From contig NC_090287.1 in assembly GCF_037392515.1 (NCBI RefSeq), forward strand, positions 10,541,001-10,605,000: a stretch of DNA of 64,000 nucleotides, given 5' to 3'. The position numbers and the translations under genes are program-made. Of this stretch, positions 1 to 64,000 are shown in pieces. This stretch comes from Haliotis asinina (lineage: Eukaryota; Mollusca; Gastropoda; Lepetellida; Haliotidae). Below the pieces are notes generated by a model. It was not told the DNA's origin, ran no database searches, and saw only the letters and a list, made by a program, of their open reading frames with translations. Each line of letters starts with the position of its first letter. Within the stretch, counting starts at the first letter, position 1.

Positions 1-291
1 GTTTCCGTCGTAATATTTTTTTTTACCATTTCTACCACTGGCAGATGATTAACCTTCAAAGTGTTTCATTTGTTTTCATAATACATTTGTAATGAAGTAA
101 AAATGACTTCACCTCAGTTGATCTGTCTATAATTAAACTATCAGTTGCGCATACGGACTGCGCAGCAGGGGTCATGAACCAGTCACGAATTCTGGGATAT
201 CATCCGGGTACTCACGGGAGAAAAACAATAACAAAAGTTTACACCAGTCCACGGAAATTGCTCCGCATCAGTGCCCCTTTAAGTGTCATGT

Positions 292-349
292 CACCCTAAC
301 CCTAAACCCTACCCTAACCCTAACCCTAAACCTTACCCTCACCCTAACC
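292..349 (+). repeat. Interstitial telomere-like tract
   Basis: Runs of CCCTAA and CCCTAAA, partly degenerate (ACCTTACCCTCACC), about nine units. This is the vertebrate/mollusc telomere hexamer on the C strand. Confidence 0.8.
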
Positions 350-900
350 AAAAGTAAACTTGCTTGCTTTCTAAGATGGCAGAAGGTATCTGGTATTCTG
401 TATTCTTACCCTTTTCATGGGTGGATAAAAGAATGAAAGGATGGGTTCAGGGGTCTCAAACTCACTGAACCTCCCTTGTGTTTGCCAGCGCAAAAAGAAA
501 ATCTTTAATGTGGTTATTAAAAGGCGGGGTTTGAACCCACTGAACCCTTCCTTTGGATCTGCCTATGCTATTTTAGCTGTATTCAGTGATAAAATTGGTT
601 GATAGTGTTAAGTGTTGATCCACCATGAGGTGTGATGACATACAGTCGAGCAAGTGACCCATTCCGACTGCCTAATCAAACAATTTTGCATGTGACCAAC
701 CTAGACTGTTGGGGGCCAATTCTTACCTGAAATCTCACAGTTCCACCCAATGCAATAGTCAAGGTGTTCCTTATGGAATAGTGCATATGAATGATTGGTT
801 GCAAGGTCCTTCCATCAATTTGATAAACAAGAAACATCACATCTATTGAAAAAAATAAGTTGTCTGTCCTTAAAATTTGTTCCTATTCAGTTTCATAGAT

Positions 901-1052
901 GTTTGGGTGCCTAGTAGTCCTAACACTGAAGGCTCAGGTTTGAATCCCTCATGGGTACTTTGTGTGAAGCCCATTTCTGGAGTACCTCACTGTGATATTG
1001 CTGGAATATATTGCTAAAAGTGATGTTAAACTAAACTGACTCCCTCACTAAT
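901..1052 (+). mobile_element. tRNA-derived SINE (family 1)
   Basis: A B-box-like GGTTTGAATCCCTC is followed by GTGTGAAGCCCATTTCTGG, GATATTGCTGGAATAT and the AAACTAAACTG tail shared with other copies in the window. Confidence 0.75.
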
Positions 1053-1412
1053 AGATGTTTGTTTTAGCTCCTGTCTGCCTTATGATCAACAGAATCGTAT
1101 TGTCAGTGCGGCAATAGAATGTGACTCGTAATTTACAGTTTTTTGGTATCTTGCACTAACTGTGCAGCTGATGACTTAAGAATTTTTGAATGGTTAATTA
1201 CGTTATACAATTAATTGTTACTGTTGACTGTCATTTTTAACAGTCAAGTGTGGATTTTCCGCTGCCTACATAGCAACATGTTGTTTAAAACAGGAAATCA
1301 AGGGGAGGTAACTGATACATGGGACTTGTTTCAGTTGAGCATAATCATATTTTAGATATAAGAATTTGTCATGTTCAGACAGAACATTCACAGTTTCTGA
1401 CCAAGTGTTCCG

Positions 1413-4400
1413 ATGGCAAAGGCGCTGAAGAAAAAGAAGAAGGATGGCCCTTCAACCCAGCTGGAGACTTCCGACTTAAATCTAATGGGCATGCCAGACT
1501 CCACACATGAGTGAGTTATGAAGAAATAGGTTTAATTGAGTATGAGACACGTTTGGTGGTCTTTGAGTGATTGAGTATGGACCAGAAATCCAAGTGATCA
1601 ACTGGAAATTGTGTGGTCTAAAACCAAAACAAATTGAAGGTTTTGTTTGTTATTTAACACTGCACCCAGCAATGTTCCAGCTATATGACGGCAGTCTGTA
1701 AATATAGAGTTCTGAACCAGACAATCCATTGATTAAATTATATATGATGACATGTGTCAAGCAAGTTGGCAAGCCTTACTACTGGATGCCGTTAGTCACT
1801 TCTTACAATATTGGTTGCTAAAGACCAATTCTACCTCTGATGTTCAAGGGCTGAAGACAGGTGATTGGGCTAAATATGGTCAATCAGGCTGGTGAACCAG
1901 ATAAATTGATCATTGTGAAGCTGGTGTGTGATCAGTCGTGTATAAAACTAGTCGTCCTTTCATTTTTTTCTGACAAGGTGGCTAACTGTAGTCTTACATC
2001 ATGCACACGCTTTGTTAACTAGTGTTAATGTACCTTGAACGACAAGTAGGTGCAAAATACCTGCATTAAGCAACACACTCACTCACTCGCTCACTCACTC
2101 ACTCACTCACTCACTCATAGTGACAAAATAATGATATTCTTTTTCATTGTTGTGTAGTTTTCTAGTAACAACAAAGTAAGTTAAGAACAAAACAATCCAT
2201 GATGAGGACAGCTAATTTCTTGAAGTACCTGTCATGTTAACCAGTGTTTCTTCTGTTGATGCATAGATAATCTTTGAAGGAAAACGTCCAATTGCAGAGC
2301 TTCTGTGGATGTGTTGTCGTCGCTGTGGAAACCAGTTACAGTTGCTTTGATTGTTTTCGGGGTATACCAGCAAACTCTCCATCCTTCCCTGCCTGGGGGC
2401 GACTCGGGTAAGCTATCTAATCTCTTTTCCTTGAAGCTAATGCCTAGTGGTTGAAGCATTGACTTCTCATGCCAAAGATCCAGGTTTGATTCCTGACATG
2501 AGTACAATGTCTGGAAACCATTTCTGGTGTCCACAGCTGTGTTTTTGCTGGAAAATTGTTTAAAGTCACATAGAACTACATGTACATGTGGAGTAGGATC
2601 TTTTTTTATAAATTTACTGTTTTGTTAAGTGTGTCACTATTTTACTGAAAAATATACAACTAAGATCTTTGTCTCTGTCTATATTTGACAGCATTGGAGA
2701 GGAGATGTTATGTTTTGTCTAGCAAAAAGACCATGACATCATTACCTGAACTGCAGGTGAAAAATAAAGGCATATATCAGCACCCCACAAAAAATGTTTG
2801 GAATTCTAGCCCTTTACCTTTTTACGACACTTTTGTCATGAACAAAACTTGTCTGAGTTAGTGGACTTGTGCTGATTTCTATCCCTGGTTTTCACACAAC
2901 AAAATGCCTGATATATGATGTCCACTCTTTTATTAATGCAATGCCTGAAAATATCAGTGCAACTTTCAATTGAATGTGGGTTGCCACTTAGAAAGTTAGC
3001 TGAGAGCTAGAGGGCCTACCAATGGTTATATTTATGATGTTTCTCTGGTGTTTCTTTACTGGAATATGATTGAAAAACATTAAAGCAGATTCTAGTAAAA
3101 GTTGTATCATGAAATGTCACTTACTTTTTGAAATTGAATTACTTTAAAATGAAATGAAATTCAAACATATTTCAGGTGAACTCATTGTGGCTGCTAGTGA
3201 ATTTGGTGTGAGTATGCCATATTTCTTTATATATGTATCTTTATGGATACTAATCTCTAATTCTATTTTGTAAATACAAACATCATTACACATTGTGCAT
3301 GTTTATCCTCTATGGCCCAAATGGTTTCATCAGACATTTCTTCAGTATTGACCACCTGTGAAGGCCCGAGTTAGAATACTGGTCTTCAGTCACTTATGCT
3401 TATTATGAGAGGCAACTAACAGGATTGGATGGTCAGGCTGGCTGACTTGGTTGATCGATGCTGACTTGCTTAGATTGATGCTCGGGCTGAACCTCTGGAA
3501 TGTTAGGTTCAGACTCAATTATTTAGCTGGAATACTGCTTAGTGCTGCGTAAAACTAACGTCAGTCACTTCAGTCATGACCAGTACTCCCAATGTCTCTT
3601 TGCATTGTTTTCATTTGTTACATATGCAGTTTGTGTCCTTGCCATGGCAACGATTTAGGTAAAACTGCCCTCTACTGTTCATGACAGGTAGCACATCCAC
3701 CGGGTTATCCCCTATTCACGGTGCTGGCGCAGTGCATGCTGGAGTTCTTTCCCTTTGGTAATCCTGCCTGGCGAGTCAACCTGCTGACAGCCTTTACGTC
3801 GGCCATTGTTGCAGGAGTACTGTTTGTGGTTGTGGAGAGGTTAGGAGCTTCTTGTTATGACGTATTCCTAGATTAGATATTTTACCACAGACATGAGAAA
3901 CATCATACATTTGACCACTTTTTTGAAAGGTTTTCAAGAAAGGGTTTCATTATACAGAAATGGTCTGGGCTTAGATTTACAAAGCTGTCATAGTGCTAAG
4001 ATAGTCGTAAGTGCCATACATTAGCATTAAGTTACGACTATCTTTGCGCTAAGAGAGCTTTGAAAATCTACTCCAACTTGACAAATAAGGGTTAAAGTTA
4101 ACTTTTTTATCTTCAATGGCATGAATTTTCATTATGCTTGCCTTACCAGCTGTCTGTTCTAAACCACAACATTTTCTGAATTTTCTGCGTAAAGTACCCT
4201 TATTCCCTAGCTACATGGATATGTATGGAGCATTGTAAAAACATGGCCAGTTAAAACATTGATAAATAAATACAAAAATGTTTTTAAAGGCATTATATAT
4301 CACAGCTAGATGTTTGTGAATCAGTGATATAAAATATATGTTGTGTACATAGATCCAACTATCTATATGTTGATTCTATTTGTCTGTTAATTTACTTATG

Positions 4401-7400
4401 TATTGATTATGACCTCCCTGACAGACTGACGAGCTGGTCATCGGCTGGTGTTCTGGCAGTAGCCATCTTTTCCTTCAGTCGACTCACCTGGACATGGGCT
4501 GTGACGGCCGAGGTGTTCTCACTCAACAACCTGTTTGTAGCAGTCATCATGATGCTAGCTGTGATGTTTGAGCAGAGTCAAGGCAACAAGATGCATCTTC
4601 AGATGGTAATGTTTAACATCAAGCTACCATGATGCAGTGTGCAAAATGTATGCTGGTCTTGTGGACTGGCTAGTAAAAAGTCATCAGGACCAGTAAATGA
4701 TGAGTTTGCAGTGGTCCTCTTGGATTTGTACAATGTATTTAGTGGACATGGTAGACAGTGTCTATTTTGACCTTCATTGGCTGAACGTTTTTGGTTGTTG
4801 GAGTGGATGTCATTCATTTTGTAAACTGGGAAATATTTTCTCCATTTAGGAAACGATTAAGTTTATCCAGTATGTCAGTGTTTCAAGAAAAGCAAATTGA
4901 ATTTGCATCTTCAATCAACACTATGGAAATCAGCTATTTGAAGAAGTTCATTTAGTGATACATATGTCTGTAATGTGTGGAAGTACACAGGGCCATGGGT
5001 GGACCAATTATAAATATTTAGCTATGAGTATGTCTGCGATGTGTATGTGCATAAACATCATTTATGAATATCTTTAAAGTATTTTGATGTGTGTATATCT
5101 ACGATAACTATGTGTAGTGTATGCTTGTGCAGTGTCTTATAGTTAATCAGGGAGAAAGCATTCCTAAGTTGGATAACTTGTGCCCAATCCATTTACATTT
5201 TTAATAGAATATGTTTAAAAAATAGTTATTTCGATATATTTTGCAGCATCTATTTGTTATCTCAACTGGTAAGTGACCAACACACTGTCTGTCCATCAAC
5301 TGGGGTGGTGGGGTAGCCCAGTGGTTAAAATGAATGCCAAAGACCCAGGTTTGATTCCCTTCATGAGTGCAATGTGTGAAGTCCGTTCCTGTGTTAACCA
5401 CCATGATATTGCTGGAATGTTGCTAAAAGCAGCATAAAACTAAACTCCCTCAGTGTCCAGAATGTCATTAGACTGCTTGTTTCAGCTTGCCCTGGTGGGT
5501 TCTTTCTGCTGTGGCTTGAGTCTATGCAACCAACACACGTGTGTCCTGTACATCATGTGTGTCGTACCCTGGGCAGTCACTCTCCTCTACACAGCTCAGG
5601 TCAGGACTGCCATTCTGTAAAATCTGGACATAGTTCCTTTATGTCAACCAAACCCACTTTTACCAACTATCTATGTCTGGATTAATCACTGAGAGCACTA
5701 CAACCATTGTTTGTCTGTATCCATGAGTATCTAATGGGAAATAACTCTTTGAAATAACTTTCACCTGAACTCTATAGTGCTCACGTCATCATATTATGTT
5801 CTTTTCTTTCTGTGTAAGGCCAGACCAGTTTTATTTCTTGTTTTAGGAATTGTTTGAGGGATTTGAGTCCTCAGAAAACCTAATGGCAGGAGAGAAAAAA
5901 AAATACAATCACCTGTCAAAGTAAATATTAGAAGTACATGTATTTTACTTCTGGCAGTTTGCTAAGTGTATAAGGGGACAAAGATAATGAAAAAAAATGT
6001 TTACATATTCGGTCAAAACATGGGGATTTTATTTTTTGAGTGGAAAAAAGTGTTTTTGGATTTATTTTCTTATCCTTGAAAAAATATGATCAGCAGATCC
6101 GTAAAAAGAGAAGTACAACTGGTCTGGCCTAATAAATTTTTTTTCCCAAGAAATCTTTAAACTATGTGATTCTGAATATTAGCCTTGCCATTATATTTAC
6201 TGGTACCTGCTTGCAGCTTCTGTCTCTAAGTGCAATGTTTTGGTGAGATAATTCAACTTTTGTTGTTCCTAATATGATTTAATTGCATGTGTTAGTAACA
6301 GTTTACGTTCTGAAGGGTTCAGGGCATGGATTTTCGGAGCTGTCTTAGCGCTAAGAAAGTCGTAAGTTAATGTTAATATATGGCACTTCTGAGAGTCATA
6401 TCTTCCCAATATACCACAAAATCCTATGGCGCCAAAAATTGGTGACACGCATTATCTCCCTTCTTTCTATCCAGTCAGAACACATGTCACATCGACTTAG
6501 ATCAAATATGGCTGGTGCCATTGAGTTAGTTGATAAATATATGAAGGATAAGTTTGGTATTTCATGTTTAACTGAAAATCAGAAACTAATAATTGAAAGT
6601 GGGGGCCACAAATATCCCCCCTCTGCAGATGACTTATGTTGATATGACGCACAAGACATATAATGATTAACTTGTCTGTTGTCAACAAGGGTGATGGAGA
6701 TGCCATTGATCTGTCATTACATGAGGTCTGTCTAGCAGAAACGTCAGCACATCGCGCAGGGTAAAAGGTTCTAGTTTTCCTGAAGCATACAAACATTACT
6801 GAGACTGTGCAAATGATCACTTTTGAAACAGCATCGCTGATTGCACAGCTAAGTCTGAATGCAATTAATCATGACTCCTGAACTCTCGCACCATGAAAGG
6901 GCTGTATTACAACAGGTTATGTGGGAAGATATGATTAACCTCTGTGGGAAGAGAATGGTACAAGAAAGGTATTTAATTTCTTTGATAACTGTATTTATTT
7001 ATATTTTTCATGAATTCCATGGAAACAATTCAGACTTGGTCTAAAAACACAATAAGTGATTGTCAGATGATTTGTCCTTTCAAATATGTGGGGGCCGGGG
7101 GGATATGTCATCTTCTGATAACTCTTGTTGGTGTTTGTGTGCGTGTCATACGTGAATTGCTCATTGTGGATCGTTGCAGGCATTGACTGTTGGGATGGTG
7201 TTGAAGCTCTCTGTGACGATGTGCTTGGGTCTGCTCCCCTACGTGTATCTCCCCGTGTCTGCATACACCCGGGCAGCACGATGGACATGGGGGGATCAAC
7301 GTACCCCCATGGGCTTTGTCACACACCTGCTGAGGATGGAGTATGGTACTTTCGACTTGGTGGGTACGCTTGAACAGCATTACTCTTTATGGGGTTGATG

Positions 7401-10400
7401 TGTTAGGGTAGGAGCTCTAAAGGTCGTCACTGTCACCTTTATTTGAATGGTCGGACAAGGTGACCTGGTTGTACATCATTGTAACTGGGTGTTCATTATA
7501 TATGGTCAGACAAACTCTGACAGCTTGATTATTGTGATTCAAAACATAATGAGATGTAGGATATTATTAGATTAGTTTATGTTCACAGATGTAACTATAC
7601 TCAAACCTAATACATATTTAGTGTGAGTGAGTGAGAATGGTTTTACAATCCCTTTAGCAATATTCTAGCAACATTATGACGGGGGACACCAGAAATAGGC
7701 TTCACACATTGTACCCATGTGAGGTGTCTTCATTGTGACAAGCAAATGCTTTAACCACTAGGCTACTACCTCTCTGTTCCTGTGGCTTCTTTGAGAATAT
7801 GGAGCCATCAAAGGGAGGTAATAAAATTACCAACCTGTAGATGCGTCCAGGGTATAGGGGAGACTTATCGGAATGTATACCCTGGAGATATCGAGGATGA
7901 ATAAAGCCATCCTCACTCTTTGTCTCTTACATATTTTATAAAGAATTCATTTTATTTTTCAGCTAAAGGACCACACTGGACAGGGATTACTATATGGACT
8001 CAGGTAAATCTGCACACCTGTGACAAGATTGATGCAACCTTTTTGTTGAAATATATACAAGCAAAATGTAAGGTAGAAATTATTTAGTATTAATTCTTCA
8101 GATTGTTAATGACAGTATTTCTGTACATGACACTCACTAACTCTGTCATTGATATGATACAAATACTGAGGTAATGTGACCTAACCGAGGCGACAGTCAG
8201 GTTTGTCAGTCATTTCAGGTTTGCTATGGGGTCAGCCTAGGGGTCATTCTAACACAATGATCTGACAATGTTGTCTGCTAGAAGACAAATTTGAGACATA
8301 TACACATGTACATCATATGCAGGCTAGCTATTCTCGAAACGTTCGTAGTGCTACGAACTTCTTAAGCCCATTCTTAACACATCGGCTACGATCAAAGTTC
8401 AGAATTCTTAGGGCTACGAACGCTTCGAGAATAAGGGCCCAGGTCTGGAGTGATCATGTTATTATTCAGTTGTCAAGTTCAGTTTCTGTGACCTTTCTGT
8501 TCAGGTCACCTTTCTGTTTTTCCAGCCGATACAGATAACTTAAGAGTTGGCCAGTTGATCTTTGAGAGTTGATGTAATGGTTTGTTTTCTCTTATTTAGG
8601 CTATACCTGGAGCATATATACATGGATCTGACGCCTGTGGGGTACTTGTTGGCTATATTCTCTGTCATTGCTGCTGTCAAACGGTAAGGATGCCTTAAAT
8701 TATTTTCATCTTGTGCAATAGACATTTTAATGGGTGATTAAAAAACTGATACTTTAAATATTGTACTAGAATTGTGATCTTGTTTGAAACATGCTGTTAT
8801 GCCAACATCAGAACTAATAGCAATAAGTGTTATAAGAAGTCACATTTTGAACAAAAACTGTAATAATTCATGATTCTTGCCTTTGAACGGTACTTAAAAT
8901 GGAATTCTAGGTGCCTTTTGGTAGTTTTGGACTTATGAATAAAATAGTTTTTTGCCTTTCCATGGCAACAAGTCTGACTGACTGAATTTGGTGAGTGTTC
9001 TCTTCCCTGGAGGAGAACTATAAAACCTTTCAATATTTCTTCCTCAAATTTGGCACATAGATGGTTGTGGTGATGTACTGGTGCCGTTTGGTATTTGAAT
9101 TCCGAATAAAATATCTTTTTGCCTTTCCACGGCAACAAGTTTGACTAAGACTGAATTTGGTGGTAGTGTTCTTTTCCGGAGCAGACTGTAAAACCTTTCA
9201 ATATTTCTTCACCAAACATGGCACATAGATTGGTGTGGTGATGTACTGTTTCCTTTGGTAGTTGGGGACTTCTGAATAAAATATTTTCAGCACTCTCCTT
9301 CCACTTTGGAAAAACATTTGACATCATCATAACTAGTAGACATATTCATGAAGAGTATTTTGCCATTGCAGGGGGATATTGATGACTTTGTCTTCTTGTT
9401 AATTTAGCTTTTGTGATTTCTCATAGTCTTGTCATTTGTACCACTGTGTTTGCAGACTGTCCCAGCAGTACAGGTCTTCCAGTGTGTGCATCTTCTACTT
9501 GATGCTCTTTGCATACATCGTCTTCTTTGGTTGGCGGGCCAATCTGGATGTGAAGAACCCACTCCTGCTGGGCGTGGTGAGTAGTTGGTGCCTTCCGTGC
9601 TGTAGTGCTGGTATTGTTTTAGAATTATCAGCAATAGTAGCTATTACTGTAATCATTGGTTCAAATTCCACCAACTATTATAGCTAAAACAGTACAATAT
9701 TACGTGACATGCTTTGTTTATGCACTTATTCTTATTTCAAGATAGTTAATCTTTCAGTGTTCTCATTCTTTCCCAAACGGACTGCATCTGTAATATTGCC
9801 CAAGCATGGCATAAAACTAAACTCACTCACTTTCCTCTCCTGCTAAACTGACATAGCATGGTTATGTTTCAGGTGGAGAGGTTTTGGATGCAGAGTGACA
9901 TTGTTGTGGCAGTACTTGCAGCTGTTACATTTGTAGACTTTATCAAGTAAGTCTTCCTTGGTATCACACTGCACATCCAAATGCCATTTATTTCTTGGGG
10001 TTTTTGGCACTAAGTCCCACTCTGATGGAAATCCCAGTCCAATGGGAATCGTGTAACTAGGCAACACTGGCTGTGAAGAGTAGTGTCATGGATGACTGTG
10101 TTGCTACTGTTTTAGTCCTGCTCCATAAGTGACTTGCCTTTATGTATCTAAATATGCCTCTGTTCACCCAAAACTGAATGGGTATCCCATAGGATGAGAT
10201 AGTATGTTGCTCTGAATCTTCTGGTACCTTATGAATCCAGGGTTTTATACTCCCAAGGGAGTTGAAAATGAAAACTGATCCATTGATTTGGACTGTAATG
10301 TAGTGCTCTGTGCACGGTTTAAGGTGTAAATTTGGCACATTACAAATTAACACATTATTGATAGGTTCCATTCAAGGCTTTGCTCAGACACACAGTATGG

Positions 10401-13400
10401 TGCAAGAGTTGTTGTTGATGTTATATTGTTATGGGATATTACCAATCTCAACTCCCTTGGATCATACAACTCTTGCAGCCACTAGGCACTCCTAGTTATT
10501 GTGGCAATCATCTTCCAGTATGGTGCACTGGCTCATAGATCTCCACAAGTGGCGGCTGGATCTCATCTTTGCAGTGGCTGTCACAGTCTTCCAGCTTGTG
10601 AGTATCAGATCCTCAGTTTCAGGCAGATAGTCGTAACCTGTTTTCTCAGTATCTCAATCAAAAAGACATACAACAGACAATAGCAGTCAGTTCATGGTGA
10701 AAATAGATGTATATTTCTGTTGAGTAATATGAGTAACTCCTTTTCTTTGTTAAGCACAGAAACTTCCCCCGGTGTGACCAGAGCACCAACTACGTGGTCC
10801 GAGACTTTGCTGTGTCATTACTGAACAGTCTCCCGAATGGCTCCATCATCCTCACAAAGGGAGATCTTCCCTCTAACTCTCTCAGGTACAGCACAGTTGC
10901 AGCAGCATGGGATATTGTTACAATGCAGTGAAAGATATTCATCGTACAGGGACTGGACTGACTGTAGTGTGGTGTTATAGCTGTTATTGTGCAGTCAAGA
11001 TATGTATTCCATGTGAATGTATGATGATGATTATTATTGTTAGCATTCTTTTGGGTAACATATACAAAATGGGTCAGACTGAGGATGGTGAATTTGATAT
11101 GAAACCTATCTTCGCATTTGACTGGTTCAGGTGTTGTTATTACTGTGTCACATGACGTTTTTCAGATACTTCCACCTGTGCGAGAACGTCCGATCAGACA
11201 TTGTGCTGTTTGATCAAGAAGTAAGTTTAGCATGTGGTTATTATTACCAGTACTCTTCCTGTGGGGACTCCAGGTGAGGATTATCTCCAGCAACCCGCAC
11301 TTATCTTAAAAGACGACATATTTTATCAGGTCCAACATGATGCTTTGATTAATTTCTTGCCATCATGACCTGATGGTGTTGGAAGTTGCTCATGATATTG
11401 GTCACTGGTTTGTCTGATCCACATTTCATTGTTTGATCATTTTTGCTCCTTGTATATTTGTTTCTTGTACTCAGGATGTGGTGTGGTAGCCAAGTGGTCA
11501 AGGTGTTCACTTGTCACAGTGAAAACTCAGGTTTGATACCCCACAGGGGGACAGTGTGTGAAGCCCATTTTGGGTGTCAGCACCATGATATTGCTGGAAT
11601 ATTGAATGGCATAAAACCAGGCACACTCATATATTCAGCAGAATTGTGTTTTACCATGTAGGTATTATTCATGTGATCCTCCTTGGTGGAAAATACAATG
11701 CACCTTGCAGTTTAAATACATAGAGGATATTTTGTTAATGTTGTCAAATAACATGTATATTTCATCTTGTGGTGTGACAAGGCTGATATGTATCATATCA
11801 TATTCTATTCGAAATATTCTATTTATTATATTTTCATCATTGTTTGTAAATGATCAAGTAAGTCGGAAAAGTGATATTCTACTCAGTTGAAATAACATGT
11901 TATTCTACACAGTGAAAATATCATTTCTATTCTCATCAGTATTTACAGTATTTCACTCTTAAAAATATAATGAACACCAGTATTATAGCGTTATAATGTT
12001 CAAATGGTGAGACATCTGGATATAGTAGGTGTCACAGTACATTTGGTCTACTGACATGATGAGAGATTGTAAATTGTCATGGTAAGGGTAGCATATGTTC
12101 AAAATCAGATACCTATTTCTCTGACTACTAGTACTTATGGGAGTGATTTCCTGGATGTATAAGTGCTATTTACAATTCTTTATGTGACACCAGGTGTTGA
12201 CGTACAAGTGGTCAGTGGACATGATGAGAGATGCCAGCTCAGAGCTGGTGTTCCCTGGTGACTTCATGCAGCTTAGAGACGGAATAGTGGAGGATGGAAA
12301 AACATCCTTCACCTTCAAATCTCTACTAGATGCCAACATACAGAGGTGAGTGTCTGGTTACCATGATCTCTTGCACATTGATGGTAGCACAGTATACAGA
12401 GAAATGCCCTGTGCTCCATGCTTGTTGTTGGTCAAATGTAACACGTTGTATTTTAGATTACACTTTCTTAGAAAAGTATAGATTCAAGTATGTTTTGGGG
12501 TTGCGTCCCATTTGGGATTCGAACCCACACCCTCAGAGTCAGGCACCTGATTGCAATCACTCAAAGACAGCCGCCTAACCTGCTCAGCCACCATGGCTTC
12601 CACTGAAAGAAATTTTTCTCACCTGTATCAAAAAGTATTCAGGCTGATGTCTTTTTTAATAAATTTCAGCTTTTTGATTTGTACTTCGATAAATGAAGTC
12701 TGTAGCAGATAGGAAATAATGGTGAGTTTAAAACAGGTGTATAACAACATTCACCCTCTTACCTACCCATCACATTCTACTGTTGTCAGTGACGTATGTA
12801 TTACAGAGGAGTATTTTCTCCTTTATCCTTCAGACGGCCAGTCTTTGGCTGTATCGGCGTACAGGACCATGAACCATCATGGCAGAGTGGCTATGAACTC
12901 TGGCCGTATGGTGTCTGTTCACAGTTCATACAGAAAGGAACCACCCTTGACCTTTCAACATGGATCAACAATAAAAAAAATATAGGTGTTGATTGGAAGC
13001 ACCCCCACACAGGGTAAGTGACACGGATGTTAAACAAAGGCAAGATGTTGGTGATAACTGGTGTCCTGATGTTGATTAAAAAAAACACACACAGTGACTT
13101 TTGGTTCACCTGACTGAAATGCTAGCTGCTGTTGAATTTCACAAACTTGCTTCACCAATAATGAGGGTTCATATCTGGAAGGGCCATTTTGTGGCCATTG
13201 TGCTTCAGATCAGAATGACATCTTTTTCATTTGAAGTTTGGTTCAGTGTGTATTTTTTGCAGTATTTCAAGTTTTGTTGTTGTTAAGACCATGATGTTAA
13301 ATGAAACAAAATCAGTAGCGATGCTGTAACAGGATGTGCTGGTGTTGCAGCTTCCCTGAGACGTCGTGGGAGCATGTTGCAACAGGGGAAATATGGGCTG

Positions 13401-14924
13401 CCATGTGAGTAGACCGCTCAAGCTGCTCAGTTTATCTGGAGGCATTGTGGGGAACTCAACCTCAAGCTCAACTGTTATGACAAGTCAAACGGAACATTGC
13501 CACAACACAAAGTGCTAGGAGCCCAGACAGACACAATATGTGACACATAGCTACAACTATAATGAACTAATTAGTCTTAATGTATTAGAGATGCCTCACA
13601 AAGCCTAGCTGCTCTCCTGAATTGATGTGACTTGATGGAGACAATTGGAATTATGCATTAGGTAGAATAAGAGACAAGATGGTGATTTTTACTACAGGCA
13701 TCAGCAGTGAGAGGCAGCAGCGTTTTCCCACCAATACTTTTATTGGATAGGGAGTAGTAGGGATTGGATGGGGTGGGGAGAGTAGGGGGAGAGGGGAGAG
13801 AAGTAGGGGAGAAGAGAAGGAAGTGGGGGAGAGGGGAGAAAAGTAGGGGGAAAGGGGCTAGAGGGGAGAGAAGTAGGGGAGAGGGGAGAGAAATAGGGGG
13901 AGAGGGGACAGAAGTAGGTGGAGAGAAGTAGGGGAGAGGGTTGAGAAGTAGGGGAGAGGGGAGAGAAATAGGGGAGAGAAGTAGGGGAGAGGGGAGAGAA
14001 GTAGGGGGAAAGGGGTCAGAGGGGAGAGAAGTAGGGGAGAGGGGAGAGAAGTAGGGGAGAGGGGAGAGAAGTAGGGGGAGAGGGGAGAGAAGTAGGGGGA
14101 GACGGGAGAGAAGTAGAGGAGAGGGGAGAGAAGTAGGGGGAGAGGGGTGAGAAGTAGGGGAGAGGTTAGAGAAGTAGGGGAGAGGGGAGAGAAGTAGGGG
14201 GAGAAGGGAGAGAAATAGGGGGAGAGGGGAGAAGTGTGGGAAGGGTATGATGAGTATAATAGTGTTTGTGTGTGTTATACTTTTCACTGTTTCTTTCAGG
14301 ACAGCTAGTGCGTTCTTTCTGCTTGATAAGTCAGACAGTTACAAAGATGGCCCAGAGAAGACGGCCATGTTGTTATACTCATTTCAGGTAAGTGGAGTCT
14401 GTTGTTGAGAAGACAAATAAACTGAAACCAAACTTAGGATTAATAGAAAAATAAATATGGAACCATTATTTACACAGTGTCATTTAGAAAGTTGTCAGAT
14501 GTAACGTATGTTATGTTTGGGAATACGCTTTTTAAGTAAAGTACAGATTCTCGTACTTTTTTTAGTCTCATCCAGGATTCGAACCTACACCCTCAGAGTC
14601 AGGCACCTAATCACCAGCACACAAAGTCAGCCACCTAACCCACAACATGACATAGTATTACTATTGTTTCGTTTCCAGTTGTATCGAGAAGCTCATCGCA
14701 AGCACAAGTCTGTGCCAAGCTACTGGCACAAGAACTTTGCACTGGTTAGCGAGAGGCTCTTCCGGACTGACGTTGACCTTGACAAAACGGAGTTGCTCAA
14801 AACCAGCATTAAACAGTTCAGGCTCTACTTAAAGAAGGAACCTGATGATCCAGATAAAAACAAAATAAAAACAGCTATTGCCAGTCTGCAGAAATATTTA
14901 GATCATCTGAAATCTTCATCATAA
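1413..14924 (+). CDS. TMEM260: Transmembrane protein 260, protein O-mannosyltransferase (19 exons, complete)
   Basis: Multipass ER enzyme of the DUF2723 family; in vertebrates TMEM260 adds O-mannose to IPT domains of plexins and MET-type receptors. Exons: 1413-1510, 2298-2407, 3176-3207, 3688-3839, 4425-4605, 5486-5599, 7180-7359, 7963-8003, 8600-8683, 9456-9576, 9873-9946, 10519-10597, 10755-10885, 11166-11220, 12194-12345, 12834-13013, 13351-13404, 14300-14387, 14679-14924. All junctions are AG/GT with matching phases and give 723 aa, close to the roughly 700 aa of the human protein. Visible family marks: PGGDSGE (65-71) followed by [10 protein letters not shown] (81-90), [11 protein letters not shown] in exon 6, WTWGD (264-268), [10 protein letters not shown] at exons 10/11, CDQSTN and [10 protein letters not shown] in the soluble C-terminal half. 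The start is [12 protein letters not shown]; a lysine-rich cytosolic tail precedes the first hydrophobic segment (about 45-57). The N-terminal exon is the least certain because that region is poorly conserved. Confidence 0.93.
1647..1850 (+). mobile_element. Interspersed repeat (family 2)
   Basis: Shares CAGCAATGTTCCAGCTATAT, GACCAGACAATCCA-like and CATGTGTCAA..AAGT segments with the copies at 20093, 29965 and 53123. Confidence 0.7.
2071..2118 (+). repeat. (ACTC)n microsatellite
   Basis: About 11 ACTC units in TMEM260 intron 1; such runs usually mark the tail of a family 1 or 2 SINE in this window. Confidence 0.85.
2434..2560 (+). mobile_element. SINE family 1, 3'-truncated
   Basis: GCCTAGTGGTTGAAGCATTG (A-box region) and CCAGGTTTGATTCC (B box). 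It begins about 25 nt after the exon 2 donor of TMEM260. Confidence 0.75.
3395..3575 (-). mobile_element. Interspersed repeat (family 2), minus orientation
   Basis: GGATTGGATGGTCAGGCTGG, then GATTGATGCTC and a GCTGCGTAAAACTAA end, matching the 53123-53312 copy. Lies in TMEM260 intron 3. Confidence 0.7.
3971..4070. mobile_element. Foldback element in TMEM260 intron 4
   Basis: Arms 3971-4010 and 4032-4070 are inverted copies with a few mismatches (AAGATAGTCGTAA against TTACGACTATCTT). A half copy lies at about 6330-6372. Confidence 0.75.
5306..5452 (+). mobile_element. SINE family 1
   Basis: TAGCCCAGTGGTTAAAATGA (A box), CCCAGGTTTGATTCC (B box), ATGATATTGCTGGAATG and a final AAAACTAAACTCCCTC. 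Lies just before TMEM260 exon 6. Confidence 0.85.
7622..7790 (-). mobile_element. SINE family 1, minus orientation
   Basis: GTGAGTGAGTGAG lead, TTTAGCAATATTCTAGCAAC, GGGGGACACCAGAAATAGGC and AACCACTAGGCTAC (reverse A box). Confidence 0.8.
8322..8450. mobile_element. MITE in TMEM260 intron 8
   Basis: Terminal inverted repeats: TTCTCGAAACGTTCGTAG (from 8331) against CTACGAACGCTTCGAGAA (to 8431), then GGGCCC. A related copy lies at 46510-46610. Confidence 0.75.
8905..9310 (+). repeat. Intronic tandem repeat, about 180-bp unit, 2.3 copies
   Basis: TTTTTGCCTTTCC.TGGCAAC and ACCTTTCAATATTTCTTC recur at about 175-180 bp spacing. It can be mistaken for coding sequence because open frames cross each unit. 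Confidence 0.8.
9775..9834 (+). mobile_element. SINE 3' fragment
   Basis: AATATTGCCCAAGCATGGCA and TAAAACTAAACTCACTCACT only; the head is missing. Confidence 0.55.
11472..11612 (+). mobile_element. SINE family 1
   Basis: GTGTGGTAGCCAAGTGGTCA (A box), CTCAGGTTTGATACCCC (B box) and ATGATATTGCTGGAATATTG. Lies in TMEM260 intron 14. Confidence 0.8.
12440..12600 (-). mobile_element. tRNA-like SINE (family 3), minus orientation
   Basis: GGGATTCGAACCCACACCCT (reverse B box) with CAGAGTCAGGCACCTGATT and a 5' part TTAGATTACACTTTCTTAGA. Related copies lie at 14505 and 15218. Confidence 0.7.
13749..14236 (+). repeat. Polypurine minisatellite in TMEM260 intron 17
   Basis: About 490 nt almost without pyrimidines except T of GTAGGGG; units of about 15-25 nt such as GAAGTAGGGGAGAGGGGAGA. 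It ends about 60 nt before exon 18. Confidence 0.95.
14505..14645 (-). mobile_element. SINE family 3, minus orientation
   Basis: AGGATTCGAACCTACACCCT, CAGAGTCAGGCACCTAATC and a preceding AGTACAGATTCTCGTAC. It ends about 35 nt before the last TMEM260 exon. Confidence 0.7.
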
Positions 14925-15216
14925 TCAATCCATTGTGATGTCTTCAACTTCATGTCCAACTTGCATTTCAAAGATGTCATCATCCTTCATACAACCAAAA
15001 CAGTTAACCATTGTGGCAGACATCAGAACAAATATGAAGACGACCAACCCATCAGATGTCAGAACAAATCAGAGGATGACCAGCCTATCAGATTTCATCA
15101 AGGCCATAGCAAATGAATTCATTATCCCACCGGACTCTCTACCTCACATCACTGTTTTGTTCTATGGGTCTGCAGGGAAGGACAGTCACCCTATGTCACG
15201 ACTCTTTGTGTTCTGT

Positions 15217-15335
15217 AACGTGTTATATTTGGAACTATACTTTCTCAGTAAGTTATAGATTCTACAACTTTTATAAGGTTGATTCCTATCTGGGATTCGA
15301 ACTGTAACTCTCAGAGTCAGGCACCTAAGACTGGG
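15217..15335 (-). mobile_element. SINE family 3 in the TMEM260 3' UTR
   Basis: TGTTATATTTGGAACTATAC, GGGATTCGAACTGTAACTCT and CAGAGTCAGGCACCTAAG; same order as the copies at 12440 and 14505. Confidence 0.65.
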
Positions 15336-15692
15336 ATAACACTTTCTCTGTATATTTTTGCATCCTTTGTACATTACTGTATGAAAAAGTCTTGAGCAGA
15401 TTGTTTACTGCTTTTAAGTACAAAAATGCCTCTTAGAAAGATTTGGATTAAGGTAATTAGTTTACAAGTCTTCATATAGAAACCAGACAGTATTGTGAAT
15501 GTATTTCCCATTTTACACCTCTTTATATTAAATCAAACGTTTTTATTGTGTTCAGTTTTATCCTGTTCATTTTAAGTTTCATGTAAACTGAGACCTGTTC
15601 GTGACATTCATGTGCGATGTCAAATACAAGGGAAGACTGCTGTTGAATGTGTGCTTATTTGAATGTGTTCACCGAGTATGTAACACTATGTC

Positions 15693-15698
15693 AATAAA
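15693..15698 (+). terminator. Candidate polyadenylation signal of TMEM260
   Basis: AATAAA about 770 nt after the TMEM260 stop codon. A second AATAAA lies at 16029-16034. Either would give a 3' UTR of 0.8-1.1 kb; the sequence does not say which is used. Confidence 0.45.
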
Positions 15699-16412
15699 CC
15701 TTCTGATAAAAAGTAGTACAGATCTATGTTTATATGTCACTTCTTGCTTCCTAATGAAAATGGAATTATATTTTAAACAACAGAAGATCTCTAATACATG
15801 TATGTTTCTAGTATTTAGAAATGGTTTGATTCTTTGACTAATATTTTATCTGTGTTCACTGTAAACTAGTTGCCATGACAATAGCGGACTAAGGTAGTTC
15901 TGTTTGGAATAGTGAACAAGTCAGGCAGACATAATGTTATTTTTTAAGTTATTGTACCTTACAGTCTGTCAAAATAACCTAGATGAAGAACCAAAAAACA
16001 AACAGAATGTGGATCTGAAATCTTTTGAAATAAAAGGTGTGAAAACTATTGATGCTCAAAACAGTGGTCCTGTAAATTGGCCCTATAAGCAAAAACAGTA
16101 TAATGAATGAGGACTTTTTCCTCTGTGAATACCAGTCAGTTTATTGTAGTCATGCAGTTATTGTGTTCCTGTTGTTTGTTCATTAATTTCATGCAGTAAT
16201 CATGAATGAGAGTCCCTGTCATTACATTGTAGGTGTATATTATAAGTTGTTTCCTTGTCACGAGGGGGGCATGAATTGATGCAACCTATATGTTTGTTTA
16301 TGTTCCCCGAGCCCGAAAACTAAATGATGATGATTTGGAAATTTTACGTGCGCTGCTTCTCATGCCACGTCTTGCGAACGGAATGAAAACTATGAAGCAG
16401 GTATCTACAGAC

Positions 16413-16890
16413 CGTGCCATTCGGACACTTGACGTAATTTCCATAGACTTGCATGTTAATTAAGTGCAGCATGAATAATTTTCATGGATGTAAGTTTCAT
16501 AAGATCCATGACAAATTTTGAGGAATCACCTTATCGACAATCACATAATTTATGTTGAATTTTCCGTTCCTTATTTATCGAATGGTAGCAAATTGATCGA
16601 CATATGCAGATTGCGGGGAACTGTTTTAACATGGCGTCCTAATGAAACTGTGCATGGTGGAGCCATACGTAAGTTGATAAATGTGATGTCATTAGTTAAA
16701 CAGTGGTCAGAAAATTGAACTGATATTATGTGTGCAGAGATGATTTCACACTTTCACACCTAAACTCACTTCATGAAAATTATTTGTGCTACACTAAATC
16801 AGGGGTAGTTTACAACAATCTGTATATAGTCTCCCTGACTAAATTAACATGTGAGTCTACAGAAATTACGTGAAGTGTCCGAATGCAAAC
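16413..16890. repeat. Element bounded by about 48-bp inverted repeats
   Basis: CATTCGGACACTTGACGTAA (left, 16417 onward) is matched by the reverse complement at about 16843-16890 (TTACGTGAAGTGTCCGAATG), extending to GTTAATT/AATTAAC. The 380-nt interior holds nothing recognised. Confidence 0.65.
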
Positions 16891-17099
16891 AGATTTAGGG
16901 GTTTTACGTCGGCTTTTGGCTGGGCATCGAATGTAACAGGCACGGGTCTGTATATACGTACATGAGACAATATCAGAGAGAAGAGGTAACACTAATGGGC
17001 GCTTAACAAGGGAAGCCAGTAGTTGATTGATGCTGATTGTATATGGCAGCGGGCAAATAGAAGCCGAAAGATCAAGAGTAATTAGTCCTCTTGGGTACT

Positions 17100-17360
17100 G
17101 AAGCGGATAGGTATTGGACAAAGGGAGGGTGAACTTATTGAAGCCAGCACAGAAAATTGAATCAATAAGTCTCCAGTGCTAAGCAGATATGTTGAATGGG
17201 CATTGGTCATTTGCTGTTATGTAAACAATCAGTAATGTTTGTTTCTGATTGGAGACGGTGAACACATGGAAGCCGTCACAGAAAATTGAATCATCACTGT
17301 GTCTTCAGTAGTAAGTAGACCGTTCAATGGGCATGGGTGAATGCTGTTTGGTGGTATATA
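17100..17360 (+). repeat. Diverged tandem duplication, unit about 125 bp
   Basis: CACAGAAAATTGAATCA and TGAATGGGCATTGGTCATTT / CAATGGGCATGGGTGAATGC occur in the same order twice. Confidence 0.6.
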
Positions 17361-18267
17361 CGGTCTGGAATGTTTATTTGTAACAGCTTAAAGAAACCCT
17401 TCATCCTCATACTCGGTAAGCTGGTGTCCCCATCTTAGTATTGCTGAAATGTTGCTGGGGGTGACATAAAACCTCACTCACTCGGCCTGAACAGATGAAG
17501 AGTCATTTAAGCAGGGACACTATGACAGCCCTGCAGATTGTCCCTGATTCATGAAACTGGGTTTGTCAGCAGAATTGTTTCAAAACTAGTAGAATTGTTA
17601 AGTCTGTTTAGGCTTACGTGGAAACAGTATACACAAAAAATTCAGTGTGGTAGCTGTGACATTCTGCTCGGTAAAGACATTTATTTCAGGACTGCACATT
17701 GAGTACAGAGTAGATGTGAACTGCAAGGAGCAATGAATGGAACACGAGCGTGTCCTGTGAACTGAAACCTTGCCTCTCCTGTGTTCTGATCAACTATTTA
17801 TTTAACAAATATTGCGTCAACAGAGGTCGATATCATGGATACCTGTTGCACCTGGTAGTTGTCGGATCCGACTGTCCGGCTGAGCTATTAAAGTAGAACC
17901 ATTGGTTGCCTTAACCATCTCCTTTATTTCACCATTACAAATAGTGTCTAGGTAGGTGTCAGTTAAAGCATCAGGTATGTTATTGTTTGAATGGTCAGCG
18001 GAGTTATTAGAAAATTTCTGAAAAACGTTCACTATGAGCAACATATACATGTGAGGATATGTTTTGTATAAGATGGCGAGAGTAGCTACACATGGACACC
18101 AGCAGGGTCCCGGATCCATTAACAGTTTGCTCTAATCAGACGATCAGTTAGGACATAAATATTTCATCCGATGCCATCCATATAATACCCGACTGTCCCC
18201 AACAAGATACCAATTGCGCCACCCGATTTGGGCACTGAGTGGAAACAAGGGACATATAAGAACAGTT
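17361..18267. other. Intergenic stretch before cluster, no gene seen
   Basis: A SINE tail fragment lies at 17400-17485 (TATTGCTGAAATGTTGCTG..CACTCACTCG). The remainder has no recognisable coding exon or repeat; a minus-strand open frame at 17817-18119 matches nothing I know. Confidence 0.5.
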
Positions 18268-18415
18268 GGCTGATTATTTAACGGCACACGCAGCAATATT
18301 CCAGTTATGTGGCGGCAATCTGTAACTATTCGAGTCTGGACCAGACAATCCAGTGATCCACAGCATGAGCATCGATCTGCACAACTGGGAAGCAATGAGC
18401 CGTATCATCACGGGT
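18268..18415 (+). mobile_element. Interspersed repeat (family 2)
   Basis: TTATTTAACGGCACACGCAG, TGGACCAGACAATCCAGTGA and CATCGATCTGCACAACTGGG. It ends about 290 bp before the copy A upstream module. Confidence 0.75.
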
Positions 18416-18679
18416 TATACATGTATATGAACAGAAGGTATAATACCAGGTTGTCTTATACCACACAATTGTTAGCAAAAACCGTGTAATCAAATCATGG
18501 TTTTACTTATCGGCATTGCTGGTAAAAGACTAGACGTAAAATATGTCTTCTTGAAGACCTCCTGCATGAGAGGCATATACTCGCTGTTTCTACTGTTTCC
18601 TAGTCGAGTTTATTTAACAGACGCTACTAGCTAAATCTCACTCAGGTTGAATATGAGGACGCTTCCTAATAAACTAATT

Positions 18680-18986
18680 ATCACTCGGGTACACAGCTTT
18701 GATTCTACTCCACGCCAAGGAGTCTGTCACCTCCCTGCCCATTGCTGTAAAAACAACACATGTTAATGATGCAAAGTCGGCTTGTACCCTTGAAAGGGAT
18801 CGTTTGTAGGGGTGTTAATACTGAGTGATTCTACAAACAACATTTCACACGGAGTAATTAGTGTTGTCGCGACACCCAGACACTGGGAATGGATTAACTC
18901 AGCTTGTTAACCTCCCTGATTGGTCACGTGATAGGGCTTGGTATAAAACACACAGTGACTGCGTTAATTCAACATTCACATTCATC
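18680..18986 (+). promoter_or_regulatory. Promoter and upstream module of gene copy A
   Basis: Conserved with the regions before copies B and C. In order: a distal block with CTACTCCACGCC near 18705; a forkhead-like inverted repeat (GTTTGTAG at 18802-18809, CTACAAAC at 18831-18838); an inverted CCAAT box (ATTGG, 18919-18923); an E-box CACGTG (18925-18930); and TATAAAA (18942-18948), 39 nt before the ATG. The 5' UTR must be very short. The motif identities are seen directly; factor binding is inference. Confidence 0.75.
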
Positions 18987-19856
18987 ATGGACGTACCATC
19001 TCACCTGCTTCAACCCCTCAGCATCGACACCAACATCATCTACGACTTGGATACGACCATGTTTCCTGGTCTGGACCATCCACAACACATGCATCAACCA
19101 GCTCTGTTGGTGGCGTCCCCGGAGGCACGAGAGTCGTGGTTGTCGGCCTTGAAGCACGACGACATCTCTGATGATCCATTCACTGATGATCTGTTTGATC
19201 TTATAGGTAAGATTCAATCTGATATTTATATAATCGAGTTGTAGCTTTCAGTGTACTTCGCATTTGACCAGTTACTAAATGCCACTATGTGTTTCATAAC
19301 TTAGTGTAGAATTTAGTGTAGAATTTATTTACATATTTATTATTTCTGTTCCATGTTCCATTACAGAAACCTGTTTCACTGACACTGTGTTGCATTCCGT
19401 CAGTACTGTGTAACAGATTCGAACCAACCCTTTTTTCTAATAATAATAGCCAACGTAATTAATTCTGTTCGTTGTTGCTTTACAGAAGACTGCTTTACAG
19501 AGACCTTTCAACCCACTGACAACAGTGACTCCGATTCCACGATGATTCAGAGTGTGTTTGATGACATCATCGACTCCACGTCATCGGACCAATCAGAGGA
19601 CGACTCCAGTTTATCAGTTGTCACGTGTTTCCCTACAGGTTCCTGTACAAGTTCCCTATTCAGTCCGCCAGGTCAACAAGTGCATCCATCTTCGTTGTGT
19701 TGGAACAGTTCTTGTGCTTCTTCTACCACGAATCTGAAGAGAAAACGAGAATCTGAGGACCTAGATTTGACCAAGAGGAGCAAACTAGATGACCTCATTA
19801 GTTCTTGGATTTATGCAGACAAAGGAACATATGATATTTGTGTTCGAGGTTTCTAG
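18987..19856 (+). CDS. Unrecognised small acidic, probably nuclear protein, copy A
   Basis: Two exons, 18987-19206 and 19486-19856, joined in phase 1 (ATA G|gtaag ... acag|AAGAC), giving 196 aa. The protein is acidic and Ser/Asp-rich. It contains the phenylalanine-centred acidic motifs DDLFDLIG (end of exon 1) and SVFDDIID (96-103). A basic patch KRKR..KRSK (158-173) resembles a bipartite nuclear localisation signal, followed by LDDLISSW and the C-terminus DICVRGF. No known domain is visible. The start is the first ATG after TATAAAA and is the same in all three copies. Composition suggests a small transcriptional regulator or coactivator; this is inference. The intron carries a relic second-exon start at 19371-19411. 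Confidence 0.82.
19364..19412 (+). pseudogene. Relic duplicate of the exon-2 start inside the intron of copy A
   Basis: A pyrimidine-rich stretch and CAG precede AAACCTGTTTCACTGACA, which aligns to the start of exon 2 of copy C and less well to that of copy A. Read in phase from exon 1 it meets TAA within about 15 codons. It is either a dead exon fragment or an alternative terminal exon giving a protein of about 88 aa. Confidence 0.5.
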
Positions 19857-20041
19857 AGGGGATATTGGTGATTGGCATGTCCACAGATAATTGTTACTTG
19901 TTTTATATAATGGCTTTATTTCATATTTTGTTGACAATAATGATTTTATAGTTGCAAAACATAGTGCATATGCCTGAATGAATTGTACATATTTATAGTG
20001 CTTCCATGCTTGATTGCTATGTTGAAACCTATTAATATGAA

Positions 20042-20047
20042 AATAAA
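20042..20047 (+). terminator. Polyadenylation signal of copy A
   Basis: AATAAA 186 nt after the stop codon of copy A. The next recognisable feature downstream, at 20093, is a SINE. Confidence 0.6.
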
Positions 20048-20092
20048 CTAAAACCAAATGTGTTCTTGTTCTTTATATCCTACGTGAAGTAA

Positions 20093-20290
20093 AAGTGAGT
20101 GAGTGTGTTTTACGTCGTACTCAGCAGCATATGGTGGTGGTCTGTACCAAGCCTGGACCAGACAATCCAGTGATCAATTGCATGAACATCGATCTACGCA
20201 ACTGGGAACCGATGACATGCGTTAACAAAGTCAGCAAACCTTTCCACGTGATCTAGTTAGTCGCCTCTTTCGAAAAGCATGGGTAGAGGT
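20093..20290 (+). mobile_element. Interspersed repeat (family 2)
   Basis: GTGAGTGAGTGTGTTTTACG, TGGACCAGACAATCCAGTGA, ATCGATCTACGCAACTGGG, TAGTCGCCTCTTTCG and AAGCATGGGT. The most complete forward copy in the window. Confidence 0.8.
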
Positions 20291-21950
20291 TGTTACATTT
20301 TATGAAATTTTGTCATTTACAGTAATAGTGACCATGTAAAGAGCTTTAAAGCGATCCTTTATTTCATCAATATTTATGTAAACAATAACATTTAAACAGT
20401 TGTAAAAGATATTCATCTAGGCGATCTGATAAGAATAATACTTTACCAGAAACATGGAATACATATTTTATAGATTTATGACTGTAATCAGGAGTGAGAT
20501 GCTTACGTTGGAAACTATATTATTGAACATTACTGATTGTGTATATGGTGAACTGTCTTAATATAGAACAATATTGTCTGGAACAGACAATGCTATAGTG
20601 ACTAAGTCACCGGGAGACGACAATATTCCAACATAAATTTAAAAGAAAATTAAGTAGATATGACTGCACCCTACCTTCCTTTATAGTTTTCACAAATATT
20701 GTGTAATGATCACTTCCCAGATGCACGGACTACGGACTACTATTAAAATACCTACATATAAAGAGGAAGTAATGAATCTGGTAACTATAGGGCAGATCGT
20801 TGTTGAACACATTGTAAACTGCTTCATAAACAAGATTACTAGGGGGTTTAGAAAACATCATTCAACAGTTGACATCAGGTTCAGTTGACTACCTATTCAT
20901 GTGTTCCATCCCCCTCTTGGGAACAATACGTGAAGCATCCCCCTTCGTAAAACCGCTGAAATATTGCTAAAAGCGGCGTAAAACCCGACTCACTAACTAC
21001 TCCTTAAAATGTTTCCTATATCATAACGTTGAATGCAGAAACGTCACTTCAATTATTACTTTAAACGATTCTTGTAAGTTAAACACGTGGTCTCACTCAA
21101 AAGAATGAAGGTGACTTTGAACCATTGTAATCAACCAGAGGACGTGATGTGTAATCGATCATGTCTTTCTCCTCGTATACCATCCCTCTTGTAACGACAC
21201 CAGAAGCAGATTTTGTGACGTACACAGACGAATGGATGTGTCTTCTGAGTAGGTCCCGGGTCGTGTCACGTTTATTTATGATGCAGATTATATACACCAG
21301 GCAGTCTAACATGAAAACTTAACACATCCTTTCAGTGGATCCTGATTTTCTTTGTGGATAACCTCTTTCGTAAACATGAACAAATAATTTAGAAAACGCG
21401 GTATGTTCACTGTGTAGAGAGCGCTCAAACAAGACGACATTGTGTCGTTAGCAGGTGTTGTTGCAGCAATAATCAAGTAGGTGACAGAGTTGAATCAAAC
21501 CCTTATACCCGACTTATACTGGTGATTTAATTGAGTTAATTTACGCTGACCACTGTCTCTAATCAACCCCTCCAGACTACTGAAGGCCTCCACATACACA
21601 CGATTAGGTTTACTTATGCCTTCAAAGAAATATAGCTACAGGGAATAATAGCTACAAAGTGTGTTGTGACAGCGATACGCTTACAAAAAGGGATTAGGAG
21701 AGTAAAGAGTAAAGGGGAAAGAGCAATTGTCCAGCTATGCTTTGAAAACTGTGCTCACATTAACTTTGTAGCACAATTATTTCTCAGTCAATTATTTCTC
21801 AGTCTGACATGAGAAGTAGATTCAGGAGTAGAATAGTTCATTGGGAGAGCTCGTTCAGCATGAGAAGGAAAGTATTGTTTTAAATGCATGTTACCAAATT
21901 CCTCGTCCATTGAAAGTTGACGCTTCCACAGGAAGAACAGGTAGCCCTGA
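20291..21950. other. Intergenic stretch, no gene seen
   Basis: AT-rich with a SINE 3' fragment at 20930-20998 (AAATATTGCTAAAAGCGGCG). No convincing exon, promoter or further repeat. Confidence 0.5.
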
Positions 21951-22031
21951 AGACTGAGGGGGATTGGAGGATTGTGGGAGATTTTCATACTTGACCGAGG
22001 TGAAGCAGCGACCGTAAGGTCGTTCCATTCT

Positions 22032-23005
22032 ATGAAGAGTACACTCTACAAGCAGAGACAGACGATGACACCGCCACTTCCTGAGACGCTGAGCGAGGTG
22101 AATCTGCCAGACCTCTTCAAGGTGATTTCTGACATACTGCCCTCCCCTGCATTGACGCTGAGGGAGGTGAATCTACCAGACTTCTTCAAGGAGACTTCAG
22201 ACGGACTGCCCCCCCCCCACCCTGCATTGACGCTGAGCGAGGTGAATCTACCAGAGTTCTTCAAGCAGACTTCTGACAGACTGCCATCCCCTGCATTGAC
22301 GCTGAGGGAGGTGAATCTACCAGACTTCTCCAAGGAGACTTCAGACATTGACGACAGAGACGATGACGTGATTCTCTGCTTCACCACAGGTGACCAGCTG
22401 TCTCTCCTGCAAGAAAGTAGATATCAGTCAACCAAGTCTAATAAATGTGGCACGTCTACATTTCCACAGCTTCTGAAAATGAAAAAGTCATCTTTCTCCT
22501 TTTCATTCTTTCCTATCCGCTTTCTTGCTGTAAAATTCTGTTCCTTTCAGAGATTTTTGTAAGTTTACCTCAACATGGACGGCTCATCTACTACTGTCAT
22601 CTCTAGGTGCAGCTGACCGCCATCCATGTAGTCAAAAGACAAATGACCATCTGTTTGCTACCAAATCGTCAACACCGCTCCTACGAACGGCTGCTGCGTC
22701 TGCTGAACAACATGGCGCAGCAGACATGCTCGCCCCTTCAGTCTAATGTCACCCAGGCCGACTTTAGAATCACTGCCATCAACGCTCTTGAGTCCACTTG
22801 GATAGAAGTCATGGAGTACACCCCTGCCACTGGACGGAAGGATGAGTTCCACGACCATGTCACCAGCGTTTTCGCTTTCGTTAAGGTGTTGCAGCAGAAG
22901 GGGAGGGTTGAGAGGAACAAGTTGTTGCAGATGGCGCATGGCGCCCGTCCCCTTCCTGCAAGAGGACACGTAGAAATCGACCAAACACGACTGAAGGCCA
23001 GCTGA
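22032..23005 (+). CDS. Unrecognised protein with four acidic repeats and a helical C-terminal region
   Basis: Proposed exons: 22032-22389, an 8-nt microexon 22551-22558, and 22607-23005, giving 254 aa. Exon 1 encodes four copies of a 23-25 aa unit with core LREVNLPDFFKETSD (about residues 20-34, 43-57, 68-82, 91-105), then an acidic DDRDDD stretch. Exon 3 encodes 132 aa of predicted helix (RSYERLLRLLNN, DEFHDHVTSVFAFVKVLQ) with GC-biased third positions, so it looks coding. Exon 1 ends in phase 1 but exon 3 is open in phase 0. The microexon, flanked by cctttcag and gtaagt, repairs the frame exactly. Without it the tail is a different 45-residue peptide. I recognise no family. A Phe-centred acidic repeat suggests protein binding or transactivation; this is inference. 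No TATA box is evident. Confidence 0.6.
22089..22345 (+). repeat. Coding tandem repeat of 69-75 bp, four units
   Basis: Four imperfect copies of a unit containing GAGGTGAATCTACCAGA, in frame with the surrounding exon. A run of C at about 22209-22216 makes the third unit two codons longer. Confidence 0.85.
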
Positions 23006-24637
23006 CATCTGCAATGAAGGCTACCATGGATCTCCTTTCAGCTGCCGGGCTTAATCAAATTAGCCTGAAAACCCATGTCAAAATTGACTTTTGATGACTT
23101 TGAAAGCTGTTTGAAAATAGTGTTTCATTTCATAAACACCATGTAAAAAATGTATCTTACCTTGCACATAAAGGTCGTTTTCCAAGCAAGCTGGTTAGCT
23201 GAGCCAATGTATATTACACCTGTACTTACATCATGTTACTTATTGTGATCCGATACCCGTGCTTCAAACAGATCGAAATTAACATGGAGGTGTTAGTAAT
23301 ATAAATAAGTTGCTATTATTCTCGGTATAAGGAAAAATGAACAATGTATATGAAAGTACCATGAAATGTGAGAACAGCGTTTGCAATACTTTAAATTTTC
23401 ACAGTCGGCCACCGGGGCCTGCAGGTCCTTTTATTTTAATTCAAACAGATAAAAACAAACCAGAAATATCAGGTCTAGAAAATAAAGTTATCGTAACATG
23501 ACACATCGTGGATGATTCCCGAACTTTAACAGAGAAAAATAAAGAAAACAGTTATAAGAAAAGATTCCTGTTAAGAAAAGACAGATAATTTACTGAAGAC
23601 CAAAAGGGGCTGCGCCTGTTTGAAACTGCAGGCCCGACACAATAACAACCAGCGCTGGGACTCCGGGCCGGCGGTTATTTCCAACGCTGCTTTAGAATTA
23701 GATTATATTGCAAAGAACTGTTCATGCAAATAGTTTAATGGCAGACCCCAGCTGTAACGAAACACAACATGACAGAGAACGCTGAATTTATCGATGCAAC
23801 TCTTTAATGAAATTTTGAGATGTAGTAGTTTCAACATTCAATTTATGTTTATTGCACCACAATTAAATTTGGTCAAAGCAAGAACGGCATGTCATACTAT
23901 TATATAAATTTCATACGAACACATTCCACGCAGGCATCTTCATATCATATTCTCCTCCAGCTAACCATTTCCTTCTGTGTATCTACTGAGATACTTTAAT
24001 AGTAAAGATGCAGACTTTCACACCTTCGTGCCTATGGTGTTAGGGTTGAATGGTTCTGTGACCCACAGGTCCAGACGATCATATGCTGGCTGCCTCTATC
24101 GTCATGCTGTTCATTCTGAGTGGTACTGAGTTTTCTGAGCTGACTCTGAGGGGTACGATGTTTTGTTTCTCAGTACATTTACAGGTTGCACAGGCCCCGT
24201 ACTTCACACGTCTGACCAATGGGAGACTAAGGTCCTGTTCCTTTTCGACTATCAGAGATCATCACCATATGCCTGTGTTGGCAGTTCATACTTGTCCACC
24301 ACCCTGAAATACCACCCGAGAGCAACCACAACGGTCGCTCTTGGACACTCCTTTTTATATGTTTTACACAACATTCCCATCAGTCGAAAGCCTCAGTATA
24401 GTCTGTCATAGGCTCAATTATATACTGGACACAAATAGTTAGGGATATATGTAAATTTTTAAATTATGAATAATGATCTATATATTCATTGATACACTGA
24501 TGAAATATCAATCATAAAAATACCATTATCTCTAACTCATTTTGTCCAGTACGTGATTTGTCTGGACAAGAGCGTCCCCACAAACAATGTTGTAATGTTA
24601 GCTTGGCCACTCGGCGTACACGCCGCTAAAACAAGAG
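23006..24637. other. Unassigned stretch after the 22-kb gene
   Basis: Mostly AT-rich. A short open segment near 24060-24300 has an acceptor-like cccacag before it and could encode a hydrophobic MLAASIVMLFILSG start. No donor or partner exon is evident, so it is not called as a gene. Confidence 0.4.
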
Positions 24638-24725
24638 ACGTATACAAGCCGTCAATGCTGTGTTGTTTCGGCAGTGATCAAGAAGTCCACAGACAATCAG
24701 GCGTGGAGTAGAATCAAAGCTGTGT
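24638..24725 (-). promoter_or_regulatory. Inverted, diverged copy of the A/B/C upstream module
   Basis: Read on the minus strand it matches the distal module of gene copy A: ACAGCTTTGATTCTACTCC is identical, then AACAACACA and CGGCTTGTA occur in the same order. No related coding exon follows on the minus strand. Confidence 0.6.
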
Positions 24726-25827
24726 TCTCGGTTGACAACTGACGAGATATTGGCTGCAACTAACCCTCAACTGAAAGCAACTAAACAAGATGGATTACAT
24801 TATTTAAAAATATCAAAGAAATCGCCGAGGTGTTACTCAGGCTTGTTCATCTACCTGATAACAATCCTCAAATGACTCATATTGATTTCAAAGGACGATA
24901 CGTCACCATTAACATTAATTAGCGATCACACGTCACGAAGACAATTCAGAAACATGTGAAAAAATTCCAACAAAGCAATTACACCGTAAGACTCACTACA
25001 TTAGCATCAACTGATATTTTCTCAATCAACAGGGACGCAGCCTGTTATGACGACTGCACAAAACAACAAATCATAGGAGATGTTTGAGGATCAATTTTCA
25101 GAAGCTGACGTATGTCAGGTGTTTGCGAATTTCTTTCAAGATCCTCAAAATGTTTGGTCATCCATTACATGTTTCCTTCCAAATGATATTAGATCTTGGA
25201 AACAAAAAAAGTTTTACTTTCACGTGATTGTACACTTCGTCATCGTATCGTGTTTACGATCACGACACGTTCCCATTCAACCATTTAGAACTCGATAGTC
25301 CATTACATCTGTGTGAAGGACCTTCAGGAGGACCTTCAGGAGGACCTGCACATATACACTACAACACAAGACCATCTTACATGCAACATTTTGTCACACC
25401 AAATAATACTAGAGTATTGTGTCGTTTATACTGAATGTATATTCCAAGGTTAAAAACAGTATTTGTTGATGATATATTTTTTTTTCGATGTTCTGTTGAA
25501 ACGGACCACAGTTGTTGACAAATCACGTCAGTATGTATTTCTGTCGGGTATGATGCAATTGTACAATTGTATTGTACCGTGCACTATTGTGTGTGGTTTC
25601 GACTAAAATTAAGAACTAAGGAATAATATCATTGATGAGACACATAGGAACATGTAGTGACCTTCAGTTTTGTTAAAAGGTTCAGTCTATAAGCCTTGAG
25701 AGCAAGTCCAATATGGTTTGGATTCTTCAATGTGTTTAATGTTTCTGACTGTCATAGATGTCACCATTCAACTGTGATTTATAATGAGCATCCTTGCCGC
25801 TGTCAACACTCGAGTACACACGTTATA
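24726..25827. other. Spacer between inverted module and copy B, no gene seen
   Basis: AT-rich; a small triplication GGACCTTCAGGA near 25319-25346 is the only structure noticed. Confidence 0.45.
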
Positions 25828-26123
25828 TAGTGGAATACTCCACGCCAAGGAGTCAGTCACCTCCCTGCCTATTGCTGAAACAACAACAACTTTAATGACG
25901 CACACTCGGCTTGTACCCTTGAGAGAGATTGTTTATAGGGATTTTAATATTGAGAGTTACTATAAACAATTTTTCACACAGAGTAATTAGTGATATCGCG
26001 ACATCCAGACACTGGGACTGGATTAACTCAGCTTGTTAACCTGTTAACCTCCCTGATTGGTCACGTGATAGGGCTTGGTATAAAACACACAGTGACTGCG
26101 TTAATTCAACATTCACATTCATC
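25828..26123 (+). promoter_or_regulatory. Promoter and upstream module of gene copy B
   Basis: Same order as in copy A: TACTCCACGCC near 25837; an 11-bp perfect inverted repeat ATTGTTTATAG (25928-25938) with CTATAAACAAT (25960-25970); ATTGG (26056-26060); CACGTG (26062-26067); TATAAAA (26079-26085). A 10-bp duplication (TTAACCTG twice, near 26036-26050) is specific to this copy. Confidence 0.75.
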
Positions 26124-26945
26124 ATGGACGTACCATCTCACCTGCTTCAACCCCTCAGCATCGACACCAACATCATCTACGACTTGGATACGGCCATGTT
26201 TCCTGGTCTGGACCACCCACAACACATGAATCAACCAGCTCTGTTGGTGGCGTCCCCGGAGGCACGAGAGTTGTGGATGTCGGCCTTAAAGCACGACGAC
26301 ATCTCTGAGGACTTTCTCACTGACGATCTGTTTGAACTTATAGGTAAGCATTATTCTGATAGCTATACGATTAGTTTGTATCTGCGTATTTCATGTGTAA
26401 CAAAGAGACTTAAAAGCGAATGCAATGGTCTGATATTATAGGTATGCGTCACAATATGATATCATTACAATCAATGAGTAGCTTTCAGTGTATTCTGTGT
26501 AACAGATTCGAACCAACCCTTTTTTCTAATAATAATAGCCAACGTAATTAATTCTGTTCGTTGTTGTTTTACAGAAGACTGCTTTACAGAGACCTTTCAA
26601 CCCACTGACAACAGTGACTCCGATTCCACGTTGATTCAGAGTGTGTTTGATGACATCATCGACTCCTCGTCATCGGACCCATCAGACGACAACTCCAGTT
26701 TATCAGTTGTCACGTGTTTCCCTACAGGATCCTGTACAAGTTCCCTATTCAGTCCGCCAGGTCAACAAGTGCACTCATCTTCGTTGTGTTGGAACAGTTC
26801 TTGTGCTTCTTCTACCACGAGTCTGAAGAGAAAACGAGAATCTGAGGACCTAGATTTGACCAAGAGGAACAAACTAGATGACCTCATTAGTTCTTGGATT
26901 TATGCTGACAAAGGAACATATGATATTTGTGTTCGAGGTTTCTAG
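26124..26945 (+). CDS. Unrecognised small acidic, probably nuclear protein, copy B
   Basis: Exons 26124-26343 and 26575-26945, phase 1, 196 aa. It differs from copy A at only a few residues. Exon 1 ends ISEDFLTDDLFELIG rather than ISDDPFTDDLFDLIG, and KRSK is KRNK here. The 231-nt intron lacks the relic exon found in copy A. The last 100 nt before exon 2 and nearly all of exon 2 match copy A, so the two diverged recently or were homogenised. Promoter spacing is the same as in copy A. Confidence 0.82.
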
Positions 26946-27338
26946 GGTTGGTTAATATACATTTTACATAACACATTTGTTGAGCGCCTAAAAACCATCT
27001 GAAAGATACTTAATGGCTAAGGCAAATAATACTCTGGAAGCAGTCACGTGACCATCTTATCCCACCAGATACCCATACACTGGTTGGTGAACAAAAACAT
27101 TTACGATGGGACTACAAACGTTGCGGCGCGAATCTGTGACCTTGGCGCTATACTCAACACACCACAATCGGTGATTGGAAAGTTTGAAGATGATTGTTAC
27201 TCGTTATTTGAAACTTGTTGCTTGTATCGGTTATATTTCACCAAAATGACTTTGATTTTGACAGGGAATCTGGCTAAGCAAAGTGCTTCCATGTTACATT
27301 TATCCCCATATTACTCTGTTACACGTTGTTAAAAACTG

Positions 27339-27344
27339 AATAAA
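27339..27344 (+). terminator. Candidate polyadenylation signal of copy B
   Basis: AATAAA about 390 nt after the stop codon, preceded by unremarkable 3' sequence that does not match the 3' UTR of copy A. Confidence 0.45.
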
Positions 27345-27444
27345 CAGTAAAAAGAAACCCGAAAAAAACCCCATGTTTTCTTGTTTTTCATAAATTACAT
27401 GATTTGCTACACCATATTACGACACCTCACATGTAACCTTGAGA

Positions 27445-27950
27445 TGATATCAAGAAAGCGAGTGGTAAGAGATCGTACTTACATTTTTTCACTTAGGGCC
27501 ATTCCAGTTCTTCAAATCGGATAAGTAAAACGTAACCTATGAATAGGCACATAATACAGATCTGATTGACACAACAGGACTACGTATCCATAGTAAACGA
27601 ATTCCAGCATATGAAACATTCAAAACGATTTGTCAAAACATATAGCACAGGCGGTAGAGACTGAAACCCTTTAAGAAGATACTTTCAGCAGTTGGAGAAT
27701 GCTATATAAATATCCCGTAATAAAATAAATATCAAGATAGCAATTGGTAAGAGATCGTTTTGGATATGCTGTCAATTTTACCCGCCCGTCTTTCCAGGAC
27801 CCTACTTCCACTTTTCCACTTAGGGTCATTCCAATTAAAAGAATTCCAATTCCACATAAAACGTAGTCTATGAATAGGCACATAATACACATCTGATTGA
27901 CACATAAGGGCTAGGTATTCATAATAAACGAATTCCAGCACAGGAAGCAA
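27445..27950 (+). repeat. Diverged local duplication, two units of about 170-220 bp
   Basis: Units at about 27445-27615 and 27728-27950 share GTAAGAGATCGT, CTATGAATAGGCACATAATA and AAACGAATTCCAGCA in the same order. Not coding on inspection. Confidence 0.7.
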
Positions 27951-28146
27951 GATGCATAGTTTGGTCTCAAAACTGCCTAGGAGGATACGGCCACCTGATG
28001 ATAAGTCCTATGGCATTCACAAACACAATACTAACGCCAGGATGTAGATGGGAACCAAAAACAAAATTAGTACCGACGGTATACACTGAGTGAGTGGGTG
28101 TGGTTTTACGCCGATTTCAAGCTAGCAAACATCACGTTGGGTGATA

Positions 28147-29250
28147 CTTTGACCTTTTTCTAAAACATGTAGAAGTAACTGGGACAAACACACAGGTCAG
28201 TTCGTTATTGAAGGAACTGGCATATCTGTGGTCACATTAAGTCTACTTTAGTTCCTTCTCGGATAACTCTTTTCTAATACCTGTAGAAGTAACTGGGACA
28301 AACACACAGGTCAGTTTGTTATTGAAGGAACTGGCATATCTGTGGTCACATTAAGTCTACTTTAGTTCCTTCTCGGATAACTCTTTTCTAAAACCTGTTG
28401 AAGTAACTTGGACAAACACACAGGTCAGTTTGTTATTGAAGGAACTGGCATATCTGTGGTCACATTACGTCTACTTTAGTTCTTTCTCGGATAACCCTTT
28501 TCTAAAACCTGTTGAAGTAACTGGGACAAACACACAGGTCAGTTTGTTATTGAAGTAACTGGCATATCTGTGGTCACATTAAGTCTACTTTAGTTCCTTC
28601 TCGGATAACCCTTTCCTAAAACCTGTTGAAGTAACTGGGACAAACACACAGGTCAGTTTGTTATTGAAGTAACTGGCATATCTGTGGTCACATTACGTCT
28701 ACTTTAGTTCTTTCTCGGATAACCCTTTTCTAAAACCTGTTGAAGTAACTGGGACAAACACACAGGTCAGTTTGTTATTGAAGTAACTGGCATATCTGTG
28801 GTCACATTACGTCTACTTTAGTTCTTTCTCGGATAACCCTTTCCTAAAACCTGTTGAAGTAACTGGGACAAACACACAGGTCAGTTTGTTATTGAAGTAA
28901 CTGGCATATCTGTGGTCACATTAAGTCTACTTTAGTTCCTTCTCGGATAACCCTTTCCTAAAACCTGTTGAAGTAACTGGGACAAACACACAGGTCAGTT
29001 TGTTATTGAAGTAACTGGCAAATCTGTGGTCACATTAAGTCTACTTTAGTTCCTTCTCGGATAACCCTTTCCTAAAACCTGTTGAAGTAACTGGGACAAA
29101 CACACAGGTCAGTTTGTTATTGAAGTAACTGGCATATCTGTGGTCACATTACGTCTACTTTAGTTCCTTCTCGGATAACCCTTTTCTAAAACATGTAGAA
29201 GTAACTGGGACAAACACACAGGTCAGTTTGTTATTGAAAGAACTGTTATT
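28147..29250 (+). repeat. 114-bp satellite array, about 9.7 copies
   Basis: The marker GAAGTAACTGGGACAAAC recurs with a constant 114-bp period from 28172 to 29198. Units differ by a few substitutions (for example AAGGAACTGG versus AAGTAACTGG). A truncated SINE end lies directly before it at 28086. Confidence 0.95.
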
Positions 29251-29328
29251 AAATAAACTGGAGAGTGACCAAAATGTGTCCATTCTAAGAGAACCACATA
29301 CATTTGATTTAACGGGTGTTAGAAAATC

Positions 29329-29355
29329 GGGCGTGGGACAGATTCAAAGCTGTGA
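29329..29355 (-). promoter_or_regulatory. Second inverted fragment of the A/B/C upstream module
   Basis: GGCGTGGGACAGATTCAAAG is the reverse complement of the distal module of copy A with a few changes. It lies about 1.4 kb before the forward module of copy C; the 24.7 kb copy lies about 1.1 kb before that of copy B. Confidence 0.5.
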
Positions 29356-29964
29356 ACTTGATTGACAGCTGAGAAAATGAACATTACCACTGGCTGCTTC
29401 TCATAAAAACCTTGTTAACAAGACTGAAAGGCGAATTGTTTTGACGCCAATAGTAAACTGATGGCGGTTATAAGGATTCTGATTAAAAATTCACACCAGC
29501 CTCCTATGAACTTAGTGGTGAATTTTCACAGGAAGCGTCGAAGAAATTCGAGTTGAGATATTCTGTACACACATGCACACGCCAAACAACAACATACATT
29601 ATATTTTAGTAGAAAATTACATATTCCATAATCTAAGAAGGTTCGCGTACATATCACCTATGCCAAATTCATATATTGCTGACCACACTGAAATTCCGTT
29701 CCAATATTTCTGGAATATACACCAAAGCTTAAGAATTTTTTGTATGTTGTGTAACTGTTACAGCAAAGATTAATATAGAAATGTCTTTATCCGTCCATGT
29801 CAGATTTTCAAATTTTCTAGCTTCAGATGTCTAACTGCAAACTGTCCGTTTAAGCTGCCCTTCATTCCATTTTTTATAACAACGTTTTACTTAACTGCTA
29901 AGTGTACACATCCTAGACGGTATCGTTCGAACAATTAGTCACTCCAAAACAGGATGATCATGTT

Positions 29965-30180
29965 TTGGTTGGCTTGGCACTCAGCAATGTTCCAGCTATA
30001 TAGTGGTGGTCTGAAAATAATTGAATCTGGACTAGACAATCCAGTGTTCAACAGCAAGAGGATCGATCTACGCAAATAGGATGCGATGACATGTGTCAAC
30101 CAAGTCAGTGGATGTGATCATCAGATCCCATTAGTCGCCTATTACGAAAAGCATGGGTTTCTAAAGATTTTCACGGGTAC
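29965..30180 (+). mobile_element. Interspersed repeat (family 2)
   Basis: CACTCAGCAATGTTCCAGCT, GACTAGACAATCCAGTG, GATCGATCTACGCAAATAGG and ATTAGTCGCCTATTACG. Confidence 0.75.
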
Positions 30181-30734
30181 ATATTTTAACATAACAATAT
30201 GTATATGACATTTGTTTGTGTGGACATAAGCTCAGCCCACGCTTGTGTCTAGATCGTACAATTAATCCTCTGACGATATCACCACAGAAACACGTATTAA
30301 GTTAAAACAACAATATGTCATCACTGACACATTGCCAACACGTGTTAAAATATTATATTACGGCAACAAGGTGGAAATCTGCTTTAAAATCTGATGACGA
30401 CAATTATCCTCCCATACATCTTTAAGTTCTGATGTACAGGCATCAATGCCATTCAACAATTGGGTTTTACCAATGACTGAAAAAAATACAAACTGCATCA
30501 TATCTATCTAGACACAAACGCTTGTTTCTTCTCTTCATAGAATCAAATGCGACCGAACACCGTTTCAACAAAAACAAATGGTGTGAAAGTATTCTGCAGT
30601 ATCTCTGTCAACGGTTTGTCATTCCAACAAGCACAATAATGTGTATATTGTAATTTTCGACTGTTAATTGAAATTCATTCAGGTGTATGGGATAAGTTTT
30701 GTAATTAGCATCCACTCTGTTATCGGCTATCACT

Positions 30735-31037
30735 CGTGTAGACAGCCTTGATTATACTCCACGCCAAGGAGTCTGCCGACCTCCCTACTTATTGTTGAAA
30801 CAACAACATCTGTTAATGATTGCAATACCGGCTTGTACCACTGAAAGAGATTGTTTATAGGGATTTTAACATTGAGAGTTTCTATAAACAATTTTTCACA
30901 CGGAGTAATTAGTGATATCGGGACACCCAGACACTGGGAATGGATTAACTCAGCTTGTTAACCTCCCTGATTGGTCACGTGATAGGGCTTGGTATAAAAC
31001 ACCCAGTGACTGCGTTAATTCAACATTCACATTCATC
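30735..31037 (+). promoter_or_regulatory. Promoter and upstream module of gene copy C
   Basis: Contains TACTCCACGCCAAGGAGTC; the inverted repeat ATTGTTTATAG (30850-30860) with CTATAAACAAT (30882-30892); ATTGG (30970-30974); CACGTG (30976-30981); and TATAAAA (30993-30999), 38 nt before the ATG. Confidence 0.75.
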
Positions 31038-31761
31038 ATGGACGTACCATCTCACCTGCTTCAACCCCTCAGCATCGACACCAACATCATCTACGACTTG
31101 GATACTACCATGTTTCCTGGTCTGGACCATCCACAACACATGCATCAACCAGCTCTGTTGGTGGCGTCCCCGGAAACACGAGAGTCGTGGTTGTCGGCCT
31201 TGAAGCACGACGACATCTCTGAGGACTTTCTCACTGACGATCTGTTTGAACTTATAGGTATGTATCAATCTCATACAAATACAATCAATTTGTAACCTAC
31301 GGTTTTCAGTGTATTTTACATGTAACAAAGTGACTCAAATACAGAACACACAGTTCTGACATACACCTTATTTCACTCTTTATTGTTGCTTTACAGAAAC
31401 CTGCTCCACAGAAACCTTTCATCATACCGTCAACAGTGACTTGGATACCACACTGATTCAGAGTGTGTTTGATGACATCATCGATTCCATATCATCTGAT
31501 CAATCAGAAGATGACGCCAGTCAGGCAGATGACATGTGGTTACATACAAATTGCTTATACTCGTCACCAAGTCAACAAATTCACCTGTCGTCGCCTTCTT
31601 GGGACAGTTCTTGTGCCTCTTCTACATCTACCATGAGCCTGAAGAGGAAGCGAGAATCCGAGGACATGGATCTAGCCAAAAGAAGCAAGCTGGATGATCT
31701 CATGAGTTCTTGGAGTTATCATCACAGCGTGACATTTGACATTTGTGTTCGAGGTTTCTAA
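31038..31761 (+). CDS. Unrecognised small acidic, probably nuclear protein, copy C
   Basis: Exons 31038-31257 and 31397-31761, phase 1, 194 aa. Exon 1 is nearly identical to copies A and B. Exon 2 is clearly diverged in its middle, where it has ADDMWLHTNCLYSS. Three blocks stay conserved: IQSVFDDIIDS, the KRKRESED..KRSKLDDL patch, and the C-terminus FDICVRGF. Retention of these blocks while the rest changes is evidence of purifying selection on a real protein. The 139-nt intron is the shortest of the three. Confidence 0.82.
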
Positions 31762-32013
31762 AGTTGATCTAAAGAAGTCGGTTATTGGAATATTCAGAGA
31801 CTGTTTGCTTGTTACACATAGTGACTATATTTGATCTGTTTATGTCGACAATGACGTATCACTTGACCAGAGAGCGGCTACACGTCTCACATTGTTTACA
31901 TTAATAGTGCTTGCAGGCTTATTGTTTTCAGATGGTGAGTGGTATGCTTCCCTACTACTTTCACGTTTGTTTTCTGCATATGTTACAACTTTACCAGTTG
32001 TTGAAACTTATTA

Positions 32014-32019
32014 ATTAAA
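32014..32019 (+). terminator. Candidate polyadenylation signal of copy C
   Basis: ATTAAA variant about 255 nt after the stop codon. Confidence 0.35.
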
Positions 32020-32398
32020 CATACACCTGAAAGAAATCCTGTCCTCCATATCTCATGTGTAGTGTTCTGCGATGGAATCGACGAATGGTTTATCGTGAGT
32101 CATCTGTTAATCCCCAGACAAGATCCATCACTGACACATTATAATAAAACAACAACACAACCAGTTCATCAATATGAATCAGCAATAATAGCTCAAACAT
32201 TATAAGGATAGACAATTACACCAGACTATGCAAATCCTGACGTCCATCACGCCGTCTTGCGGACCAGATGAATGTAATGTATATGACAATGTTTAAAGGA
32301 TAGTACATCCTTTAAGAGAGAGAGAGAGAGAAAATAATTGGATTATGATGTTTGACGGGCGCTTCTCTCTATGACTGGTGCATTGCTTACCGGAGTTC

Positions 32399-32610
32399 TT
32401 GAGTTTAGTTTTAGGCCGCACTAAGCAATCCACCTATAAGGCGGCGGTCTGTAAATAATCGAGTTTGGACCAACAGCATGCGCAACTGGGAACCGATCTG
32501 TCAACCACGTGAGCTAGACTGACCACCCTATCCCGCTAGTCGCCTCTTATGATAAGCATTTTGTAGCAGGCATGGGTTGCTGAAGACCTATTCTACCCCG
32601 GATCTTCATG
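32399..32610 (+). mobile_element. Interspersed repeat (family 2), diverged
   Basis: GAGTTTAGTTTTAGGCCGCA, GCGCAACTGGGAACCGATC, CTAGTCGCCTCTTATGATAA and GCATGGGTTGCTGAAGACC. Confidence 0.7.
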
Positions 32611-34920
32611 GTTCTGCTTACCGCAAGAATATGAGGTTGCCAGACACGACGGAAAGAAATGTGTGTACTGAACTTAAAGGCAATATAGAGATTTTACGAA
32701 TGCTTTCATCTATTCCCGGGGCTTTGCTTGGCGAGTCGTCTTGGGCGCTGAAAATTCGCCAGAAACCATTTGTTCGTCCTGATTATATTTTTATTTGTTT
32801 GTCAGTGTCCTACAGGTGTTTGTGGATTTCATAAAATGGTAAACATCTGGGATAAGTTGAAAATACGAAAGTTAATTACATCGTATACGTATTTCTGTCT
32901 TTTGTTTGGTTCTCATATGGGCTGATTCTTATCTTTTTTCAACTATTTAATTTGAACATGGGAATCACAAAGCAAGGCCCGCTATAGCTGATCTACAGTA
33001 AAATGGCCTGGGAACAATCGCCACTCAATTTGTAACAGATATTAAATCCAGTAAAAAATACACAACTGATAGAGATACTATGAGTGCCGGACTCCATGGT
33101 CGAGTAGTCGACGAATGAGCATTGTGATCTTAGCTAATAATTTTTTTTCAGATATTGAAACTGCCCACACCCCCGAAAAGACGCAAAGGGAGTTGGGGCA
33201 CTCTTTATTTACATTTTGCATATCGTAAATGAGTACTTGCAGCCAGTTGTTCGATAAAGTAAGGAAAGCTTTATCCCATTTTCCTTCAGTTTATTGGATT
33301 TATTTGATTTGATGCGATATAGAGTAAAATTTCACAACCAAACTAAAATATGAAAATATTGCATATCAAACGTTACCGAAGACCATCTGTACGTATGTGT
33401 GTTATTATAACAGTAACCATAGAAACAAACATATACCAAGTTGTTTTACGTCACAACCTTGAAATGTAGCTAGACACCCCACGCATCCGGGTACATCCGG
33501 GCACTTCATTTGCGGAATCGAACATTCAAGGCAACTGCAAGAGTAGTGTTGTCATTTCTCAATACTTCCTGGACGGCGGCCCAGTGGTTGAAGCGTTAGC
33601 ACGTCACGCGGGTTCGATTCCCGGCATGTGAGGCCAATGTCCTCAGTCTTGATATTGCTGGAAAATTGCAGACAACGGTGTAAAACTCACATCGTTCCCT
33701 TTGCGTGTCACAAAACAACTCCGCTAAAGGGAGATAACTCTTGAAGGGTTGCTATCAATGCTGTGAGACTATCGACAACTCGAGTCTACATCGCATTGTA
33801 TTGGTGTCAGGATTTGAGATTTGTTGAAAAGTTTTATTTACATTAACTGTATTATCAAAAACGTAAGACTTTAGCATTTTATTTGTGTTCATTGGCGGAT
33901 TCTTCGATGCAACAGCCAACGAGGAACAGATCAATCGCCTTGTCCCAGCGATCAAGCTGGCGTGATATCATTCTGACTCAGACTAGTACACTGTGAGCTA
34001 AATGCCTATAGGAGTATCATGGCTAAGGTGGTCTTTTCTAAATGTGGGCATTTGGAGACGCCTGAAAATGTTGAACGCTATGTCACTATCTAACTAAATG
34101 CCAGAGAATAAGGGCATTAGACAAATTCTCGGACGTGCTGTACTTAAAGTAGATAATACAGTATTTGGTTACAGACCCCAGGATCATGCATGACTCCATG
34201 CAGCGGGTAGTTTAGATTTTGTCTCTCCATCTGGAAAACATGATGCTTTTCAGGAAAGCTCTCGAAAGGCTGAGACAGACGTAGTTCTGTGATCTTGAAT
34301 AATTTTTAGCTTCTGTCATGTTGACCTACTGTTTTTTTGACTGAATGATTGTTTAATGTTTCAGAATTGAAAGTGCATACTTAAAGTCGTTAATTCAATA
34401 TCAATATTCAGATGAATGAATCTTCTCAAAGCGAATCTTTTCTTTTCAAAGTACTTTGTGATTCTTATGAAGTCAAGTCAATGTGTTGGACACACATAGA
34501 CGTCTCATTGGCCCACATCGTCCTAACACATCACGTAATTATTACCGACCAATACTGTGCTTTATTCAAATTGATTATAACGGACAATTAGCCAAAGTTT
34601 ATATTGCGTTAACTTCCAATACTGCCAATTGTGTTAAACGCGAAACCTTGTCATGACTTAAATAATGTCACCTGTCATAACTGATCAAGATGGGTTTTGA
34701 GCAAGATATTTCAAACACGTTTTGGTATGCTATTTTTCGGGGATTATTACATGTATTCAGTGTCTGTTGGAAGCTATGGCATTTAGACGTACACATTCAT
34801 GCACGGCGCGTTTAGAACTAGATGAATTCTAATGATAATCGTACGTGATATCTATGAAAAAAACCCAGTGATTTACATTTTGGCAACACTGATATCCGTT
34901 GACTTGACCCGATCGAGCAC
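32611..34920. other. Repeat-poor intergenic stretch, no gene seen
   Basis: Contains the SINE at 33571 and a solitary AAGGGAGATAACTCTTGA at 33727-33744, the motif also found as an inverted pair in the Tc1-like element. No coding exon recognised. Confidence 0.45.
33571..33695 (+). mobile_element. SINE family 1
   Basis: GCGGCCCAGTGGTTGAAGCG (A box), GGGTTCGATTCCCGGCATG (perfect B box) and GATATTGCTGGAAAATTGC. Short, with a truncated tail. Confidence 0.8.
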
Positions 34921-34929
34921 TTGACATGG

Positions 34930-35650
34930 ATACCGAGACTCACTATACAGGCTCCACAAGTTACGTTGACTCACTATACAGGCTCTACAAGTTATCCCGA
35001 CGCGTTATACAGGCTCCACACGTTACTCCGACTCACTATACAGGCTCCATAAGTTATCCCGACTCACTATACAGGCTCCACAAGTTACGCTGACTCACTA
35101 TACAGGCTCCATAAGTTACTACGACTCACTACAGAGGTTAGTCCGTCTCTCTAGACAGTCTCCACAAGTTACTCCGACTCACTGTACAGGCTCCAGAACG
35201 TACTGACTCACTATACAGGCTCCACAAGTTACGCTGACTCACTATACAGGCTCCATAAGTTACTACGACTCACTACAGAGGTTCCACAAGTTACACTGAC
35301 TCACTATAGGGGCTCCACAAGCTACTCTGACTCACCATACAACCTTCCCAAGTTATCCCGACTCACTCTACAGGCTCCAAAAGCTACTCCGACTCACTCT
35401 AAGGCTCCATAAGTTATCCTGACTCACTATACACGCTCCACAAGTTACGCTGACTCACTATACAGGCTCCATAAGTTACTACGACTCACAATATGGGCTC
35501 CACAAGCTACTCTGACTCACCGTACAACCTTCCCAACTTACCCCGACTCACTCTACACGCTCCACAAGTTACTCCGACTCATTATACCGACTGCCTACAC
35601 GCTCCACAAACTACCCCGACTCACTACAGGCACCACGACTCACTGCAGAC
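34930..35650 (+). repeat. 28-bp minisatellite, about 25 copies
   Basis: GACTCACTATACAGGCTCCA and CAAGTTAC variants repeat with a period near 28 bp and many substitutions. Confidence 0.9.
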
Positions 35651-36088
35651 TAAAAAACTATCAAGACAGCCACATATATGAGTATATATGCGACAGACTC
35701 CACAAGCCACCTGTCTTGCCAACTGATTTTAATCATCATTTCTCCGAAACAAGTTTTATTTAACTGAACTTAAATTGTTAGCAGAAAACAACTACATGTA
35801 TTTCGTAAAATGATCATACCACATTCCAAATCATTGCAGCAATTATAAATGAAGTTTATTCCAACATGACATGCCATGCAGAATTTAATAAGTAACCCGA
35901 CACTTGACATATCTCCAAGTGTTTGGGCTGAGTACTTTTGCATATTCATACAAATCTCATGTCGTATGAGCGCAGACAAATAAAATTGAAGAAGGTGTAT
36001 GCATGCGCTCAACCATGACTGACCGCCCCTAAACTATTTTGCTATCTCATGGCTTCTGTCACATATTCACTTTTACCATAGACTAAGG

Positions 36089-36271
36089 CTTAGTCTCTGA
36101 ATATATGTAATTTTGATAATAACAAACAAACCCATTTTAATTGAAAAGGAGCTCCAGGGACACCAGGGATTCAGACCTGAACCTGAGGAAATCTAGATTT
36201 GCTTCATTTAAGACTTTAGCACTGTAGAGAAGGCGTGGCATTAGGCAAAATAATGTGGTTCAGGGACTGAG
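36089..36271. mobile_element. MITE, 183 bp
   Basis: Ends CTTAGTCTCTGAA and TTCAGGGACTGAG are inverted copies. The interior GCTTCATTTAAGA and AATAATGTGGTTCAG is shared with the copy at 47204-47371. Confidence 0.7.
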
Positions 36272-36925
36272 ACAGAGTACTTTTGCCACGATAGATCAGT
36301 TTACAATGCCCGACCTGTACAGGGCTTAAAGTAGGCAAGCTTGAGAGATACTCGACCGGAGTTGGACGATCATCCATGAGCATTGGCTATGTGTTTGATG
36401 ATCTTCAGTTTGGCAAGTTCATGATCCTTCACGGACGCCTCTGTAGACACCATGAACACGGTTGTCGCCCTCGCTATCTCGCTTCATGATGCTGATGTGA
36501 AACAAAAGGAACAAGCTTATGTTATCAGTTGAGAAACTAACTCAAATTATGAGATTCCGAAACGATACAACTATTATGAAATGATATCTTGTCAAGAGGA
36601 AACGTGAAAAGTTTCTATTTGCAGCTTAAGAATGTATGTTATATTGGTTCTTCAAGTGAATAGTGACGGATACGTTTCGACCAGGATGACTGCTTACATT
36701 AAGTGATATATCATTAAAAAGGTAGGAGATTTTGGATTTAAAAGACTGATAAAATACAAATGATGAGGCCAAGGAGGAAACAGATGAAGATGAGAAATAA
36801 GGGGAAAATGCGACCATTTAGCATTCCTTTGGAAATGTTTCATCTGTAAGGATATATATTTTTGTATTTTCTCATATGCATTGGTCTTCGCTATTGGTAT
36901 GCTGACAGAGTGAAATATTCCCTAC

Positions 36926-36929
36926 ATAC

Positions 36930-36964
<35 letters not shown>

Positions 36965-37063
36965 GAGACATACATGCATACATACATACACACATACATA
37001 CATACATACATACATACATACATACATACATACATACATACATACATACATACATACATACAG
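36926..37063 (+). repeat. (CA)n and (CATA)n microsatellite
   Basis: About 15 CA units then about 24 CATA units, with minor interruptions. Confidence 0.97.
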
Positions 37064-38564
37064 TCTCAGTTTACATAATTCGTTGTAATTACGACATTTG
37101 CATTCATTTGATGCAGCGAATGTTCGAAGTGCTTGTTGCATATACACAAGATATCAGGTAATAGCAATCGCCCGTCTTATTACATTGTCAGCGTCCTCTG
37201 CCAGAGGTAAATACTGTTAGGGCTGAAAAACCCAATTTCCGTTTTCATATTTTCCATATTTTTATCTTATTATCTTAATTAGCCTGTTGTATGCATTTTG
37301 GAATTTCCTAAAAAAATCAAGATCTTTTTGTGAATTTATACCATGACTGTCCTATGTATAGATTGTTTATAGATTGCCGACGCGAAATATTTATACTACG
37401 CCTTAGGTGCAACTTTGTGTATGTTGTATGTCTCACCGAACTTTGGAAAGAATTACGTGGAAAGAATTTGTTGAACAAATTAACAAAACAAAATACAAAT
37501 AATAAAATAAACTAAAGTTACAGCAATAATTTCGGGCTATAAGCTTTAACTTGGGGATAGACTTTACGGATGATCAAGTTGTTCATCCAGGTGATGTGTG
37601 GGTTAAAACACCTTTATCAAACAAGTGATAAACAGAAATCTCCATTGCATGGCTGTCACTATCACCTGTATTTGTATGTTTAAATGTGGAATGTGTGACT
37701 AGAGATTTCATTCGAAGAACTGAGAACAAAGTTCAAACCACAACTGGAAATATACAATCACGGGGGCTAAATATGCGTGCGTGCGAATAAGCTATTTATG
37801 TATGTACCAAGTTGTTTCTCCATCAGAACGCTACTTAGAAGTAATGCTGAGTATGAAATCAACATGTTGCAAGGTCAAATTCTGTCATGATTATATAATC
37901 ATAGGATCGTTACTCTCTCGATAAATCTGGTGTGTGAGAGAGAGTTATAACAGGTTCAGATGCAAGATAAGAAACTCATGTCACCTTCAAAAATAATTCA
38001 TTTTTAAGTCCCTAGTCTAAATTGTGATATCAAACAGAACTGAACTTAATAGGTGCTAGAATCTATTGCAAACACGCGCCATCTCGAAGGACAAATATAT
38101 TGACACAGTTCGATTACCGTATCTTCGTGATGCTAAAGATAAACAAGGTCGGCTGACCAGAACCCTGGTGCATGACCGTGTATGGAACGTGTGTTTGTCT
38201 GAGTGACAGTTGACATAAGGATGACGTCAAAGACAAGTTACGAGCATGCGCACGAGATGCCAATGTGAATCCTCAAGAGAATGACTGGCTTATAAAATCT
38301 ACTTATATAACTCCTAGCGTGTGACCTCTTATGTCACAATGGTGTTTATACGACAAATTCGATTAGTTGTTAACGTTCGAATTTCAGGTGTTTCAATGTT
38401 ATAGTGTCTGGACAGTTGGAATTTCATAACATATTAGTAAAGAATTTCTGAATATTCAATGATAGTCAATAACGGGATCGGATGGTCAACCTATTTTTTT
38501 TCGCTTGATCCAACATTCACAGTCCCGTAAAGATCCGGTTAGAATTGATCCTCGACAGCCCATG
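37064..38564. other. Intergenic stretch, no gene seen
   Basis: AT-rich; nothing recognised apart from short low-complexity runs. Confidence 0.45.
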
Positions 38565-38760
38565 CTGGTTGTTAGAAGAGACTAACGGGATCGGGTGGTC
38601 AGGCTCGTTACCTAGTTGACACAAACCATTGTATCCCATTTGCGTAGATCAATGCTCAGGATGTTGATCACTGGATTGTCTGGTCCCAACTCGATTATTT
38701 CCAGACCACCGCCATAATCTGGATTGTTGCTGATGGCGACGTTAAACAAACAAATAAACA
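38565..38760 (-). mobile_element. Interspersed repeat (family 2), minus orientation
   Basis: GACTAACGGGATCGGGTGGT, GATCACTGGATTGTCTGGTC and CCAGACCACCGCCATAATC. Confidence 0.75.
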
Positions 38761-38975
38761 AATCAAAGTTAACAGCGAGATCGCTTGTTCGTTTATTTTG
38801 AGGGAATTGTTGTTGAGAGGTTGTGGCGATATGCCACTTTCAGTGTCTTCATATTATAAGGAGAGTGGGTGACTGTCTTTGGTTTAACGCCGCTCTGATT
38901 TTCTCAGTAATTCCAGACGTGTCTTGAACTGGGAGGGAAACCCGAAGCATACGGTCCTAAGTAGGGAATCGCTCC

Positions 38976-39175
38976 CGGTTAGAGTGAGTGAGTGAGTGAG
39001 TGACTTGGTTTAGCATTATGTCGCTTTTAGCAATATTCCAGCAATATTGCGGAAGGAGACACCAGATACGGGCTTCATGCATTGCAACAACGTGGGGAAT
39101 CGAGAACGGGTCTAAACGTGACGAGCGCTTCGACGGAGACGGCACAGACTCGTGGGCTACCACAGCTATCTGAGC
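38976..39175 (-). mobile_element. SINE family 1, minus orientation
   Basis: (GTGA)n lead, TTTTAGCAATATTCCAGCAA, GGAGACACCAGATACGGGCT and GGGGAATCGAGAACGGG (reverse B box). Confidence 0.8.
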
Positions 39176-39574
39176 TATTTAAGTCCACCGCAGATATGAT
39201 AAAGTGGCTTTGGATATGATAACGTTTCCGGTGTTATTATGTGTATCGGTGTTTGTAGTTCAGGGCGAACCTGAGATAACAATTGTCACGGAGGTGTTGA
39301 TTGTCATTCAAATTGGGCCTTTGTGGACAATCGAGTATCAAGGCCGTCAGCTAATGTTCTAAACATTTGTTTTTGACATCGTAGTTCAACGTCACGTGCA
39401 GTAGTATTCATGCATGAAATATAAAATAGCAAACTGTGATAGTGACTGATGTCATCGTTTGGAGAATCTGTGACATGCATCAACCAAGCCAGCAAGCCTG
39501 ACCACCCGTTCCCCGAATATCCCAACTCACCAGGGATCCTTTTCAATTCAGATGGGTTTGTGCGTTATCAAAAT

Positions 39575-41049
39575 TATAAACTACAGGGCAAAAGAAAGTT
39601 ATCACTTTTACATTAGTTGTATAAAAAAACACAAAGATAGAAACAGGCTTGATCCCACGTAAAAAATATTCGCCCAAATGCAAATTTTCCCAAGAACAAT
39701 ACAGCCTCCCGAACGCAGCTTTCCAAATCATGCATTTTGCAAAACGTGAAAAACGTGTCTTCGGGACATTGGTCGAAATGCACGTGCATGATTGTAGCAT
39801 AAATACCGAAGTTGTACAGAGCAAGCATACAGTTAGCAAAAGCCCATCAACAATATGCCAAGACTTAGACAGGCGCAACGAGACAGAGCACTTGGTATGG
39901 CGAATATGGGGGCTTCTCAACGTCACCTGGCAAGAACCCTCAACTGCAGCCAGGCCACCATCAGCAAGTTGCTAAACCGCTACCGGCAGACAGGACAGAC
40001 TCAAGACCGACCATGATCGGAAACACCGAGAGTGACAACGCCAGCCGAAGACCGCTACATCCGACAGATTCACCTCCGGAACAGATTCGTGACGGCGACG
40101 GCACTAAGGCATGCCAACGGCAGGCGAACTGTTCTTCGGCGACTTCGTGTAGCCGGGATACGAGCCTATCGACCCTTCCGTGGAATAGTCTTGACCCGTT
40201 AACACCGTGAACGCAGACTGCGATGGGGACGAACTATGCGTCGGTGACAGCGACAAGACTGGGAAAGGGTGCTCTTTACAGATGAAAATCGGTTCTGTCT
40301 CTTCAGGAAATATGGCGGGGTTAGAGTTTTTCACCGAAGGGACGAGCGACTGGCACCGAACTGCGTCAGAGAAGTACAACCACTTGGAGGCCGCGGTTTC
40401 ATGGTGTGGGGTGGCATTTGTGGCCAGGTGACAACATCATTGGTTATCATCCGTGGACATTTGACTGGTCAGCGATGCATGGCTGAAGTTTTGAGACCTG
40501 TTGTGGTGCCCTTTATTCAACAGCAGCTAAGAGGATTACTTTTGCAGCATGACAATGCAAGGCCTCACACCGCCAGGATTGTTAACGTCAACGTATTGCC
40601 TTGGCCAGCGTGTTCTCCAGACATGAACCCCATTGAACATCTGTGGGATCAGATGATCGTCAGTTGAGACAGCATGTTCCACCTCCAGTGAACCGACAGG
40701 AACTCGAACAGACTCTATGGATTCTATGGAACAGGATTCCTTTTGACGTTATCCGCCGTCTGACGACGTCAATGAGGAGGCGTGTGTTGGGGTGTATTGA
40801 CGCCCAGGGGGGTCACACTCGCTATTGATGAAGTGACTTCTGTGCCATAAAATGACTCTTTATGACCTTTTTGAAAGAACTGTGATTTGTGTAATTTTTA
40901 ACTTGGACCCCTTGACTCCTTCTTCATTCGACTTATCAGAAAATGATTTCTGTCAATACATCAGTTATCAGAAATCTCATATACGCTACTGTTTTTACTG
41001 TTGAGCCAGTTAAAGTTGGTGATAATTTTCTTTTGCCCGGTAGTTTATA
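39575..41049 (+). mobile_element. Degenerate Tc1-like DNA transposon
   Basis: Terminal inverted repeats with core GGGCAAAAGAAA: left end TATAAACTACAGGGCAAAAG, right end its reverse complement with two changes near 41015-41049. The element is about 1.47 kb. It holds a decayed transposase on the + strand and is flanked by TA-rich sequence, so the exact edge is uncertain by a few bases. Confidence 0.85.
39855..40828 (+). pseudogene. Tc1-like transposase, inactivated
   Basis: Starts MPRLRQAQRDRALGM with a helix-turn-helix (HLARTLNCSQATISKLLNRY) and meets a stop near 40012. Further frames then carry VLFTDENRF (first catalytic Asp), FMVWGGI, LQHDNARPHTA (second Asp) and SPDMNPIEHLW (Glu), and after another frame shift the C-terminal GGHTRY. 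The second Asp and the Glu are only 27 residues apart instead of 34, so a deletion lies between them. Several frame breaks make this a dead copy. Confidence 0.88.
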
Positions 41050-42600
41050 TATTCAGTGACTTAGAGTCAGTCTGGGGTGAATGCAGCTGGGCCTAACGTT
41101 GGAGTGGCCAAGGAAGACCAGAGTTTTGTAACACTGAATTTCCTGTGTCATATCAGGGATACTCTACAAGAGGGATAGGCCACTCGCTTGCTTTCTTTAC
41201 CATTTGTACTAATTAACGTGTGGTTCGTCATGCCCCAACGCACACAGTGACTTGGCTTGTTCCCAGTGCAACTTCAGTTGTGTTTAACCAGGGAGACTAT
41301 ATAGAGTATATATGTTGTAGATTATCCCTGGTTTAACAGAACTTCAGCCAGTTTATTGTATCAGTCGGAATTTTACAATGAATGAATTATAGCAAGAATT
41401 AAGAGCAAGAATTATGTGAATGAATGAACGAAATAAAGAAAAAGAATAAAAGAAAGAAGTACATATGTATCGCGAGAACACGTGTTAACATCAGCTGTCC
41501 TTTCAAAAAATCTACTTTGAGACATTTTTGTGTACATTAATAATTAATTCAGATATCTTATTGCATGTGGGGAATGGAATGGACATTAACAAACTGTTAA
41601 CTGAAACTGTCACACTGCCCTCAAAAATAAAGTGTAAAACTCTCACAAAGCGTTCTAAAACACCTTTCTAGTTTTGTCAAATAATAAGATCAACAAGAAA
41701 GAAGTTATAGAACTATGACCCTCAAGCATCAATGGCGAATCAGATCAGATCCGCAATATGTCATATTTTTCACACACCTCAAATACACCCTAACATTCTT
41801 TTTTAGATTATGAAACTATCACTGTTACTTGCAAACACATTTCACCTGATAGTATATTCCAGTCATATGAATTAAAGGTGTATGTGAAAGATGTTTTTGA
41901 GGAAGTAGCTAGGAATACTCAAACAACGGCGTATAGCATTTCAATGGCGAAATGTCATTTTTGTCACTCACCTCCATTACACCCTAACAATTTTTTAGGG
42001 TCACAAAACTGTCACTATTACTTGTTAATACCTTTCAACTAAAGGTGTGTTCTCCATCTAAAAATTAAACGAATGTGTGAAAGAAGCTTTTGTCGGCACA
42101 ATTTAGTCTATCTTCGCGGTGAATCGAGAATGGAACCCAGTGAGCTATGACTTACCAACTTGAAACTTTACTACAAATCTACTGTCCTAATACTGACACT
42201 AATACCAATTATTTGAGTTAAACTGAAGTGACAAAATAGTTAACCTGTCTTCTACATGTTGGATTTCAGTTGTTACAACACTGAGCGAACTTAATCAGCT
42301 GTTGAAAATAAAGCGGGCTCAATCTTAAATACTACGCTGTCACCGTATTGGCTCCACTGGTTACGTAATGACCCGAGACATACGTTCAGCGGCTTTTCGA
42401 GGTGTTTCTAGTCCCCATCTATATCGGATCCCTGGTCATATATATATGTACCCAACCGAACTTTCATAGCATGATATAATAGCCGTGATTCTATTTGACA
42501 TGATATGATTGATAGGCCAAATAACGTCAAGGGTTAAACTAAATCATATATGTTAGTGGGCCAGACGTGTATGCAATACCGACTTTAACTAATTATACAA
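41050..42600. other. Intergenic stretch, no gene seen
   Basis: A short inverted repeat (GTTTAACCAGGGA near 41281, TCCCTGGTTTAAC near 41325-41337) surrounds a TATATA-rich loop. Nothing else recognised. Confidence 0.45.
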
Positions 42601-42640
42601 CTAGAAACTCATAAATGATGAACTACGGTACGCCACTTAC

Positions 42641-42828
42641 ATAAGCACCAACAAAATTGACCTAAATTCTGGACTGCTGTACTTCAACACAGCTACAGCA
42701 GGGGCCTGTGGCGAGCTATTTATAGACATCCGTGCATTGTGTACATATCGATTGACTGCAAAGGACCCGCGCAAAGCCGTTTTCACCTGGCCTGTGGTCG
42801 GTCTATTAACTCGAGATGCAATCCGACG
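42641..42828 (-). CDS. Possible first coding exon of an unrecognised minus-strand gene
   Basis: On the minus strand an open frame from MRRIASRVNRPTTGQ ends at a perfect donor, CTTAT|gtaagt (exon end 42641). An E-box cluster and a TATATA sequence lie 100-150 nt upstream. No next exon or homologue was recognised, so this may be chance. Confidence 0.25.
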
Positions 42829-42929
42829 CATCGTCAGCAAAGTGCATTTCACGGGCAACAGTTGTTCCGTATGATGTTGTCTATCTAGATTTTGTAAATA
42901 TTTGCATCGGTTGCTATGTGCTGTTCACT

Positions 42930-42984
42930 CATGTATATAAGTTCTATATCACGTGAACGAGACACGTGTTCGGTGATCACGTGA
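42930..42984 (-). promoter_or_regulatory. Cluster of three CACGTG E-boxes next to a TATA-like sequence
   Basis: CACGTG at 42950-42955, 42963-42968 and 42978-42983, then (minus-strand sense) TATATAC about 12 nt downstream. The E-box-to-TATA spacing resembles the A/B/C promoters. Confidence 0.4.
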
Positions 42985-43163
42985 GAGGATTCAATAGAAG
43001 TAAGCGTGCATCTGTGACTGTGAGAGTCTCGTGAGCATAAAAAGCTAAAAGCGCACAGGTGAAACAAAACATCTCGGAAAACAGATCAATTTAAGAATAT
43101 GAGTTTGCTTGCATATATGTCACAGTCTCGGAGTCGCGTGGAAGTCAGCTTATTGAATTATTG

Positions 43164-43335
43164 AATGAGTGAGTGAATGAGTATGGTTTTAAGCCGCTTA
43201 TAGCAATATCCCAGTTATATCACGGCGGGGGACGTCAGATATGGGTTTCACCCACTGTTACCATGTGAGGAATCGAACCCGGTCTTCAACATGACGAGCG
43301 AATGCATAACAATTAGGCTGCCCAACGCCTCTGAG
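43164..43335 (-). mobile_element. SINE family 1, minus orientation
   Basis: GAGTGAGTGAATGAGTATGG, GCTTATAGCAATATCCCAG, GAGGAATCGAACCCGGTC (reverse of a perfect B box) and AATTAGGCTGCCC. Confidence 0.85.
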
Positions 43336-43839
43336 GGTAAGACAAAAAATACTTAGGGCACCAAAGACGAAATAGTGACGAAATAATAGAATAGATCAAC
43401 ATAAATTACAAGATTATTATCCCTAATCAATCTATGTTGTGCAAAGATGCATTTCTTATGCTTGCATCATGGAAGGGAGTAATCGTCAGTAATATCGAGT
43501 GGTATACTGACTTATGTATCATGTATCAGTGAATTCGAAGTTACCTTCTATACGACAATGGCATACGGTATCCTGGAATGGTATATGCAGCATATTACGT
43601 TGGTATTGTGTAATATTCATATAAGTGGTATTAATGCATGTAGCAACTGTAATATGGCGTAACCAAACTGACAACGTATCATATCACAATGGCACCACGC
43701 AGTATACGACAACGGTATAATGTGATTTCCCAAAATGGTACATTGGTACGTATCACTGTGGTATGGTGTCACATACGACAATTGATTATTGAAGTATCCT
43801 ATAATGGTGTTACGTAACATGAGACCATGATTTATGAGT

Positions 43840-43960
43840 AGTGAGTGAGTTTTGTTTTACGTCGCACTTAGCAGTATTCCAGCAATATGGCGTCTGTCTG
43901 AAAAATAACGAGTCTCTACCAGACAATTCAGAGATCATCAGCTAGCCCTATGAAATATAT
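43840..43960 (+). mobile_element. Interspersed repeat (family 2), truncated
   Basis: GTGAGTGAGTTTTGTTTTAC, GCAGTATTCCAGCAATATGG and CCAGACAATTCAGAGATCA. Confidence 0.7.
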
Positions 43961-44094
43961 ACTGATGGTGACATAATGTATTTTTGTGGAGTGTTATGCG
44001 GTATACATGTATTTCATGGAGACCTTTATTCAGCATGTATAAGTAATGCGGTGTGACAGGTTATGCATCCATACAGATTGAACATCCATTGCAT

Positions 44095-44245
44095 ATACCT
44101 AGTGGTTATGGCGTTCGTTCGTCCCACCAAAGACCCACCAAATAGGTTCTGTGTGTGAATCCCATTTCTGACGTTCCCGCCGTGATATCGCTGGAATATT
44201 GCTGACAGCGGCGTAAAACTAAACTCACTCGCCCACTTCTTTGAT
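44095..44245 (+). mobile_element. SINE family 1
   Basis: ACCTAGTGGTTATGGCGTTC, GTGAATCCCATTTCTGACG, GATATCGCTGGAATATTGCT and GCGGCGTAAAACTAAACTCA. Confidence 0.8.
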
Positions 44246-44780
44246 AACACGGTGTCGTCGTTTACAAAGCACACGAGTCAACTTTCCTCAGTCGATTGAT
44301 ATTGACAATACGTAATGTAGAAAACAAACAGTAAATATGCATGTACCTGGGTACTTTTCTTTCATTATATATATTCAAACTTTAAAGCTTATCTCTAAGA
44401 CATGTTCATTTTCGAGACTAGATGTCAGCGTAGATCCCCCATTTATCAGACACGTTTAAACACCAAACCATATGGTTGAGTGCACCGCTAACCTCTTGTC
44501 TGTTACCTGTTAATGGAACTGGAATGACCCATAGTCAATAGATATTACAACGTGAACGAATGATCAGCGTATATCTAACATACACGAACTGCGTGAGTTT
44601 ATTCGATTGCTTTCACTAAGATCACAACAACACACATGACTAATTGAGCATTTTATCTGTCTCCCGTTACTACTATAAAACTGCAACGACATATGGCTAA
44701 AAGTTTCATTATTTGTCTCCTTTAGTGGCTATTGCAACGACATCTATAACGAAACATAATTTTGTCCCCTGCAACTGTAT

Positions 44781-46175
44781 CAAGGTCACAGGGACGTATG
44801 TTGTATATATGACTATCAAGCATAATGTGATTTGTCTCACGCTAGTATATCAAGATAACAGGGACGTATGTTGTATATATGACTATCAAGCATTATGCGA
44901 TTTGTCTCACGCTAGTATATCAAGATAACAGGGACGTATGTTGTATATATGACTATCAAGCATTATGCGATTTGTCTCACGCTAGTATATCAAGATAACA
45001 GGGACGTATGTTGTATATATGACTATCAAGCATTATGTGATTTGTCTCACGCTAGTATATCAAGATAACAGGGACGTATGTTGTATATATGACTATCAAG
45101 CATTATGTGATTTGTCTCACGCTAGTATATCAAGATAACAGGGACGTATGTTGTATATATGACTATCAAGCATTATGTGATTTGTATCACGCTAGTATAT
45201 CAAGATAACAGGGACATATGTTGTATATATGACTATCAAGCATTATGTGATTTGTCTCACGCTATTGTATCAAGATAACAGGGACGTATGTTGTATATAT
45301 GACTATCAAGCATTATGCGATTTGTCTCACGCTAGTATATCAAGATAACAGGGACGTATGTTGTATATATGACTATCAAGCATTATGCGATTTGTCTCAC
45401 GCTAGTATATCAAGATAACAGGGACGTATGTTGTATATATGACTATCAAGCATTATGCGATTTGTCTCACGCTAGTATATCAAGATAACAGGGACGTATG
45501 TTGTATATATGACTATCAAGCATTATGTGATTTGTCTCACGCTAGTATATCAAGATAACAGGGACGTATGTTGTATATATGACTATCAAGCATTATGCGA
45601 TTTGTCTCACGCTAGTATATCAAGATAACAGGGACGTATGTTGTATATATGACTATCAAGCATTATGCGATTTGTCTCACGCTAGTATATCAAGATAACA
45701 GGGACGTATGTTGTATATATGACTATCAAGCATTATGTGATTTGTCTCCCTCTAGTATATCAAGATAACAGGGACGTATGTTGTATATATGACTATCAAG
45801 CATTATGCGATTTGTCTCACGCTAGTATATCAAGATAACAGGGACGTATGTTGTATATATGACTATCAAGCATTATGCGATTTGTCTCACGCTAGTATAT
45901 CAAGATAACAGGGACGTATGTTGTATATATGACTATCAAGCATTATGCGATTTGTCTCACGCTAGTATATCAAGATAACAGGGACGTATGTTGTATATAT
46001 GACTATCAAGCATCATGCGATTTGTCTCCTTCTAGTATATCAAGATCACAGCGACATATGTTGTAGGCATGACTATCAAGCATCATGCGAATTGCCTCCC
46101 GCTACTGTAAGATCACAGCGACATATGTTGTAGGCATGACTATCAAGCGTTATGTGATTTGTCTCCCGCTACTGT
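44781..46175 (+). repeat. 70-bp satellite array, about 20 copies
   Basis: A unit containing GGGACGTATGTTGTATATAT and GACTATCAAGCATTATG repeats with a constant 70-bp period. The last two or three units (46030 onward) are diverged and shortened, as expected for an array edge. Confidence 0.96.
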
Positions 46176-46509
46176 TGTAGTTGCTATCTTTAGATGTGAA
46201 GTTAAGTTGAGTTTTAGGTCTCATCGGTATTATCTGAGCCATATAGCGACGAGATCTGCATACACGCGTTTTTTAAGTACTCAGCATAAATGATCGAGTT
46301 GTTTTCTTCAAAAATACAAACATATTTATTCATTACATTATTATTTACAAATAGAAAAAAAGCACGAATCATACTAGTGATGTGATCTGATGCTAAAGGG
46401 TAATATGTGTTACCCTCTTGTCACGAATGGTTACTATTTGTGTGAAATACTGTGTTTCGCCTGTATCCTTACATTTGTCCGATGTTGATTTATGATCTTC
46501 CGTCATTCT

Positions 46510-46610
46510 CCAAATGTTCGTAGACTGAAGAATTCTTATTGTAGCCAATGTGTTAAGAAATGGCTTTAGAAGTTCGTAGGAGAATAGCTAGCCAGGGCCC
46601 GAAAACTTCC
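46510..46610. mobile_element. MITE copy related to 8322-8450
   Basis: AAGAATTCTTATTGTAGCCA, ATGTGTTAAGAAATGGCTT, AGTTCGTAGGAGAATAGCTA and GGGCCCG match the reverse complement of the 8.3-kb element. Confidence 0.65.
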
Positions 46611-47203
46611 CATCTTTCTGCCTTCCACGAACGCAAAATTCGGGGCAGGGAGATAGCCCAAGTGTGACAACATACCTAACTCACTCACTCCTTATAATCT
46701 GTCTGTATGTACACACGTCTGTCATGCAGTCCCAGAAGCAAATATATCCAAGAAAGCCAACGCAAGTCTAGAAAACGTACCACTGTAGGGAGCTGTGAAG
46801 AAAGGAAGACAGGGATGTGCCCACAGTATATATGAATCTTCATCTCGCGGCCACGATGACCCGACCCAGCGTAAGGTCGTTCACCTTCCCCAACATAAGT
46901 GTGTAAACAAAGATATGGTGTGGTTCAAATATTGGTTAACGGCGTTATCGGTGGCCTGTATTCATTCCCCCACCCCCAGTGAAGCACACGCTACACTACG
47001 CTCTACTCTGTGATAAGAAGTGAGACACACGATTGATCACGACAGTCCCACACATCTATTGACCTTGAGTACGATAGAGAAAAGGGCCAGGAAAGGCGTG
47101 CGCAGTCTTAATTCGTTTGAAATAATCTTTTACAGACTGTGCGCTCGGTGCTTTTGAGTGCAGGGTGTTTTTCACAGAAACTAGACAAAGTCTTTAAAGC
47201 CAT
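46611..47203. other. Intergenic stretch, no gene seen
   Basis: A SINE tail remnant (CTAACTCACTCACTCC) lies near 46677-46692. Otherwise nothing recognised. Confidence 0.4.
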
Positions 47204-47371
47204 TTAGTCCCTGAATATATCTATTTTTGACAGTAACAAATACACCCATTTAAATTATACAGGGGCCCCAGCGAGTTGGAGATTCGGGACCTGACGAGTC
47301 TTGCTTCATTTAAGAATATAGCAATGCAGGGATGGCTGTATAGTAGGAAGATAATGTAGTTCAGGGATTGT
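47204..47371. mobile_element. MITE copy related to 36089-36271
   Basis: TTAGTCCCTGAATATAT at the left, GTAGTTCAGGGATTGTG at the right, and a shared GCTTCATTTAAGA interior. Confidence 0.65.
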
Positions 47372-47944
47372 GGGAGAACTACATCGACACCGATGTCATC
47401 ATTTATGTACAAAGCACTGGTACAGATGGATTCATTTACAACAAAACCAAAAACTAATTTTACTTAATTTTGACGAGCTTGATCATCACGATATGTTCAC
47501 TCATTGTAGCTGAAAAAACATGTTTCTAAAAAAAACATTTCAGCGTGAACAAACGAAGGATTTCTTCTACATGGAATAAAATTGTAAAAAAATTTATGTT
47601 TTGTTTTGGAGCATTAAAACTGACCCCTAATGTGTTGTACATGCATCTGTTTCCTAAACATTATTCTTTACTTAAAATAATCGACATCTTTGTTCTTCTT
47701 CACAGCACTCAGAGCTCCCGATAAGGCGCGTACAAGTATTTGCGTATTTTACTCAATACAATTCGCATTTCCTCAATTAATTAGAAATCCTTGAGTACAA
47801 AAAATGCATAAGAATCACTTAAAACCCAATATGTCTATAATACCGCGCGTAAATTACTCAAAGAACAAAATTTGCTTGCGTATCATTTGTCGTGGCGCCC
47901 AAACTCTACAACAGCATTAGCTAATGGTAGGCGATGCCTATATA

Positions 47945-49234
47945 CAGTGTTCCCAGAAATTATTGAGAAAATCTTTGTTTTTTTCTAATGATGCTAAGAT
48001 TGGAAAAATGGCTTTCACTATGCACTAAGCATACTAAATAAGGGAGACAACTCTTGAAGGCTTAGAAGGCAGCTCATTACGTCAAGAGTTATCTCCCTTG
48101 TCTGAGCAGACGGCTTCCTGTGTTGACATGGCAGAATTTGCAGCAAGAGAGAAAAGAAAGCTCATTCTAGATGATTTTGAAAGGGGTGAGACTGATGCTA
48201 AAGTGTTAGTTTGTAGACATGGTATTCCTCTGTCTACAGTATACAGAACTTTGAAGAATATTCAAACAGGAACCGGGATAGAGCACAAAGCAGGGGCAGG
48301 TCGGCCTAGAAAATTCAGTGTTGTGGATCGCCGAAGACTTGGGCAGATTGTGAGTAGGGGCAAATTGAAAAGTGTTGAGAACATCAGAAATGAAATGATT
48401 AGCAGAGGAAGTCCTCAGGTATGCAATGAAACAGTTAGGCAGGAATTACAGAGATTTAATTGGGTGAAAAAACGTGGAATTCCCTCGCCGTTGATGAAAG
48501 ATGCACAAAAACGTTTAAACTGGTGTCGGGCTCATGAAAATCAAGATTGGGATAATGGTTTCTTTTCGGACGAAAGTTCTGTTTGGCTTTTCCCTAATTG
48601 TGTGAAAATTTGGACCAAAGATACTGTCAAACCTATCTACCAGCGACCAAAACATAGCCCGAAGTTTCACATGTGGGGTGGCATATCGGCTCGCGGAGTG
48701 ACGCCATTGTGTGTTTTCACGGGAAACTTGACAAAAGAAAGATACGTTGACATTCTAAATGGTCACCTTCTTCCGACAGCACAAACATTGTATGAAGATG
48801 ATTGGATTTTCCAGCATGATAATGACCCAAAAGACACTGCGCGCTACACAAAACAGTGGTTGTCGGGCGAAAATGTTCAAGTTTTAGACTGGCCCAGTTA
48901 CAGCCCAGACCTAAACCCAATTGAGAATGTGTGGGGAGTCATGAAGGACAGAATAAACCAAAAGGGACTGAGAAATATTGAAGATATGAAGGCCGAGGTG
49001 GTCCAATATTGGGATACCCTGTCACACGATTACCTACAAACTTTGATGGGTAGTGCGCCTAGGCGTATTCAGGCATGCATTGCTGAGCGAGGAGGTCTAA
49101 CAAAGTACTAAAACAAGACTGAGACTGTAAAAGGATGATGTTTTAACATGTTTATGTAAGTAAAACGCCAGAAGTTAATAAACGTAATGCGTTACATGAC
49201 GCAACATGATTCTCAATAATTTCTGGGAATACTA
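47945..49234 (+). mobile_element. Intact Tc1-like transposon (1290 bp)
   Basis: Terminal inverted repeats, left CAGTGTTCCCAGAAATTATT and right its reverse complement with two mismatches, flanked by TA target duplications (47943-47944, 49235-49236). A subterminal inverted repeat, AAGGGAGACAACTCTTGA (48040-48057) against 48082-48099, lies between the left end and the gene. The element holds one uninterrupted transposase gene and so is probably a young insertion. Confidence 0.93.
48128..49111 (+). CDS. Tc1/mariner-family transposase, full length
   Basis: Cut-and-paste transposase of 327 aa that recognises the inverted ends and inserts at TA. An N-terminal helix-turn-helix (about 1-50, PLSTVYRTLKNI) is followed by a GRPRK linker (58-62) and a second DNA-binding helix region. 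The DDE domain has D148 (FFSDESSVW), D231 (FQHDNDPKDTA) and E266 (SPDLNPIENVW). The last two have exactly 34 residues between them, the DD34E signature. The start is the ATG of MAEFAAREKRK; upstream in-frame codons contain no other ATG. The usual His of the DNDPKHT motif is Asp here. No stop or frameshift is present. Confidence 0.95.
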   Translation: MAEFAAREKRKLILDDFERGETDAKVLVCRHGIPLSTVYRTLKNIQTGTGIEHKAGAGRPRKFSVVDRRRLGQIVSRGKLKSVENIRNEMISRGSPQVCNETVRQELQRFNWVKKRGIPSPLMKDAQKRLNWCRAHENQDWDNGFFSDESSVWLFPNCVKIWTKDTVKPIYQRPKHSPKFHMWGGISARGVTPLCVFTGNLTKERYVDILNGHLLPTAQTLYEDDWIFQHDNDPKDTARYTKQWLSGENVQVLDWPSYSPDLNPIENVWGVMKDRINQKGLRNIEDMKAEVVQYWDTLSHDYLQTLMGSAPRRIQACIAERGGLTKY

Positions 49235-49519
49235 TAAACGTATACTACAGGTTCCACTATACTATATCAACATCACATGCTCCCCGAGCGAGTTCAACTC
49301 TAAAGGACAGAGGCCTGCCACAGCTGTGATTGTATGAAATAGTGTAAGATGTTTAAAGCACATCCATCCAGTAATTAAAACATTAAAACTGACCACAATT
49401 TTAAAAATTCAGTGTTGTCATATTTTATCACCATGACGTATGCTTATGTGTGCACCGATATTTTCAAGTAGGTGACATTTGATGCGGAATGAAGTGTTGA
49501 TGTGTTCCGCTTCCTGTGC

Positions 49520-50295
49520 TGGGAAAAATGATGATGTTGCAGGATGGTGCTCCTGGTGATGTTATCGGGGACAATGTTGCTGATGTTGATGTTAGTCATC
49601 AAGTTGTTAGGGGGGCTGTTGTTTATGATTGTGTCGTTGAGGATGATGTCGTTGGTGACGATGTTGCTGGAGACGTTGTTGGAGGAGGATGTTGGTTAGG
49701 ATCATGTATGGAATGATGTTCCTGGTAACTGTGTTGTTGAGGATTATGTTAATTGTTGGTGATGATTTTGCTGGGGATGATGTTGTTGGTGATGATGTTT
49801 CTGGGGATTATGTTGTTGGTGATGATGTTTCTGGGGATTATGTTGTTGGTGATGATGTTGCTGGGGATAATGTTGTTGGTGATGATGTTGCTGGGGATTA
49901 TGTTGTTGGTGATGATGTTTCTGGGGATGATGTTGTTGGTGATGATATTTCTGGGGATTATGTTGTTGGTGATGATGTTTCTGGGGATGATGTTGGTGAT
50001 GATGTTTCTGGGGATTATGTTGTTGGTGATGATGTTGCTGGGTTTATGTTGTTGGTGATGATGTTGCTGGGGATAATGTTGGTGATGATGTTGCTGGGGA
50101 TTATGTTGTTGGTGATGATGTTGCTGGGGATGATGTTGGTGATGATGTTTCTGGGGATTATGTTGTTGGTGATGATGTTTCTGGGGATGATGTTGTTGGT
50201 GATGATGTTTCTGGGGATTATGTTGTTGGTGATGATGTTGCTGGGGATTATGTTGTTGGTGATGATGTTGCTGGGGATAATGTTGGTAATTACGT
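49520..50295 (+). repeat. 30-bp minisatellite (GTTGTTGGTGATGATGTTTC type)
   Basis: Dozens of GATGATGTTKCTGGGGATKA units; 30-bp period with shorter 21-bp variants. Open in several frames on both strands only because the unit has no stops. Confidence 0.93.
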
Positions 50296-52159
50296 CGCTG
50301 GGAATTACATAAATAAATGCATAAATGATCAAAACATGATCACTATTATTGCAGAACCTATAACAGGGAAATGATGAAATAATGTATGGTGAAAATCCTC
50401 CATGACTGATAAGCTTCACAGGCGGATCCGGGGGAGGGCCGCCCCCTTATTCCTGAAATGACGACATTGAAACTCTCCTATGAACGAGTAAAATGAAATG
50501 TGCTGTTTTCCTTGATCTTTCGCAAAATGTTTGACTGCTTGAATAACTGGGCTAATACAGTCAAAATGTGTTAAAAGTACGTTGCTGTTGCGTAATCGTA
50601 CTCAAAATGTGATTGGCTGAAACTGGACCAATCACTGATCAGAACGCTTACTGTCAAGAAGGGCATGTATTGTCACAGTAGTGTGGGAGAAATGAAGAGC
50701 GAACAAAAATTGTGGACCATCAATCGTTGTACTTCTGCTGTCCGACACGGTGTGCTGCATACTAATGGAAATGGTCCGTGTAATTATTCCGACAGCATTT
50801 TGTCTGAGTGTGTGCCTCGTTATATGTGACAGAAATAATAACTGTTCCACTAAAGTGGTCATGGCATGGTGATTCGCTGTGAGGACACTGGGGTGACTTT
50901 TATATCTGGGACGTAACCAAATTCAAAGACATGTTTGTAGGGAACGCACAAACCCATTTTGCAAATTCATTCACGCAGCGGGGACTTGTAACTCATGCAG
51001 GACTGGACTAGTCTAGCAGCTAGTCTCCGAAATGAACACATTTTACAGAAAAACACTTAAAATTATAGATACAATAGAAAGGAGCCCGGAGACTTTCTTC
51101 GTCCTGAAACAGTGGTATTGCAGACTTGCCACACACATTCTAGACATGCATGGACTACATTGGGTTTATTTGTCTCACGGTCTGTATGACTAGAATTTGC
51201 TGCGCAGAAGCTCAACTCTTCAGACCAGAGAGACTACATATAGACTTGAATCTAGTGGTCTTAATGTGCACAAATATGAAAGATTGTATTTAACTTACCA
51301 TTTCAACATAGCATTTTAGCCCAGTGTGATATAATTCTAACCGATACTGATGGCCAACCTTCTAATTCACCCTAAGAGAAAGGAGAATTAATTTACATGC
51401 TTAGATTTACGTGTTTAAAATGGTAACAATCACTGTTTCAAATATAATTAATATAAATGTATTATATGACAGCTGTTTGACTGCCCTTTTCGACCACCAT
51501 TATATGACAGGCCTGCAGCAAGTACCGATATCAGTCTTGCTGCTCCATATCTTTGATAATCTGTTTCATTATTTCTGTATCTATCCATGTTCTTTAGTGA
51601 AAACAATAAACACTCTTTAATGAAAAATAGTAACTCATTAATGAGCTATGCATCCTGTGGGTACCCTTTAGCATCATGGCTGTTCCCACTTTCATAATAT
51701 GTGCACTGAACCATTAATTACTGTCTCACAAATGGGAGGACACAGGGGTTAAGGTGGTTCATGCTACGTTTTGAAATATCCAAGCAGAAATTGTCACAAC
51801 GAAGGATACCAAAATCAACTCGCGTCAAACCTTAATTGTAAACCAAAAGTCACTGTGTTCTGTAATCTGCTTGGTTGAAAAACATGATCAAATGGTATTA
51901 GATTCCCGGAAACTGCAAGACTATTCACTGCGTATTTACACGTAAACAATTGTTTTGTTGTGTCATCAACAGTGGTGACGTCATTCAAATCATATTGTGA
52001 CGTAAAGTTAGAATGACGTCACAAATGAGCAACTCCAGATGCTACCATGGGAACCAGCTGAAACGGCCTGCTGATGACACTTTACTGCTGTACTCATACT
52101 CGATGTAAACGAGTGCAGACAGTAAAACCCCTTTGGTTTACTTTTTTGTTTACAATGTC
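50296..52159. other. Intergenic stretch, no gene seen
   Basis: A fragment at about 51015-51200 (GTCTCCGAAATGAACACATT) is repeated near 62540-62700. No exon recognised. Confidence 0.45.
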
Positions 52160-52314
52160 GATAAACACCATGTGTTGGCCAATTTCCGGGTGTTATTGAG
52201 TATTTGAAGCACGGGAATATTTCATTTGAAACGGGCCGGAGGTTTCAAATGAAATATTCCCGTGCTTCAAATACTCAATAACACCCGGAAATTGGCCAAC
52301 ACATGATGTTTATC
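52160..52314. repeat. 155-bp near-perfect palindrome (foldback hairpin)
   Basis: Arms of 73 bp (52160-52232 and 52242-52314) with a 9-nt centre GGGCCGGAG. I found a single mismatch, near the outer end. The arms include GTGTTGGCCAATTTCCGGGT and its complement. Not coding. Confidence 0.93.
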
Positions 52315-52736
52315 TCCTAAGTCTCACGTCAACCCCGTGTCTCTCGTCACCCTAAGTCTCTCGTCAAATTGGTGAGCTGTAGGAACTCTCTTACTACATG
52401 TATTCAACTACCGCAGTACGATTCGTATATACTGATAAACATTGTAGAGCAAGGCCAGGTGTTTTCGTGACAATATGCGCTAAACGTCTTTATCCAGATC
52501 AGATGTGTCCCATCTGTACACTTACAATGACGAGACGTTTTTTTCTGAACGTTGGATTTGATGTTTATAGTAAATTACGGCGAACTCAGGCCAGTAGCAA
52601 GCTGTTTTTGCGTGTGAGCCTGACAAATTGCAAAGTGTTATATTTAGATAGTATTGGGGGCTTTACCCAACTTTCATCGCCAAAGTCACGTGTAAGCGCC
52701 TGGTACTAACAGTTCACAACAATCATCAGAAAAAAT

Positions 52737-52901
52737 ATATACTTATGGAAAGTAATAAAGGATCACCTGAAAGTAAAATTCTTCCTTAATTTTTCCAAGT
52801 GTCTTCACAAGCTTTGTATCGCACTGTGTGTGAAATTCTGGAAAACAATAAAGGAACACTTGTACTTTCAGGTGTTCCCTTATTACTTTCCATGAGTATA
52901 T
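52737..52901. mobile_element. MITE of mariner type (165 bp)
   Basis: Terminal inverted repeats of 39 bp with three mismatches; left end contains TATGGAAAGTAATAAAGGAT, right end TCCCTTATTACTTTCCATGA. TA-rich flanks and no coding capacity. Confidence 0.85.
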
Positions 52902-53122
52902 TTAGCATTTGTTAGCAAAACCATACACTTTGAAGATGAAAAGTACGGATTATACTCAATTGACACTTTGTCTTATTCTGTTACTTTACTTAAATTTAAA
53001 AAAGAGAAGTTGAAACAGCTGAGTTTCAAACTAAATCGCGTTTCTAAAAACGAGACCCGTGAAGGTACGGGGTAGAATAGGCCTTCAGCAAACCATGCTT
53101 TCTATAAAATGTGACTGCTTGT

Positions 53123-53312
53123 CATGTGAGGCGACTAACGAGATCGGGTGGTCAGGCTCGCTGACTTGGTTGACACATGTCATCGGTTCCCAGTTGCGCA
53201 GATCGATGCTCATGTTGTTGATCACTGGTCTAGACTCGATTATATACAGACCGCCGCCATGTAGTTGGAATATTGCTGAGTGCGGCGTAAAACTCTACTC
53301 ACTCACTTCTTA
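53123..53312 (-). mobile_element. Interspersed repeat (family 2), minus orientation
   Basis: GAGGCGACTAACGAGATCGG, GTTCCCAGTTGCGCAGATCG and GAATATTGCTGAGTGCGGCG, then CTCACTCACT. The most complete reverse copy. Confidence 0.8.
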
Positions 53313-53599
53313 AAACAAAAAATATAACAAAAGCATATCAACCTGACTCAAATTGTCTGGTAATGAGTTTGATATGGATTGCAGTATATCGGGAAATGCA
53401 TTTTACTGGGTTTTCCCAAAATGTGAGTAGAGAAAATCAGACTTAAGTGAACATCATGTAAGTGAACAGTGCCTCAGGAAGTACTGTTGTGATTCGGTAA
53501 TGAACAATGGAGTTTACAGACACTCTATATTATCAATGCATACTGTTCCGAAAGTGATATCGCTGGAATATTGCTGAGTGCTACGTTCATGCCAGGATC

Positions 53600-54016
53600 A
53601 CCTTTGCCGCGGGCGCCGTAAATTAAATAGTAGTCTACGATTTTCCGTACGAGTTTTAGGCAATGTAGTCGACCACAGGTTACGACGCTTGTGTTCGCAT
53701 TGTCTACGGGCATCATGCGATTTCCTTGGGGACAGGCCGAGGCAAACCTGCACCGAGGCTGCACAGAAATCGTACGGATATTATACGGATATCTCACGGA
53801 GGCCGCACGGTGCGATGGCAGTGCGGATATCCCTCGATCTTACGATCCTGTGGTTTAGAAAAACCGTGCGTTTACAGCACGATCACCGTACGGCCTTCGC
53901 TGTTTGACAAAATCGTAGATGCTACGGCGCTCGTTGAATCGTGCGATAATGGTCGTGCGGAAGTGGAGCTACGGGCAGTTTACGGACGCCCTAGACCCAC
54001 CGCAGGCCCGATGTGA
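53600..54016. other. CpG-rich island, unrecognised
   Basis: Unusual density of CGTACGG, CGTGCGG, CGTACG and TCGTACG-type words on both strands in otherwise AT-rich DNA. A SINE tail fragment (53560-53585) abuts it. Open frames cross it on both strands but none looks like a known protein. Confidence 0.5.
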
Positions 54017-54739
54017 GCCAGGCACTAACAAACCAACCTGCTATATAGGTGTTGGTGAATGTACTCAGCTTTTGTTTAACGTTTAGTCATGAGTGTATAA
54101 GTAAGCCAAAATGAGAATCAGTGAGGCCATTGTGTACAGCATGACGTACCTTGAGGCCGATTGTATGAGCTGCTGTGACCTGCAGTCTGTTTGACTCGAA
54201 AGCTGGGGGACGTATGGCAATCTCTAATAGATAAATGGGTGTTTGGGTATAGGTTATTCACGAACATCTTGCCTCGTAATATTCATTGACTTCCTTTCTA
54301 AACTGGAATATTTAGCAATTCATGGGGGCACTTTCTTTTCAAACTGACTGTACATCTTAGCAAAACCAAAGGACAATGACGTCAATACGTCTGCTACCAT
54401 ATGTATTATTTGTGTAGATACAAAAGAGTTGCAAGTCATGAAGCTTAAAGCTGCTTTCTTTATGGTCAGGGAGTTCTTGTTCCAGCAAGTCAGCTACCAA
54501 TCATAGCCTGTTTCCCAGATCCTCTAGGGACATTAAAAGAGAGAGCTCAACTCAAGTGAAGACAGACTGTTATATTCTAGGTTCTTCGCTCGACGTAGAT
54601 TAGATGGAGTTTTCAATCTGGTAACTTTTGGGTTGGGGTTACCCAGTGTGGCGAAGCGTTCGTTCGTCCCGGGATTATTTAGTTTTGCTAATTGACCTTA
54701 TATGGGAGGCTAAATATCAGTCTATCTTATATAACAAAC

Positions 54740-54965
54740 CCCATTCCACCTAATGAACACCGCCATACCCAAATGAACACTGCTACACCTAATGAACACC
54801 GGCACACCTAATGAATACCAACCCACATAATGAACACAGCCACACCTAACAAACACCGCCCCAATTAATGAACATCAACCCACCTAACGAAAACCAAACC
54901 ACCTGATGAACACCAACCAACCTAACGAACACCAACCTACCTCATGAACATCAACCAACTTAACG
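54740..54965 (+). repeat. Degenerate minisatellite, about 18-20-bp unit
   Basis: CACCTAATGAACACC with variants repeats about a dozen times. Confidence 0.85.
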
Positions 54966-55330
54966 TATGTATACCAACTCGCCTGGCGTGGTGATAAGCT
55001 TGAACATGGCCATTCCCATGTTCTACATCTGATATATAAGCAGCCAGATAAACGAGACCGAGTTCACAGCTGGAGCCCAAGTAAACATCGGTCCACTATT
55101 TACAGGCTACATCTGACTGCACTGCGTGGAGTTCGGTCAAGGTCAATATGCACATTTAACACATCGATAGCAATACGCCATGGCGCTCTGAGGACATTTA
55201 CTGCATAACGTGTCACGAAAATTTATATAGTCAAATGTTGTTTTTGCCCACAAACATTACTATTCTACCTGTCATGGCGACATGTGATAAATGGAACCTG
55301 GACAAGACAAACCTCAGGTTCAGAGTAGGA

Positions 55331-55860
55331 GATTATCTGTTGGAGAACTGTGATGGTGCTGTTTAGCTACCCACTTTTGCTAGGCGATTATCTGTTGGAG
55401 AACTGTGATGGTGGTGGTCTTCAATTACCCACTTTTGCTAGGTGATTATCTGTTGGAGAACTGTGATGGTGGTGGTCTTCAGTTACCCACTTTTGCTAGG
55501 TGATTATCTGTTGGAGAACTGTGATGGTGCTGGTCTTCAGTTACCCACTTTTGCTAGGCGATTATCTGTTGGAGAACTGTGATGGTGCTGGCCTTCAGTT
55601 ACCCACTTTTGCTAGGCGATTATCTGTTGGAGAACTGTGATGGTGGTGGTCTTCAGTTACCCACTTTTGCTAGGCGATTATCTGTTGGAGAACTGTGATG
55701 GTGCTGGCCTTCAGTTACCCACTTTTGCTAGGCGATTATCTGTTGGAGAACTGTGATGGTGCTGGCCTTCAGTTACCCACTTTTGCTAGGCGATTATCTG
55801 TTGGAGAACTGTGATGGTGGTGGTCTTCAATTACCCACTTTTGCTAGGCGTTTATCTGCT
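55331..55860 (+). repeat. 58-bp minisatellite, about 9 copies
   Basis: GATTATCTGTTGGAGAACTG recurs every 58 bp (first unit 55 bp). Units alternate between GGTGGTGGTCTTCA and GGTGCTGGCCTTCA. Confidence 0.95.
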
Positions 55861-55892
55861 GAAGAGTCGTCTTTAGTAACCAGTGCTTGCTA

Positions 55893-56030
55893 GATGACTA
55901 ACGGGATCGGGTCAGTCTCGATGACTTGTTTCAGTTGCCCATGTTGTCAATTACTGGATTTCTCTAGCCCAGTCTTGATTTTTGACACACCGCCGAAATA
56001 TTGACCAGTGCGTCCTTAAAAGCAAAGAAA
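55893..56030 (-). mobile_element. Interspersed repeat (family 2), diverged, minus orientation
   Basis: GATGACTAACGGGATCGGGT, CACACCGCCGAAATATTGAC and a decayed tail, directly after the 58-bp array. Confidence 0.65.
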
Positions 56031-56369
56031 CAAACAGCTTCCTTGAAAACTAACTAAATAATTTGTTCCAACCTCAATTTATGAAATATGGAAAGACATA
56101 AAAGAGTTAATTTAATCATATGCCATTTATAGACAACGAACTGTTCACCTTCTAGAGGAGGCCAACCAGGTCACACGCTGATACAACCAAGTGTGCCGTG
56201 GAATCCAGTTTAAGGAAGCTTAGGCCAGTTTAAGGAAACTGAATTTCACAAATGTAATCTCACAAACTAGGAGAAACATATTTTAATCATCGCCTATCCC
56301 AAATATATATAAAACCAAACTTAGTTTTAGTTGAAATATTAACAAGACATACCAAACAATAATTAATAA

Positions 56370-56520
56370 ATGAGTTTGTTTTTACGCCGTGTTTAGCGGT
56401 ATTCCAGCAACATGACGGCGGGGGACGCCAGAAATGGGCTTCACACATTGTACCCACGTGGGAAATCGAACACGGGTCTTATGAGCGAGCTCTACCCCAC
56501 CGCTCCACCAAAAGTCCCGC
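56370..56520 (-). mobile_element. SINE family 1, minus orientation
   Basis: GAGTTTGTTTTTACGCCGTG, GCGGTATTCCAGCAACATG, GGGGGACGCCAGAAATGGGC and GTGGGAAATCGAACACGGG. Confidence 0.8.
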
Positions 56521-57044
56521 CTGCTTCACTGCTGGCATCCAGCCTGTTTCACTGCAGCATCCGGCATACCAGAATGGGGTGGTATCATCTATGTTGGGTG
56601 ACGCAGGCAGGTGCACGTTCACCTTGCCACCGCTGTATGGCAGATTAACTATCTGCCCTTGAGTAGCAGTCGTCTGTTGTTGCAGGTGTGTTCGTAAAAG
56701 GTGCAACAAATTCCATGAAGTGCATAATCATTTTTTATGGAAATATAACGTTCATTATCTAATATATACAACTAGGAAGAGGGCAAATGTAACATATGTT
56801 ATATTTGGGTTAGTCTGTCTCACAGTTCCTGAACCACATTACTTTCCCTAATGCCTAAACCTACTGCTAGAAACCAGGTTCTGAATCTGTGTTCTCCCTT
56901 GGGCTCTTTTTCAGTTTATAATAGGTTTGTTGGTGACTATCAAAATTATAACTACTCAGAGAGTAAGCATTAGTCTATATTGGGGATTACTCTTTTTCTG
57001 TAAGGTACAGATTTTAGGACTTATCTAAATACTAGAAAAATACT

Positions 57045-57140
57045 AGAGTGAGTGAGTGAGTTGGTTTTTACGCCGCTTGTAGCAATATTCCAGGACGGGG
57101 GACACCAGAATTTGGCTTCACACATCGTACCCAAATACAA
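57045..57140 (-). mobile_element. SINE family 1, truncated, minus orientation
   Basis: GAGTGAGTGAGTGAGTTGGT, GCTTGTAGCAATATTCCAG and GGGGACACCAGAATTTGGCT. It may be nested inside another repeat, because AGTACAGATT/AATCTGTACT-type segments flank it. Confidence 0.7.
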
Positions 57141-57339
57141 ACTAGAATCTGTACTTACCTAAAATATACCATATGTAACATTTCTTACTTCATTATTTTA
57201 TCCTTTTACTATTTTGTCGTTGTAATGTTAAACTAATTTGAAAGCATGGTAAGTGTAATTATCCAATCCCCCGATCGCTGGAGGACCCTACCACATCCTA
57301 ACATCATCTCACTCTAACAACATGTAATTACAGGGATTC

Positions 57340-57710
57340 ATTTCAGGGGACCAACCCAGTGCACCCTACACCAACGCACCCGGACCCGACCTGACCCTGC
57401 CCACACCAGCCAGGACCCTAACCACACAAACGTACCTGGGCCCACCCCAACTACTACACGGATCAGACACACAACAACCTACCTGGACACGTCCCAACCC
57501 AACCCACCATATCCACCCCTACCCCACACAAACCTGAACCAGACCCTACTGCAACAAACTTGGACACACCTCACAACAACCCACCTGGACATATACGTAT
57601 AAATATACCCTACCCCCATCCGGGATCCGACCCACACCAACTCACCCGACCACAGACCAACCCACCCACACCAATCCAGACCGTCCCTACTCCAAACCAA
57701 ATTGGACACT
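57340..57710 (+). repeat. C-rich, G-poor degenerate repeat tract
   Basis: About 370 nt of CCAACCCACC, CACACCA, GGACC-type words with strong C over G bias on the + strand. Period irregular. Confidence 0.6.
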
Positions 57711-60014
57711 AAGAGTAATTACTAATTTAAACCTCGAGATAAAATCGAGCATTGCAGAGAAACAGTTTGAAAAATCTCTGTTTCTTATGAAATTGAAGTC
57801 GTTTATTGAACTTACAGATCCGAATCTGATTATCTCGATGGCGCATAACTCGAACATTTATCCGTGTTTTACTCATTCGCTCTACTATGATTGTGCTGAG
57901 AGATTGGAGTCTATTTGAGGAAGTACGGTACACACTTCGCGTGCAGTTGACATTCACCGCCCCACGAGTGTAAATAGGTCAGACACGCTCTCGGTATGTG
58001 ATATATGTTCTCGGGATTTGTTCCTACCCCCGGGCTTCATTTAAATAGGCGCAGTTTCAATGTGATAAACATTATTGTCACGAGTACTCTCTGATTAGTT
58101 ACACAAGGGTCGCGCTAACTTCCAAAGAGCTCATCAGCAAAATGTAGTTTACGTAACTTGAAAAATATTTATACGTACATGTCCATGTCAGCATCCTGTA
58201 TGTGCATTCTTGAATTGGCTGTGCAAATATTTGATATATGTATATGTCACGGAATGTGTGAATTTCCCAACAAAAAACATGTTCCTATGCATTGACAGTG
58301 TGAATTTAATTGTGTGAATTGTGTTCAATATCGTCCACGCTTTTGACCTCTGACCACTCCGACCTTTTTTATCAAGGTGAAGGTCATATATAAGCAACTT
58401 CCTGGTCACCATTCTGATCGTGACATTTGTATTAAACTTGACAATTCTGTTGTATGAAATCAATCATTGCACATATATCACACTAGAAGGATGGAAATGA
58501 AATGACTGTCGTAGAAATCCCGCGGGGTGCGTCTAGCTAGCTAGTACTCAACATTGGCCAGAGTACGCTGGTGGGTCGTGCATGATTCACTTGTGTTCCA
58601 CGACAGAATAGTGGGCCTCGGAACCAAACATATAGGTCATTAATGAAAGAACACCCCAGCGTCAACACCGGGTTGTACACCACTGCCAATACTTACAGGA
58701 TTTTGTTGTTTCTTTAAGTCAAAATTAGGAAATGCAGATGAAATCAAGGTAAGAACGACTTTTCATTCATAACAGGTTCAAACCGTGGAAATGACAGCTA
58801 CTTCATGCAGTGATATTTGTCAATCCCTATTTATATTTCTCTTAACGTTTAAAAACAAATAGTTTAACGCCCTTAGATTACATGTTCATACTTGATGGGT
58901 TAATATTTCATTTTGTTTTGTAAATCATTTCTATTTGGAAGAGTCCCAGTGTTTATATAACATATATTAAAGGTTATGTAAGCATTAATGGTGTATTTAT
59001 GTGTGTGGGTGCTGTTATATTTTCCTGGCATCTGTATGTATGGAAGCACCCTGCTTTTTGTGTACAATTAAAAATATGCTATTTCGTATATATTTGATCA
59101 GATATAAACAATTCTATAGCATATTTATGAGATGCTTTTCATGTTATATAAGTGACGAATGTACGATGCATGGTTGTATACTGGAATGAAACAGCACATT
59201 TACTTGGCTTTTTGTAGTATGTATTGGGGTGTTTCAGTATTTTAGAGTAAGTAAATGTAAGTCTTTTGGACGTGCTATACCTGTCACTGTTCAAACATGT
59301 GTAGAGAAGACGTGGGGATTTTGTATTTATGTTTTGTTCAACCTCACCTGCAAAGCCAGATATTAACAAAAATATTTAGGAAGAATTTCAGTGAAAGACA
59401 AAACCTTTTCTTTTTTTGCCGTCTGAAGCATAATTATATATAAAAGTAACAGTTCATTTTTCCAAATTAATTTGTCTAATGCATTGAATGTGTTTCCCTT
59501 CCACACCAGTGATAGGCATTGGGGAGTGCTGTTGTCCAACTAATACACAGTCTAATATAATATATAATCCAAACGAGTGAAACAGCTTACTTTGCATGTA
59601 CGATTTTAAATATGGTTATGTTTTATTTTTTTAAATACCAAACACCTTAGTAGTTCACAGTATGAGAATATGATGGTCGGAGAGTGTAATTGTTTATTGC
59701 CGAACTTGTCGAGAATAAAAAACCCTGAAATATCGTTCGTAATAAATGTTATATATTAGATTGTATACATGTCCTTTCTTAAATACGTGCGCTCGTTATT
59801 TTTTTACTCGATTATGGTTTTGCAAAATTGATTTTCAATCTGTGAGCACCTTTTCGTACAGTGTGAAATATGGCATATTCGAAAATAGGTTTTTGATGAC
59901 CCTTGCCTTTGACAACATACGGAAATCGATACAAACTATGGGCAACAATACAACCGTATCGCGCTCTGTTGTTCTGAAGATACCAAGCTGCAATGGCTTC
60001 AAAACAAATCCCTA

Positions 60015-60215
60015 TCAGATGCAGTGCATTCATTATGACTTGTACAGCAATTGTCCTTGTTCTTTGGAGACTATAATAACACTTCTATTTTACGACTGTA
60101 GCAAGGTTTGATAAAAACTCCTGTTTGGTAAAAAACTTGAAAACTTGCTTAACAATAATCTTGTTATAAATTTAAAGTTCACTAAAGAACTAATTCTGCT
60201 CTCATTCGGCCGTGA
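60015..60215 (+). repeat. Dispersed repeat, copy 1
   Basis: GATGCAGTGCATTCATTATG, GCAAGGTTTGATAAAAACTC and ATAAATTTAAAGTTCACTA recur in order at 62470-62830, where about 165 nt of extra sequence interrupts the copy. Confidence 0.65.
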
Positions 60216-62469
60216 AATAATGATCCAATCAACGTGATTCCTATCCTTTTAAAAGATATCATTTATAACTGAAAAATATCTTACCAATATATCAGTTTTT
60301 GCAACGGGCTCGAAACTTTTATGAAATGACAAAATGGTAAGTTTAAGTTTTTCAAATTCTGGTCAGTCTGCCTCCTCCCATTTTTTGAATGATGTTTGAA
60401 TTTCTGCATCATCTATTCTGTATGATGTTTTCTAAACGAACTCTGCAAAGTGTATTTAAACATGACTGCAGTCCATGTTCCTGTGAGTGACTGAGTGAGT
60501 GAGTTTAGTTCTACACCGCACTTCAGATATATGGCGGTGGTCCATGTACCAATCATTTAAAAACTGGGAAAAACATAATCTATTTATATTCAGTTATGTC
60601 AACGAATATGCGTATTTGTGAGCGTACTATTTTCAATGATTAAAAAGAAAAGGACGAATGTGCACGATAAACAAAATATAAATATTCATTTTCGGTATGA
60701 AAGTGTTCTTGATTAATGTTGTAATTAATCCACTCTAATCAGTTGGATTTGGCAAGATACATGAATTTTACTTTCATTTATAATACGGAAGATGTTGTTG
60801 GATTACTTACACTCTCTTACCAGTGTGAGAACTTAAATACGTAAAGAACGTAAATATTACGGAAATGTATCTTACATATTGTATATGTTTTTAGATATGG
60901 AATAATTGTGTAAAAGTCGGAGTTCATTCCCCTGTCTATTTGTTTATTGCGAAACAAATTCACAAGGTACCATAACAAGCCAATTTGGATGTAATTGATA
61001 AAATATTTGGTTCGTTTTATTATACGTTTATTCCCTCCAGATTTTTAAACCAAAGTACAGTAAACAGATAAGGAAGTGAAAAAGAATGTTGTTTAAGTAA
61101 TGAAGCAAATTCTCCGTTTAGATTTATGAAATGTTTATATAAATTCAGAGCATGGATGAAAAAGAGGCTTCAATCTACTCAAATAGCGATCGCCAGTACG
61201 CTTGTCTCATGACAAGACTGACAAGACAAGCGTTTTCTTCTAGTAAATGAAACATTACACATGCCCTCTGGAATTGGGCTGACATTCATGATAAATTTAA
61301 ACATTTGTCAAATTTTTAAAAAGACTGACGTTAATTGATTATTTTCGTCATCGTCATCGATTACTTAGACAACTTTTTTTTTGCCGGAGCATTATAAACT
61401 AGGGAATGACCTCGAATTCTTCAGGCAGGCGCACATTTTCACTGTGACCATTACTTTGAAGTTGTATCTTTTCCCATTGGTTGACTATGGTCAATTAAGT
61501 AAACTTAATTAAGAATGTGTCTATGTGCGTGTTGATATATATTGCGTTAACAGTTGGCGCAGATGGGGTTGATACTATGTAACAAAGGGCTATTTTTAGT
61601 TGCGGCTGTGCCCTATTTCTTTTTGACTGTACGTGTTTTTTTCTGTTTTCCATCTTCAGTCCACTCCAAATTTTCATTCTGATATAAAATAAGAGAAGTT
61701 TCGAAGTAATCGACGTTTTTAAAAGTAATAAAACGATAATGAAACTAGGGGTACAGAATATTTCTGTGTGTTCTTGCTGGATTGAGGTGGGAGATATGAA
61801 ACACACAAAAACTACTGACATGGATATGTGCATATTTCAGGAGTCCTTTTTCCATGCTATGAAAATCTCTTCTTAAAGGCGTACTGTCTTTAAATTTAGT
61901 GAAATGTTTACTATGCTTTTTATATCGATTTAATTTGTTTGAATTAAACGTTTGGTAATGGGCTGTGATGAACGTCTGAATTTGTAAACCAAGTGATAAA
62001 AACAGAAAAGCATTTGATTATTATTTCGATGGATTATGAAGAGGCTTTTTTTTTTTTAAAAAAAAATCAAAAAAATCACGTGGCATATTTTTGTGCATGT
62101 TACGTTTCTGCGTACAATGTTTCAATGTATAATGTCTGTCATTAAAGATCGAATTACTTAAACGGGTGACTTCAATTGTAATATTATTTCAGAAATTACT
62201 ATGATTTCCCGCGGACATAAAGTTAAGTAAATAAGATACAGGGAATCGTCGGTGTGGTTGTGTGCAAATATTTGCAGCACCAGGAAATATTTCTTATGTT
62301 GTTAATAATAAAGATTTTTCATTGTGCATTGTGCAGTAAAATAGTTTTAACCATGCATAAAAAATCAAGTATCTATACTGAAAGGATAATTCTTGTTAAA
62401 GATAATTGCTGGGAGAACTTATATTCGTATGTACATCTAGCAGTTTTTACCAACAAATCATTGTCTTTT

Positions 62470-62830
62470 TCCAGATGCAGTACATTGATCGTGACTTGTG
62501 CAACTATTGTCCTGGTTCTTTAGGGACTATAATAGTCAAACTAGTCTCTGAAATGAACATATTTTACAAAAGAAGTTAATGGTAAAAAACTTTCTTCATT
62601 TCCTGAAGCTAATGAAATCGAGACATGCCACATTTTGTAGACTTGCGTGGGCTTTCTTGGACATACAGGTATTTGCTTCAGGGCACGACAGAATACAACT
62701 ATAGTAACACTTCTACTTTATGATTATTGCAAGGTTTGATAAAACTCCTATTTGGCATAAACTTGAAAACTAGCCAAACAATAATCTGGTTGTAAATTTA
62801 AAGTTTGATAAAAAAGAACTAATTCAGATT
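62470..62830 (+). repeat. Dispersed repeat, copy 2 with insertion
   Basis: Matches the 60015-60215 copy at both ends. The interior segment near 62535-62700 resembles 51015-51200. Confidence 0.6.
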
Positions 62831-63379
62831 GTTAAAGGCATATTATGTGCGAACTTATATACATATGTACATTTAGCAAATGGTATAGATCAATTCTAAA
62901 TAGCCTCACGGGTTGAGTCAGTGTAAACAGAATGTTTCTAAATAACAACTCGTAAATTCAATAACAGCAGGGCAGAACACAGTTGGTTGTAATTTCGTTG
63001 CATAATGTCTGGCTGGCAACTGAAGCATGTCCATAGGAACGAAGTGCAGGGTGCTGCAGGTACATCACACATAACAGGCAGATTTACGGGTGCTTTGAAC
63101 TGGTCGAAATTTGAACCGTTTGTATGACCAGCGACTACAAGATTCAAGCCAGACTTTGCTGTACTATCCCAAGTTTCATTTTATAATAATTGATATAATT
63201 TTTATAAAGGCTTTTGGACCCACGGATGGATTTTTGATTTTGATTAACGGGTGTCAAGAGTAATGTAACAAGCCGGCGTTACTGTGTAGATTTGTTTGAT
63301 CCGATAGCCTACTTATTCATCTTAATGTAAATGTATATATTTTAGAGAGGTTATGGCATTATAGATTGATCTTATGTAT

Positions 63380-64000
63380 AAGCTAAACTATGAATTACAC
63401 AAACATTTTTATTGACATTAACAATAATGTACTATGTTAAGTTGTTATAGTGCATACAAGACAAATTACATGAATTCCACAAACATCTATTTTGTGAAAC
63501 TAACAATAATGTACTAGTAATGCCATCATAAGATGTTATACTATATACAAGACAAACTACATGAATTCCACAAACATCTATTTTGTGAAACTAACAATAT
63601 TGTACTAGTAATGCCATCATAAGATGTTATACTATATACAAGACAAACTACATGAATTCCACAAACATCTATTTTGTGAAACTAACAATAATGTACTAGT
63701 AATGCCATCATAAGATGTTATACTATATACAAGTTAAACTACATGAATTCCACAAACATCTATTTTGTGAAACTAACAATAATGTACTAGTAATGCCATC
63801 ATAAGATGTTATACTATATACAACACAAACTACATGAATTCCACAAACATCTATTTTGTGAAACTAACAATAATGTACTAGTAATGCCATCATAAGATGT
63901 TATACTATATACAAGACAAACTACATGAATTCCACAAACATCTATTTTGTGAAACTAACAATAATGTACTAGTAATGCCATCATAAGATGTTATACTATA
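63380..64000 (+). repeat. 91-bp satellite array running off the window
   Basis: CATGAATTCCACAAACATCT recurs every 91 bp (63470, 63561, 63652, 63743 and onward). The first unit is diverged, marking the array edge. The right edge is outside the window. Confidence 0.95.

Follow-up and report, generated by a model that had tools for sequence, protein, structure and literature searches.

SERTAD proteins carry a KRKR-type basic patch in their N-terminal part, an acidic C-terminal segment and, towards the C-terminus, a D-x-D-T motif of the form D-I-D-T-S-M-Y. For predicted acidic activation domains, PMC10550315 reports detectable activity in 108 of 149 recovered fragments, a figure that comes from human proteins and may not carry over; some KRAB repressor domains are likewise picked up by the improved rule of that paper. 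Tandem families under concerted evolution by gene conversion are a further point of comparison: like them, the locus described here has sharp-ended uniform tracts that include silent sites, together with a mosaic copy (B). It lies in a 64,000-nucleotide stretch of the Haliotis asinina genome (contig NC_090287.1, 10,541,001 to 10,605,000), which was analysed as a whole and is called the window below; all positions are those of the window. The three encoded proteins are acidic, with pI 4.1-4.3, 34-35 D+E and 10-11 K+R residues.

Layout of the three genes and their surroundings

Three neighbouring two-exon genes, all on the + strand of the window, are intact and form a small tandem family: A (18987-19856), B (26124-26945) and C (31038-31761). 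Exon 1 measures 220 nt in each of them, the intron (279, 231 and 139 nt, respectively) is in phase 1 with GT..AG borders, and exon 2, with a length of 371, 371 and 365 nt including the stop codon, always ends in DICVRGF-stop. The proteins are accordingly 196, 196 and 194 aa long. Indels within exon 2 are multiples of three, and none of the three copies has lost its reading frame, splice sites, TATA spacing or poly(A) signal. Rebuilding the gene models returned the coordinates, exon structure, phase, promoter and sizes of 194-196 aa that the preliminary description had given. A six-frame profile search of 2904 window ORFs found no additional coding copy, the best match beyond the six exon pieces of the trio having E = 0.42. 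The features are as follows.

18680-18986, + strand: gene A promoter, with a distal element containing ACTCC-N7-GGAGT at 18707, ATTGG at 18919, CACGTG at 18925, TATAAA at 18942 and a putative short leader
18987-19206, + strand: gene A exon 1, codons 1-73 plus one base (gene model)
19207-19485, + strand: gene A intron, phase 1, with a decayed acceptor and exon-2 start within 19339-19403 (gene model, profile, pairwise alignment)
19486-19856, + strand: gene A exon 2 with stop; AATAAA at 20042 (gene model)
21429-21513, - strand: relic or copy of the distal promoter element in inverted orientation, in the A-B interval (nhmmer 28.6 bits, E 1.7e-8)
24643-24732, - strand: the other inverted copy of this distal element, lying upstream of B (nhmmer 26.9 bits, E 5.5e-8)
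25815-26123, + strand: gene B promoter, with ACTCC-N7-GGAGT at 25837 and TATAAA at 26079
26124-26343, + strand: gene B exon 1 (gene model)
26344-26574, + strand: gene B intron, with a possible decayed copy of exon-1 end, donor and intron at about 26428-26490 and a tract shared with A from about 26472
26575-26945, + strand: gene B exon 2 with stop; AATAAA at 27339 (gene model)
30728-31037, + strand: gene C promoter, with ACTCC-N7-GGAGT at 30756 and TATAAA at 30993
31038-31257, + strand: gene C exon 1 (gene model)
31258-31396, + strand: gene C intron, 139 nt (gene model)
31397-31761, + strand: gene C exon 2, diverged; ATTAAA at 32014 (gene model)

The 5' flank adjoining the ATG is identical among A, B and C, and all three genes have ATTGG at -68, CACGTG at -62 and TATAAA at -45 relative to the ATG; this position of the TATA box implies a short leader of about 15 nt. 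The ACTCC-N7-GGAGT element lies at -280 in A, -287 in B and -282 in C, and an 8-nt stretch (TGTTAACC) occurs twice in the promoter of B and once in those of A and C. The two inverted copies comprise the distal 100 nt of the promoter, and their scores compare with a best score of 10.4 bits in 60 shuffled windows. Behind them, the six-frame profile search detected no recognisable coding sequence of the trio family, and the copies may be either the remains of dead inverted gene copies or a reusable regulatory element. A possible third inverted piece at 29321-29372 is 78.8% identical over 52 nt to 24691-24742 in direct comparison; its profile match (29363-29330, -0.1 bits) is not significant alone.

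Several other features lie in the same window. An open 357-aa stop-to-stop frame at 48038-49111 (+) matched DDE_3 with E 1.8e-16, pointing to a Tc1/mariner-like transposase, and it also gave a Tc3-type helix-turn-helix match below the cutoff of that model; a second, sub-cutoff DDE_3 piece (E 5.8e-6) was found at 40248-40667. A dispersed repeat occurs on both strands at 18271-18398, 20093-20284, 29977-30158, 32400-32615, 38559-38752 and 53053-53310, with copies 69-86% alike in the listed pairs, and it resembles a repeat of abalone sequences. The end of a multi-exon upstream gene lies at 12193-14924 (+); its hand-joined exons gave no significant Pfam match (best E 0.16), and we take them to be reminiscent of a TMEM260-type C-terminus. 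Between B and C, positions 28038-29363 hold a satellite-like array with a 114-bp unit, the inner copies of which are 93-96% alike. Between A and B there are two adjoining open frames (21951-23005, +), neither with a Pfam match above cutoff. The first of these contains four tandem repeats of about 70 nt coding for a EVNLPDFFKETSD-like unit, and it passes the looser activation-domain rule (equation 3 of PMC10550315).

Probable exchange between copies and selection on exon 2

Exon 1 had been described as almost unchanged among the copies, which is correct as an observation but does not by itself serve as a sign of selection, since silent sites and flanks are nearly uniform too. Between A and C, 2 of 40 silent sites differ in codons 1-60 versus 37 of 75 in exon 2 (P = 4e-7), and between B and C the figures are 4 of 40 versus 36 of 75 (P = 3e-5; Fisher tests on rounded counts). 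In 60-column windows with starts from 18882 to 19114, which take in the proximal promoter, the leader and the larger part of exon 1, identity is 92-100% for every pair. The longest identical runs, 166 nt for A-B and 102 nt for both A-C and B-C, were reached in none of 2000 shuffles each. The uniform tract ends inside exon 1, and over the last 46 nt of this exon all 8 informative sites group B with C, apart from A.

The relationship changes again further downstream. Starting in the late intron, A (19383-19856) and B (26472-26945) are 95.6% identical over 474 nt, up to the stop codon, and 79 of the 87 informative sites in exon 2 separate C from A and B. A changepoint analysis placed 23 A-B-agreeing and 45 B-C-agreeing sites on the left side and 88 and 4, respectively, on the right side, a split matched by 0 of 2000 permutations. 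Past the stop codon, the A-B identity drops to per-window values of 33-45%, whereas A and C remain 54-67% alike for some distance, a 3' UTR similarity that B does not have. Gene B is thus a mosaic: it resembles C where exon 1 ends, and A over the stretch that runs from the late intron to its stop.

High-identity tracts that include silent sites, abrupt borders and conflicting relationships along the gene, all found here, are the marks of gene conversion. Because the near-uniformity extends to silent sites, the 5' leader and the proximal promoter and the tract ends within exon 1, the uniformity of exon 1 is best explained mainly by exchange between the copies. Extreme constraint on the DNA, coding and regulatory, with no exchange at all, seems very improbable to us. 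It would account for a uniform tract that holds the 5' leader, TATA box, E-box and N-terminus together, and the few A-C changes in codons 1-60 (2 silent, 1 replacement) fit some constraint and are compatible with its acting in addition to exchange; it sits poorly with the near-uniform silent sites, with the 8 positions that split A from B and C at the end of exon 1, and with identical runs of a length that shuffling never reached. The lesson is that silent sites and flanks need to be checked before a nearly identical exon among tandem copies is taken as a sign of selection.

The introns carry scars. In A, the relic of an acceptor and exon-2 start at 19339-19403 scored 14.0 bits, compared with a maximum of 7.9 in 60 shuffled windows. 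Against the exon-1 profile the relic in B scored 4.7 bits, below the maximum of 7.3 in shuffled sequence, and is not significant; its support comes only from pairwise alignment with A and with C (0 of 500 mononucleotide shuffles in either case), and it possibly represents a decayed exon-1 end with its donor. These scars would fit repeated unequal recombination in an old array.

In exon 2 it is the protein that has been kept. The A-C comparison gave 37 silent changes over 74.7 sites and 48 replacement changes over 279.3 sites (dS 0.81, dN 0.195), and the resulting dN/dS of 0.24 (bootstrap 0.12-0.44, with 0 of 1000 reaching 1) indicates that the protein was selected; for B-C, dN/dS was 0.27 (0.14-0.49, 0 of 1000 reaching 1). 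When substitutions were simulated neutrally on A at the A-C silent distance (5000 runs), the open frame was kept in 22 runs and amino-acid identity did not exceed 36%, versus the 67% observed between A and C (80/119). Exon 2 has therefore been under past purifying selection, as both comparisons with C demonstrate, and the selected function that had been proposed for it is borne out by these ratios. Along the A-C alignment, dN/dS was 0.17 in columns 75-112, which contain SVFDDIID, 0.54 in the middle of exon 2 (columns 113-152) and lowest, 0.14, in the last 46 columns at the C-terminus.

Overall, B and C share 92% and 77% protein identity with A. The three blocks said to be kept in exon 2 of C (SVFDDIID, KRKR..KRSKLDDL and DICVRGF) are indeed invariant in the alignment, save for the residues left open, but the identical A-C residues are not clustered beyond chance: the longest run was reached in 1779 of 5000 shuffles and the sum of the top four runs in 448 of 5000. 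"Blocks" is therefore a fair description and not a statistical result.

Between A and B, exon 2 differs by only 3 silent and 8 replacement changes, and the dN/dS of 0.75 is not different from 1 (341 of 1000 bootstraps at least 1 or undefined). It could accordingly be argued that B, and perhaps A too, is a decaying duplicate and that the working copy is C only, or one other, and the 3' UTR similarity of A and C, from which B is excluded, points the same way. We regard this as unlikely, given that the reading frame, the splice sites, the distance of the TATA box and the poly(A) signal have survived in each of the three copies.

Protein features and candidate function

With equation 1 of PMC10550315 (a 39-aa tile with charge <= -9, W+F+Y+L >= 7 and a diagonal condition), 20 of 158 tiles passed in A, 31 of 158 in B and 8 of 156 in C. 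The passing tiles cover residues 39-103, 37-105 and 51-101, respectively, and extend across the exon junction; among 746 stop-to-stop window ORFs of at least 39 aa, the unspliced pieces of the trio included, none passed. The looser equation 3 was passed by 5 of the 746, two of them pieces of the trio genes. Equation 1 was also passed by 1138 (A), 1229 (B) and 1384 (C) of 5000 composition-preserving shuffles (23-28%), so the activation-domain call rests largely on composition.

Each protein has two K[KR]x[KR] patches, KRKR and KR[SN]K. Shuffles of A average 0.02 such patches, and the fraction of 2000 that reached two was 0.000; these basic clusters suggest nuclear import. The FxxPhiPhi motif occurs once per protein (mean 1.08 in shuffled A), and it was discarded as evidence along with the CK2, SIM and RxxL motifs, since none of these counts is above shuffles of A. 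A MAPK-docking-like string, KRKRESEDLDL, was above shuffles (0.001 of 2000, overlapping matches counted); it was set aside as separate evidence because it sits on the basic patch and is not independent of it. NES, LxxLL and DSGxxS patterns have no match in the trio proteins. AlphaFold2, run from three sequences, gave no confident structure: the mean pLDDT was 35.5 over the full length and 60.7 when the C-terminal 49 aa were modelled, and the two models conflict at residues 187-194 (strand versus helix). With only three sequences as input, this is weak evidence that the protein is disordered. The acidic transcriptional regulator of the preliminary description thus keeps its nuclear and acidic-activator features and loses the FxxPhiPhi motif, which is at shuffle level.

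No known family was recognised, in agreement with the earlier reading of the sequence. With an E limit of 10, Pfam returned nothing for the complete A and C proteins or for four fragments, NCBIfam returned nothing for A, B and C, and PHROGs gave only weak matches for the three (best E 0.12). There was no credible match among PDB sequences for A, the three-sequence profile and two fragments (best E 0.17), and neither these nor the Pfam scans revealed a recognised DNA-binding domain. No relative was found in IMG/VR contigs (queries A and the alignment), GTDB contigs (the alignment, with two exon-1 peptide patterns only) or phages (query C), and a viral or bacterial origin receives no support from the collections searched. 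Four peptide strings of the proteins are absent from the literature searched. Residues 39-56 (ALLVASPEARESWLSALK), which we took to resemble the last strand and helix of PH domains, were dropped as a candidate, with no support from Pfam or PDB.

On these features, we put the chances at about even that the trio encodes a disordered nuclear coregulator in which an acidic activation segment and an NLS-like patch are combined with a conserved C-terminus. Such a small acidic nuclear protein, having no recognised DNA-binding domain, would act on transcription through partners as follows. The KRKR...KR[SN]K patch would take it into the nucleus, the acidic segment at about residues 37-105, around DDLF[DE]LIE and SVFDDIID, would make contact with the transcription machinery, and KLDDL.SSW....DICVRGF, the conserved C-terminus, may dock on a partner. 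Exchange would keep the proximal TATA/CCAAT/E-box promoter and most of exon 1 uniform while exon 2 of C has diverged, and with promoter and exon 1 held uniform in this way the genes should share expression and N-terminus. Nuclear location, activation, docking and shared expression are what we infer from the sequences.

Two other accounts bear on this function. The trio may be a divergent member of a described mollusc or metazoan family, for example one annotated as "uncharacterized protein", whose profile lies outside the libraries used; this we hold to be only slightly short of an even bet, as little-studied animals and their disordered proteins are sparsely represented in curated libraries and the searches covered family and structure libraries and viral and bacterial collections, with the empty Pfam result on the other side. 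Alternatively, the protein could be an acidic nuclear non-activator, such as a repressor, an inhibitor or a chaperone-like decoy, that acts via its C-terminal part. The lowest exon-2 dN/dS does fall at the C-terminus, outside the acidic segment, and some KRAB repressor domains can be called by the improved rule (PMC10550315), but the activation-domain rule is passed by A, B and C alike, at overlapping positions, and we think this account possible and rather less probable. The coregulator proposal also has a stronger form, namely new, lineage-restricted, DNA-binding-free acidic coactivators whose promoter and N-terminus are shared by exchange while the docking exon 2 is swapped or diverges. That form is doubtful at present; if true, it would amount to a cassette system that yields co-expressed coactivators with alternative C-termini. 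Confirmation of the coregulator reading would add to the transcriptional coregulators of animals a family not yet classified, and would provide a clear example, in three copies, of exchange that holds promoter and N-terminus together while the second exon diverges.

Comparison with known systems

The SERTAD/TRIP-Br proteins (taranis) are described as nuclear transcriptional coregulators, which is the role proposed for the trio. The trio stretch DLDTTMF presumably resembles the SERTAD motif; D-I-D-T-S-M-Y as a string is absent from the SERTAD papers searched. The trio differs from this family in that Pfam scans of A and C whole and of four fragments returned no SERTA family. Going by the general description of SERTAD proteins, its motif order would be the reverse of theirs.

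Regarding CITED2/VP16-type acidic activation domains, the charge and W/F/Y/L content of all three proteins fall inside the region published in PMC10550315. This is a likeness by composition rule, not a demonstrated homology, and the trio differs further in having no recognised DNA-binding domain. Compared with families under concerted evolution, uniformity throughout the trio is limited to the proximal promoter and most of exon 1; the uniformity of A and B covers the late intron and exon 2, and neither the distal promoters nor exon 2 of C are included.
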